Source: Nostoc sp. 106C
GTDB taxonomy: Bacteria; Cyanobacteriota; Cyanobacteriia; Cyanobacteriales; Nostocaceae
Length of the DNA stretch: 46,948 bases
Assembly: GCF_002154725.1 (NCBI RefSeq)
Contig: NZ_MTAW01000100.1
Span: forward strand, 1-46,948
Reading direction: 5' to 3'
Shown here: positions 1 to 46,948 of the stretch, in pieces
Layout of the letters: the number at the start of each line of letters is the position of its first letter
Numbering within the stretch: the stretch's first letter is position 1
Notes under the pieces: model-generated
What the model saw: only the letters and a program-made list of their open reading frames with translations
Told to the model about the DNA's origin: nothing
Databases searched by the model: none
Program-made: the position numbers and the translations under genes

Positions 1-39
1 TTGCGTGCGGGGGTTCCCCCCCGTTGAGCAAACTTCGGG

Positions 40-115
40 GGAGGGGATTAAGGGGAGGGGTAAAACGTATGTGGGATAAGCGTTTGAGCTTAAGTTGACA
101 CCAATGAGCATTGCT
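40..115. repeat. Partial copy of the MITE-like element found upstream of gmd
   Basis: These 76 bases match 16461-16536 with only three mismatches and no gap. In the second copy the segment is the right half of an inverted-repeat element that ends in a cacagcattgctcat-type terminus. Here the match stops at the point where that terminus should continue (AATGCT followed by GTGCCC in the complete copy), so the outermost terminal bases are missing or replaced. The left part lies at the window edge and cannot be judged. Confidence 0.75.
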
Positions 116-709
116 AAACCCCTACGAAAAATTTATGTGTATCAGGATTTTCGTGAATTGGTATTATCCCTCTTTTGTCACCTTCGGCAGAGAATAATCT
201 GAAACCCCTATTTTTACGTGTGTTGTCAACAAAGGGATATAAATGACAAAGTTGGGATGCGATCGCACAATTCATTATTTTGTCTAGTGTTCAGAGTTGG
301 TACAGTATTTTTCTCTCCTCGTAGTAACAAAAGAGGGATTATCTACGGTTTCTGCTATGCAATATGAAGTTTTAAGGCCAACGATAATTCGCTCACCCAT
401 TGGCATTACAGCAATTTCCAGGTAAATAGACGACCTAGTAAGGACACAACAATGTTGTGCTTTGATGACAGAGATGGTTCAAAATAAATGGAAAAGGCTT
501 TAATTTCTATTATTTATTTTTATATATGCGTTATTAATGTGATGTCTCAACCAAAAAACTTTAGATTTTTTCACGAAAGATTTAAGATTGCTAGATGCGC
601 CATTGTTTTAAAAGCGATCGCCATAAATTCAACCTCAAGGACGAAAAGTAAAGTATAAAAGTCTTACCTTCATACCTTACCCTTCATCCTTTAGCAGGTA
701 CTTGGTAAA
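116..709. other. Gene-free spacer with an inverted repeat
   Basis: No credible gene is visible. Two HIP1-type octamers occur, near 259 and 614. The 19-base segment at 163-181 is repeated in inverse orientation at 324-342 with two mismatches, bracketing about 140 bases; this could be a decayed palindromic element. A 22-codon reading frame at 357-425 starts with ATG but has no ribosome binding site, and I do not call it. Confidence 0.5.
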
Positions 710-1063
710 CTATTGCAGCCCTACCCAAATATTGCCTTCTTCTACACGGGTGGGGAAAACAGGTATTGCCTTTTCTTTAGAAATCAGACCCATCACTTTG
801 CCAATACCAGGGGGAAAAGTAATCCATTCCGTAGGATTACCGCTAGAAAGGTCAAATGCGCTACGGTGGAAGGGACAGACAATCGCTCCATCATCTGTAA
901 TTTTACCTTTCTGCAAAGGTAGTTTCATGTGAGGGCAGGAATTTTCTATGGCGTAAATTTGGTTGTTATGGTGAACTAGTAGGATGGCACGTTTTTCTAC
1001 TTTTACCACTTTGCGTTCATTAAGTGGTAGTTCATTTTCAGGAAGAACTTTAATCCAGTTCAT
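710..1063 (-). CDS. Rieske [2Fe-2S] ferredoxin-like protein
   Basis: A small soluble protein (117 aa) carrying a single Rieske iron-sulfur domain. The two cluster-binding loops are clear: Cys43-Pro-His45 and Cys63-Pro-Phe-His66, the C-x-H / C-x-x-H pair that holds one iron by two cysteines and the other by two histidines. There is no signal peptide or membrane anchor, so it resembles the ferredoxin components of dioxygenase systems (NirD/BphF-like) rather than the cytochrome b6f Rieske subunit. The ATG start is supported by GAGG five bases upstream. It is monocistronic here, with no oxygenase or nitrite reductase next to it, so its electron partner is unknown. The fold assignment is firm; the role is not. 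Confidence 0.85.
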   Translation of the reverse strand: MNWIKVLPENELPLNERKVVKVEKRAILLVHHNNQIYAIENSCPHMKLPLQKGKITDDGAIVCPFHRSAFDLSSGNPTEWITFPPGIGKVMGLISKEKAIPVFPTRVEEGNIWVGLQ

Positions 1064-1309
1064 AAATACCTCAATACCTCGCTTAACATCTTCTACAGGG
1101 CTGCTGCTTGATGGAAGACCTTGAAATTTTATGCTCTTTTAGCCATCAAAAAGCTAATTATGTACATCATTTCACAAGTTTGTAGCGGTTTAGCGAGTGT
1201 AAGAAGGCAGTGCCGAATAAAAGCAGAGGAGCAAGGGAGTGTGGGGAGAAATGGGACAAGGAGGACAGGGGGGATAAGGGAGATGAGAGAACTAATGACA
1301 AATGACAAT

Positions 1310-3763
1310 TCAATATTGAGATGTATTGCAATCAGTTGGCTTGTTCCAAGAACTGTGCAGCGCCACGGTGGATTTATGAGCAGTGAGCACCACTTCTCCT
1401 TTAGGATTGATTGCCCATCCTGTAGCTTCTACAATCTTTGCGGAAGATGATTTAGTGGGATTTTGGCTCGCAATTGGTTGAGAAGAGGCTTGACGAACTC
1501 CATCCAGAGTAATCCAATCGGCAATCACAGCGTCACTATTAAGAGTTTCTGTAGGGCTAGAAGGTATGCCACCACGTCCGGTTACAGTAAAACTGCTTTT
1601 ATTATTACTTGCGATCGCTCGACAACTTTGGTTTACTTTAAGTTCTACTGGTTGGGTTGGTAAGTTGACCAAGCCATTATTTGGGTCGACATCAGGTGTA
1701 TTTATAGTGACTACGCCGCTTAAATTTGGGTTTGTCTGAGAAATTGCTGTGATGTCGTTACTGGGTAGCAATTGAGGGTTTAGTTTAGTTGGGTCGTTGC
1801 TGTCCAGAAGTCTCACCAAGTCATCTCGACTGCGCTGTTCTATGCCAAAAATACCAAAAGTGTTGATTTCGACTCTACCACCAGAGCCTGTAAAAGCGTT
1901 AGCGGTAATATCACTATTTTCTTTAGGGACAGCAACTATGAAGCCATCAGGGGTATTGATACTAATATTGCCACCATTGCCACCACCACCAGTAGTGCCT
2001 GCTGTCGTAGAGATTTGACTATTATTGCGTAACAGCAGTAAGTTCTGTATTTGTAGTGTCAAATCGCCGCCATTTCCTGATACGGTTTCAGCAACTAATT
2101 TGCCTTGTCTATCCAAACGAATTTCACGGGCATTAACTTCTAGTTTGCCTGCATTTCCTGACCCCAAGGCTTCTACAGTAACTCGCGCTCCATCCCTTAC
2201 AATTAACTTTCCTGTATTTACCAATAAGGAACCTGCTTCTCCACTACCGCGACTGCGCGCAAATAAGCCACTAGGGTCTTTATCAACTGGTGATATTCCA
2301 CTCAATTCTATCAAGTCAGAGGTATTGACACTCAGATTTCCGCCTTTCCCTTGACTATTCCTGCCTGTACCAGCTGTTACTACTCCTCCATCCTGGACAA
2401 TCAATTGCCTGGTATCAATTTTTAAGGAGCCTGCGTTTCCCAAATCTAGAGTCTGAGTAAACAAGCCGCTAGGGTAATCAAGAAAAGAAGCTCCGCTGAT
2501 TTTAATAAAATCTGAGGCAGTTACTTTTAATGTTCCCCCGTTGCCTCTACCTTGCCAAGCAGTAGTTGCTACGTTGGCCCCACCTTCAATGATTAATTTT
2601 CCTGTTTCTATACTCAAGGAACCGGCTGCGCCTTCTCCAAAGGTCTGAGTGAACAACCCACTAGGAAAACCAGCAAAAGACTTACCTTGGGAAATGGTGC
2701 CGCTTACTTGCACAAAGTCAGTGGCTTTTATCGTTAAACTTCCCCCGGAACCTGTTGTACCTTGAGTAGTAGCAGCTTTGATTTGGGAGCCGTCTTGAAG
2801 AGTTAACTGCTGTGCTTGAACAAGGATACCTCTACCATTTTCACTACCTAGGGTGTCTGCTTGGACTATAGAACCATCTGTAAGTTTAATTTGTCTACCT
2901 TGTAGCTGGATATAACCACTACCGGGTCCATCAGCTAAGATCACAACTAGATTTTTAAGTGATATGTCTGCTGGTGTGACGTTAGTAGGAAAGCTTAAAG
3001 GCTGATTTTGGCTATCAAGGTTGATTCCTACTATCCCTACTCCTGATATCCCACCCACAGCAATTTGTCCGCTTAGGGCTTTGAGAGTTCTACGATTCTC
3101 TTCTAACCTACCGTTACCATTCAGGTTAATGTTACCGCCCACTAACGCTAAAGTCTTACCTGTGGGTACTTCTAGCGCTCCGTAATGATTAATTTCTCCC
3201 CCAGTCTGCTCAAATTGCAACCCAACTGGTGTACTGACTGTCAATAAAGGTGTTGCTTCGGGACGAGTGGCGCTAAAAGTTGTACCGTCAGCAAACTGGA
3301 TACTGCTTGCTGTACTAGCCACAAATGAACCAGCGATATTGAGTGTGGCATTTGCGCCAAAAAATATGCCGTTGGGATTAATCAAAAATAAGTTGGCATT
3401 GGAACCAACAGTACCAAGCTTGCCTAGAATTTCAGAGCGGTTATTACCAGTAACTCGCACCAAAATATTTTGAATATTACTGTTAGGACTTAAGAAAACT
3501 GCTGAACGTCCTTCACTAACGTTAAATTCTAGTAAACTGTGGAACAGATTGTTACTGCGAGTTGCTCCACCTGCGATCGCTTCCGTAGCCCCACCCTGGT
3601 AGTTTTGTATAACTTGAGATCTTTCATTACCGAGGCTATTATCAGGAGTAATGGCACTCTGGGCAAATACAGAATTTGTCATCAAAAAGCCCATGCCAAA
3701 GGTTAACCCCCCAACATTTGCTAAGCCCAGTTGCCAAGCACAACCTTTGCTACTGTGAGCCAT
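1310..3763 (-). CDS. Haemagglutinin-like two-partner-secretion exoprotein (TpsA type)
   Basis: A large exported protein (817 aa from this start). Residues 1-34 form a signal peptide ending in VFA before QS. A TPS secretion domain follows, with the hallmark stretches NLFHSLLEFNV (72-82) and NPNGIFFG (129-136). The middle consists of repeated Gly/Ser/Asn-rich strands such as GNGGNL and GSGNAGKL, the pattern of a right-handed beta-helix. The C-terminal part, after a lone Cys in the NQSCRAIA stretch, ends in a compact segment (ADWITLDGV, ATGWAINPKGEV) that I recall from many cyanobacterial members. Family knowledge says such proteins cross the outer membrane through a TpsB/Omp85 pore; none is encoded in the window. 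A TTG 33 bases upstream (3796) is in frame, but the ATG gives a proper signal peptide. A perfect palindrome at 3803-3818 lies just upstream. Confidence 0.85.
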   Translation of the reverse strand: MAHSSKGCAWQLGLANVGGLTFGMGFLMTNSVFAQSAITPDNSLGNERSQVIQNYQGGATEAIAGGATRSNNLFHSLLEFNVSEGRSAVFLSPNSNIQNILVRVTGNNRSEILGKLGTVGSNANLFLINPNGIFFGANATLNIAGSFVASTASSIQFADGTTFSATRPEATPLLTVSTPVGLQFEQTGGEINHYGALEVPTGKTLALVGGNINLNGNGRLEENRRTLKALSGQIAVGGISGVGIVGINLDSQNQPLSFPTNVTPADISLKNLVVILADGPGSGYIQLQGRQIKLTDGSIVQADTLGSENGRGILVQAQQLTLQDGSQIKAATTQGTTGSGGSLTIKATDFVQVSGTISQGKSFAGFPSGLFTQTFGEGAAGSLSIETGKLIIEGGANVATTAWQGRGNGGTLKVTASDFIKISGASFLDYPSGLFTQTLDLGNAGSLKIDTRQLIVQDGGVVTAGTGRNSQGKGGNLSVNTSDLIELSGISPVDKDPSGLFARSRGSGEAGSLLVNTGKLIVRDGARVTVEALGSGNAGKLEVNAREIRLDRQGKLVAETVSGNGGDLTLQIQNLLLLRNNSQISTTAGTTGGGGNGGNISINTPDGFIVAVPKENSDITANAFTGSGGRVEINTFGIFGIEQRSRDDLVRLLDSNDPTKLNPQLLPSNDITAISQTNPNLSGVVTINTPDVDPNNGLVNLPTQPVELKVNQSCRAIASNNKSSFTVTGRGGIPSSPTETLNSDAVIADWITLDGVRQASSQPIASQNPTKSSSAKIVEATGWAINPKGEVVLTAHKSTVALHSSWNKPTDCNTSQY

Positions 3764-4242
3764 TTCCAGTATTTGCCTCTGCTCAAAAACTACCAAATAA
3801 AAACGCTATTAATAGCGTCTGGTAGGGCGTCAGCAATCTAGTATACCTGGTTGATGACTCTGATTTAAATGAGAAGGAGCCAGAAGCAAGAATTCAGAAT
3901 CACCCTACAAATGAATTTGAGGTTTTCACTCAAGATGCTCCGAAGAATAGATTCTTCCATATCTAAAGATAATTGCTCTGCCACCTTGATTCATTTGGCG
4001 ATCGCATGAGTACAATTCTGATCTAATGTCCAGTTAAACACTTATCATTGCGACCGAAGGGAAGCAATCGCAAAGGTATTGGGATTGCTACTCTGCGAGA
4101 ACGCCTTCGGCGAACGTTTCACTACCCTACGGGAAGCCGCCTGAAAGGCGTCTACGTTGCACTCGCGGCGGACATATCGCAACTAATTTAGCGGACATGG
4201 TATGACTCCTGACTCCTGAGTTCTTATTGCTTAGATTAATAT
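3764..4242. other. Gene-free spacer with nested palindromic repeats
   Basis: The spacer holds the 16-base perfect palindrome ACGCTATTAATAGCGT (3803-3818), about 40 bases upstream of the exoprotein start, where it could be an operator. It also holds a cluster of short GC-rich palindromes at about 4046-4182, of the interspersed type built around CGCCTTCGGCG. No coding potential is seen. Confidence 0.5.
4046..4182. repeat. Cluster of interspersed cyanobacterial palindromes
   Basis: Several short imperfect hairpins are strung together, including CGCCTTCGGCG and AGCCGCCTGAAAGGCG. Their GC content is well above that of the surrounding spacer. A related mosaic occurs at 24078-24160. Such units are scattered in many Nostocales genomes; no protein is encoded. 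Confidence 0.6.
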
Positions 4243-4425
4243 TTACTCTGAGTCTAAAGTCTCTTCAGTCTCGCTAGGCTCAGATGGTTCAGTTTGGCTA
4301 GGCTGGGATGGTTCAGTCTGGTCGGGTTTAGATGGTGGCTGTAGATCAGGTAATAAGGGTTTGGGATTAGGCGGAGTATAAGTACTCTTGACTAAGGTGC
4401 GTGGGCGTTCTAGTGTGCAAACCAT
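4243..4425 (-). CDS. Small Pro/Ser/Glu-rich protein of unknown function
   Basis: A 60-aa reading frame that I consider real because an AGAGGA ribosome binding site stands nine bases before its ATG, better than most starts in the window. The N-terminus (MVCTLERPRTL) is mixed. From residue 18 the chain is dominated by proline, and from residue 32 by three variants of an SQPSQTEPSEPS-type repeat, ending in an acidic tail. No membrane segment or signal peptide is seen, and the composition predicts a disordered chain. It stands alone between the exoprotein and the adenylate cyclase. I do not recognise a family. Confidence 0.5.
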   Translation of the reverse strand: MVCTLERPRTLVKSTYTPPNPKPLLPDLQPPSKPDQTEPSQPSQTEPSEPSETEETLDSE

Positions 4426-5552
4426 ATAAAATTTTCCTCTGGGAAAAGATGAAACTATAGCTTTGGAGACTGGCTTGATGTAAATTCAATGTCTCCGCAT
4501 ATATATCGAGCTATTATTTAACTTTTATGCACAGAGCTAAATTTGTTACAAAACTTTAACCACAAAAGGAACAGGCAAGACTATTTGCTATTGGGCTATT
4601 AACTAGAGAACTACTGTAAACTTGGCACTGTTAATTGGGCAGGCTCTGTGGGAATTATGGATAAAAGACTTCCACAAGTCTGATCGGTCTAGAGGTAATA
4701 TCTGCGAAGGTTGCGATCGCACTTTATGTTCATCCTATGCATTTTCTAGTTGGATGCGCAATGGAACTTGGTAACTGATGCACACAATATTTCTATCCAG
4801 GTTATGCCTACCTTATCAGTAATTAATAATGACTGTTGTATTAATCCTTTATCCTAATATGAGTACTACTACTGCCCACTTATGAGAAATTAGCTAAATA
4901 TCAATCATAGAGTTTGCTAATGAATGTCTCAAAAATCACTTTAACTTCATTAAATAATATAATTGTATTTCCTTATAATTAAACAGAGATAGGAGTCTTG
5001 TTTAATTGTGGAAAAGAACGACTCATAAATCTACCTCCTTTGTTTTGCTTGTTCTCAGTACTTACGACTAAGTTTATGAATCAAACCGGATTGCTATATC
5101 AAGACAATCTCTTTACAGTTAGCCTGAATTAGGGTATTCCTTGATTGTCGTTTGATTTCGGAGAACGAAGATGACCGACAAAACTGACTGGACTTTTGCT
5201 AATTACCAACCCTTTGGCAGATCGTCAACGTGAGGCTTAAAAACGTGAAATCAAGTTTAAATGAACAGAGTTGGAATATTAAATTATTAATTTTACTGCG
5301 CTTTGCGTGTCAGTTGTATTTATTTGGTTTAATGTCCCATCCCCTTGTGGACGATCTAAACATATCTTTGTCACCGACTACTCATTATTGACAAATTCTT
5401 CACCCACAAGGCGAAGAGGATTTTTAACTCCTTTTCCACAGGATGACGCTAGCTCAACAACGGATTAAACTGTGGATAATGTCCAGAGATTGTTGCAGAT
5501 GGCAACAATAAATAAAAATCCTAAAATATCACCATTATATATAAAGCTAATT
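4426..5552. other. Long spacer upstream of the adenylate cyclase
   Basis: About 1.1 kb without a convincing gene, AT-rich, with one HIP1 site near 4714. A 20-codon frame at 5171-5233 has ATG preceded by a GGAGAACGAAG stretch that could serve as a ribosome binding site; it is too short to call. No clear promoter hexamers stand out before the cyclase. Confidence 0.4.
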
Positions 5553-8138
5553 ATGTCATCGCATCAACCTAGTATTGATGAGACTGCCGATTTAATTATT
5601 GGAGTTCGCAATCCAGAAAATGGCTATTTACAAGAAGATACTCCTCCTGTAGGTTCCCTGGCTAAAAGACAAGGCACTATTTCTTCTTTTCTAGCTCCTC
5701 TAACACAAGAAACTTTTAAACAGGTTGTTAAAGAAGTCGAACAGAAATTACAGATTGTTCATCAAACTTTGTCAAGACTAGATTCTCATGGGTTTGAAAC
5801 AATCCTCGAAGAAATGTTGCATTCGATTACTTTAAAAACTGGAGAATTATTAGGAGCAGACCGCACCACAATCTTTTTATTAGATGAAGAAAAACAACAA
5901 CTATGGTCAATTTTAGCTGAGGCAGAAGGCGATCGCTCTTTGGAAATTCGCATTCCCGCAGATAAAGGAATTGCTGGTGAAGTTGCGACTTTCAAACAAG
6001 TAATCAATATTCCCTATGATTTTTATCAAGATCCCCGCTCTGTATTTGCTCGGGAACAAGAAAAAATTACTGGTTACCGTACATATACAATGCTGGCTTT
6101 GCCATTGTTGAATGAACATGGAGACTTAGTTGCAGTTGTACAATTACTAAATAAATTAAAATCTGTACATAATCCAGATGCTGCAATTGCAGAACGGATT
6201 GATACCAAAGGCTTTACTAACGCAGACGAAGAATTATTTCAAGAATTTGCGCCATCAATTCGATTGATTTTAGAATCATCGCGCTCCTTTTACGTAGCAA
6301 CCCAAAAACAAAGAGCCGCCGCCGCATTAATGAAAGCGATTAAGTCGCTTTCTCAAAGTAATCTTGACTTAGAAGATACCCTAAAAAGGGTAATGGCAGA
6401 AGCCAAAGAACTAATGAATGCCGATCGCAGTACATTATGGTTAATCGACCGCGATCGCCAAGATCTATGGACAAAAATTACTCAAGATGATGGTTCAACA
6501 AAGGAATTACGAGTTCCCATAGGTAAAGGCTTTGCTGGCATAGTAGCTGCATCGGGTAAAAAGGTGAATATTCCTTTTGACTTGTACGATCATCCAGATT
6601 CGGAGACAGCTAAAAAAATTGATCAAGAAACTAGCTTTCGTACCTGTAGCTTACTTTGTATGCCAGTGTTTAACGCCGACCGACAATTGATTGGCGTTAC
6701 CCAGTTAGTCAATAAAAGAAAATCGGGAGATTTTCCCCCTTACGATCATGCTCTTTGGCCTAAGGCTCCTGAATGCTTCCAAGCGAGTTTCGATCATAAT
6801 GATGAAGAGTTTATGGAAGCTTTTAATATTCAAGCAGGAGTGGCGCTGCAAAATGCTCAGTTATTTGCCACAGTTAAGCAACAAGAACAAATGCAGCGAG
6901 ATATTTTGCGCAGCCTTTCTAATGGTGTAATTTCCACCGATAAAGCCGGGTTAATTATTGCTGCAAATGAAAGTGCCAAACGTTTGTTAGATTTAAAAGA
7001 ACAAGACCGATTAGAAGGTCTATCTATTCAAGATGTCATTACTATTAAAGAAGGTAATTTTAGCAAGTGGTGTGAGAATGCTTTAAATGCAGCTGACTTT
7101 AGGCACCGACAGCAATATTATCCCGATCGCATTCTTCTAACTCCTGGAACAGAACAGCACAGTATAAATTTATCGATTAATACAATTGCTGATGCTAGCG
7201 ACCATAAACAAGTCAGTGGCGCATTAGTAGTTATGGAAGATATTAGCGATGAAAAGCGCCTCAAAAGTACGATGTACCGCTACATGACGCAGGAGTTAGC
7301 AGAGGAATTACTGAAATTAGATGATGCTAAATTAGGCGGTGATCGCAAAGAAGTTTCGATTTTATTTTCAGATATTCGTGGCTATACAACTTTAACGGAA
7401 AATCTAGAAGCTGAAGAAGTTGTAAGTATGCTCAATGAATATTTTGAATCAATGGTAGAGGCAGTTTTTAAACATAAAGGCACCCTCGATAAATACATTG
7501 GTGATGCGATTATGGCTGTGTTTGGTTCTCCTTTACCATTAGAAGAACACGCTTGGATGGCAGTGCAAACAGCTTTAGAAATGCGCCATCGTTTGAAAGA
7601 TTTTAATCACTGTCGGTATTTAGCTAATAAGCCAAGAATCAACATTGGTATTGGCATTAATTCTGATACTGTCATTAGCGGTAATATTGGTTCTAGTAAA
7701 AGAATGGAATTTACAGCCATTGGTGATGGTGTAAACCTCGGTTCCCGACTAGAAAGTGTCAGTAAACAGTACGGCTGTGACATTATTATTAGCGATAACA
7801 CTTATAAACCTTGCCGCGACAATATTTGGGCGAGGGAATTAGATTATATTCGCGTCAAAGGTAGAAATGAGCCAGTAGCTATATATGAACTACTTGGTTT
7901 GCGCTCCGATCCTATTAGTAGCCAAAAACTAGAAGTGATTGACCGTTATCACAAAGGACGTGAGTATTATATTCATCGTCAGTTTAGCTCGGCTCAAGCT
8001 GAGTTTGCCAAAGTTTTGGCTGCTGATAGTAACGACAAAGCTGCTATGTTGCATCTGCGCCGTTGTCAGCATTGGATAGAGTCTCCTCCATCAGATGCAG
8101 ATTGGGATGAAGGTGTTTGGACTTTTAAAGAAAAGTAA
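5553..8138 (+). CDS. cyaB: Class III adenylate cyclase with tandem GAF and PAS domains (CyaB1/CyaB2 type)
   Basis: Makes cAMP from ATP. Domain order (numbering from this ATG, 861 aa): GAF-A about 80-245, GAF-B about 270-435, PAS about 450-565, cyclase homology domain about 598-770 and a short TPR-like tail about 795-835. This matches Anabaena CyaB1/CyaB2 in order and length. Both GAF domains keep the NK...F...DE signature of cyclic-nucleotide binders (N200/K201 with D225/E226; N387/K388 with D417/E418). In the catalytic domain the metal aspartates are D607 and D651, the transition-state pair is N728/R732, and the purine-selecting residues are K647 and T721. Threonine in place of the usual aspartate is known in CyaB1. 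In that family cAMP binding to the GAF pair stimulates the enzyme. In-frame GTG at 5472 and ATG at 5499 exist, but neither has a good binding site and the added residues look non-native. Confidence 0.9.
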   Translation: MSSHQPSIDETADLIIGVRNPENGYLQEDTPPVGSLAKRQGTISSFLAPLTQETFKQVVKEVEQKLQIVHQTLSRLDSHGFETILEEMLHSITLKTGELLGADRTTIFLLDEEKQQLWSILAEAEGDRSLEIRIPADKGIAGEVATFKQVINIPYDFYQDPRSVFAREQEKITGYRTYTMLALPLLNEHGDLVAVVQLLNKLKSVHNPDAAIAERIDTKGFTNADEELFQEFAPSIRLILESSRSFYVATQKQRAAAALMKAIKSLSQSNLDLEDTLKRVMAEAKELMNADRSTLWLIDRDRQDLWTKITQDDGSTKELRVPIGKGFAGIVAASGKKVNIPFDLYDHPDSETAKKIDQETSFRTCSLLCMPVFNADRQLIGVTQLVNKRKSGDFPPYDHALWPKAPECFQASFDHNDEEFMEAFNIQAGVALQNAQLFATVKQQEQMQRDILRSLSNGVISTDKAGLIIAANESAKRLLDLKEQDRLEGLSIQDVITIKEGNFSKWCENALNAADFRHRQQYYPDRILLTPGTEQHSINLSINTIADASDHKQVSGALVVMEDISDEKRLKSTMYRYMTQELAEELLKLDDAKLGGDRKEVSILFSDIRGYTTLTENLEAEEVVSMLNEYFESMVEAVFKHKGTLDKYIGDAIMAVFGSPLPLEEHAWMAVQTALEMRHRLKDFNHCRYLANKPRINIGIGINSDTVISGNIGSSKRMEFTAIGDGVNLGSRLESVSKQYGCDIIISDNTYKPCRDNIWARELDYIRVKGRNEPVAIYELLGLRSDPISSQKLEVIDRYHKGREYYIHRQFSSAQAEFAKVLAADSNDKAAMLHLRRCQHWIESPPSDADWDEGVWTFKEK

Positions 8139-8221
8139 AAGTCAACCCCATCTCCTGCGAAGACGCTACACGAAAGGGGAATTCAAAATTCAAACTTTTA
8201 ATGACTAATAACTAATGACAA

Positions 8222-8797
8222 TCACCACCCAAACGGAGAAAAAATAGAGTGACCGTGACTGTAAAAAGTTAGTCGGCCAAAGCCGAGAAATTGTCCGTGG
8301 GATTTTTCACCTGGGGGAAAAGCTGTAACGCCAAACAAATAAACACCCGAAACACTAGGATTCTGTCGGGGTTGAAGAGCAATTGTAATAGTTCTTCCAG
8401 GCGCTATCGGTGGATCAAATGTTAGTGAGGTTGTTTGAGTTTTGCGATCGCTAGTCGCATCTTTTAATCCTAACTTCTGTCCTTCATGAGAGCGCGTCCC
8501 TTCAAAGGCATAACTGTCTTTGAGATTGAAGCGAATGTAGTCTACTCCCTCACGCTGATTAATGGTTACTCTTTGCAGCGGTTCTCCTGCATTTTCTGGG
8601 AGGCTGAGAGTAAAGTAGTATGTTGCACCCCATATATAAACTTCGTTATAGGTAGTAGAGGCACCAACCAAGCGCGGTGGTGAGGCAAAATATACCGTCC
8701 CATCTTGCAACTGAATTGCTGGACTCGGTTTTGGGGTATATCCTTCTAGCCCAACTACGGTTGCGATCGCTATGCCCAATATAACTGCAACTCGCAT
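8222..8797 (-). CDS. DUF2808 domain protein, probably exported
   Basis: A 191-aa protein matching the cyanobacterial DUF2808 pattern: a hydrophobic N-terminal segment (about residues 3-18) that looks like a signal peptide, then AIQLQDGTVYFASPPRLVGA and a beta-rich body with the Pro-Gly turn PPIAPGRTITIALQPRQNP and the segment VYLFGVTAFPPG. Members are small periplasmic or exported proteins of unknown function found almost only in cyanobacteria. The gene stands alone, and a TTATCTAGATAA palindrome (8802-8813) lies just before its start. No ribosome binding site is evident. Confidence 0.75.
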   Translation of the reverse strand: MRVAVILGIAIATVVGLEGYTPKPSPAIQLQDGTVYFASPPRLVGASTTYNEVYIWGATYYFTLSLPENAGEPLQRVTINQREGVDYIRFNLKDSYAFEGTRSHEGQKLGLKDATSDRKTQTTSLTFDPPIAPGRTITIALQPRQNPSVSGVYLFGVTAFPPGEKSHGQFLGFGRLTFYSHGHSIFSPFGW

Positions 8798-9011
8798 TAC
8801 TTTATCTAGATAATCAAATAGTACTGCTACGCGGAAGTCAAAAGAAGTTTATTCTAGGATTTTGCACCATTTTAAATAGGCACTTGATTTACACCGCGCT
8901 GTACTAGATGCTGTACTAGATAAATTGTATGTTGAAATCTTGTAAAGTACAAAACTCAACAAAATATTTCTATAGATTTAGCCGCTTCTACTTATTTAGA
9001 GAACTCCACAT

Positions 9012-11213
9012 TTATCTATGAGTTTTATAGTAATGTTGGTAACCTCTGTACTTAGTTTTATCTCCATTAGCAACGATACCTAAGAGATTAACTGGAGAAA
9101 TTTTTAGACTATCCTGAGCTTGCATTAGCCCCGATTTATCTGTTTTATCTAACCTCACCACAAGCACAACACCATCAGTGTAAGGTGCTAGCATTCTGGC
9201 ATCAACTAATCCAACTATCGGGGGAACATCATAAATTACTAAATCAAAGGTTCTATGAAAATACCCCATCAGTTGCTTCATCTTTTCTGATGAGAGTAGC
9301 CTTGCAGGATCGGGTGGTATTGGCCCAGAAGTAATTACAGATAAGTTGTTCATCTCAGGCATTTGCCTAATCACCTGCCCTGCTGGTATGTTTGTCGAGA
9401 TTAAACTACTTAATCCCCAGAGGTTATTTAAATCAGATAGGTGATGAACTTGGGGTCGGCGTAAATCAGCATCTACAATTAGTACTCGTTTGCCCATTGC
9501 TGCTGCTATTTGAGCTAGTTGGAATGAAACAGTGGACTTACCATCTCCTGGTAGTGCTGAGGTAATAATTAAGGAGCGAATGGGGTGATCGGAATTAAGC
9601 AGTTGAATATTTGAATATAGTACCTGTAAAGATTCCCAAAATTTGCCTTGACCGTAGTAGCGAGCGCTTCCCGTGTCCTTATGTAAAATTTTAGGTATTT
9701 CAAAAAGTTTGTCAGTAAACTTAAATGACTTTCTTTTGATTAAAGCTTTTGATTCTAGATGGTGATATTGACTATTTTGGACTTTTTTATCAAAAGGTAA
9801 AATCCCTAATACTGGTAATTTGATTTTTTCCTTTAAGCTCTCGACAGTATGGTAGGTATTGTCGGCTTTTTCTAAGAGTAAACTGATGCCAACACCTAAA
9901 AGCAAACTTGCGACAAATCCTAATGTCAAACTACGCGGTACATTAGGAAATATAGGTAATTCAGGTTGAGAAGGTCCTTGGATTAATTCCCAAGGTAGTT
10001 CTGTTTGAGCCGCCTGAATTTGCAGGGTTTCGCGAGTAGTTAAAAAGCGATTTAAACTCTCAGTTGCATTTTGTAAATCTCTTTGGAGCTCGGTATATCT
10101 TCTTGCGAGAACTGGTAATAGCTTAGCTTTTTGTTGGGATTGCTGTTCTACTTTAGCGAGCTCTTGGCTTTGTGCTTCTAAAAACTGAATTTGAGTTGTG
10201 ATCTCAGCAAATTTTACTCCCAAAATACGCTGTGCCTCTTCTTGTAGCAAATTCAACAGGTTTTGTCTTTTCTCCTGTAAAGTTTGCATAACTGGGTTAT
10301 CTGATTTAAACCGAGTTTTTTCTACAGAAATTTGAATGTCTAATTGGCGTAGCTGAACAATTAATTGTTGATAAACAGCCGCATTATTGAGTATAGCTGT
10401 TTCTCCTTGTTCTCCTCTTAGGCTTGCAAAATTAGCGTGAGCTAAAACTAATTGTTGATCAATAGCTATTCTTTGAGCAGACAATGCTTGGAGTTGAGAT
10501 TGAATTTGTTCTACCTGAGCTTCTGGGTTAATAAATTCATATTTCTGACGAAAAATTTGTAACTCTTTTTGTAACTGCTCTACTCTACTTTTGATTGGTG
10601 GCAGTTGTTTTTCGACAAACTGTAAACCTTGTCGTAATTTTGTTTGCCGCTTTTCTAAACTGTAATTCAAATAATATTTGGCAACTAAATCTAGTACTAA
10701 TTTAACCTGTCTCCGATCATTACTTTTATAACTTATTTCTATAATTTTACTTGTACCTAAACGACGAATTGCCAAAGATTCGCTAAGAGTGTAATATCTA
10801 AATTCTGGATAGTTAATTTGCAGTTCCTTTATCAGTCCCGCCATTAGTTCGGGACTTGTGAGTACCTGTATTTGGCTGTCATAATCTAGACCTGGTTGAG
10901 TTACATTTAAATTTGAGTCTGGAGTAAGTCTCGCTAAGTTGTTGTTATCGTTAGTGACAGGTTCTACTAATAACCTAAAATTACTTTGATAAATAGGTTT
11001 CTGATTAATACTTGAGTAAGTAACACCGCCCATCACAACAGTTGTAACTCCTGCAATGACGAACGCTCGTCTTTTTAAAATACTTAGAAATTGCTGTAAA
11101 TTCCAATCATTATTTTCGCTAGCAAACCATGAAAAGCTTTGAGCAGGAAGTGCTTGATACTGGGCACTGCCATTCCGTTCATAGCTTGAGCTTTTAGTGA
11201 AATGATTCTCCAT
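9012..11213 (-). CDS. wzc: Polysaccharide chain-length regulator and tyrosine autokinase (Wzc/BY-kinase type)
   Basis: Inner-membrane co-polymerase that sets polysaccharide chain length and autophosphorylates on tyrosines (733 aa). Wzz-type N-terminal region with a first membrane span about 51-67, a long periplasmic coiled coil about 190-400, and a second span about 428-447 preceded by the Pro-rich stretch typical of Wzz proteins. The cytoplasmic kinase has Walker A PGDGKST (555-561), Walker A' VLIVDADLRRP (577-587) and Walker B LVIYDVPP (658-665). The C-terminal tail is tyrosine-rich (Y722, Y725, Y728, Y729), the cluster that is trans-phosphorylated in this family. It is transcribed away from the glycosyltransferase array across a long spacer and marks the left border of the glycan locus. 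No Wza channel or Wzb phosphatase is adjacent. Confidence 0.9.
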   Translation of the reverse strand: MENHFTKSSSYERNGSAQYQALPAQSFSWFASENNDWNLQQFLSILKRRAFVIAGVTTVVMGGVTYSSINQKPIYQSNFRLLVEPVTNDNNNLARLTPDSNLNVTQPGLDYDSQIQVLTSPELMAGLIKELQINYPEFRYYTLSESLAIRRLGTSKIIEISYKSNDRRQVKLVLDLVAKYYLNYSLEKRQTKLRQGLQFVEKQLPPIKSRVEQLQKELQIFRQKYEFINPEAQVEQIQSQLQALSAQRIAIDQQLVLAHANFASLRGEQGETAILNNAAVYQQLIVQLRQLDIQISVEKTRFKSDNPVMQTLQEKRQNLLNLLQEEAQRILGVKFAEITTQIQFLEAQSQELAKVEQQSQQKAKLLPVLARRYTELQRDLQNATESLNRFLTTRETLQIQAAQTELPWELIQGPSQPELPIFPNVPRSLTLGFVASLLLGVGISLLLEKADNTYHTVESLKEKIKLPVLGILPFDKKVQNSQYHHLESKALIKRKSFKFTDKLFEIPKILHKDTGSARYYGQGKFWESLQVLYSNIQLLNSDHPIRSLIITSALPGDGKSTVSFQLAQIAAAMGKRVLIVDADLRRPQVHHLSDLNNLWGLSSLISTNIPAGQVIRQMPEMNNLSVITSGPIPPDPARLLSSEKMKQLMGYFHRTFDLVIYDVPPIVGLVDARMLAPYTDGVVLVVRLDKTDKSGLMQAQDSLKISPVNLLGIVANGDKTKYRGYQHYYKTHR

Positions 11214-11247
11214 AATTAATTGGTATTAAGTAATAAGCTTAGATAGG

Positions 11248-11261
11248 GTTGTGATCATAAC
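11248..11261. promoter_or_regulatory. Candidate operator palindrome upstream of the tyrosine kinase
   Basis: GTTGTGATCATAAC differs from its own reverse complement at only one symmetric pair. It lies 35 bases upstream of the kinase ATG, where a transcription factor dimer could act. No regulator family can be assigned from the motif. Confidence 0.3.
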
Positions 11262-12614
11262 TTTTAGCAAGTTACGATCCGCTATTGTCATTCTATTTAA
11301 GTTGTGGAATCAGAAAAGTCAATACTCTAGTTAGGTAAATGCAGTATTTTTAATTTTTAAGTGTGAATTTAGTGGTTCCTCTCCAGCAATTCCTAAAAAA
11401 TTAAGAATTAATTTATTGATATAGCTGTTCTAGACTACCATCGACAACTAGTCAATGTTTTGGAGGATAGGACATAAATCAGTATTTATACTCTGTTCTA
11501 TGTCAATCTTCATTAGCTAGTTGCAATAAAACACGGTTGAGATTGATCGGGGTGATCTTGGTTAACTTAGTCAAATGCTTTGACAAATTTATTGTGCACT
11601 TTACGTAGTACCATGAACTCTATTATACTGACGCAAGTATATTCTGGCTTTTTTCAGCTAGCCTGAGTATGGTTAAAGAATTAAAGTATAAATTATGTTA
11701 CGTTGCTAATCAGTTTGTTTTAGTTGAATGTATTTTTTGTCACTAGTCAAGGTCATTATTTATTTTCTGTCCTCTTTTTAGGTGATCTAATTGCGACGCT
11801 CAAAAACTCGTTACCTCTACTGCTACTTCAGATCGCAGCCTCATAAGTCAGTCGAACCTTAGGGTATTCTGAGATAAAAGCTCAAGACAGACTGCTTTCC
11901 CTTCCTCCTGCTTTTTCAAGTTAGAGAAAGCTTAAGTCCTGTGGCCAAGCCTCACAATTGTCTAAATTTAATGCGATTTATTCTGGGTTAAGAATTAGTC
12001 TGTTCTAGTAATGTTGCATTGCTGGGTTGGTTTTTATTGATATGGTAGATACCCTACTGCATTTTCACCAATTATGATATTACGTGAATATTAAGTTTTG
12101 TATATAGCGATTTCTAGCTTGATACTGAGGTAAACATCATTGTGATAACGTGCTAGCTTCTAAAAGCTAAGAATGAGAAAGTCCTCATCAGATCTTAGCC
12201 AATGCTAATTGATGGGTTTAAAAACTATTTGCAATTTCTAGTTTGAGTTTTCTAGCTACGCAGCTATCTCAGCCTTATATATATAAATAATGCTTATCTC
12301 TAAAAGAGACTCTTTAAATTAGACTCCGTGAATGCTACAACAGATTAATTTCATAAAAATTTTATATGCTAGCAATTGCTAGTACCCAATGTTTGTCAAG
12401 ATTAAATATTTTTATGTTCACGACTGAAATACTTTATTCTAAATGAGAGCTAGAGACAATCTATTTATTTTTTATTTTAGTACTCCCCAAAATATAAATG
12501 GTATGATAATATGCCAATTTAATTAGGTGTTCTAAAGGCTACTATAGTTACTGCGGCAATTCTCAAAACGCTTATATTGCAAGTAATAGACCATTTGTAA
12601 AGTTCTTCTTAGAG

Positions 12615-12654
12615 AATGATGCTTCTACAAGATGCTTGAAAAACAAGCATCATT
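12615..12654 (+). promoter_or_regulatory. Two mutually exclusive hairpins in the glycan-locus leader region
   Basis: The ten-base arm AATGATGCTT (12615-12624) is perfectly complementary to AAGCATCATT (12645-12654). The inner arms GATGCTTG (12631-12638) and CAAGCATC (12644-12651) form an alternative perfect eight-base stem with an AAAAA loop. Only one can form at a time, as in attenuators. No T-run follows, so the terminator reading is weak. Confidence 0.35.
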
Positions 12655-13039
12655 TATTACACTAGCAAAAAATAATCAAAATCCTTACTCTTGTAAATAT
12701 TGAGGATTTTTTAACATAACGGATGGTAGATTTTGAAGTTCCCACTTAGGTAGATATCAGGATTTTTCTTTTAAAAAAATAATATTATTCAAAGGAAATC
12801 AGCATGACTTGGAATAGTTTTGCTTCCATAACTAGTGGGAATAAAAAGTAGTAGAAATCTACCAGTCTTACAAAAATTTACATATTATTTGCAAAAATAT
12901 CCTGCTTTTTCACTAAATTTCTTAGACATCGATTATAAAGGAACTGAACTGCAAGTATTGAGCAAAGTAGGCAAACTTTTGTCCCGCTCTTTGACAAGTT
13001 TAAATCTAAGTCTAATTTTTTTAAAGGACGATCTAGTCA

Positions 13040-14479
13040 ATGACATTCAGTGAATGGCTGAAAAAATCGTTGCTAACCAAATCTACCAACAAGGTTTCTC
13101 AAAATCAGCAACTGTATCAAACTGATAGAGATTTGTTGTCACATGAAAAAGTTAACTTCGAGAATGGAAGACACCATAATGGAGAGAGTTTTCGCACATT
13201 TGCGTTGTCTCCTCTAGCCCAACGTCAGTCTTTAGGAGTAAATCAAACTTGGTATGAGCAGTCGCTGAACTTATCTGTAATCACTGAGTTTTTTCCCCCA
13301 GACTATGCTGCCACAGGGCAGCTGATTGAAGAACTGGTGAGACAGTTAGGGAAACAAGGAGTAAACATTGAGGTGTTTACAGGTCAACCAGGGTATGCCT
13401 TTGGGACTTCTAGTGCTCCTGCGGTAGAACAAGTAGGTCGAGTCCGCATTCAACGATCGCGCACTGCTCAACTGTGGTCGCGGCGGCTTCGTGGTAAAGC
13501 TATCAATGGTATCTTGTTTACCTTGCGTTCTGTACTGCATCTAGTTAAATGTTGCCGTCGCCACGATGTCTGTTTACTGACTTCAGCACCTCCATTTTTA
13601 CCAATTGTGGGATATTTAGCCCATTTGTTTTTCGGGCTTTCTTATGTGTGTTTAATTTATGACATTTATCCTGATATTGCGATCGCGCTGGGAGTAATCC
13701 CCAAAAATCACTGGCTGGCTGGTTTCTGGCAAGCTGTTAACAGAAAAATTTGGCAAAGGGCTAAAGGAATAGTGGTTTTAAGTCCTGCGATGAAACAGCG
13801 GGTAGTGGCTATCTGTCCAGAGGTAGCAGATAAGGTTTCCGTGATTCATAGTTGGGGAGATCCTGACTTGATCGTGCCCATTGTAAAAAAAGATAACTGG
13901 TTTGCTAAGAAATATGATTTAGTGAAAAAATTTACCGTACTTTATTCCGGTAACATGGGTCGGTGTCATGATATGGACACCATTTTAGAAGCAGCAAAAC
14001 AACTGCAAGATGAGCCAATTCAGTTTGTCTGCATTGGTGGGGGCGCAAAACACGAAGGTGTGATTCAGGAGGTCAATCGATTAGGTTTAAACAATTTTCT
14101 TTTTCTGCCTTATCAAGACAAACAAGTATTACCCTACTCACTGACAGCTTGCGATCTATCGTTGGTGAGTGTAGAAGCTGGCATGGAAAGTTTAGTTGCA
14201 CCTAGCAAGCTTTACCCAGCTTTGGCAACGGGACGTCCAGTGGCAGTAATCTGCTCAGAGTATTCTTACTTAAGACAACTAATTACAGAGGCGCAATGTG
14301 GCGCTAGTTTCGAGAATGGTGACAGTTACGGACTAGCTGAGTTTATTCGCTTACTTAATAGGGATAAACAACTGGCAGAACTCATGGGTCAGGCATCTCG
14401 TAAGTATTTGCAGTCGCATTTTACGCCTGAAATCATAGCTAAACAATATTTAAGAGTCCTGCAACAGGCTATTTCTTAA
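13040..14479 (+). CDS. GT4 glycosyltransferase, WbuB-like
   Basis: GT-B fold sugar transferase (479 aa) that adds one sugar from a nucleotide donor to the growing lipid-linked glycan. Motifs: PPDYAATGQL at 86-95 (N-domain acceptor loop), YDIYPD 207-212, LYSGNMGRCHD 301-311 opening the donor domain, and PSKLYPALATGRPV 388-401 where the nucleotide sugar is bound. These are typical of the WbuB-like branch. About 75 residues precede the first strand, a longer N-terminus than usual; a later start is possible, although AAAGGA stands 11 bases before this ATG. It is the first gene of the rightward array. Donor and acceptor are unknown. Confidence 0.8.
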   Translation: MTFSEWLKKSLLTKSTNKVSQNQQLYQTDRDLLSHEKVNFENGRHHNGESFRTFALSPLAQRQSLGVNQTWYEQSLNLSVITEFFPPDYAATGQLIEELVRQLGKQGVNIEVFTGQPGYAFGTSSAPAVEQVGRVRIQRSRTAQLWSRRLRGKAINGILFTLRSVLHLVKCCRRHDVCLLTSAPPFLPIVGYLAHLFFGLSYVCLIYDIYPDIAIALGVIPKNHWLAGFWQAVNRKIWQRAKGIVVLSPAMKQRVVAICPEVADKVSVIHSWGDPDLIVPIVKKDNWFAKKYDLVKKFTVLYSGNMGRCHDMDTILEAAKQLQDEPIQFVCIGGGAKHEGVIQEVNRLGLNNFLFLPYQDKQVLPYSLTACDLSLVSVEAGMESLVAPSKLYPALATGRPVAVICSEYSYLRQLITEAQCGASFENGDSYGLAEFIRLLNRDKQLAELMGQASRKYLQSHFTPEIIAKQYLRVLQQAIS

Positions 14480-14543
14480 GGCTTTTGAGTGTTAATACGC
14501 ATAATAATCCTCAAAATCGTATTAATTTACCTTCAATTTTGGC

Positions 14544-14572
14544 TTGACAATCGGAAATTGCGGCTATATAAA
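14544..14572 (+). promoter_or_regulatory. Consensus sigma-70-type promoter
   Basis: TTGACA at 14544-14549 and TATAAA at 14567-14572 are separated by 17 bases, the ideal spacing. Transcription would start near 14580, about 270 bases before the next coding start. That is a long leader for the gene at 14852, or the promoter of a small RNA. Confidence 0.55.
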
Positions 14573-14702
14573 CAAAGTGCGTCTACCTTTTTAGGAACGC
14601 TAACCCTTAAAGTTATGCTTTGCAATACAGCAAACGCAGACTCTTAATCAGCAGAATTACGTATATCTGCTGCCAAAGAAGAGATAGTGAAGCATGTTCC
14701 TT

Positions 14703-14730
14703 AAAACTTGCACTAGTTCACAAGTTTTTC
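14703..14730 (+). terminator. Terminator-like hairpin in the leader of the 14852 gene
   Basis: AAAACTTG (14703-14710) pairs perfectly with CAAGTTTT (14721-14728) and the second arm runs into a short T tract. The stem is AT-rich and therefore weak. With the promoter at 14544-14572 it would bound a transcript of roughly 150 bases. Confidence 0.4.
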
Positions 14731-14851
14731 TTCTCAAACTCAATAACTAACTGTTGATTTAGGAGTGGGCTTTGATGGTCTTTATGATCTCAGTCCCTTC
14801 AACGCAACCTTCTTGTGATTTCTTTTATGTCACTTAATACGGAGGGCCGAA

Positions 14852-15277
14852 GTGCAGAGAAGGTGTGACCGAAATCGAAAACGTTCTAAACGACGAGCTA
14901 TATATTGTCTGATTCATGGGTGCTACATGAATAGTATGAGCCAAAAATACGGGTTGTTTGCTGAACGGGCAGGACAGCTACAACAACGAGGAATCAAACG
15001 ACGAGAGGCCTTGATGTTAGTGGCAGCCAAGACGGCTGTTCCTTTAGAAGGTGAATGGTTAGAAGCCTTTTGGTGTGAAGAATGCCAAGAAACCAAGTGG
15101 TATCACATTTGTAAGCGCGACTCTAGTTATGAGTTATCACTAGCACCACCAGAACTTTGGCAACAGGCAACGGGGGTAATGCATCCAAATGGAAACCCTT
15201 CTGTCGGAGAGTTCACTAGCAGACATTCCCGGATGATGAATCACCGAAGCATTCAGGATTTTAAGTTTATGTACTAA
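14852..15277 (+). CDS. Conserved-looking unknown protein with Cys/His pairs
   Basis: A 141-aa protein with a GTG start chosen because GGAGG stands seven bases upstream, the clearest ribosome binding site nearby. The first 20 residues are very basic (RRCDRNRKRSKRRA). A Cys-x2-His-x-Cys set (C19, H22, C24) and a later CEEC pair followed by a W-Y-H-x-C stretch could bind a metal, which suggests a small zinc-ribbon-like or nucleic-acid-associated protein; that is inference only. No signal peptide or membrane span is seen. It sits inside the glycan locus but has its own promoter and leader, so it may be unrelated to glycan synthesis. I do not recognise the family with confidence. Confidence 0.6.
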   Translation: MQRRCDRNRKRSKRRAIYCLIHGCYMNSMSQKYGLFAERAGQLQQRGIKRREALMLVAAKTAVPLEGEWLEAFWCEECQETKWYHICKRDSSYELSLAPPELWQQATGVMHPNGNPSVGEFTSRHSRMMNHRSIQDFKFMY

Positions 15278-15295
15278 TGCAAACACTCAAACATC

Positions 15296-15350
15296 TGTCG
15301 TTTTGAGCGAAGCAGAAGCTTAAAGATAATTCGCTTCGATCAAAATGACA
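15296..15350. repeat. Imperfect palindromic repeat (possible terminator)
   Basis: Arms of the TGTCGTTTTGAGCGAAGC type face GCTTCGATCAAAATGACA across a short AT-rich loop. This looks like a decayed copy of the widespread bacterial palindrome with a TGTCATTCTGAGCGAAGC arm. It lies just past the stop codon of the 14852 gene and could end its transcript. Confidence 0.55.
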
Positions 15351-15383
15351 CCTGAAAATGCAAAATAAACAAAGCTTTATTGG

Positions 15384-15610
15384 AAAAAATAGAGCATTTA
15401 TAAGTTTGAGTCGAACATTTGCAGCTTTGGATCGGTTTTTTATTGTAAAAAATGGAGTATTCATAAGTTTTAGTTGAATCTTTATAGCTTTGGTTTAGTC
15501 TTACTTATGAAAAGTGGAGCATTTATAAGTTTGAGTCGAATCTTTGCAGCTTTGGGTTAATTTTTTTTGTAAAAAATGGTGTGTTTACAAGTTTTGTCGC
15601 ATTTTTTGCA
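15384..15610. repeat. Degenerate tandem repeat, unit about 63 bases, nearly four copies
   Basis: Units begin at 15384, 15447, 15510 and 15571, with lengths 63, 63, 61 and a partial fourth. Each opens with an A-run and a TGGAGCATTTATAAGTTT-like core, then GAGTCGAATCTTTGCAGC, and closes with a T-rich tract. The units differ at many positions, so the array is old. It ends about 160 bases before the start at 15770. Confidence 0.8.
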
Positions 15611-15769
15611 ATAAATATGGAATTTCTTGCAACAAAAAACCATTAAGTTAGGAAATTTACGCAATTCCTCAGAAAATTTGATCGCTCCTGATTCCCAGTT
15701 AACACTAGTCCCGTATTGGTCAAGCATAAGTTAATTTATGTGTAGCCTTTCAAACATGGACATACTGCT

Positions 15770-16132
15770 ATGGGAAGACCAAAGCGTACTTCGGTAACTT
15801 TAGAAAAAGCCCAGCGTCGGATAGCTGGTTTAAAGACAATTGATGGCTCACTAGATTTGGGAAATGGGCTTACGGTCGAAATATTTTCAGAATTAATTGA
15901 AGATACACGTAGAAAATTAGAGGCTCATAATATCGCAGTGTCAGCGGCCGATCAGACAGGTACTCTGGTTTCACAAGCAGAGCGATCGCTTGCTGATTTA
16001 TCAGAACGGATGCTAACTGGGGTAGCTTCTAAATATGGTAAAGGTAGTGATGAATATGAGATGGCTGGGGGTGCACGCAAGCGCACTGGCAAGCGGAATT
16101 CTCGCAAAGTAAATGCATCAACGCTTACATAA
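15770..16132 (+). CDS. Conserved cyanobacterial hypothetical protein
   Basis: A 120-aa soluble basic protein that opens MGRPKRTS and continues as amphipathic helices (TLEKAQRRIAGLKTI, FSELIEDTRRKLEAHN, ERSLADLSERMLTGV). It ends in a Lys/Arg-rich tail (ARKRTGKRNSRK) that would favour nucleic-acid contact. I recall similar proteins in cyanobacteria without an assigned function. There is no signal peptide, membrane segment or enzymatic motif. The upstream tandem array and downstream hairpin isolate it as a single gene within the glycan locus. No good ribosome binding site precedes the ATG. Confidence 0.6.
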   Translation: MGRPKRTSVTLEKAQRRIAGLKTIDGSLDLGNGLTVEIFSELIEDTRRKLEAHNIAVSAADQTGTLVSQAERSLADLSERMLTGVASKYGKGSDEYEMAGGARKRTGKRNSRKVNASTLT

Positions 16133-16191
16133 AGTACGAGTTCAGCATTATATATCTCAACAACTTGCTAACGAATTATTATTAACCCACA

Positions 16192-16219
16192 ATAGGGACA
16201 CAACAATTTGTGTCCCTAT
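16192..16219. terminator. Perfect 12-base hairpin downstream of the 15770 gene
   Basis: ATAGGGACACAA and TTGTGTCCCTAT pair perfectly around a four-base loop. It lies 60 bases past the stop codon and is either a terminator or one of the dispersed palindromes of these genomes. No T-run follows. Confidence 0.45.
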
Positions 16220-16317
16220 CAAATTAAGAGCGATGGGTGTAGATCCAGATAATTTATAATTTTTTAAATTTTGCAATTGCCTTGAGAGAATTACAATAAA
16301 ATACCCAAATGCTTGTA

Positions 16318-16542
16318 GGGGCACAGCATTGCTCATACGTGTCAACTTAACGTGAAACCCTTGTTAAAACGTGATTTTGTATTCACTCACTTACCATTAC
16401 GATCCTCGTCACCCCACCCCAGTTTTGTCTAAAGCCAAAACTTCCCCTCCCCGCAGGCGGGGAGGGGATTAAGGGGTGGGGTAAAACGTATATGGGATAA
16501 GCGTTTGAGCTTAAGTTGACACCAATGAGCAATGCTGTGCCC
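16318..16542. mobile_element. MITE-like non-autonomous element upstream of gmd
   Basis: About 225 bases bounded by imperfect terminal inverted repeats of about 34 bases: the left end begins GGGCACAGCATTGCTCAT, and the reverse complement of the right end reads the same 18 bases and then shares GTGTCAACTTAA. The interior has no reading frame and contains a CCCTCCCCGCAGGCGGGGAGGG palindrome-type core. Part of the right half recurs at 40-115 with three mismatches. The element ends about 55 bases before the gmd start, so gmd transcription must start inside it, read through it, or begin in the short remaining gap. Confidence 0.7.
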
Positions 16543-16596
16543 TTTGTGCTGTAAATGTGGAACCGCCGATCAATTTTGATGAAGTGAGACAAATTG

Positions 16597-17556
16597 ATGA
16601 AAAAAGCTCTGATTTGTGGAATATCTGGTCAAGATGGAGCTTACCTAGCGCAATTGCTTCTCAATCAAGGCTATTCAGTTTGTGGTACTTCCCGCGATGC
16701 TCAAATTTCTTCCTTTCAAAATTTGCTGCACTTAGGAATTCGAGACCAGGTAAAGCTAGAGTCAATGGCTTTAACTGACTTCCGCAGTGTGTTGCAGGTA
16801 CTAACAAAAATTCAACCAGATGAAATCTACAACTTGGCAGGACAAAGTTCAGTTGGTTTATCCTTTGGTCAACCAGTAGAAACTTTAGAAAGTATAGCCA
16901 CTGGTACTCTCAATTTATTAGAAGCTGTTCGCTTTTTAGGTGCACCAATCAAAGTTTACAATGCTGGTTCTAGTGAGTGTTTTGGTGATACTGGCGAGAC
17001 AGCAGCTGATGAAACAACACCGTTCCGTCCTAGAAGCCCTTATGCTGTAGCAAAAGCCACGGCTTTTTGGGAAGTTGCTAACTACCGCGAAGCTTACGGT
17101 TTATTTGCCTGTTCGGGAATTTTGTTTAATCACGAATCTCCCCTGCGGCCAGAAAGATTTGTCACTCAAAAAATTATTGCTGGTGTCTGTCGCATTGCTC
17201 AAGGTAGTACTGAGAATGTCTATTTAGGAAATATGCAAATTCAGCGTGACTGGGGTTGGGCACCAGAATATGTTGAGGCAATGTATTTAATGTTGCAACA
17301 AGAACAACCCGATGATTATGTAATTGCTACTGGAGAAAGCAGTTCCTTAGAAGATTTTGTGGCTGCTGCTTTTGCATCTGTAGATTTAGATTGGCGTAAG
17401 CATGTGGTGATAGATAGTAGCCTATTAAGACCAACAGATTTAGCAGTGGGTAGAGGAAATCCAGCTAAAGCTAAGAACAAGTTGGGATGGCAAGCAAAAT
17501 ACAAGACGAAAGATGTGGTGCAGATGATGGTTCAAGCAAGGTTAGCTAAGTCATGA
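16597..17556 (+). CDS. gmd: GDP-mannose 4,6-dehydratase
   Basis: Converts GDP-D-mannose to GDP-4-keto-6-deoxy-D-mannose, the branch point to GDP-fucose, GDP-rhamnose and GDP-perosamine. Extended SDR fold, 319 aa: NAD(P)-binding GISGQDG (8-14), catalytic S125/E127 in GSSECFG, Tyr149-x3-Lys153 in SPYAVAKA, and the family block NHESPLRPERFVTQKI (178-193) followed by RDWGWAPEYVEAM. The ATG is chosen over the TTG three bases earlier. The protein is slightly shorter than many Gmd enzymes. No reductase, epimerase or aminotransferase to complete the sugar is visible in the window. It is followed directly by a dead ABC permease, an arrangement that echoes ABC-dependent O-antigen loci. Confidence 0.9.
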   Translation: MKKALICGISGQDGAYLAQLLLNQGYSVCGTSRDAQISSFQNLLHLGIRDQVKLESMALTDFRSVLQVLTKIQPDEIYNLAGQSSVGLSFGQPVETLESIATGTLNLLEAVRFLGAPIKVYNAGSSECFGDTGETAADETTPFRPRSPYAVAKATAFWEVANYREAYGLFACSGILFNHESPLRPERFVTQKIIAGVCRIAQGSTENVYLGNMQIQRDWGWAPEYVEAMYLMLQQEQPDDYVIATGESSSLEDFVAAAFASVDLDWRKHVVIDSSLLRPTDLAVGRGNPAKAKNKLGWQAKYKTKDVVQMMVQARLAKS

Positions 17557-17574
17557 CAATGAAAGACACCATTC

Positions 17575-18006
17575 CTCAGCCCAATTTAGTGTGTTTTCTG
17601 CAATGTTGCCTTGACAGTTCTTTTCAAATGCGCTTTCAGAATGCAGCAATAGTTTGATTAGCAATGCCAATTTAATTTCTAAAGTCTACTTTCCTCGCTT
17701 AGTAGTGCCGACAAGTTCTGTAGTGGTAAGCTTTGTAGATTTTTTAGTATCCGGCATGATTTTGTTGGGGTTAATGGCTTGGTATAATTCTGTCCCGAGT
17801 TGGCGAATTTTAACACTACCTCTATTTATTGCGATCGCCTTTGCTGCTTCAATGGCTACCGGATTATAGCTGGCTTCGTTAAATGTGAAGTATCGAGATT
17901 TTCGTTATATTGTGCCGTTTATTGTGCAATTTGGTTGTATATCTCGCTAGTGGGATTTAGCAGCAGTATTGTGCCAGAACAGTGGCGCTTGCTCTACTCC
18001 TTAAAT
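17575..18006 (+). pseudogene. Decayed ABC-2 polysaccharide export permease (Wzm/RfbA type)
   Basis: Stitched across frames, the segment reads LVFSAMLP-QFFSNALSE, then NLISKVYFPRLVVPTSSV, ILTLPLFIAIAFAASM, LASLNVKYRDFRYIVPF, VPEQWRLLYSLN, which is the mid-to-late part of a polysaccharide ABC permease. Lesions: a two-base insertion near 17591; TGA at 17612-17614 and TAG at 17867-17869, each where the family has tryptophan; a one-base deletion near 17933; loss of the N-terminal third; and loss of everything after 18006. No ATPase partner (Wzt) remains. It sits between gmd and a Wzx-type flippase. Confidence 0.85.
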
Positions 18007-18133
18007 TTAACAATTGCAAATCTTTTTAGAATCTAATCTATTATCTTAAATGCTTTCCGTGATTAACAACAGGGTCATGTAACGACCAAACTATGTTATG
18101 AAATTTCTTAATTTAGTTAAACTAAGCAACTAA

Positions 18134-19405
18134 ATGTACCTATCTTTTTTACCGTCTAATTTTGTCCATTGGTTGAAGATACTAAGTAAATTTGTTTCTA
18201 TCCAAATTGTAGTTCAAGCTTTGGGGCTAGTAAGCGGAATTTGGTTAGTTCGGACACTAGACCAGCAACAATATGCCTATTTCACTATTGCTAATACAAT
18301 GCAGGCAACAATGAATTTGCTGGCTGATATAGGCATTAGTACAAGTATATCTGCAATTGGAGGGAAAGTTTGGCAAGATCGCTACCGTTTTGGTCAGTTA
18401 ATAAATACTGCAATGCGGTTGCGATACTTTTTAGCAACTATTTCAGTTACTATAATTACGCCTATTTTAATTTGGATGTTAATTCAAAATGGTGCTTCAA
18501 CAATTTATGCAATTTTAATATCTATTGTAGTTTTAGCCGGATTAAATTTTCAGCTAACATCTGATGTTTTAATAGTAGTACCTCGCTTTCATTCTCAAAT
18601 TAATAAAATGCAGAAATTAGATTTATTTTCTGCATTTTTTAGGATCGTATTTATCGGCTTAGGTTACTTAACTTTTTGGAATGCCGGAGTAGCAATTGCA
18701 TCTACATCTCTCGTATCAGGATTACAGCGTTTTGTTTTAGGGGGTTGGGTTAGCGAAAACATTGATATGCAGTCGCCTTTTAATAATGAAGATAAAAATT
18801 TTATACTAAAAACTATTAAAAATACACTGCCTTCTACTATTTTCTTTTGCTTTCAAGGGCAACTAAGTATTTTTATTATTACCATATTTGGTAATACAAA
18901 AAGCATAGCAGAAATAGGTGCTTTAGGACGAATAAGTATTATTTTTACACTAATTAATTCGGTGATGACTGCAATTATTTTACCAAGTTTTTCTCGTTGT
19001 CAATCAGCCAAACTGTTAACTAAACGTTATTTACAAATATTAAGTATATTTTTTGGATTTGGTTTATTATTAATTTTTTTATCAGTAATTTTTCCTAGCG
19101 AAATACTTTGGATTCTTGGAGGAAAGTATCAGCACCTTAAAAATGAATTAGTACTGATGGTTATTTTAACAGTGGTAAATTCTTTTGTCGGAATCATGTC
19201 TTCTTTAAATTTTTCCAAAGCTTGGATTGAGTTTATTTGGATTGAAATACCAATGAGATTAGTTTTGCAAGCTATTTTGCTAATGATTTTAAATATCTCA
19301 ACAATTCAAGGAGTTATTTGGTTGAGTTTGTTATCAAATATTTCTCCCTTTTTAGTCAATGCAATGCTTACATATAGAGGTTTAAAAAGTTACAATGCTA
19401 CTTAA
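18134..19405 (+). CDS. Polysaccharide flippase, Wzx/MOP family
   Basis: Polytopic inner-membrane protein (423 aa, about 11-12 hydrophobic segments) that would flip the undecaprenyl-linked repeat unit to the periplasm. The N-terminal SIQIVVQALGLVSGIWLVRTLDQQQYAYFTIA is typical of Wzx/RfbX-like MOP exporters (small residues in span 1, then an RxL-x4-YAYF segment). The gene is markedly A+T-rich with many ATA/TTA codons compared with gmd, a common sign of imported glycan genes. It starts 128 bases past the dead ABC permease and opens a run of closely spaced genes to 23994. Substrate specificity cannot be read. Confidence 0.8.
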   Translation: MYLSFLPSNFVHWLKILSKFVSIQIVVQALGLVSGIWLVRTLDQQQYAYFTIANTMQATMNLLADIGISTSISAIGGKVWQDRYRFGQLINTAMRLRYFLATISVTIITPILIWMLIQNGASTIYAILISIVVLAGLNFQLTSDVLIVVPRFHSQINKMQKLDLFSAFFRIVFIGLGYLTFWNAGVAIASTSLVSGLQRFVLGGWVSENIDMQSPFNNEDKNFILKTIKNTLPSTIFFCFQGQLSIFIITIFGNTKSIAEIGALGRISIIFTLINSVMTAIILPSFSRCQSAKLLTKRYLQILSIFFGFGLLLIFLSVIFPSEILWILGGKYQHLKNELVLMVILTVVNSFVGIMSSLNFSKAWIEFIWIEIPMRLVLQAILLMILNISTIQGVIWLSLLSNISPFLVNAMLTYRGLKSYNAT

Positions 19406-19516
19406 CATAGCAAAGATATCAAAATTTATTTTCGTAGAAAAAGCTCTTTTAAGACAATTTTTTTGATTTTTTAAACGTCAATTGGTTATATAACTTCAGT
19501 AGTAACAGATAGAGCC

Positions 19517-20038
19517 ATGACTGTATTATCCGTTGGTTGCGGTCTCAAACCACCACAAAACGATTTAGTTAGATTAGATATATCCTCAGCAGTAAATCCT
19601 GATGTAGTTTGGGATTTAGAAAAAACTCCTTATCCGTTTAATGATTCAAGCTTTTCTGAAATTGAATGTTTGGATGTTATAGAACATCTAGGATGTATTC
19701 CAAATGCTTTAGAGGAATTCCATCGCATTCTAAAACCTGAGGGTGTACTTAAGATAACTACACCTCATTTTTCTTGTGCCAACTCATACATAGACCCAAC
19801 CCACAAATGGCATTTAAGTTATTTCTCTTTTGATTATTTCTCTAATAGCCATAATTTGTCATATTACTCAAAAGCTAGATACCGAATTAAATATCGTCAT
19901 CTACAATTTCAAGGTAGTAGATTCAATCGTTCTATTGTAAGTAGATTAGCTAACAAATTTCCTAAAAATTATGAGCAAAGATGGGCTTGGATGTTTCCAG
20001 CTTGGTATCTTTATTTTGAATTAGAGGCTATTAAATAA
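19517..20038 (+). CDS. Class I SAM-dependent methyltransferase (Methyltransf_11-like)
   Basis: A compact 173-aa Rossmann methyltransferase. Motif I is LSVGCGLKPP at 4-13, so the protein begins directly with the first strand and lacks the helical cap of longer relatives. Then come the RLDIS acidic end of strand 2, CLDVIEHL (motif II), and RILKPEGVLKITTPH (motif III). Shortness and position between a flippase and a glycosyltransferase suggest O-methylation of a sugar in the repeat unit; acceptor and position are unknown. It is 22 bases upstream of the next gene. Confidence 0.75.
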   Translation: MTVLSVGCGLKPPQNDLVRLDISSAVNPDVVWDLEKTPYPFNDSSFSEIECLDVIEHLGCIPNALEEFHRILKPEGVLKITTPHFSCANSYIDPTHKWHLSYFSFDYFSNSHNLSYYSKARYRIKYRHLQFQGSRFNRSIVSRLANKFPKNYEQRWAWMFPAWYLYFELEAIK

Positions 20039-20060
20039 GGCTAGTATTAAGCATTTAATT

Positions 20061-21164
20061 ATGAAAATTGTTCATGTTACTCCTACTTATTTTGATGAAT
20101 CATCAATTATTGGTGGTGGAGAGCGATATCCCACAGAATTAGCTACTTGGATGGCAAATTTTGTAGATACTACTCTCGTAAGTTTTTCTTCAGCGCGGAG
20201 AAATTATCATCAAGGTGATCTTAAAATCGAGACATATCCAGTTAAAAAATTAATTCATGGGAATAAGATCAATCCATTAAGTTTTCAATATCTACGTTCA
20301 ATTATAAATTCTGATATAGATATAGTACATATACACCATATTCATACTCTAGTTTCTGACCTGGGCTGTCTTCTAGCAGCTTTGCTTGGTAAACGAGTTT
20401 TTGTTACTGACTATGGTGGTGGAGGAAGCTTAGTTTTAAACCAGAAACTACCAGTGTTTAGAGGCTATAAAAATGCGATCGCCTATTCTCGCTTTGGTCT
20501 AGATTTTATTCCTGTTGAACTTCAAGAAAAATCTGTTTTAATTAAAGGAGGTATTGATACAAATAAATTTTGTGCTGATACATCTTTAAAAAAAGAAAAT
20601 AATATTTTGTATGTAGGCAGAATTTTACCTCACAAAGGCATCAACTATTTAATTGATGGATTTCGTCTACTCAATCGTTCAGACTACAAACTAAAAATTG
20701 TTGGAAGAGTCTACAGTGAAGAATTCTACCAAGACCTTAAACAGCAAGCAGATGGACTAAATGTAGAATTTATTCACGATGCTGACGATCAGCAATTACT
20801 GCATGAGTATCGCACAGCGATGGTAACGGTTTTACCATCAGTTCACACTAGCTGCTATGGAGACTACACTCCAGTTCCAGAGTTAATGGGTTTTACTTTA
20901 TTAGAATCTCAAGCCTGTGGAACGCCTGTGATCTGTACTGATGCTGGTGCAATGCATGAGTTTGTAGATAACGGGAAGACTGGGTTTGTGGTTAAACAGA
21001 ACTCTGGAGAGGCGATCGCTGTTACTTTGCGTCAAATTGTTGACTTACCTTCTTCAGAATATGAGAAATATCAAAACTATTGTCGTGATTGGATAACACC
21101 TCTCGGTTGGTTAACAGTAGTCAAGAAACATTTAGAAATTTATACAAGAAAGTCTCAGTTTTGA
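20061..21164 (+). CDS. GT4 family glycosyltransferase
   Basis: GT-B sugar transferase (367 aa). The N-domain opens KIVHVTPTYF with an IGGGERYPTELA acceptor loop. VHIHHIHTLVSDLG lies in the N-domain, the hinge leads to ILYVGRILPHKGINYLIDGF, and the donor site has GFTLLESQACGTPVICTD (E-x7-type motif). The insertion HTSCYGDYTPVPELMG before the donor motif is longer than usual. The stop codon overlaps the next ATG by one base (TGATG), which indicates translational coupling. Sugar and linkage are unknown. Confidence 0.8.
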   Translation: MKIVHVTPTYFDESSIIGGGERYPTELATWMANFVDTTLVSFSSARRNYHQGDLKIETYPVKKLIHGNKINPLSFQYLRSIINSDIDIVHIHHIHTLVSDLGCLLAALLGKRVFVTDYGGGGSLVLNQKLPVFRGYKNAIAYSRFGLDFIPVELQEKSVLIKGGIDTNKFCADTSLKKENNILYVGRILPHKGINYLIDGFRLLNRSDYKLKIVGRVYSEEFYQDLKQQADGLNVEFIHDADDQQLLHEYRTAMVTVLPSVHTSCYGDYTPVPELMGFTLLESQACGTPVICTDAGAMHEFVDNGKTGFVVKQNSGEAIAVTLRQIVDLPSSEYEKYQNYCRDWITPLGWLTVVKKHLEIYTRKSQF

Positions 21165-22330
21165 TGAATCGACCATTAAAAATACTCATGATCCTGCATA
21201 TGCCTTGGAGTCAAAACTTGGGGGGAGCACGAGTACAGCTAGAATTAGCTGAAGAGTTTCAGTCAATGGGTCATATAGTTGAGAAATTTGACTATTACGA
21301 TGCTTTTCCTCAAACCAAGTCATTTCAAGCCAGTAATTTAATTCGTCCTAGTTTTTCAAGAAAAGCTAAAGCCTTCGTTCAGGCTAATGCGCATCGTTTT
21401 GATATTATTGATGCTCACCAAGGAAATTTACCGTTCTCCAAGCAAGAATTAAGATTTAAAGGATTGCTGGTTGCTCGTTCAGTAGGGCTTTATGCTTTTT
21501 ATGATGAATTTGCAAAGCAAGAGAATGCTAGGCAACCACCTCAAAAAATCAAAACTCGGCTTGGAAATCTTTTCAGATCATGGCATCACAGGCGTGAAAG
21601 CCCTTTATATCCTAGAAGTTTGCAAACCTGCGATCTGATTAATGTACCTAACCATGACGAACTAGTTTATGTCCGCGACGTTATGAAGTTAGGTTACAAG
21701 TGCGTAGTATTCCCGTTTGGACTTTCCTCAGAACGGTACAAAGCATTTACCGAAGCTATTCAACCTGTCGAAGTTCGCTTGGCGAATAAACAAGTTGTTT
21801 TTATTGGTAGTTGGGGACAACGTAAAGGTTCTAAAGATTGGGCTGAAATCATCATACGCGTTAGAAAGCAAGTTCCAGAAACCCGCTTTCTCTTTTTAGG
21901 AACAGGTTTAAGTGCTCAAAAAGTTTTAGAAGATCTGAATTTTCCAGCTTGTGAATGGATTAAAATTCTTCCCAATTTTGACAGCATAGAGCTTCCCAGT
22001 CTTTTGAGTGGAGCAACAGTAGGAGCCTTTCCCAGTTATATAGAAGGATTTGGGTTTGCTGTACTAGAAAAACTGGCTTGTGGATTACCAACTGTAGCTT
22101 ACGATGTCCCAGGACCAAGAGAAACAATACGCTATGTAGATAATTCTTTACTAGTTCCTTCTGGCGATATTGAAAGTTTTAGTAATAAGTTAGTAAATTT
22201 GTTGCTACTTAAAGAGATAAGTTATTCTCAACTTTCTCGCTCCTGTTCTGAGATTGCACAAAAGTTTTCTTGGCGAAAATTAGCCGAGAATACCATAGAC
22301 ACTTACTTACATTTTTTAGAAAATAATTGA
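21164..22330 (+). CDS. GT4 family glycosyltransferase
   Basis: GT-B transferase, 388 aa from the ATG that overlaps the preceding stop; the in-frame extension back to 21089 is inside the upstream gene and is not used. Features: LKILMILHMPWSQNLGGARVQ (start and acceptor loop), VVFIGSWGQRKGSKDWAEI (first strand of the donor domain), and GFGFAVLEKLACGLPTVAYD (donor motif). The segment FDIIDAHQGNLPFSK resembles transferases of O-antigen loci. It is coupled on both sides: one-base overlap before, eight bases to the next gene after. Confidence 0.8.
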   Translation: MNRPLKILMILHMPWSQNLGGARVQLELAEEFQSMGHIVEKFDYYDAFPQTKSFQASNLIRPSFSRKAKAFVQANAHRFDIIDAHQGNLPFSKQELRFKGLLVARSVGLYAFYDEFAKQENARQPPQKIKTRLGNLFRSWHHRRESPLYPRSLQTCDLINVPNHDELVYVRDVMKLGYKCVVFPFGLSSERYKAFTEAIQPVEVRLANKQVVFIGSWGQRKGSKDWAEIIIRVRKQVPETRFLFLGTGLSAQKVLEDLNFPACEWIKILPNFDSIELPSLLSGATVGAFPSYIEGFGFAVLEKLACGLPTVAYDVPGPRETIRYVDNSLLVPSGDIESFSNKLVNLLLLKEISYSQLSRSCSEIAQKFSWRKLAENTIDTYLHFLENN

Positions 22331-22338
22331 GGAATCAA

Positions 22339-23079
22339 ATGCTAGATAGAATTAATCGTTCTTTCAAAATACTCAAGCTAACTAAAAAGTATTTTCGTGC
22401 TAATCAAATTACTCAAGATGACTGTATCTATAGTATTAATGGAGTTAAAAGAAAAGTTTATGGAGAGCAAGCATTAAGTATGTTGCTTGACATTGTCAGT
22501 GATGATGCATATGGATTAAGAAGATTCAATCATCTTGACAATATTGTAGATATTGGCGCTAACATTGGCGTATTTTCTCTATATGCATCTACCCTTTTCC
22601 CAAAAGCTAAAGTATTCGCTTATGAACCTGCTGAACAATCCAGGTTAATTTTACAAAAAAATCTTATTGAAGACAATATTGAAATTAATTCATACGCAGT
22701 TGGTAATACTAAAAGAAAAGTTATCCTCCATAACCCAGGAGATATTAGCGCCTGTTACATTTCTCTAACAAAAGAGGATTCATCATTAGCAAGCCAAGAG
22801 TGTGAATTAATTAGTCTTGATGAAGTTGCTGCTAAACTAGAGCAAAAAGTCAATTTATTAAAACTAGATTGCGAAGGTTCTGAATATGAAATTATGCAGA
22901 CTCCATCATTAGAAAAATTTACATATATTGTTGGGGAGCTACATACGTGCCAAGATGGTAATCCAGAGATGGGGCTAAAAACATTAAGAAGCCGAGGATT
23001 TAAAATTGATAAATGGTCTCCTTTTCCTGATTTGAAAGCTGGGGTATTTTGGGCTAGTAATGAGAAATGTCTTAATTAA
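22339..23079 (+). CDS. FkbM family methyltransferase
   Basis: SAM-dependent O-methyltransferase (246 aa). Motif I is IVDIGANIGVFSLYAS, the FkbM hallmark DIGANIG; FAYEPAEQ gives the SAM ribose acid; LLKLDCEGSEYEIM is the characteristic post-motif. FkbM members in glycan loci methylate sugar hydroxyls. The start is fixed by GAGG six bases before the ATG; the TTG 12 bases earlier is rejected. It lies in the same transcription run as the two preceding glycosyltransferases. Confidence 0.8.
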   Translation: MLDRINRSFKILKLTKKYFRANQITQDDCIYSINGVKRKVYGEQALSMLLDIVSDDAYGLRRFNHLDNIVDIGANIGVFSLYASTLFPKAKVFAYEPAEQSRLILQKNLIEDNIEINSYAVGNTKRKVILHNPGDISACYISLTKEDSSLASQECELISLDEVAAKLEQKVNLLKLDCEGSEYEIMQTPSLEKFTYIVGELHTCQDGNPEMGLKTLRSRGFKIDKWSPFPDLKAGVFWASNEKCLN

Positions 23080-23118
23080 ATCCTAAAAAAAATGGAATAT
23101 TTATTTCGAATGAGTTAA

Positions 23119-23994
23119 ATGAAAATTACTTGCTCTATCCTTTGCTATAACTATGGGCGTTACTTAGCTCAAGCGATTGAAAGTTGCCTCAATCAACAGC
23201 CTGGTGACTATGAACTAGAAGTTTTAGTTATTGATGATGGTTCTACAGATGAAACTTCAGAAGTCTGTCAATACTATCAAAATCGTATTCGAGTATTACG
23301 TTCATCAAACCAAGGATTTGGTTCTACCTTAGATAAATGCATCCGTGAAGCGTCGGGAGATTATGTCTGCTTATTAGATGCAGATGACTATTTTACTAGC
23401 AATAAAATATTGTCACTTTTACCACATATTGTCTCGGGTTATTTATACATAGAACATAAAAAATATTTAATACAAACAGATGGTACAGCTATAGACTCTC
23501 GTATACATGGTGGTGGAAATACTAGTACATTATGTCTTAATCGTACTGCTGCACTTTCTCTTCTACCTGTCAAAAATGAGATTTTTTTTCATACTCTTAA
23601 AGCGGCAGGTCATGGAATCGAGTTAAATGAACCTTTAGCCTTTTACCGCGTTCATAATTCTAGTATGATGGGCAGCAAAACGTCTGAACTTTGGTATGCT
23701 CACTTAGCTGAAGTAACCCATATTTTAGCGGATAAACTTCTTTTAATGTCGCAAAAACCTCCTAGTTGGACAAACTCAATGTCACTAATAAAAATTAGCA
23801 GAGAGTACCTATCTATTGCTCATTACGATGAAATAGAAGTTGCTTTACAACTAGGTCATCGAGGTAAAGCTTTATTAGCGTGTGTCAATTGTTTATTAGC
23901 TTCTGTTCGCTCTCAAAGTGGACTTCAAGTTTGGCATGGTAAAGTGATTGCCAGGGCGCTATTAGGAAAACCCCTTGTTTCCAGAAACTATTAA
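23119..23994 (+). CDS. GT2 family glycosyltransferase
   Basis: GT-A fold inverting transferase (291 aa). The first strand and loop ITCSILCYNYGRYLAQAIESCL, nucleotide-binding VIDDGSTDETSEV and metal-binding LLDADDYF (DxD type) are intact. The downstream LCLNRTAALSLLP and EPLAFYRVHNSSMM match the acceptor half of family members. It is soluble, without C-terminal membrane helices, so it is a single-addition enzyme rather than a processive synthase. It closes the first gene run; a spacer with repeats follows. Confidence 0.8.
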   Translation: MKITCSILCYNYGRYLAQAIESCLNQQPGDYELEVLVIDDGSTDETSEVCQYYQNRIRVLRSSNQGFGSTLDKCIREASGDYVCLLDADDYFTSNKILSLLPHIVSGYLYIEHKKYLIQTDGTAIDSRIHGGGNTSTLCLNRTAALSLLPVKNEIFFHTLKAAGHGIELNEPLAFYRVHNSSMMGSKTSELWYAHLAEVTHILADKLLLMSQKPPSWTNSMSLIKISREYLSIAHYDEIEVALQLGHRGKALLACVNCLLASVRSQSGLQVWHGKVIARALLGKPLVSRNY

Positions 23995-24214
23995 ATTTAC
24001 TCTAAATAATCTGTTTGATGATTTTCAAACGTAGCTATCTAAGTAAATAAGTAGCTCAACCTAATTAAATGTGAAATGTCATTACGTTGGCGCAACGCCT
24101 TCCCGTAGGGTACGGAACAGAGTTTAGCGTTCGCCTAACGTCTCGCAGAGAAGTAATCGCTAAAAATCTATTTTACGTTTTTCACAGTTGACCTACTTAT
24201 TAAGCATTAAAATT
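23995..24214. other. Spacer with palindromic mosaic
   Basis: Contains the GC-rich palindrome cluster at 24078-24160, related in style to 4046-4182. The rest is AT-rich. The dead duplicate begins at about 24215. Confidence 0.5.
24078..24160. repeat. Interspersed palindrome cluster
   Basis: Short inverted units such as GCGCAACGCCTTCCCGTAGG and GCGTTCGCCTAACGTC occur in a GC-rich block within an AT-rich spacer. Same class of dispersed cyanobacterial repeats as 4046-4182. Confidence 0.55.
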
Positions 24215-24476
24215 CAAGCCCAACTCAGACAGGCATATCTGCCAAGTTCATCTAGGTCGCCTTGAACAACTTGCTCATAAAGCAGGATTAGTTGTTCAGG
24301 AGACTCGTTTACTAACTAACTCACTCACTAACGGTCATATAAAACTCCACTATTTATTAAAATTGCTATCAGCATCTTAGATTGACATATGTGAAAAACT
24401 GACTTGCTCTCTACCTTTACCAATAAGGCGTAAATTGCATACTACTACAGTCGCTTTATTGACTGATGTGAATTAA
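24215..24476 (+). pseudogene. 3' fragment of a methyltransferase gene
   Basis: Corresponds to the last about 87 codons of the intact methyltransferase at 25014-25817. The reading frame shows LEQLAHKAGLVVQETRLLTN and then in-frame stops, including TAG where the intact copy encodes tryptophan (SWIQ). No start and no catalytic half are present. Confidence 0.85.
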
Positions 24477-24485
24477 AAATAAATT

Positions 24486-24869
24486 ATGAGTATGAGTAAT
24501 TTGGCTTCAGTCATCTCCATTGTTCCTCGACTGCCTCCGGCTATCAATGGTGTGGGAGACTATGCACTCAATTTAGCTTGTGAGCTTCGCACGAACTTTA
24601 ATATTCAAACTCATTTTATTGTTGACAACCCGACTTGGGTTGGTGCAGCAAAAATTGAAGGATTTCCTATAAGCGAAATTAGTAATCGCTCTTTTGATGT
24701 ATTGCTAACTTTATTATCAGGCGATCGCACTTCTAGCATCCTGCTGCATTATGTAGGTTAAGGTTATGCTAACCGGGGTTGTCCAATCTGGTTAGTCGAT
24801 GGGTTACAGCGCTGGAAAAATTTATTTCCAAAGCGATCGCTCATAACTATGTTTCACGAAATCTCTGCT
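24486..24869 (+). pseudogene. 5' fragment of a glycosyltransferase gene
   Basis: Starts MSMSNLAS like the intact gene at 25827 and follows it residue for residue. It is broken by TAA at 24759-24761 where the intact copy has TAC (Tyr), then continues GYANRGCPIWLVDGLQRW and stops matching at 24869. The 91 codons before the stop could still be translated, but they hold only part of the N-terminal Rossmann half. Confidence 0.85.
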
Positions 24870-25013
24870 GAAAAGTATACAAAGCAAATAATAACACAAA
24901 TAGTTTTAGTTAAATATGATCCTAAGGTTGCTATTAAATCTTAAATATTATTAAAGCCAGGCAAAATTCAAATTCATAAAGTAATTCATCATTATTTACT
25001 GATAAAAATTATT

Positions 25014-25817
25014 ATGAAAAAGCTTAAAAAAAGACAAGATTGGCATGAAAGTTGGAAATATAGTTATCCTTATGATTTACTAGAAGTCTATGAAGATAAT
25101 AAACAAACTGGATATTATTTTGCTTATGCAAATCGACGTAAACATACACTCCAACTAATTCAAAAAGTTGCTAAACCTGGAGCAAAAATTTTAGATGTGG
25201 CTGCTGCTCAAGGAAATTTCAGTTTGTTATTAGCAGAAATGGGTTATAACGTTACCTGGAATGATTTGCGAGACGAACTCATTGATTATGTAAAATTAAA
25301 GTGGGAGTATGGCAAAATTAGTTATGCACCAGGTAACATTTTTACACTAAACTTTGATCATCAGTTTGATGTAGTTTTAATTGCTGAAGTAATTGAGCAT
25401 GTAGCTCATCCTGACGAGTTTTTGAGAAAAATTTCTCAAATGCTTAAACCAGGAGGCTATATAGTTCTAAGTACACCTAACGGCGAATATTTTAAGAATA
25501 ATTTACCAAGGTTTTCAGACTGCCCAGATCCCAGTCAATTTGAAGCAGTACAGTTTAAGCCTAACTCAGATGGTCATATTTTCCTACTTCACCTAGATGA
25601 AGTTGAACAACTGGCTAATAAAGCAGGATTAGTTGTTGAGGAGATTCGTTTATTAACTAACTCGTTAACTAACGGTCATATAAAACTCCACTATTTATTA
25701 AGGCTGCTACCAGTATCTTGGATTCAAATATGTGAAAAATTGACTAGCTCTCTACCTTTACCACTAAAACGCAAATTGCATACTACGACAGTCACTTTAT
25801 TGACTCATACGAAATAA
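25014..25817 (+). CDS. Class I SAM-dependent methyltransferase
   Basis: Rossmann methyltransferase (267 aa). A helical N-terminal cap of about 60 residues, then motif I ILDVAAAQGNFSLLLAEMG, in which the usual GxGxG is AAAQG. NDLRDEL ends strand 2, VVLIAEVIEHVAHPDEFL is motif II and MLKPGGYIVLSTPNGEYF is motif III. Probably methylates a sugar of the repeat unit (inference from context). Its last third is duplicated upstream as a dead fragment. It is nine bases from the following glycosyltransferase, with which it seems to form an old two-gene module. Confidence 0.8.
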   Translation: MKKLKKRQDWHESWKYSYPYDLLEVYEDNKQTGYYFAYANRRKHTLQLIQKVAKPGAKILDVAAAQGNFSLLLAEMGYNVTWNDLRDELIDYVKLKWEYGKISYAPGNIFTLNFDHQFDVVLIAEVIEHVAHPDEFLRKISQMLKPGGYIVLSTPNGEYFKNNLPRFSDCPDPSQFEAVQFKPNSDGHIFLLHLDEVEQLANKAGLVVEEIRLLTNSLTNGHIKLHYLLRLLPVSWIQICEKLTSSLPLPLKRKLHTTTVTLLTHTK

Positions 25818-26210
25818 CAATAAATTATGAGTATGAGTAATTTGGCTTCAGTTTTCTCCATTGTTCCTCAACTGCCTCCGGCAATCGATGGTGTGGGAGA
25901 CTATGCCCTCAATTTAGCTCGCCAGATCCGCAAAGACTTCAATATTCAAACTCATTTTATTGTTTGTAACCCGACTTGGGTTGGTGCAGTAGAGATAGAA
26001 GGGTTTTCTATAAGCCAAGTTATTGATCGCTCTGCCAATGCATTGCTAACTTTATTATCAGGCGATCGCACTTCTAGCATCTTGCTGCATTATGTAGGTT
26101 ACGGCTATGCTAACCGAGGTTGTCCAGTCTGGTTAGTCGATGGGTTACAGCGTTGGAAAAATTTATTTCCAGAGCGATCGCTCATAACCATGTTCCACGA
26201 AATCTCTGCT
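25556..26210 (+). repeat. Intact copy of the 655-bp direct duplication (copy 2)
   Basis: Partner of 24215-24869; contains the end of the methyltransferase and the beginning of the glycosyltransferase, both with open reading frames. Confidence 0.9.
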
Positions 26211-26921
26211 TCCGGCCCGCCTTGGACAAGCGCTTTTTGGCTTTCACCTGTGCAAAAAAATTTAGCAGCACGTTTGGCACAATTGAGCGATCGCTGCATC
26301 ACTAGCAAACAACTCTACGCTCAAATACTTGCTAATTTCCGCCGATGTAAACATAATCAAATTCCAGCATTGCCAGTTTTTTCCAATATAGGTGAACCAG
26401 ACAAAGTGCTTCCTTTGCCAGAACGCCAGCAAAGATTAGTGATTTTTGGCTCTGTTGCTAACCGCTCAAGAGTTTACCAAAACTGTCAAACAACACTAGA
26501 TTATGTTTGCAATGAGTTAAGCATTCAAGAAATTTGGGATGTAGGAACTCCAACCGAGTTGACTCCATCGTCTATAGGCAAAATACCAATCCTCGAGGTA
26601 GGAGAGCAACCAGCTAACAAAGTGAGTGACATTTTGGCTGATTCTGTTGCTGGTTTCTCGGACTATAATCCAGATTTTTTAGCTAAATCCACTATTTTTG
26701 CCTCCTACTGCGCTCATCGGCTACTACCAATAAATGCTAAAGGTAGCACCTCAGTCATTGATGGTATAGAACCCAGTACGCACTATTGGGTTCCTAACAG
26801 CCAAAAAAATGTTTTGGTTGATGAAGTTGGAAGACAGGCGATCGCAGATAACGCTTATTCTTGGTATCTCACTCATCGTTTATTATTCCAAGCTGAAATA
26901 TTTGCCCAAATTTTTAACTAG
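25827..26921 (+). CDS. Glycosyltransferase, GT-B fold
   Basis: A 364-aa protein whose first half has the Rossmann pattern of GT4 enzymes: SIVPQLPPAIDGVGDYALNLA (acceptor-side Gly loop), ILLHYVGYGYANRGCP and SLITMFHEISASGPPW. The second half is divergent and the usual E-x7-E donor motif is not obvious; ADSVAGFSDYNPDFLAKSTIFASYCAHRLLPI occupies the matching position. I therefore rate activity less certain than for the other transferases, though the frame is intact. Two ATG codons (MSMS) are available; the first is used. Confidence 0.65.
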   Translation: MSMSNLASVFSIVPQLPPAIDGVGDYALNLARQIRKDFNIQTHFIVCNPTWVGAVEIEGFSISQVIDRSANALLTLLSGDRTSSILLHYVGYGYANRGCPVWLVDGLQRWKNLFPERSLITMFHEISASGPPWTSAFWLSPVQKNLAARLAQLSDRCITSKQLYAQILANFRRCKHNQIPALPVFSNIGEPDKVLPLPERQQRLVIFGSVANRSRVYQNCQTTLDYVCNELSIQEIWDVGTPTELTPSSIGKIPILEVGEQPANKVSDILADSVAGFSDYNPDFLAKSTIFASYCAHRLLPINAKGSTSVIDGIEPSTHYWVPNSQKNVLVDEVGRQAIADNAYSWYLTHRLLFQAEIFAQIFN

Positions 26922-26950
26922 TAATATTTGCATTTTCAAAGAGAGAGCAC

Positions 26951-27853
26951 ATGAAAAGTTACTTAAATAGACCAGAATATATTTTTAGACCTGCTCAAAT
27001 TTATTACCGTATTTTTAAACAAAATTTTAAGCACATTAATTTTAAAGAAACTATTTTACCTTGGGGAGCCAAAATAAGAATTCCCACAGAGCCACATGAC
27101 ACTGTTGGTAAGTCAATTGCAACATATGGAATTTACGATTTGAGCTTAACTGAGGTACTGTGGCGATTGATTAATCCAGGAGAAACTGTAATAGACATTG
27201 GTGCAAACATTGGTTACATGACAAGCATAATGTCTAAGAGAGTTGGAAATACTGGAAAGGTATGGTGTTTTGAGCCTAACCCAGAAGTTTATAAAGAACT
27301 CTCTGAAAATATAAATAATTGGCAGCAAAAACAAGGCTGGGATAATATTTATGCTAAACAGATTGCTCTTTCCAATACGAGAGGTACTGGTGTTTTGAAC
27401 ATACCTCTTATCAATAGAGGAGAAGCATTTATTGAATTAGGTAACAGTATAAATCCCGAAGCTAATAAATCTCAAGCTTGTACCGTTATTCTTGAAAGAC
27501 TAGATAAATTTTTGGAAAATGAACAAAAACATATAGGGTTATTAAAAATAGATGTAGAAGGACATGAGTTACAAGTTTTACAAGGTGCTGGCGAGTTAAT
27601 TTCTAAAAATAATATCCGAGATATTCTTTTTGAAGATCATCATGGTTATCCTAGTAACGTAACTCAGCTTTTAGAGATGCATGGCTATACTATTTTCAGA
27701 ATTTGGAAAGGATTTTGGAAACCTGTACTTGAATCACCATCAAAAAATCTAGTTCATCGTTGGGAACCTCCTAATTATCTTGCAACTCATAATCCTAAAC
27801 GCGCTGCTCAATGTCTTAAGGACTGGGGATGGAAATGCTTATCTACTAAATAA
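26951..27853 (+). CDS. FkbM family methyltransferase
   Basis: SAM-dependent O-methyltransferase (300 aa). About 75 N-terminal residues (with ETILPWGAKIRIPTEPHDTVG) precede motif I VIDIGANIGYMTSIMS. Then come KVWCFEPNPEVYKEL (SAM-binding acid) and IGLLKIDVEGHELQVLQGAGE, the diagnostic FkbM block. A GAGAG site precedes the ATG. It follows the methyltransferase/glycosyltransferase pair by 29 bases and precedes a hairpin that may close this run. It likely methylates a glycan hydroxyl; the second FkbM gene (22339) is only distantly similar. Confidence 0.8.
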   Translation: MKSYLNRPEYIFRPAQIYYRIFKQNFKHINFKETILPWGAKIRIPTEPHDTVGKSIATYGIYDLSLTEVLWRLINPGETVIDIGANIGYMTSIMSKRVGNTGKVWCFEPNPEVYKELSENINNWQQKQGWDNIYAKQIALSNTRGTGVLNIPLINRGEAFIELGNSINPEANKSQACTVILERLDKFLENEQKHIGLLKIDVEGHELQVLQGAGELISKNNIRDILFEDHHGYPSNVTQLLEMHGYTIFRIWKGFWKPVLESPSKNLVHRWEPPNYLATHNPKRAAQCLKDWGWKCLSTK

Positions 27854-27941
27854 ACATTTTTAATAAAATTATAAATATTCTTATATTTATTACTCAACGC
27901 ATTTATTTTAATAAGCAAAAAATAAAACTATTTTATAATTT

Positions 27942-27972
27942 ATTAACGCTCTATAAAATATAGAGCGTTAAT
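27942..27972. terminator. Perfect 13-base hairpin in the spacer before 28076
   Basis: ATTAACGCTCTAT and ATAGAGCGTTAAT pair perfectly around AAAAT. It lies about 90 bases past the FkbM stop codon and about 100 bases before the next gene. It could be a terminator separating two runs of glycan genes or an operator; no strong T-run follows. Confidence 0.45.
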
Positions 27973-28075
27973 TAGGGTAGGTATTGCCTAATATAATCAA
28001 GAGTTTGTAGATACTTTTATCCTAGCTTAATTGAAATAAATAATCCGATTACCCATTTAATTTAGGAGCAAGACA

Positions 28076-28765
28076 ATGAGCATCAGTTTAGATACGCAAA
28101 CAATTCGACAATTTGCTGCCGCAGCTACTAAAGGTATTAGTAACGATGTAATATACACAAAATTTTTGCAGTTAATAACAGAGTATGATCTAAAAGGCGA
28201 CATTCTGGACTTTGGTGCTGGTACAGGCAACCTAACTCAGCATCTATATAGATTATCTCGGTTTAAATCTATAACTGCTGCTGATATTATGCAGCATTCA
28301 GAGGAAATTACTTACCCAGTCAAATGGATTACTTGGGATTTAAATAATTCATTAAATATTTCCGAGCAAATATTTGATGTTATTGTATCCGCTGAAGTTA
28401 TTGAACACTTAGAAAATCCTAGAGGTGTTGTCAGAGAGTGGTTTCGATTACTCCGTCCCGGTGGAACGCTAATTTTTAGTACGCCTAACAATCAAAGCTT
28501 ACGCTCTTTGTTAGCTTTGCTATTGCAAGGGCATTTTGTAGCATTTGCTGATACTTGTTATCCATCTCACATTACTGCACTTTTAAAAAAAGATATCCAA
28601 AGAATTTTAAGCGAAGCTGGATTCTATCAGCAAAAATTTGTTTTCACAGATGTTGGTAACATTCCTAAATTTCCACAATGGCAATGGCAGAGTATATCAC
28701 TGGGGCTATTAAAAGGTTCTATCTTCAGTGACAACTTAATAGTAATTTGCCAAAAACCTAGTTGA
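28076..28765 (+). CDS. Class I SAM-dependent methyltransferase
   Basis: A 229-aa Rossmann methyltransferase: ILDFGAGTGNLTQHLY (motif I), TAADIM (strand 2 acid), VIVSAEVIEHLENPRGVV (motif II), LLRPGGTLIFSTPNNQSL (motif III). UbiG/Methyltransf_23-like. An AGGAG ribosome binding site is well placed before the ATG. It begins a very tight gene run (spacings to the next genes 6, -1, -8, 31 and 15 bases) that also carries the polymerase, so its product is probably made together with the polymerisation machinery. Confidence 0.8.
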   Translation: MSISLDTQTIRQFAAAATKGISNDVIYTKFLQLITEYDLKGDILDFGAGTGNLTQHLYRLSRFKSITAADIMQHSEEITYPVKWITWDLNNSLNISEQIFDVIVSAEVIEHLENPRGVVREWFRLLRPGGTLIFSTPNNQSLRSLLALLLQGHFVAFADTCYPSHITALLKKDIQRILSEAGFYQQKFVFTDVGNIPKFPQWQWQSISLGLLKGSIFSDNLIVICQKPS

Positions 28766-28771
28766 AAATTT

Positions 28772-29779
28772 ATGAAAATTCTGATTTACTCTCCTTCTTT
28801 CTACCCCAATATTGGCGGATTAGAAACAATAATTTTTACATTAGCACATGAGTTTACGTATCAACTAAATGAAGTAAAACTAATATCCCAAACTCCAGCA
28901 ACAGACTCACAAAAATTTCCCTTTGAAGTTATCCGTAAACCTACTATAAAACAAGTCGTAGAACTAACTCATTGGTGTGATGTTTATTTCCAAGGTTGTG
29001 TCAGTTTAAGAGGAATTTGGCCCCTATTATTAGTACATCGCCCCTTGGTTGTAACCCATCAAACTTGGTATCGTCATGACAATGGAGGTATAGGTTGGCA
29101 AAATCATCTGAAACATTTTGTGGCTCGTTTTGCAACTAATATCTCAGCTAGTCAGGCTGTAGCTAAACCAATCCCAGCACCATCTAATATAATTCCTAAT
29201 TCTTATCGAGAAGATGTTTTTTATGAAATACCTAATATTCACCGTAATCAAGAACTAGTATTTTTAGGACGCTTGGTTTCTGACAAGGGAGCCAACTTAT
29301 TATTAGAGGCATTATCTCATCTCAAATTGCTGGGTCTCACTCCTAGATTGACGATTATTGGTAGTGGACCTGAAGAATCTCAATTACGACAGCAAGCTAA
29401 CGACTTAGAAATCTTTGAGCAAGTCAACTTTGCTGGTGTAAAAGTTGAGCATGAATTATCTGAATTATTAAATGCTCATCAAATTATGGTAGTGCCTTCT
29501 CTATGGGATGAACCTTTTGGCATCGTAGCCTTAGAAGGAATTGCCTGTGGTTGTGTTATTGTTGGTTCCGAAGGAGGAGGATTAAAAGATGCAATTGGTG
29601 CTTGTGGTGTAACATTTCCTAACGGTAATGTTGAACGATTAACTCAAATTTTATTCGACTTACTCAGCTATCCTGAGAAATTAACCACTTATAGAGAACA
29701 AGCTAAAGCTCACTTAGCCTGTCACACTAGTAAAGCCGTTGCCAAAGCATACCTTGAAGTTATCGAGGGAGTAATTTAA
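28772..29779 (+). CDS. GT4 family glycosyltransferase
   Basis: GT-B transferase (335 aa). ILIYSPSFYPNIGGLETIIF is the N-terminal strand and acceptor loop, VFLGRLVSDKGANLLLEAL starts the donor domain, IIGSGPEESQLRQQA follows, and FGIVALEGIACGCVIVGSEGG is the donor motif. Its stop overlaps the ATG of the polymerase gene by one base (TAATG). The tight coupling suggests it acts on the same repeat unit that the polymerase handles. Confidence 0.8.
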   Translation: MKILIYSPSFYPNIGGLETIIFTLAHEFTYQLNEVKLISQTPATDSQKFPFEVIRKPTIKQVVELTHWCDVYFQGCVSLRGIWPLLLVHRPLVVTHQTWYRHDNGGIGWQNHLKHFVARFATNISASQAVAKPIPAPSNIIPNSYREDVFYEIPNIHRNQELVFLGRLVSDKGANLLLEALSHLKLLGLTPRLTIIGSGPEESQLRQQANDLEIFEQVNFAGVKVEHELSELLNAHQIMVVPSLWDEPFGIVALEGIACGCVIVGSEGGGLKDAIGACGVTFPNGNVERLTQILFDLLSYPEKLTTYREQAKAHLACHTSKAVAKAYLEVIEGVI

Positions 29780-31140
29780 TGGACCCACTTATCCCTCTAT
29801 TAGGTGTAGTTGTAATAGTTGGGTTATCTTCTCTTAATTGGCGATGCTCTGTTAAAGCTGTATTGGTTATTGTTATTTTGGAAGGTATACTCCGTAAGTG
29901 GGTACTACCCCAAGCTAGTGACTTAATTTATTTTGTCAAAGACTTAGTACTTTTAGGAGCGTATTTAAAGTACTACTTAAGTTCTGAATCAAAATATCCT
30001 TTGAGATTAACTAGTCTTACTATTGCCTTATCCATGACAGTTGTTTGGTGTTTGTGCCAAGCTTTTAACCCTAGCTTAGGTTCACTAATAGTTGGTTTGT
30101 TTGGACTCAAAGCATATCTATTTTACATTCCTTTGATGTGGATGCTACCCAGCTTATTTCAATCGGAGGAAGAATTATATCGATTTTTACGCAACTATTT
30201 GTTACTAGTTATTCCTGTTACTCTTTTAGCTGTAGCACAATTTTATAGCCCAGTCTCTAGCCCTATTAATATGTATGCGGGTGGTATGGAAGCTAATGCT
30301 ACTGCTGGCGATGCTGTTCGAGTTACCGGCACATTCCCTTACATTCTAGGATATTCAAGTTATTTATGTACTTGTTTTAGTATACTGATTCCATTTGTGT
30401 CTTTACCACAGCCAAAACTATGGCAATGGCTGACTTATTTTGAATTGTTAATGGTCAGTGGTACTACCTTGATGACAGGTGCTCGGGGCTTACTTTTTTT
30501 TGAATTTTTATTTGTTGTAGGATATATCGGTTTTCTCTGGTTCACACAACCTTCTACAGCAGCCAAATCTACTAAGCAGTTCATTCTACCTGTAATTTTG
30601 ATCTCAGCTGTTGTGCCCATGTTTTTTAATAAAGCAATCGAGGCATTTTCTAGCCGTGTAGAAGTTTCTGGCTCTGATACTTTTCTCGATCGGGCTTTTT
30701 CTGCCTTTGCTGAGCCTGAGTATGCTACGCAATTTAAGGGATTTGATAGTTATGGAATAGGAGCAACTCATCAAGCTGTCTCTACCTTGCGCCAAACTCT
30801 CCATTTACCCTGGGGTGAAACGCCTCCACCAGCTGAAGGGGAAATGGGAAGAGTTGTTCTTGAGATAGGCCCCTTGGGATTTTTAATGTGGTATGGACTG
30901 CGTTTAATCTTAATTTTTTCTCTTGGGCAAGTTTTCTTAAAATTAAAAACTCCTTTTTTGCGTAACTTAGCTCTTGCTGTTTTCTTATTTCACGCTATTA
31001 ACTTCACAACTCAACTCGTAGTGAACAATACTTTTGCAATTTACTACTGGTTCTTCAGTGGTTTTATCTTTTTACTTCCAGAATTAGAATATCGGCAGTT
31101 TTTATCCTACAAACACTGGGTAGAGCAAACTCATGTCTAA
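29779..31140 (+). CDS. O-antigen polymerase/ligase-like membrane protein (Wzy type)
   Basis: Polytopic inner-membrane protein (453 aa, about 10-12 hydrophobic segments) that would join lipid-linked repeat units in the periplasm. The long soluble loop about residues 290-370 ends in MGRVVLEIGPLGFLMWYGL, the E-x-G-x-x-G pattern near the catalytic loop of Wzy/WaaL proteins, and GTTLMTGARGLLFFEF carries the conserved arginine region after a central span. Wzy proteins diverge strongly, so topology and neighbourhood weigh more than sequence. It overlaps both neighbours by a few bases, within the central run of the locus. Confidence 0.75.
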   Translation: MDPLIPLLGVVVIVGLSSLNWRCSVKAVLVIVILEGILRKWVLPQASDLIYFVKDLVLLGAYLKYYLSSESKYPLRLTSLTIALSMTVVWCLCQAFNPSLGSLIVGLFGLKAYLFYIPLMWMLPSLFQSEEELYRFLRNYLLLVIPVTLLAVAQFYSPVSSPINMYAGGMEANATAGDAVRVTGTFPYILGYSSYLCTCFSILIPFVSLPQPKLWQWLTYFELLMVSGTTLMTGARGLLFFEFLFVVGYIGFLWFTQPSTAAKSTKQFILPVILISAVVPMFFNKAIEAFSSRVEVSGSDTFLDRAFSAFAEPEYATQFKGFDSYGIGATHQAVSTLRQTLHLPWGETPPPAEGEMGRVVLEIGPLGFLMWYGLRLILIFSLGQVFLKLKTPFLRNLALAVFLFHAINFTTQLVVNNTFAIYYWFFSGFIFLLPELEYRQFLSYKHWVEQTHV

Positions 31141-32386
31141 TCCCAGCATTTCTTTAGTTCATCAAATTAATCCTTCCAATGCCCAAAATGCTGCTTTAGC
31201 ATTTGCAGAAGCTAATTTATTGAAAGAAGTTATTACTCCAATCGCCTACGATCCAAACGCACCTGTATGGCGTTCCTTAAATTGGGTACCCAAAAAATTA
31301 AAATTGTCTATTAATAATGAACTGAGCAGACGCACCTGGGTTTCTTCTCAAGGTTTTTCTATTCAAAACTACCCATTGCAAGAAATCATACGGATACTTT
31401 TATCACGAACCAGACTAGCTCCTCGTTTAGGTTTTAGCTATGGAGATTTAGTACATTGGGTATATCTCTGCCTTGACCGCCAAGTTGCGAAACACCACAT
31501 CCAAGGTTTAAATGCTATTTATACTTACGAAGATTTAGCTGCAACCACATTTCAGGAGGCTAAACAACAAGGAATTCTCTGTCTGTACGATTTGCCGATT
31601 CCCTTTTATCGAATGACGAGCAACATCATGCGCCAAGAAGCTGAAAATTTTCCGGAAATAGCTCCAGCAATTGAGTCTATTCAGGAACCTGCATGGAAAA
31701 TTGAGCGCAAGGAACAAGAAGTCAAACTAGCCGATCATATTTTTGTAGCTTCTTCCGTAACCAAAAATTCTTTACTAGAGATTGGCGTAGAACCGGAGAA
31801 AATCAGCGTTATTCCCTACGGTGGTCCTATTGACTACTTCCAACCCCAACCAAAAACCGATGATTGCTTCCGTGCTTTATTTGTAGGTCGTGTTTCTCCC
31901 CGTAAAGGTGTGCACTACCTTTTGCAAGCTTGGCAAGAACTGAGGCTATATAACGCAGAGTTAGTTTTCGTGGGAACTAACATGTTTCCAGCAGGTTGGT
32001 TTGAGCAGTATCAAGATATTTACCGCCATGTGCCTTCAGTGCCCCATCCTTTGCTAAATCAATACTACAGTTCTGCTAGCGTTTTAGTGTTTCCTTCTTT
32101 GGTTGAAGGTTTTGGTTTAGTGTTATTAGAAGCAATGGCGTGTGGTATTCCAGTGATTACAACTCCTAATACCGCAGGCCCAGATATCCTCACCGATGGC
32201 GTAGAAGGATTTATTGTCCCTATCCGCGATGTAGAAGCACTCAAAGAAAAATTAGAGTGGTGCCATACTCATCCAGTAGAACTAGCTGAAATGGGACGTG
32301 CAGCCCGTCGCAAAGCCGAACAGTTGAACTGGGGATTATATCGGCAACGTTTGGCAACTCAAGTGCGATCGCTGCTGAAAGTATAA
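31133..32386 (+). CDS. GT4 family glycosyltransferase
   Basis: GT-B transferase (417 aa) whose ATG lies eight bases inside the end of the polymerase gene. The N-domain is unusual in lacking the classic GG acceptor loop and opens SLVHQINPSNAQNAALAFAEA. The donor domain is classic: ALFVGRVSPRKGVHYLLQAW, PYGGPIDYF before it, then GFGLVLLEAMACGIPVITTPNTAGPDIL. The protein ends cleanly after WGLYRQRLATQV. Sugar and linkage are unknown. Confidence 0.8.
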   Translation: MSNPSISLVHQINPSNAQNAALAFAEANLLKEVITPIAYDPNAPVWRSLNWVPKKLKLSINNELSRRTWVSSQGFSIQNYPLQEIIRILLSRTRLAPRLGFSYGDLVHWVYLCLDRQVAKHHIQGLNAIYTYEDLAATTFQEAKQQGILCLYDLPIPFYRMTSNIMRQEAENFPEIAPAIESIQEPAWKIERKEQEVKLADHIFVASSVTKNSLLEIGVEPEKISVIPYGGPIDYFQPQPKTDDCFRALFVGRVSPRKGVHYLLQAWQELRLYNAELVFVGTNMFPAGWFEQYQDIYRHVPSVPHPLLNQYYSSASVLVFPSLVEGFGLVLLEAMACGIPVITTPNTAGPDILTDGVEGFIVPIRDVEALKEKLEWCHTHPVELAEMGRAARRKAEQLNWGLYRQRLATQVRSLLKV

Positions 32387-32417
32387 AAATAAGTATAAAA
32401 TATACTGTTTAAAGTTT

Positions 32418-33572
32418 ATGGTTCAAACCACCTTTCATTTGTGGTTCCCTAACATATTTGGTTTTAAAGGGGGAATTCAAACTTACTGTGCTTTTTTATT
32501 AGAAGCGATTCAGAATGTCTACCCGGAAAATCGCTATGGCATTTTTCTCAAGCACGATAAATTATCTGCTACTAATACCTCCAGTTTAGCCCCTACCCAA
32601 TTTCACTGCACTGGAGTTGTGCCATCACCACTCAGAACTGCTGCGTTTGCTGCTCAGCTTGTGACATGGGGAATTTGGCAACGTCCCAATTTAGTTATTT
32701 CCAGTCATATTAATTTTACAATTGCTGCCTACTGGTTGAAACGCTTCACAGGTATTCCCTACTGGATTACTGTTTATGGTTTAGAAGTTTGGGATCTTGA
32801 CCGTCCAATTTTAAAACAGGTGCTGCACAATGCAGATCAGATTTTATCTATTAGTAGTTATACACGCGATCGCTTAATCAAAGAGCAAAATCTTAACCCA
32901 GGCAAAATTTCACTTTTACCATGCACATTTGATGCGAGTAATTTCAAAATTGCACCTAAACCTAAATATTTATTAGAAAAATATCAACTCAAACCGGAGC
33001 AACCAGTAATATTAACTGTAGCGCGGCTAGCTGAGACTGAGCAATACAAAGGATACGACCAAATTCTGAATGCTCTGCCAAAAATTCGGCAAATTATTCC
33101 TGATGTTCACTACATCATTGTTGGTAAAGGTACAGACAAACCCCGAATAGAACAGTTGATTGCAAATTTAGAGTTACAAAATTGTGTCACCTTAGCTGGA
33201 TTTGTCCCAGATGAACAGCTTTGTGATTACTATAATCTCTGTGATGTGTTTGCTATGCCTAGCAAACGAGAAGGGTTTGGTATTGTTTACTTAGAAGCCT
33301 TAGCTTGTGGCAAACCTGTTTTAGGAGGTAACCAAGATGGGGCAATTGATGCTCTTTGTCATGGTGAACTGGGAGCGTTAGTCAACCCTGATGATATAGA
33401 AGAAATTGCTCAAACACTGATTAAAATTATTCAAGGCAGCTATCCTAATATTTTAATGTATCAGCCTGAAGCTCTCCGACAAAAAGTAATTGATACTTTT
33501 GGATTTGATCGGTTTCAAAAAACTCTGGCTAGCCATTTAGATGGGCATTTTCAAGGCATCAAAACTAACTAG
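32418..33572 (+). CDS. GT4 family glycosyltransferase
   Basis: GT-B transferase (384 aa). FPNIFGFKGGIQTYCAFLL holds the acceptor loop, PYWITVYGLEVW lies at the cleft, ILTVARLAETEQYKGYDQIL opens the donor domain, and GFGIVYLEALACGKPVLGGNQDG is the donor motif. The TEQYKGYDQ stretch after the strand is seen in the mannosyl/rhamnosyl transferase branch of GT4; I would not commit to a sugar. It is 15 bases upstream of the amidotransferase gene, so the two are probably co-transcribed. Confidence 0.8.
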   Translation: MVQTTFHLWFPNIFGFKGGIQTYCAFLLEAIQNVYPENRYGIFLKHDKLSATNTSSLAPTQFHCTGVVPSPLRTAAFAAQLVTWGIWQRPNLVISSHINFTIAAYWLKRFTGIPYWITVYGLEVWDLDRPILKQVLHNADQILSISSYTRDRLIKEQNLNPGKISLLPCTFDASNFKIAPKPKYLLEKYQLKPEQPVILTVARLAETEQYKGYDQILNALPKIRQIIPDVHYIIVGKGTDKPRIEQLIANLELQNCVTLAGFVPDEQLCDYYNLCDVFAMPSKREGFGIVYLEALACGKPVLGGNQDGAIDALCHGELGALVNPDDIEEIAQTLIKIIQGSYPNILMYQPEALRQKVIDTFGFDRFQKTLASHLDGHFQGIKTN

Positions 33573-33587
33573 TTATTTATTATTTAT

Positions 33588-35420
33588 ATGTGTGGTATAG
33601 CCGGAATTCTGACAATTAATCAGTATCAGGGTAGCTTAGAAAAAATTATTCAACAGATGCAATCTGCTTTAAAGCACCGTGGGCCAGATGATGCAGGTAT
33701 TTATATTTCTAAAGATAGGCAAGCTACCTTTGCCCATACTCGTTTAGCAATCCTTGACCTCAGTCCGGCTGGACATCAGCCTATGTCTAGCGCTGACGGG
33801 CGATATTGGATTACTTTCAACGGTGAAATTTATAACTTTCAAGAACTGCGCCAGGATCTCATTGCTCAAGGGGAAAAATTTCATTCCCAAACAGACACAG
33901 AAGTCATCCTCAAGCTTTATCAAAGAATGGGTGCTGATTGTGTCCAACATTTACGAGGAATGTTTGCCTTTGCTATTTGGGATGACTTAGAGAAAACTTG
34001 TTTTTTAGCTCGCGATCCTTTAGGAATTAAACCTCTTTATTACTGGCAATCTGGTTCTACATTAATCTTTGCCTCAGAACTTAAAGCAGTTTTAGCTTCT
34101 CGCCTACCTGCTATTAGTCTGAGTACAGAAGGGTTATATGGTTATCTTATTAGTGGCTCAGTTCCAGAACCATATACCCTAATAGAAAATATTCATTGTC
34201 TAGCAGCTGGTCATTGGCTTTTTTGGCAAAATGCCAACTTAATCAAGAAGCAATATTGGCAAATTAACTTTACACCTCAAACAATTTCACCATTAGCATC
34301 TCAAGAAATTGTACGTAATGCTTTAGTGGATTCTATTAAACATCATTTTATCAGTGATGTACCTGTAGGCATTTTTCTTAGTGGTGGTATTGACTCAACA
34401 AGCGTACTAGCATTAGCAAAGCAAACTCAACATGAACAGTTATGTACATACTCTATAGCTTTTGAAGAAACTCAGTGGAACGAAGGAGATATAGCTAAAA
34501 ATGTTGCCAATCATTTCGGTGCAAAACATACAGAATATAAAATTACTTCCTCATCAGCTAAAACTTTATTACCTAAATTTTTAACAGCAATTGATCAACC
34601 TAGTGTTGATGGATTTAATACTTTTTGTGTATCTAAATTAGCCCATGAAAGTGGCATTAAAGTAGTACTATCTGGTTTGGGTGGAGATGAAATTTTTGGT
34701 GGATACCATTCATTTCAAAAAATTCCCCAAATGATGAAATGGAGGCAAAAACTACAATCACTCCCTTTTATTAGTGATTCTATAGGCAAAGGATTAACAC
34801 AGTGGGGAAACTCACCAAAAATTACGCGTTTAGGAGATTTTTTACAGCAAACTCCTAGCTTAGCCGCAGCCTATCGCAGCTTTCGCGGCATTTTTTCCCA
34901 TCAAGAAGCTTGTGCAATTGTTCAGCAGTATATTGGGAAACAAGTTTCACTAAAAGATACCTCTCCATCTTCTCCGTATCCAGAGCATAAGTTTACGCCA
35001 GAAGATGAAGTGAGCTTCTTAGAACTTAGCTGTTATATGCGTAATCAACTTTTGCGCGACAGTGATGTGATGAGTATGAATTGGGGGCTAGAACTACGGG
35101 TTCCCTTAGTTGATCGCGCTTTACTAGAAGCAGTTTCATCAATTCCTAGTAATATTCGATTAGCTAAAGGCAAACAACTGTTAATTCAAGCAGTTCCCGA
35201 ATTACCTGATTGGATAACTAACAAACCTAAAAAAGGTTTTTCTTTTCCCTTTGAGCAGTGGATGATGGGTGAGTTTGGCGATTACTTTAATAACTTGAAT
35301 ATTCCCAATAATATAGCTATTACACCTTGGTATCGCCGCTGGAGTTTAGCGATTTTAAATTATTGGTGGGAGCAAGTTCAGCATGAAAATACAGCAATTG
35401 ATTTACAATCAGTAGCTTAA
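33588..35420 (+). CDS. asnB: Glutamine-dependent asparagine synthetase-type amidotransferase (AsnB-like)
   Basis: Uses glutamine and ATP to amidate a carboxylate (610 aa). Class II glutaminase half with Cys2 as nucleophile (MCGIAG), RGPDD (31-35) and NGEIYN (78-83). Synthetase half with the ATP pyrophosphatase loop SGGIDST (265-271) and LSGLGGDEIFGGY. It is complete. In free-standing context the product is asparagine; in glycan loci such enzymes (WbpS-like) are thought to turn a uronic acid into a uronamide, and its place in a tight glycosyltransferase run favours that role here. No uronate-forming dehydrogenase is visible in the window. Confidence 0.85.
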   Translation: MCGIAGILTINQYQGSLEKIIQQMQSALKHRGPDDAGIYISKDRQATFAHTRLAILDLSPAGHQPMSSADGRYWITFNGEIYNFQELRQDLIAQGEKFHSQTDTEVILKLYQRMGADCVQHLRGMFAFAIWDDLEKTCFLARDPLGIKPLYYWQSGSTLIFASELKAVLASRLPAISLSTEGLYGYLISGSVPEPYTLIENIHCLAAGHWLFWQNANLIKKQYWQINFTPQTISPLASQEIVRNALVDSIKHHFISDVPVGIFLSGGIDSTSVLALAKQTQHEQLCTYSIAFEETQWNEGDIAKNVANHFGAKHTEYKITSSSAKTLLPKFLTAIDQPSVDGFNTFCVSKLAHESGIKVVLSGLGGDEIFGGYHSFQKIPQMMKWRQKLQSLPFISDSIGKGLTQWGNSPKITRLGDFLQQTPSLAAAYRSFRGIFSHQEACAIVQQYIGKQVSLKDTSPSSPYPEHKFTPEDEVSFLELSCYMRNQLLRDSDVMSMNWGLELRVPLVDRALLEAVSSIPSNIRLAKGKQLLIQAVPELPDWITNKPKKGFSFPFEQWMMGEFGDYFNNLNIPNNIAITPWYRRWSLAILNYWWEQVQHENTAIDLQSVA

Positions 35421-35490
35421 ATTATATCTCACTCTAAATCTCTCAATTGATAGGCTATAGTGTATTTTCACTCACCTTCATTTTCACATG

Positions 35491-35570
35491 GTAGGGTGCG
35501 TTAGGACTATCGTCCATAACGCACCGAAAACCTTGGATGGTGCGTTAGCCTACGGCATAACACACCCTAC
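35491..35570. repeat. Dispersed palindromic repeat with GTAGGGTGCGTTA ends
   Basis: GTAGGGTGCGTTA at the left is mirrored by TAACACACCCTAC at the right. Two smaller hairpins, with stems of the GGTGCGTTA/TAACGCACC type, fill the interior. It lies in the short gap between the amidotransferase and the next glycosyltransferase and may interrupt or end transcription. Confidence 0.7.
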
Positions 35571-35584
35571 AAAATAATTATAAA

Positions 35585-36805
35585 ATGCCATCAACGATAA
35601 CAGCAGTCAATCAACTCCGTGTTTGTCAGGTGGTTGCCAGCATTAATGAGAATATTGGTGGACCAGCTTATTCGGTTACTAATTTAGCTCAAGCCCTGTA
35701 CCAACATAATATTTCTTCCCATTTATTTACTCTTGATTATCAGCAAGAAGGTAAGCAAATTATTTTTGATGATATTAATTTACATAGCGAACCAGCTACT
35801 AAATTAGCAAGATATTTGAGAGGTTTTCAACCTAGTGCGAGTAGTTACTTATCACATTTGGCTGCGACAAAATTAGATTTAATTCACAATCATGGATTAT
35901 GGATGTTCCCTAATTTGTATGCCCGAGAAGCAGCAGTACGTAATAAATTACCATTAGTTATTTCTCCTAGAGGTATGCTAGAATCATGGTCATTAAATAA
36001 TAGTTGGTATAAAAAATGGCTAGCATGGATATTGTACGAACAAAAAAATTTAAGCAGTGCTACAGCTTTTCATGCTACTTCTACCGAAGAAGTAAATTCT
36101 ATTCGCACTTTAGGATACAAACAGCCTATTGCTTTAATCCCTAATGGAGTTAGTCTTCCCTCACTAAATGAACAACCAAGTAGGCAAATATTAATTCAAT
36201 CCTTTCCTGAGCTTGCTAATAAAAAATGGTTGCTTTTCTTATCTAGAATTCATCCTAAAAAAGGCTTGGATAATTTGCTTATTGTCTGGCAAAATATTGC
36301 TAAAAAATTTCCTGAATGGCATTTGATTATTGCTGGTTCTGACTTAATCGGTTACCAAGAAAAGTTAGAAATACTAGTAGAAAATTTGCATTTAAAAGAA
36401 CGGGTCACATTTACTGGAATGCTATCAGGACAAGAGAAATTCTCTGCACTTAGTAATGCTGACTTATTTGTTTTACCAACCCATTCAGAAAATTTTGGTA
36501 TTGCTATAGCAGAATCTTTAGCTTATGGTGTGCCTGTGATTACTACCAAAGGCGCACCTTGGCAAGACTTGCAAAATTATGGATGTGGCTGGTGGATAGA
36601 GGATAACCAAGAGGCACTCAAACTTGCTTTATTGCAGGCAATGCAGATATCCGCTCAAGAACGACAGGCAATAGGTTTAAAAGGACGCAACTTAATGCAA
36701 ACCAAATACTCTTGGAATTCGATAGCAAAGGAGATGGCGAATGTTTATCGCTGGATTCTTGGCAGTGGTGAAATCCCTAGTTGCATTCAACTTTATAACT
36801 CATAG
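35585..36805 (+). CDS. GT4 family glycosyltransferase
   Basis: GT-B transferase (406 aa). QVVASINENIGGPAYSVTNLA is the N-terminal acceptor loop, DLIHNHGLWMFPNLYA and SPRGMLESWSL are typical of the WcaI/LPS-type branch, LLFLSRIHPKKGLDNLL opens the donor domain and FGIAIAESLAYGVPVITTKGAPW is the donor motif. It follows a dispersed repeat by 15 bases and has no clear ribosome binding site. Eleven bases separate it from the next transferase. Confidence 0.8.
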   Translation: MPSTITAVNQLRVCQVVASINENIGGPAYSVTNLAQALYQHNISSHLFTLDYQQEGKQIIFDDINLHSEPATKLARYLRGFQPSASSYLSHLAATKLDLIHNHGLWMFPNLYAREAAVRNKLPLVISPRGMLESWSLNNSWYKKWLAWILYEQKNLSSATAFHATSTEEVNSIRTLGYKQPIALIPNGVSLPSLNEQPSRQILIQSFPELANKKWLLFLSRIHPKKGLDNLLIVWQNIAKKFPEWHLIIAGSDLIGYQEKLEILVENLHLKERVTFTGMLSGQEKFSALSNADLFVLPTHSENFGIAIAESLAYGVPVITTKGAPWQDLQNYGCGWWIEDNQEALKLALLQAMQISAQERQAIGLKGRNLMQTKYSWNSIAKEMANVYRWILGSGEIPSCIQLYNS

Positions 36806-36816
36806 AAAGCATAACT

Positions 36817-37947
36817 ATGATTATTAACATTGCGACAGGCCCTTGGCTACCTGTTCCTGCTGTGCAAGGAGGCGCGATTCCTCGTCTTTGGCAAGGTTTA
36901 GCAGAAGAATTTGCTGCTAGAGGTCATAAGGTAAGGATTTTATGCCGTTCTTATCCAGGACAGCCTCAAACAGAAGTAATTAATGGTGTGGAATACATTC
37001 GACGTGGGGGTCTTCCACAAAGCACCAATATTATCTTGGATTTACTCAAAGACTTTTTCTATGGCTTGTTGACATTTCCTACATTACCTCCTGCTGATAT
37101 TTTAGTTATCAATGACTTTTGGTTACCTGTATTTGCTGCTTTACGTCCTCAGGTTGGTCACATTGTTGTCAATGCGGCTCGCTTTCCTAAAGGACAGTAT
37201 CGTCTTTATACAGGTGTAGCTCGCTTTGCAGCTGTATCAACCGCAGTTCAAGAGGCGATCGTACAAGAATATCCTTCTGCTATTCGTAAAACGAAAGTTA
37301 TTCCTAATCCCATTGATACCAGTATATTTTCTCCAGCTACTCAACCTAAGTTAGAAAAAAAAGAGAAAGTAATTCTGTATGTAGGTAGAATTCATCCAGA
37401 GAAAGGAGTCCATCTTCTTTTAAATGCATTCTCAATATTGTCGCAGCAAATTAATACAGTAAAGCTAAGGATTATTGGACCCGTAAAAGAAAATCAAGGT
37501 GGTGGCGGAGAGACGTATTTACGTAATCTTCATTTTATAGCTGAAGGCTTAAATGTTGAATTTTTAGAACCTATTTTTGATGTACATAAGCTAGCTGAAG
37601 CTTATAGAGAAGCTGATATATTCTGCTATCCCTCACTGGCTGAAAAAGGTGAGTCCTTTGGAGTTGCACCATTAGAGGCAATGGCATCAGGTCTTGTGCC
37701 AGTGGTTTCTTCCTTAAATTGTTTTAACGATTTTATTGAAGAAGGAAGAACAGGATGCTTTTTTGAACACTCTAGTCCTGAAGCTACAAAAAAGCTAGCA
37801 ACAGCCCTTAAATTAGCTATTTGCAACCCAGATAAAATAGAGAAAATGAGTTTTCAAGCTAGACATAAGGCGTCCGATTTCAGCTATGAGAAGATTGCTA
37901 GTCTATACATTTCTGCTTTTGAGGAGTTATTAAACAATAAAAGTTAA
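36817..37947 (+). CDS. GT4 family glycosyltransferase
   Basis: GT-B transferase (376 aa). The N-terminus reads NIATGPWLPVPAVQGGAIPRL (Gly-rich acceptor loop), ILYVGRIHPEKGVHLLLNAF opens the donor domain, and SFGVAPLEAMASGLVPVVSS is the donor motif, with a Ser-Gly in place of Cys-Gly. PNPIDTSIF before the hinge is typical. The N-domain is relatively short. It ends the third tight run of genes; a 350-base spacer follows. Confidence 0.8.
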   Translation: MIINIATGPWLPVPAVQGGAIPRLWQGLAEEFAARGHKVRILCRSYPGQPQTEVINGVEYIRRGGLPQSTNIILDLLKDFFYGLLTFPTLPPADILVINDFWLPVFAALRPQVGHIVVNAARFPKGQYRLYTGVARFAAVSTAVQEAIVQEYPSAIRKTKVIPNPIDTSIFSPATQPKLEKKEKVILYVGRIHPEKGVHLLLNAFSILSQQINTVKLRIIGPVKENQGGGGETYLRNLHFIAEGLNVEFLEPIFDVHKLAEAYREADIFCYPSLAEKGESFGVAPLEAMASGLVPVVSSLNCFNDFIEEGRTGCFFEHSSPEATKKLATALKLAICNPDKIEKMSFQARHKASDFSYEKIASLYISAFEELLNNKS

Positions 37948-38296
37948 GCTGATACGCGCCTAGATCATATATTTTGCCGTTAAGGCTGTCCAGGGTCAAG
38001 ATTCCAAAAGTCTAAGCTAGTATTTGACTCTGGGCTCTTGACAACCTTATCACGAAATATGCAATTTAATTAAATGCGTAATAGCTTACTATTTAAAAAT
38101 TTAGGTTCTTCTGCCTATTTTAGGCTATAGCAACTGACATTATTATCAAATAATGCACTTGAATGCACTTGGAAATAATGAAAGCTTTTTCCTAAAAGAG
38201 TTTAAAGCTATCGCGCAACAAGTTTCTAGTATTAGGTTCCATAAAAGAGCCGATAGAGCAAAATTTATTATATCTACACAACCATAGGAGATAATC
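37948..38296. other. Spacer with an imperfect inverted repeat
   Basis: TAAGGCTGTCCAG (from 37981) faces CTCTTGACAACCTTA (to about 38049) with TTGACTC/GGTCAA between, an imperfect hairpin that may end the preceding run. The remainder is AT-rich; the last bases hold the AGGAG site of the next gene. Confidence 0.4.
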
Positions 38297-38980
38297 ATGG
38301 AGCAAAAGAAAATACAACAATTTTATGAAGGCGTTTATACTGAGTATTTATCTGAAGGATTAAGCGAATTTGATGCCTATGAAAGGAACCATGTTTTGCG
38401 TCGAATTTATTCACAATCAAACGGAAAGCGATTGTTAGATTTAGGGGCTGGACATGGGAATGTCAGCAAATTTTTTCTGGATAAGGGTTATGAAGTTTAT
38501 GGAGTTGAGTGGACTACAGCAGGAGTAAATAAACTAGGAAAACTTGGGGTTAAAGCCATTCAGCACGATATAGAAGATATTCCCTATAAATATGGTGATA
38601 ATTTTTTTGATGAGGTATTCTGGGGCGATAATATAGAACATCTTTTCTTTCCAGAAGCAGTTGCTAAAGAAATATATAGAATTTTAAAACCTGGTGGCAG
38701 ATTAGTTTTAAGTACACCTAATCACGGTTGGATTATCAATCGGCTTTATTATCTTTTCATGGGTGTTCCTAGAAGAACAGAGGGACATAAAATTCCAATT
38801 TGGGAATGGCAGCATATTAGATATTTTAATAAAGCTGAGATTGAACGGTTTTTAAATTCCTGTGGATTTAGTAATAATTTTGCTTTTTATGGCGCTGAGC
38901 GTAGGCAACCATTTGCAACTTTAAGCAGATATTTACCTTCAATTATGGCGTCTGTCATGGTTGTTGAAGTTCGTAAATAG
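38297..38980 (+). CDS. Class I SAM-dependent methyltransferase
   Basis: A 227-aa Rossmann methyltransferase: LLDLGAGHGNVSKFFLDKGYEVYGVE covers motif I and strand 2 with its acid, DEVFWGDNIEHLFFPEAVAKE is motif II, ILKPGGRLVLSTPNHGWI is motif III. A good AGGAG site precedes the ATG. It stands alone between spacers with inverted repeats on both sides and may be transcribed by itself. Target probably a sugar of the glycan (context). Confidence 0.8.
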   Translation: MEQKKIQQFYEGVYTEYLSEGLSEFDAYERNHVLRRIYSQSNGKRLLDLGAGHGNVSKFFLDKGYEVYGVEWTTAGVNKLGKLGVKAIQHDIEDIPYKYGDNFFDEVFWGDNIEHLFFPEAVAKEIYRILKPGGRLVLSTPNHGWIINRLYYLFMGVPRRTEGHKIPIWEWQHIRYFNKAEIERFLNSCGFSNNFAFYGAERRQPFATLSRYLPSIMASVMVVEVRK

Positions 38981-39000
38981 TATAGATATAAGGATAACCG

Positions 39001-39071
39001 TAGATTAGATTGAACGAAGTGAAACCCAACAAACCACGAAAATGTTGGGTTTCGTTCCTCAACCCAATCTA
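39001..39071. repeat. Dispersed palindromic repeat, about 30-base arms
   Basis: TAGATTAGATTGAACGAAG... is mirrored by ...GTTCCTCAACCCAATCTA, and the inner arms GAAACCCAACA and TGTTGGGTTTC pair around a short loop. This is a known type of dispersed hairpin in cyanobacteria. It lies after the stop codon of the methyltransferase and may act as its terminator. Confidence 0.7.
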
Positions 39072-39152
39072 TGCAGGTTAAGGTTAATTAAAAGATAAGC
39101 TTTATTATTAGAAGTTGTACAACTTTAATTTATTAGTAAAATAGAATTATTG

Positions 39153-39920
39153 ATGCTTAAAGAAGTTACTCCTCTTATACTCACATATAACGAATCACTC
39201 AATATTGGACGCACCCTGCAAAGCATCACTTGGGCAAAGACCATTGTCGTAATTGATAGTTACAGCACAGATGAAACTCTAGAAATTTTACACTCTTATC
39301 CTCAAGTTAAGCTATTTCAGCGGAAATTTGATACCCATACTTCACAATGGAACTACGGTTTAGAACAAATTCAATCTGAATGGATTCTTTCCCTAGATGC
39401 TGATTATATTATTACGGATGAACTGATCGCAGAAATTGAAGTAATTTCTTTGAATTCATCTATTGATGGTTACTTTGTACCATTTAAATACTGCGTCTTT
39501 GGCAAGCCACTACGCGGAACTTTGCTACCTCCCCGTCAAGTACTATTCCGAAAGTCTCAAGCTATTTATATTGATGATGGTCATACTCAACTGCTAGAGA
39601 TTAAAGGTCAATCTAGTAAACTCTCTAGTTATATTTACCATGACGATCGCAAACCTTTAAGTCGTTGGCTATGGGCACAGGATCGCTATATGGTAATAGA
39701 AGCTAAGAAGTTGTTAGAAACTCCTACAAGTGAACTTAGCTTAGGCGATCGCATCCGCAAACAAAAAATACTTGCACCCATAATCATCTTAGTTTACTGC
39801 CTCATTCTCAAAGGTGGTATTCTCGATGGTTGGCGTGGTTGTTATTACGCATTTCAAAGAGTATTAGCTGAAATTCTTCTAGCTATACGTTTGATAGAAA
39901 CTGAAAAATTAAAACATTAA
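39153..39920 (+). CDS. GT2 family glycosyltransferase (WaaE/core-type branch)
   Basis: GT-A inverting transferase (255 aa). TPLILTYNESLNIGRTL is the first strand, VVIDSYSTDETLEIL the nucleotide loop, and LSLDADYIITDEL the DxD metal site. The pairing of a short GT-A domain with SQWNYGLEQIQSEW and PPRQVLFRKSQ places it in the branch that includes WaaE/KdtX-like beta-glucosyltransferases. A hydrophobic segment near the C-terminus (IIILVYCLILKGG) could dock it to the membrane. The ATG is chosen over a TTG one codon earlier. Confidence 0.8.
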   Translation: MLKEVTPLILTYNESLNIGRTLQSITWAKTIVVIDSYSTDETLEILHSYPQVKLFQRKFDTHTSQWNYGLEQIQSEWILSLDADYIITDELIAEIEVISLNSSIDGYFVPFKYCVFGKPLRGTLLPPRQVLFRKSQAIYIDDGHTQLLEIKGQSSKLSSYIYHDDRKPLSRWLWAQDRYMVIEAKKLLETPTSELSLGDRIRKQKILAPIIILVYCLILKGGILDGWRGCYYAFQRVLAEILLAIRLIETEKLKH

Positions 39921-39943
39921 TAATATTAATATATAAAATTTAT

Positions 39944-40939
39944 ATGAAATTTTTAAGTAAATGCTGGAAACCAGCCATTTGGATAACTGCTGCTTTTGTA
40001 ACAACTGAAGTTGTTTTACGACTGACATTTGGTTTAGGAAACCCTGTCCTTAGCCAAGCTGATACTTATACAGGCTACCGTTTTCAACCTAACCAAAAAC
40101 TATTCCGTTTTGGAAAAAGAATTGAGTACAATCAATATTCTCAGCGTTCTAATGCAATTACAAAAGAGAAGCCTAAAGGAACGCTCAGAATCTTAATGGT
40201 AGGTGATTCTGTTCTGAACGGGGGCAATCCTACAGATCAAAGACAAATTATTACTGAATTATTAAAAAATAAAATTCAAGAAACTGGACATCAAGTAGAG
40301 GTATTAAATGCTTCTGCTGGTTCTTGGGGTATTGGTAATCGTTTAGGCTATCTTCGTGAATTTGGAACATTTCAAAGTGATGCCGTCATTCTGGAAATTG
40401 GCACTGACGATCTTCCGCAACCTACTAGTACCAGTGCTCCTGTTGGCCATGATCCCAGTTATCCTGATCATGCACCTCTACTAGCTACTCAAGAAGCTTT
40501 CATCCGCTACGTTTTACCGCATTTCTCGATAATTTTTAATTCTGCTAAAGCTTCAACTGCTACCAATACAATTAATACATTGTCTCAACCTAATCAGCAA
40601 TTCCAGCAGAATATGAAGTTACTTAAAAATACTGTAGAACTAGTTCGAGCTGAGCATATTCCTGTTTATATTTTGTTCTCGCCTAATCGCTCAGATTTAA
40701 TTCCTAATTTCAGCACACCAAACTATAAGTTAAAATTTTTGCAGGTAGCTAATTTATTACAAGTTCCTATAATAGATCTCCATAAAGCATGGTCTAATCA
40801 GCCTGGAGGTACAGTAGCTACTTATTTTCGAGATAATGTGCATTTAAATGCATCAGGTAATGAAGCAGCTGCTAGTGTATTATTTCAACAACTTTGTATT
40901 GAGAAAAAATTCAAAACCTGTTCTAAAACGCAATTATAA
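39944..40939 (+). CDS. SGNH/GDSL-type hydrolase with N-terminal membrane anchor
   Basis: 331 aa. A hydrophobic stretch at about 10-28 forms a signal anchor, so the enzyme domain faces the periplasm or cell surface. Block I is GDSV with nucleophile Ser89, block II glycine is in SAGSWGIG (124-130), and block V is D297-x2-H300 (DNVHLN). Block III reads GTDD (153-156) where the family usually has GxND, so the oxyanion-hole asparagine is replaced by aspartate. In glycan loci such proteins add or remove O-acetyl groups. It follows a GT2 gene by 23 bases, and acetyltransferase genes lie 2-4 kb downstream. Confidence 0.75.
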   Translation: MKFLSKCWKPAIWITAAFVTTEVVLRLTFGLGNPVLSQADTYTGYRFQPNQKLFRFGKRIEYNQYSQRSNAITKEKPKGTLRILMVGDSVLNGGNPTDQRQIITELLKNKIQETGHQVEVLNASAGSWGIGNRLGYLREFGTFQSDAVILEIGTDDLPQPTSTSAPVGHDPSYPDHAPLLATQEAFIRYVLPHFSIIFNSAKASTATNTINTLSQPNQQFQQNMKLLKNTVELVRAEHIPVYILFSPNRSDLIPNFSTPNYKLKFLQVANLLQVPIIDLHKAWSNQPGGTVATYFRDNVHLNASGNEAAASVLFQQLCIEKKFKTCSKTQL

Positions 40940-41311
40940 AGTAATATTTTGGATTACATAAATAACAAATGAATATTTAGTAAATATAATGAAAATGTTG
41001 TAGTTATTTTTTAAAAAATACTGGGTTTTAATCGGCAGCTTTTATAACAGTTGTGCTGATACCAATTCTATGTGAGGCTATGCTATATTCCCCAATAGGT
41101 AAAGCTTAGTGCTACTCAAACTAAGCCTAGCGGACCAGGTTGATTAAGGGCATCTTCATTAAGAAATGGTATGAGTATTATTCGCATACAAATAGCGATC
41201 GCCTCTTTTTTGAGTGTTGGTAAATGCGAGCGTCAATCTAAAATCTCATCATTTAGTTAACTTTGTATAATAGATGAAATCGACCCTGCTAGCGATCGCC
41301 TAAATCAGACC
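40940..41311. other. Gene-free spacer before the Uma2 gene
   Basis: AT-rich, with HIP1 sites near 41196 and 41293. No gene, strong hairpin or convincing promoter was seen. Confidence 0.4.
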
Positions 41312-42142
41312 ATGACAGCTTTACAAGGTCAACCGGCAAATGCTTTACTCCCGATTACCTGGCAGAAACTACCTGCTGATTTTCCTTTGCCAGATGAACC
41401 TGTGGAAAGTAACCTGCAACCCCTACTAGCCGCTGCCCTGCGAGAATCCCTAGAGTTAGCAGGCTTGATTCTCGAATCAATGTTGATTGCTTCTAATTTT
41501 GGTCTTTGTGCCACCGTTGGCGATAAAACTATTGTGAAAGCTCCCGATTGGGTTTATGTCCCATCGGTTCACCCCCTCCCTTCAGGTGAAATTCGCCGCA
41601 GCTACACTCCCCATGCAGAAGGAGAAAAGCCTGCCTTAGTTATGGAATTTATCTCCGCTACAGAAGGGGGCGAATACTCAATTAATCCCCACTATCCCTA
41701 TGGCAAGTGGTACTTTTACGAACAGATTTTAAGGATTCCCGTTTACGTAATTTTTCATCCTCAAATCGGGGTGTTAGAAGTCTATTTCTTAGTGCAAGGT
41801 AAGTATCAAAAACAATCCCCAGATGAAACCGGACGTTTTTGGCTAGAAACCTTGGGCTTATTTTTGGGTCTGTGGATTGGGAGAAAAGCCGAGTTGGAAG
41901 GCTATTGGCTACGCTGGTGGGATAAATCGGGAAATTTACTGCTTTGGGGAAGTGAGTTAGTAGAACAAGAACGCCAACGTTCTGAGCAAGAACGTCAACG
42001 GGCTGAACGAGAAAGCCAACGGGCCCAACAGGAACGTCAACGGGCCCAACAGGAACGTCAACGGGCCCAACAGGCAGAACAAAAAGCTGATAAATTAGCC
42101 CAAAAACTCCGAGAAATGGGAATTAATCCAGAAGAAATTTAG
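41312..42142 (+). CDS. Uma2 family endonuclease-like protein with coiled-coil tail
   Basis: 276 aa. The N-terminal about 210 residues show the Uma2/DUF820 restriction-endonuclease-like fold: APDWVYV (Pro78-Asp79), LVMEFIS (Glu112) and GKWYFYEQILRIPVYVIF (Lys132), the PD-(D/E)xK spacing of the family. Residues about 215-262 are a charged Gln/Glu/Arg coiled coil made of heptads (QERQRAQ type) encoded by a 21-base tandem repeat. Uma2 genes are multiplied in cyanobacteria and their function is unproven. Its place in a glycan locus looks incidental. The start is the ATG after a HIP1 site; no strong ribosome binding site is present. Confidence 0.8.
   Translation: MTALQGQPANALLPITWQKLPADFPLPDEPVESNLQPLLAAALRESLELAGLILESMLIASNFGLCATVGDKTIVKAPDWVYVPSVHPLPSGEIRRSYTPHAEGEKPALVMEFISATEGGEYSINPHYPYGKWYFYEQILRIPVYVIFHPQIGVLEVYFLVQGKYQKQSPDETGRFWLETLGLFLGLWIGRKAELEGYWLRWWDKSGNLLLWGSELVEQERQRSEQERQRAERESQRAQQERQRAQQERQRAQQAEQKADKLAQKLREMGINPEEI
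41963..42080 (+). repeat. 21-base tandem repeat inside the Uma2 gene
   Basis: About five and a half units of a CAACGGGCCCAACAGGAACGT-like 21-mer. The last two full units are almost identical, so unit number could vary between strains while keeping the frame, each unit adding one heptad to the coiled coil. Confidence 0.8.
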
Positions 42143-42168
42143 CTTTTTTTCTCTCATACCAATTTGAT

Positions 42169-42260
42169 AGGACTTACGCACTCGTGACGAAAAACTAAGC
42201 CTTTGCGATTACTTCGCTTCGCTCGTAATGACGTAAAATCGTAGTCCTTGCGTAAGTCCT
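42169..42260. mobile_element. MITE-like 92-base element with perfect 12-base terminal inverted repeats
   Basis: AGGACTTACGCA (42169-42180) is mirrored exactly by TGCGTAAGTCCT (42249-42260). The interior holds a smaller hairpin around GATTACTTCGCTTCGCTCGT. Elements with these ends are frequent in Nostocales genomes. It lies just after the Uma2 stop codon. Confidence 0.7.
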
Positions 42261-42353
42261 GTTTGAAAAACGAATGCGACATATTAATAAAAACCCCTCC
42301 CCAACCTTACCCATAGGCGGGTAGGGGTATGTGTCGCCAACATTTTTTGAATT

Positions 42354-42929
42354 ATGAAACGGTTGCATAGACAACTCAAAAAATATGGGATATTTACCTT
42401 AGTAGCTATTATCGTGGTGTTGCTCAGTGTTATTCCCCTCCGAATAGCGATCGCATTCTACCAAGCCCCCCACCCTCAAGCTATTTTTACTCTTGGGGGC
42501 GATTCAGATCGAGAAGAATTTACTGCTCAATTTGCCCGAAAATATCCCAATCTAGATATCTGGATTTCTAGTGGCATACTCCCAAACCAAACCCTTGCTA
42601 TATTTTACAACGCAGATATCCGCAACAACCGTCTTCACCTCGACTACCGTGCTGTTGACACCGTTACTAACTTTACTTCTCTTATCTCGGATTTTAAACA
42701 ACGCCATATTCAGCACCTTTACTTAATTACCTCCAAATTTCACATGCTTAGGGCAAAAACTATAGCGTTTCTAGTTCTTGGTAGCCAAGGCATAACTTTT
42801 ACTGCTATTTCCATCCCTTCCAAGCAACCTAGAGAATCTACTACCCACATTCTGCGTGATCTTGGACGATCCCTTTTCTGGATTGTCTCAGGACGTACCG
42901 GAGCTAGCCTTAATCCTAATATTAAGTAA
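42354..42929 (+). CDS. YdcF/ElyC-like protein (DUF218 type)
   Basis: A 191-aa protein with one N-terminal membrane span (about 14-34) and a Rossmann-like domain. LGGD (47-50), an acidic LDYRAVDTVTNF segment, and TSKFHMLRA (126-134) are the conserved blocks of the YdcF/SanA/ElyC family, members of which act in envelope biogenesis and surface-glycan lipid-carrier economy. It is close (17 bases) to the acetyltransferase gene and probably co-transcribed with it. The substrate is unknown. Confidence 0.7.
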   Translation: MKRLHRQLKKYGIFTLVAIIVVLLSVIPLRIAIAFYQAPHPQAIFTLGGDSDREEFTAQFARKYPNLDIWISSGILPNQTLAIFYNADIRNNRLHLDYRAVDTVTNFTSLISDFKQRHIQHLYLITSKFHMLRAKTIAFLVLGSQGITFTAISIPSKQPRESTTHILRDLGRSLFWIVSGRTGASLNPNIK

Positions 42930-42946
42930 CTTAATAATCTAAATAT

Positions 42947-43603
42947 ATGCACTTAGATAACTACTCTCTTGGCAGTTATACTCCCGGCGCACCCTACTGG
43001 AAACAACTTTTGTGGCACTTTCTCGGATCGCCCATAGTTGAAAGTAATTGGCTACCCATCTCAACTTTAAAGGTTTGGGTACTTCGCAGTTTTGGAGCTA
43101 GCATTGGTCAACAAGTCCGCATTAAACCAGGTGTGCGGGTAAAGTTTCCTTGGCGTTTGACTGTTGGTGATTGTGTTTGGATTGGGGAAAGTACTTGGAT
43201 TGATAACCTTGCGCCTGTGGTACTTGAAAGTCATGTGTGTTTATCGCAAGGAGTTTATCTCTGCACTGGTAACCATGACTGGTATCATCCCAATTTTAAA
43301 CTGATTCCTGCGCCAATTCACATTCACGAGAGTAGTTGGATTGCAGCCAAGTCGGTAATTGGCCCTGGAGTTACAGTGGGACGGGGAGCAGTGCTGACAT
43401 TAGGGGGAGTTACTGGGCGCTCGTTAGAGCCAATGACAATTTATGCAGGTAACCCGGCTCAACCTATCAAAAGCAGAGTTCGAGAAAAAGTAGAAGATGT
43501 GCTTCAGATCTCCGTAGCAGATGAATTCATTCATGTCCGCCGTCTTCTAGATGAGGGTTTGGCTGAGGAATGGGGAATGAAGAATAGAGAATCAAGGGAA
43601 TAG
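42947..43603 (+). CDS. WcaF-like O-acetyltransferase, left-handed beta-helix
   Basis: Transfers acetyl from acetyl-CoA to a sugar hydroxyl (218 aa). The N-terminal GAPYWKQLLWHFLGSPIV and the hexapeptide-repeat body (VRIKPGVRVKFP, VWIGESTWIDNL, SWIAAKSVIGPGVTVGRGA) match colanic-acid WcaF. His in GNHDWYHP is the expected catalytic residue, and AGNPAQPIK is the usual cap. It probably acetylates the glycan precursor in the cytoplasm. A terminator follows 37 bases after the stop. Confidence 0.85.
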   Translation: MHLDNYSLGSYTPGAPYWKQLLWHFLGSPIVESNWLPISTLKVWVLRSFGASIGQQVRIKPGVRVKFPWRLTVGDCVWIGESTWIDNLAPVVLESHVCLSQGVYLCTGNHDWYHPNFKLIPAPIHIHESSWIAAKSVIGPGVTVGRGAVLTLGGVTGRSLEPMTIYAGNPAQPIKSRVREKVEDVLQISVADEFIHVRRLLDEGLAEEWGMKNRESRE

Positions 43604-43639
43604 ATATTTTCATTCTTCAGGGTAAGCTTTACTCATGTC

Positions 43640-43695
43640 GCTCTCTCGGTACAGTTTACTAGCTATTCACAGCGTATACTGAGAGAGCTTTTTTT
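43640..43695 (+). terminator. Rho-independent-like terminator after the WcaF-like gene
   Basis: GCTCTCTCGGTA pairs with TATACTGAGAGAGC (one G-U pair in twelve) across a loop of about 20 bases, followed by seven T residues. It separates the acetyltransferase from the acyltransferase-3 gene. Confidence 0.65.
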
Positions 43696-43754
43696 CAACC
43701 TGCCCGACTTTTCAAACACCCTTATCATAATTCAATTCATACCAATTTTTATTT

Positions 43755-44954
43755 ATGCAAATATATCAGAAATCACATATCAAAATTCTTGATAGCATGA
43801 GAGGTATAGCATTTTTTCTGATATTTATGACTCATATGTTTCAAAACTATAAACTAAAACCTGAACTGACATTTTTAATTTTCAAGCTTGACATTCAACA
43901 AATATTTTTTTCTAACTACGGTCTTCATCTATTTTTTGTTCTAAGCGGGTATTTATTATTCAAGCCCTTTATAGTTTCAATAGAAAACAATCAGAAATTA
44001 CCCTCTATTAAAAAATATATGTATAGGCGTATCACAAGAATATACCCTAATTATTTATTTTTTCTGGTTTTGGTTATAGTAATATCTCTACTAGGATGGC
44101 AGACTAATCCTGAATATATCAATTACTTGAAAGACATAAAAGTGCAATTTCTATCTCATGCTTTTATGCTTCATACATTTTCAAGTAAAACAATATATGG
44201 ATTTAGCGGACCTTGGTGGTCATTAGGTCTGGAGTTCCAATTTTATCTTTTTCTTGGTATTCTAATGTTTATCATGAAAAGAAAAAAACATCTAAACATA
44301 AAAATACTATTTCAGTCAACTTTATTTATTCTAGTTTTATCGCAAGTTTTCCGAATATTATTCGTTGTATTCAATAAAATACTGAGTCAAACTCTTAATT
44401 TTAGCTATATTAACTCTGAAAGTGCATTAATTATTTTTCGGAATTTGCCAGGACTTTTAAACACTTTTTGTTGTGGGATGTTACTAGCAATATTCCTGCA
44501 TAGCACAAAATATAATATTAAGCTTAGTTCCAATTCAATATTTCCTTTATGTTTTATCTCAATTATTGGTTTATTTATAACTAACTATGCTTTAACTTTT
44601 GCACCGATAATTCATTATTATTTTGGAGATATATTATTAAGCTTATTTTGGAGTCTAATATTATTATGTCTTTTATCTAAAAATGTTGGGAGTAACGGAA
44701 TTAAAAAAATTAGGTCAATTATATCTATGAAACCATTAGTTTTTTTAGGAATTATTTCTTATAGCTGCTATTTATCTCACGAAGTAGTAATCGATTTCCT
44801 CAAATTTAGATTTTGTAATCAAGTTACAAATAATTTACAGTTTTTGTATGCTTCCTTATCAATGTTGGTAGCCACCATATTTGTTTCATTTATAACTTAT
44901 AATTTAGTCGAAAAACCTTGCCTTGATTTTTCTGCCAAGAATTTTAGAGATTGA
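43755..44954 (+). CDS. Acyltransferase-3 family membrane O-acetyltransferase (OafA/YrhL type)
   Basis: Polytopic membrane enzyme (399 aa, about 10 spans) that acylates surface glycans. The N-terminus has the family pattern LDSMRGIAFFLIFMTHMFQ with the conserved Arg and catalytic-site His27; YGLHLFFVLSGYLL, YRRITRIYPNY and GPWWSLGLEFQFYLF follow in order, and FLGIISYSCYLSHEVV precedes the final spans. No SGNH domain is fused; a separate SGNH protein lies upstream at 39944. The gene is strikingly A+T-rich with frequent ATA codons, unlike the WcaF gene, and is cut off by a terminator, so it may be a later arrival with its own promoter. Confidence 0.85.
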   Translation: MQIYQKSHIKILDSMRGIAFFLIFMTHMFQNYKLKPELTFLIFKLDIQQIFFSNYGLHLFFVLSGYLLFKPFIVSIENNQKLPSIKKYMYRRITRIYPNYLFFLVLVIVISLLGWQTNPEYINYLKDIKVQFLSHAFMLHTFSSKTIYGFSGPWWSLGLEFQFYLFLGILMFIMKRKKHLNIKILFQSTLFILVLSQVFRILFVVFNKILSQTLNFSYINSESALIIFRNLPGLLNTFCCGMLLAIFLHSTKYNIKLSSNSIFPLCFISIIGLFITNYALTFAPIIHYYFGDILLSLFWSLILLCLLSKNVGSNGIKKIRSIISMKPLVFLGIISYSCYLSHEVVIDFLKFRFCNQVTNNLQFLYASLSMLVATIFVSFITYNLVEKPCLDFSAKNFRD

Positions 44955-45392
44955 CTAAACATTCACCAGTCACAAGAACTCTTGCATTTAAGCGAGCGCT
45001 CAACAGCACAACTAATATCGTGTCAGGTTAAAGACTTATCATTAAGGGGCGTTGCTCAATCGAGGTATTAAAATCAAAAATTCCATATCTTAAACTCTTA
45101 CTCTCTGCGCCTCTGCGTGAGACAAATTCATACTTTCATTCAGCAACGCCCTTTAAGGCAGCAGAGGAGTAAATTTTCAGCTTTCTGCACAGACGCATCG
45201 AATCATAACTGATCAGTCGGACATGATATAACTTTAAATAAAATTATTGCAACTACTACTTTTTTAATAAAACTAAACAATCTTTCTATTTTCTCTTGGA
45301 AGTGGCAATTGTTTTGTAAAGGATAATTGATAAGTGTTGTCAAACTAATGCCTAGAGGTCGAAACTAAGAATACAACACAGCAATTATTTTT
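44955..45392. other. Spacer with a MITE-like element
   Basis: Holds the 115-base inverted-repeat element at 45042-45156. The rest is AT-rich, without gene or clear promoter. Confidence 0.5.
45042..45156. mobile_element. MITE-like 115-base element with 19-base inverted termini
   Basis: TTAAGGGGCGTTGCTCAAT (45042-45060) is mirrored by ATTCAGCAACGCCCTTTAA (45138-45156) with two mismatches. TTAA at both tips may be the duplicated target. The interior has no frame but carries a CTCTGCGCCTCTGCGTGA string common in cyanobacterial repeats. Confidence 0.7.
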
Positions 45393-45884
45393 ATGCATAC
45401 TATTTCTAACGTTCAATTCAAGCAGTCGTTTTGGCAACCTGCTGTTTTATTAACTTTAGGCTTTTGGCTTAGCGCTAGCCTACTCTTAGATTGGGTAATT
45501 ATGCCTAGTCTTTACATTTCTGGCATGATGACTCAAGCTAGTTTTTCTACAGTTGGCTATGTAATTTTTTGGAATTTCAATCGTGTGGAATTATTGTCTG
45601 CTGCTGTAGTGCTAACTGGCGTACTAGCTTTGAGCAAAACTCAAATCAACTGGCGGCGTAACGGTATTGTTTTATCTGTGTTGCTGCTAGTTATAGCTTT
45701 GCTTGATACTTATCTTTTAACTCCGCAGATGAGCGCAATCGGAGTTCATCTCAATGCATTTGATGTAGAGACTACTATTCCAGCAACGATGAATTTACTC
45801 CACGGTAGTTATTGGATATTAGAAGCTACTAAGCTGATAGCAGGTGGTGCGCTTTTAAGCTATTGCTGGAGACAGCAAGGTTAA
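45393..45884 (+). CDS. Small four-span membrane protein, DUF4149-like
   Basis: A 163-aa integral membrane protein with four hydrophobic segments (about 17-40, 65-80, 88-108 and 140-157). The first pair flanks LLLDWVIMPSLYISGMM, a pattern reminiscent of DUF4149/TMEM205-like proteins. No catalytic motif, signal peptide or soluble domain. It faces the manganese-exporter pair across a shared terminator. Family assignment is tentative and function unknown. Confidence 0.6.
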   Translation: MHTISNVQFKQSFWQPAVLLTLGFWLSASLLLDWVIMPSLYISGMMTQASFSTVGYVIFWNFNRVELLSAAVVLTGVLALSKTQINWRRNGIVLSVLLLVIALLDTYLLTPQMSAIGVHLNAFDVETTIPATMNLLHGSYWILEATKLIAGGALLSYCWRQQG

Positions 45885-45907
45885 GATTTCAATCTCACAC
45901 AAAAAAT

Positions 45908-45939
45908 AAAGACGCTAAGAATTTCTTGGCGTCTTTTTT
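45908..45939. terminator. Bidirectional terminator between convergent genes
   Basis: AAAGACGCTAAG pairs with CTTGGCGTCTTT (one G-U pair in twelve) around a five-base loop. An A-tract lies on the left and a T-run on the right, so it can end transcripts from both the membrane-protein gene (+) and the GDT1 gene (-). Confidence 0.8.
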
Positions 45940-45959
45940 GTGCAATATACCTATCTTGC

Positions 45960-46247
45960 TTACTGTGTAGGTTCGGAATCGTTAAAAAACAGCAGCCGTG
46001 CGGCGAGTATGGCAAATCCCAAAGCCGCGATCGCTTTTAACAAGCGTGTGGGTAAAAATTCTGCAACGGCTCCCCCTGCTAATGCTCCCAACAAGCTAGT
46101 TAATAGTAGGGCAACCGCAGTACCAAAAAATACAGCACGCGGAGATTGACTGCGACCTGAAAGAGCGATCGCCGCTAGCTGACTCTTGTCACCTAATTCT
46201 GATAAAAAAACTGTAATAAAGCTCAGTCCTAAAAGATGCCAATCCAT
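45960..46247 (-). CDS. Half-size GDT1/TMEM165 (UPF0016) protein, manganese exporter subunit type
   Basis: A 95-aa membrane protein with three hydrophobic spans and a single signature ELGDKS (17-22), the cation-binding E-x-G-D-K-(S/T) motif of the UPF0016 family. Full-length members carry two such motifs; half-size members, encoded in pairs, are thought to form heterodimers that move Mn2+ (or Ca2+) out of the cytosol in exchange for protons. The second half is encoded just upstream on the same strand (46364-46795). The ATG start is clear. Export of manganese from the cytoplasm is the best-supported role in cyanobacteria. Confidence 0.85.
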   Translation of the reverse strand: MDWHLLGLSFITVFLSELGDKSQLAAIALSGRSQSPRAVFFGTAVALLLTSLLGALAGGAVAEFLPTRLLKAIAALGFAILAARLLFFNDSEPTQ

Positions 46248-46285
46248 GTGATTAAGGGGAATGAGGAGGATAAGGAGACAAGGGG

Positions 46286-46356
46286 ACGCGGTGAGCCACT
46301 TGCGGTGGACGGGTTTCCCGGCATAAGCAAAGTGGCGAACCCGAAGGGTGACGCGG
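46286..46356. repeat. Dispersed palindromic repeats between the two GDT1 halves
   Basis: GC-rich mirrored units, including GACGGGTTTCCCGGC and GGCGAACCCGAAGGGTGACG, fill most of the gap. Same interspersed class as 4046-4182. Confidence 0.55.
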
Positions 46357-46363
46357 AGAATGA

Positions 46364-46795
46364 CTAATGATTAATAACTACATCCCAAAACAGCATGAGG
46401 GAAATTAGCAATAACATCACACCTGCTGATTTTTCTACGGTTTTTGGGCTGAGTCGGTTGGCTATCCAACTCCCTAAAAGTACGCCTAATAAGCTGGTAG
46501 TTATCAGTGCAGCCCCAGATCCCATAAATACTACCCACGGTGCATGAGATTGTGCACTCATTAACAAGGTAGATAGCTGAGTTTTATCGCCAATTTCTGC
46601 TAGAAAAATGGTGATGAAGGTTGTACCAAAAATCACTGCTACTGATTCTTGCTTTTTTGGGCTATCGGCAACTACAGGCTGAAGCGGCTCAATGATTGCA
46701 GCCGTTAACGTAATATCAGTACTGTCTTCAAGTTCTGGCTGGCTTTCAGTCTGAGATATGCCAGAAAGGCTCAAGGGTGCAGAGTCAAGTTTCAC
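46364..46795 (-). CDS. Half-size GDT1/TMEM165 (UPF0016) protein with extended N-terminus
   Basis: 143 aa. The motif EIGDKT lies at 67-72 in the first of three spans and corresponds to the second-type motif partner of the 95-aa protein next door. About 50 residues of acidic, Ser/Pro-rich, presumably disordered chain precede the first span, an unusual addition for such a small carrier. The frame opens at GTG (46795), with no good ribosome binding site; a shorter start cannot be excluded because no internal ATG is present before the membrane part. Both halves probably assemble into one Mn2+ exporter. Confidence 0.8.
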   Translation of the reverse strand: MKLDSAPLSLSGISQTESQPELEDSTDITLTAAIIEPLQPVVADSPKKQESVAVIFGTTFITIFLAEIGDKTQLSTLLMSAQSHAPWVVFMGSGAALITTSLLGVLLGSWIANRLSPKTVEKSAGVMLLLISLMLFWDVVINH

Positions 46796-46899
46796 AGGCA
46801 GTAATCTTGTTCCTAGATTGTTTTCATATTCTTCTCATTTTCTCAGATTTTTGTAATAAATTGCAACTAGTTCCAGTGATTAGTTGTCAGTTCTGTCAC

Positions 46900-46940
46900 T
46901 GAAAGCATAAGATGAGCAAATTGCTCGCTTTATGCTTTCA
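46900..46940. other. Long hairpin at the right edge
   Basis: TGAAAGCATAA (46900-46910) pairs perfectly with TTATGCTTTCA (46930-46940), and an inner GAGCAA/TTGCTC stem (46914-46926) extends it. It could be the end of a dispersed repeat or a terminator of a gene beyond the window. Confidence 0.5.
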
Positions 46941-46948
46941 CGCTCGGG

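Follow-up and report, generated by a model that had tools for sequence, protein, structure and literature searches.

A wzm pseudogene between gmd and a Wzx-like flippase candidate gene in the surface-glycan locus of Nostoc sp. 106C, and a possible change of export machine

Organization of the locus

The window, i.e. the whole stretch of 46,948 nucleotides that was analysed, is contig C232 in the draft genome of Nostoc sp. 106C (8.66 Mb, 240 contigs). It carries a variable surface-glycan cluster. The left block (genes at 9012, 13040 and 14852) and varying subsets of the right-hand genes (39150 to 45393) recur around different middles in relatives. The features are as follows.

9012–11213, − strand: left flank, Wzz/BY-kinase (Wzc-like) protein (PF02706, AAA_31; TIGR01007 over cut-off), present at the locus in 7/7 other genomes of the genus
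13040–14479, + strand: left flank, WcaI-like glycosyltransferase (PF00534; WcaI-family matches below cut-off), left of gmd/wzm in relatives
14852–15277, + strand: left flank, conserved 141-aa protein with no Pfam match, adjoining gmd or wzm in relatives
16594–17556, + strand: intact gmd, GDP-mannose 4,6-dehydratase (PF16363, 370 bits), with orthologues of 89–93% in 6/7 other genomes of the genus
17553–17590, + strand: retained 5' end of wzm, with the start codon overlapping the gmd stop and about 12 codons, in unbroken DNA alignment with L026
17591–18005, + strand: remaining wzm relic past an internal deletion, with two stops, a 1-nt frameshift and no 3' end
18006–18133, + strand: wzx leader of 128 nt, common to G052 (7 mismatches); left edge of a horizontally shared segment, the junction being ambiguous by about 3 nt
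18134–19405, + strand: Wzx-like flippase candidate, 423 aa with about 10 hydrophobic spans, 96% to G052 and 50% to the gene directly 3' of gmd in G108
19517–21164, + strand: methyltransferase and glycosyltransferase (PF08241, PF00534) within the same segment, 93.8% nucleotide identity to G052 over 18003–21144
29779–31140, + strand: polytopic protein of 453 aa, candidate Wzy or ligase (matching NF038300 HpsL weakly), with a homologue in the G108 locus
39150–45884, + strand: right flank (39150–39920, 41312–42142, 42354–42929, 42947–43603, 45393–45884), varying subsets of which are common to ABC-type and Wzx-type loci

Just upstream of gmd, at 16319–16542, is a MITE-like element whose terminal inverted repeats are 44 nt long and 86% complementary. 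Sequences matching both of its arms are also present upstream of gmd in L026, the gmd–wzm–wzt locus of genome G088.

Lesions of the wzm relic

A pseudogene of wzm, which encodes an ABC-2 polysaccharide permease, occupies 17553–18005 directly 3' of gmd. A preliminary description, made from the sequence, had placed it correctly after gmd but at 17575–18006. The wzm start codon (17553–17555) overlaps the stop of gmd, which ends at 17556, and the same overlap is found in G088 and G003. From a point upstream of gmd (16504) as far as 17590, the DNA aligns with L026 without a break (87.8% identity), a range that spans the start codon and the first 12 or so codons of wzm. The alignment resumes over 17591–18005 at 81% identity, after approximately 223 nt of the intact gene have been skipped. 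Truncation at both ends had been described. The loss of the 3' end is borne out, approximately 163 nt of wzm coding sequence being missing in the alignment to L026, whereas a 5' truncation is rejected because this alignment is continuous from gmd through the wzm start.

The relic contains one TGA and one TAG in frame. The intact copies have TGG at both sites, in agreement with the preliminary assignment of both stops to tryptophan positions. The frameshifts described earlier are also present: a 1-nt change at 17935, and the internal deletion, which shifts the frame as well. With the stops, the frameshift, the deletion and the lost 3' end, no open reading frame of the expected length of approximately 280 codons is left, and the gene is a pseudogene. 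As the genome is a draft in 240 contigs, one might consider that a working wzm was misassembled or wrongly sequenced. However, the lesions are several and of unlike kinds, the 3' end and wzt are lost together, the genes on both sides are intact, and the leader past the junction is approximately 95% identical to that of G052 (7 of 128 positions mismatched). Such an error is extremely improbable.

Relatives of the relic

The best translated matches of the relic are ABC-2 permeases, as had been read from the fragments. The 113-residue stretch encoded by 17597–17935, with X at both stops, shows up to 92% amino acid identity to intact permeases (G119; 91% for G118), and the intact permeases matching it have 278–302 residues. 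The fragment matches 116 of 118 family genomes at E ≤ 0.001, and many of these matches are distant permeases. Among the matches listed, the close full-length homologues (73–90% identity) are free of stops except for the window's own copy. A second wzm-like copy in G073 (G073:C1:1280505–1280702 and 1289495–1289647) is apparently split, its halves lying approximately 9 kb apart, and is possibly a broken wzm.

The best intact relative in the same genome is at C117:51529–51867 (83% identity, E 3.1e-58). It scores 66.9 bits against PF01061 (cut-off 26.9), and an adjoining ABC ATPase is the genome's best match to the G088 wzt (68%). This means that the cell retains an ABC export pair at another locus. 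It is the only close intact wzm–wzt pair that was found in the genome and lies in the middle of another contig (103 kb); a pair elsewhere in the same locus, which the preliminary description had named as evidence against its reading, was not found.

The presence of this pair might suggest that the relic is a stray decayed duplicate of another genomic wzm that never belonged to this operon. The relic DNA is, however, 74% identical to the C117 gene and 81–88% identical to wzm at the syntenic locus in six genomes of the genus, and it runs on from gmd through the ancestral overlap. These identities led to the rejection of the C117 paralogue as its source. The relic is orthologous to the intact wzm of the same locus, and an origin as a stray duplicate is very improbable.

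The locus in other genomes

In five of the seven other genomes of the genus (G088, G003, G118, G119 and G120), the syntenic locus carries intact gmd, wzm and an ABC ATPase, the last called by motifs. G119 and G118 have a further frame between wzm and the ATPase gene. The G088 ATPase is over the cut-off for ABC_tran and below that for Wzt_C. G056 has intact wzm–wzt at the syntenic place without gmd (compared over 36 kb, the right flank being outside that stretch), which brings the total with wzm–wzt to six of seven. Thus the arrangement that the preliminary description had proposed to look for in sister strains does exist, in five genomes with gmd and in a sixth without it. A cognate Wzt ATPase adjoins wzm in these six genomes and does not in the window. 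A surviving trace of wzt further along the window was also rejected, the best of five wzt queries giving E 0.29. In G108, gmd is followed by a Wzx-like gene (50% to that of the window), and no wzm was found at that locus.

In an rpoB tree of 14 genomes, the sister of the window's genome is G056 (94.8% identity; supports 100/99). Within the genus, the other Wzx-type genome, G108, groups with the five ABC-type genomes and not with the window and G056. From this placement, and from the six ABC-type genomes among the seven others, the ABC state in the genus is commoner and more likely the older. The two Wzx states of the genus thus arose separately or carry separately acquired alleles, since G108 is not the sister of the window's genome.

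Among 118 family genomes, 25 others have gmd at 78% identity or more. A permease match starts within 0.6 kb downstream of gmd in at least eight of these 25 (G052, G088, G003, G002, G029, G099, G027 and G073). For 29 of the listed permease loci outside the window's genome, taken with short flanks (L014–L042), wzt was seen within the flank in 20 and not in nine, of which L018 and L022 end at contig ends; two of the nine were followed further, G032 (described below) and G002, in which wzt is approximately 2 kb beyond the short flank. It should be mentioned that gmd itself decays at the G034 locus (L038), as only two end pieces of it (42 and 39 aa) are found there upstream of an intact wzm.

The Wzx-like gene and the class of the locus

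The protein encoded by 18134–19405 gave no match to a polysaccharide flippase family (PF01943 or kin) and no solved homologue, in both cases at E ≤ 1. One of its 17 homologues matches PF01943 (E 2.4e-5). Against two PF01943 sets, hhalign gave E values of 0.039 (probability 1%) and 2.8e-4 (41%), over 80–82 columns only, and three unrelated controls gave 0.19–0.26. Its position, size and hydrophobic spans, together with these weak family matches, might suggest a Wzx-like flippase. The polytopic protein encoded by 29779–31140 reaches 39 bits against NF038300 HpsL (cut-off 640) and has no Pfam match.

A polytopic protein (431–497 aa, no Pfam match) is likewise encoded in each of the five ABC-type sister loci that have gmd. 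For this reason, a Wzy-like protein was dropped as a mark of the Wzx route, and translocation may be the only step that distinguishes the ABC and Wzx locus classes. A Wzz/Wzc co-polymerase is present in the window (9012–11213; PF02706, TIGR01007), and the ABC-type sisters have one too. The Wzx and Wzy labels of the set described earlier find weak support in sequence families. In addition, genes matching PF01943 were found in 9/9 genomes searched. In this genome, the best-scoring one is located outside the window, on contig C181. Such a flippase gene lies approximately 21–25 kb left of gmd in each of the five ABC-type sisters (G120:C83, G119:C171, G003:C1, G088:C1 and G118:C1), which means that Wzx-class genes are not absent from them.

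Mosaic structure and timing

When the window is compared with G052, which belongs to another genus, the identity is 86.5% over gmd and over the relic, and then rises to 93.8% over 18003–21144. In 300-bp bins it is 96–98% up to approximately 19.8 kb and 91–95% after that. The step is located at 18003, within 3 nt of the relic end. The rpoB identity between the two genomes is 89.5%, and dS is 0.086 for wzx and 0.74 for gmd. Since the identity of approximately 96% in wzx exceeds that of rpoB and its dS is far below that of gmd, the wzx segment is horizontally shared, with its left edge at, or brought to, the relic end. The 2.5 kb that separate wzm from the wzx leader in G052 (18157–20638 of the G052 stretch) are missing in the window.

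The mismatches in the leader correspond to a divergence of 0.057 over both lineages, or approximately 0.03 per lineage. In pairwise comparisons with G118, G119 and G056, the relic has a dN of 0.030–0.034, as against 0.013–0.016 among those three, and the relic's own branch has dN 0.024 and dS 0.37. The low dN relative to dS on this branch means that the relic diverged mostly under constraint and that its death was recent, roughly of the same order as the per-lineage divergence of the leader, a dating that rests on one short fragment with no error model. The locus appears to have swapped its export machine fairly recently. The relic has 12 private changes (3/6/3 at the three codon positions), and the intact wzm of G052 has 15 (3/4/8). 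Replacement changes are only slightly in excess in the relic, and the codon-position test for lost constraint is only suggestive. The dN of the orphan wzm of G052 is also raised (0.054 to G118 and G119, 0.038 to G056). Relaxed constraint on this gene is hinted at by these values, but G052 is a genome from outside the genus. The orphan wzm of G176 shows no such excess (0.033–0.036 to G118 and G119).

The whole locus from approximately 9007 is 74.8–87.1% identical to that of the sister G056, compared with 92.5% for the left surroundings (1054–8963); the locus is exchanged relative to G056. The relic tree is poorly resolved, with 2 of 12 inner branches starred; it places the fragment with G052 (90/84) and G118 (86/92), in both cases on a branch without a star, and not with G056. 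Because of this drop in identity and this grouping, import of the gmd–wzm stretch may have preceded the switch, and part of what the relic records may be the past of an imported haplotype.

It might further be supposed that the relic was already broken when the haplotype was imported, and that it records a switch in another lineage rather than in the ancestors of this cell. The divergence from G056 and the relic tree would both fit such an import. On the other hand, among the close matches listed the stops are in the window's copy alone, G052 has an intact wzm although it shares the wzx segment at approximately 96%, and the step at 18003 indicates that the relic and wzx have separate histories. 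Arrival of the relic in a broken state is rather unlikely.

Wzx-type loci and intermediate states

A match to the Wzx-like protein of the window was found in 19 of 217 family genomes, including its own. Among the 18 others, G111 and G016 gave short, weak matches and were set aside. Six of the 16 genomes left are at the window's locus by the left flank: G108, G052, G191, G032, G176 and G185. At the other ten (L093–L095, L097–L103), no gmd or wzm of at least 45% identity was found beside wzx (short flanks in eight; also 20 kb in G087 and G208).

This gives seven Wzx-type loci at the same position, the window included. The order in the window is gmd, dead wzm and wzx. In G052, it is gmd, intact wzm, a Uma2-like and other frames, and wzx (96%); no wzt was found within 70 kb, and the best match of that genome to the G088 wzt is only 45%. 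G032 has intact wzm, a Uma2-like frame, a 3' piece of gmd and wzx, with no wzt found on its 38.8-kb contig. G176 has intact wzm, gmd, a Uma2-like frame, gmd pieces and wzx, with no wzt found within 20 kb. In G191, a 70-aa wzm stub is followed by gmd, a Uma2-like frame that is itself split, a 3' piece of gmd and wzx. In G185, gmd is followed by a 31% relative of Wzx, and no wzm was found at the locus. Thus wzm is intact in three of the seven loci, a fragment in two and not found in two. The loci of G052, G032, G176 and G191, from three other genera, are intermediate states, with either an orphan wzm beside wzx or a wzm stub. The gmd pieces that precede wzx in G032, G176 and G191 suggest that the incoming wzx cassette brought its own gmd.

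The Uma2-like frame between wzm/gmd and wzx starts with MYQTDPP or similar in L109 (G052), L111 (G032), L113 (G191) and L149 (G176). Related frames are also seen near gmd/wzm in G002 (L051) and G029.

Proposed course of the switch

The explanation that we consider best, with a probability of roughly 0.82, is that the relic is the remains of the wzm of a Wzm/Wzt exporter that formerly followed gmd, and that it came about by the following inferred order of events. The ancestral variable surface-glycan locus would have exported its polymer through Wzm/Wzt encoded after gmd. A segment with the Wzx-like flippase gene (approximately 18003 to 21.1 kb) would then have been acquired horizontally, and wzt and the 3' end of wzm lost. 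With neither its partner nor its substrate pathway left, the rest of wzm would have decayed. The present locus might export lipid-linked units through the Wzx-like protein, as judged from the gene content. The export switch of the preliminary description is supported in this form, with the qualifications given by the surviving ABC pair on C117, the exchange of the locus relative to G056 and the weak Wzx/Wzy label.

Two paths are compatible with this explanation. In one, wzx was first added beside wzm, giving an overlay like that of G052; wzt then disappeared, and a subsequent deletion of approximately 2.5 kb fused wzm to the wzx leader. G052, G032 and G176, which have intact wzm and wzx and in which no wzt was found, are in line with this path, and so is the lack of 18157–20638 of the G052 stretch in the window. 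The alternative is a single replacement event with the break inside wzm, which explains the identity step at the junction itself without a second event. The overlay path has about an even chance.

Beyond the window, it may tentatively be proposed, at slightly less than even odds, that in this family ABC exporters have given way to the Wzx type repeatedly and stepwise. In such a series, wzx would enter beside the exporter, wzt would be lost first, wzm would stay on as an orphan (perhaps still used), and it would then decay and vanish. If this is true, the window is one frame of the series, and a change of export class goes by way of mixed loci and does not in every case replace the whole cluster cleanly.

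Comparison with known systems

The alternation of export classes at one locus is already known elsewhere; what is added here is a relic that has been preserved and a graded series that spans genera. The Wzm/Wzt system moves whole chains, and the Wzx route moves single units (PMC4390846). At the O-antigen locus of Haemophilus parainfluenzae, between glnA and pepB, Wzy-type and ABC-type strains share one site, as the loci of the window's family do. The authors suggested recent exchange in two lineages, called the shared site unusual and thought reassortment constrained (PMC3989065). However, the two groups there share almost no genes, and the portion of that paper covered here describes no dead permease, whereas gmd and the flanks are shared in the present family and a wzm relic and intermediates are found. 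In Plesiomonas shigelloides, the clusters between rep and aqpZ are of wzx/wzy or wzm/wzt type according to serogroup (PMC9723277). The class alternation is similar, but no relics of the other class are reported in the portion covered.

The Aeromonas hydrophila OX6 cluster contains both wzm/wzt and wzx/wzy, the first instance according to its authors (PMC6124807). It is comparable to the mixed loci of G052, G032 and G176, although both sets are named in OX6, whereas in the present loci wzt was not found and wzm is orphan or dead. The gmd–wzm–wzt order of the Dickeya O-antigen cluster (PMC7877592) is that of the sister genomes; the portion covered describes no Wzx replacement after gmd. In cyanobacteria, surveys of exopolysaccharide genes reported that the distribution of Wzx and KpsM/Wzm depends on the strain (PMC4594306) and that the genes are organized in a mosaic, which suggests recombination (PMC4390846), and the portions covered describe no switch at the level of a locus and no wzm pseudogene. 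Within the part of the open PMC literature covered, neither a wzm pseudogene beside wzx nor class alternation in cyanobacteria was found. Cyanobacterial LPS has been described as a phage receptor (PMC4390846). The roughly datable relic, together with the orphan-wzm states at the same syntenic locus in other genera, makes the path of the switch directly testable, and in cyanobacteria.

A second relic in the window

Another relic is located at 24198–24869. It consists of pieces like the methyltransferase encoded by 25014–25817 (76%) and stands directly before the intact copies. It also resembles the protein encoded by 25827–26921 (83%; open frame 24486–24761). Its portion 24516–24869 is 86% identical to G052.
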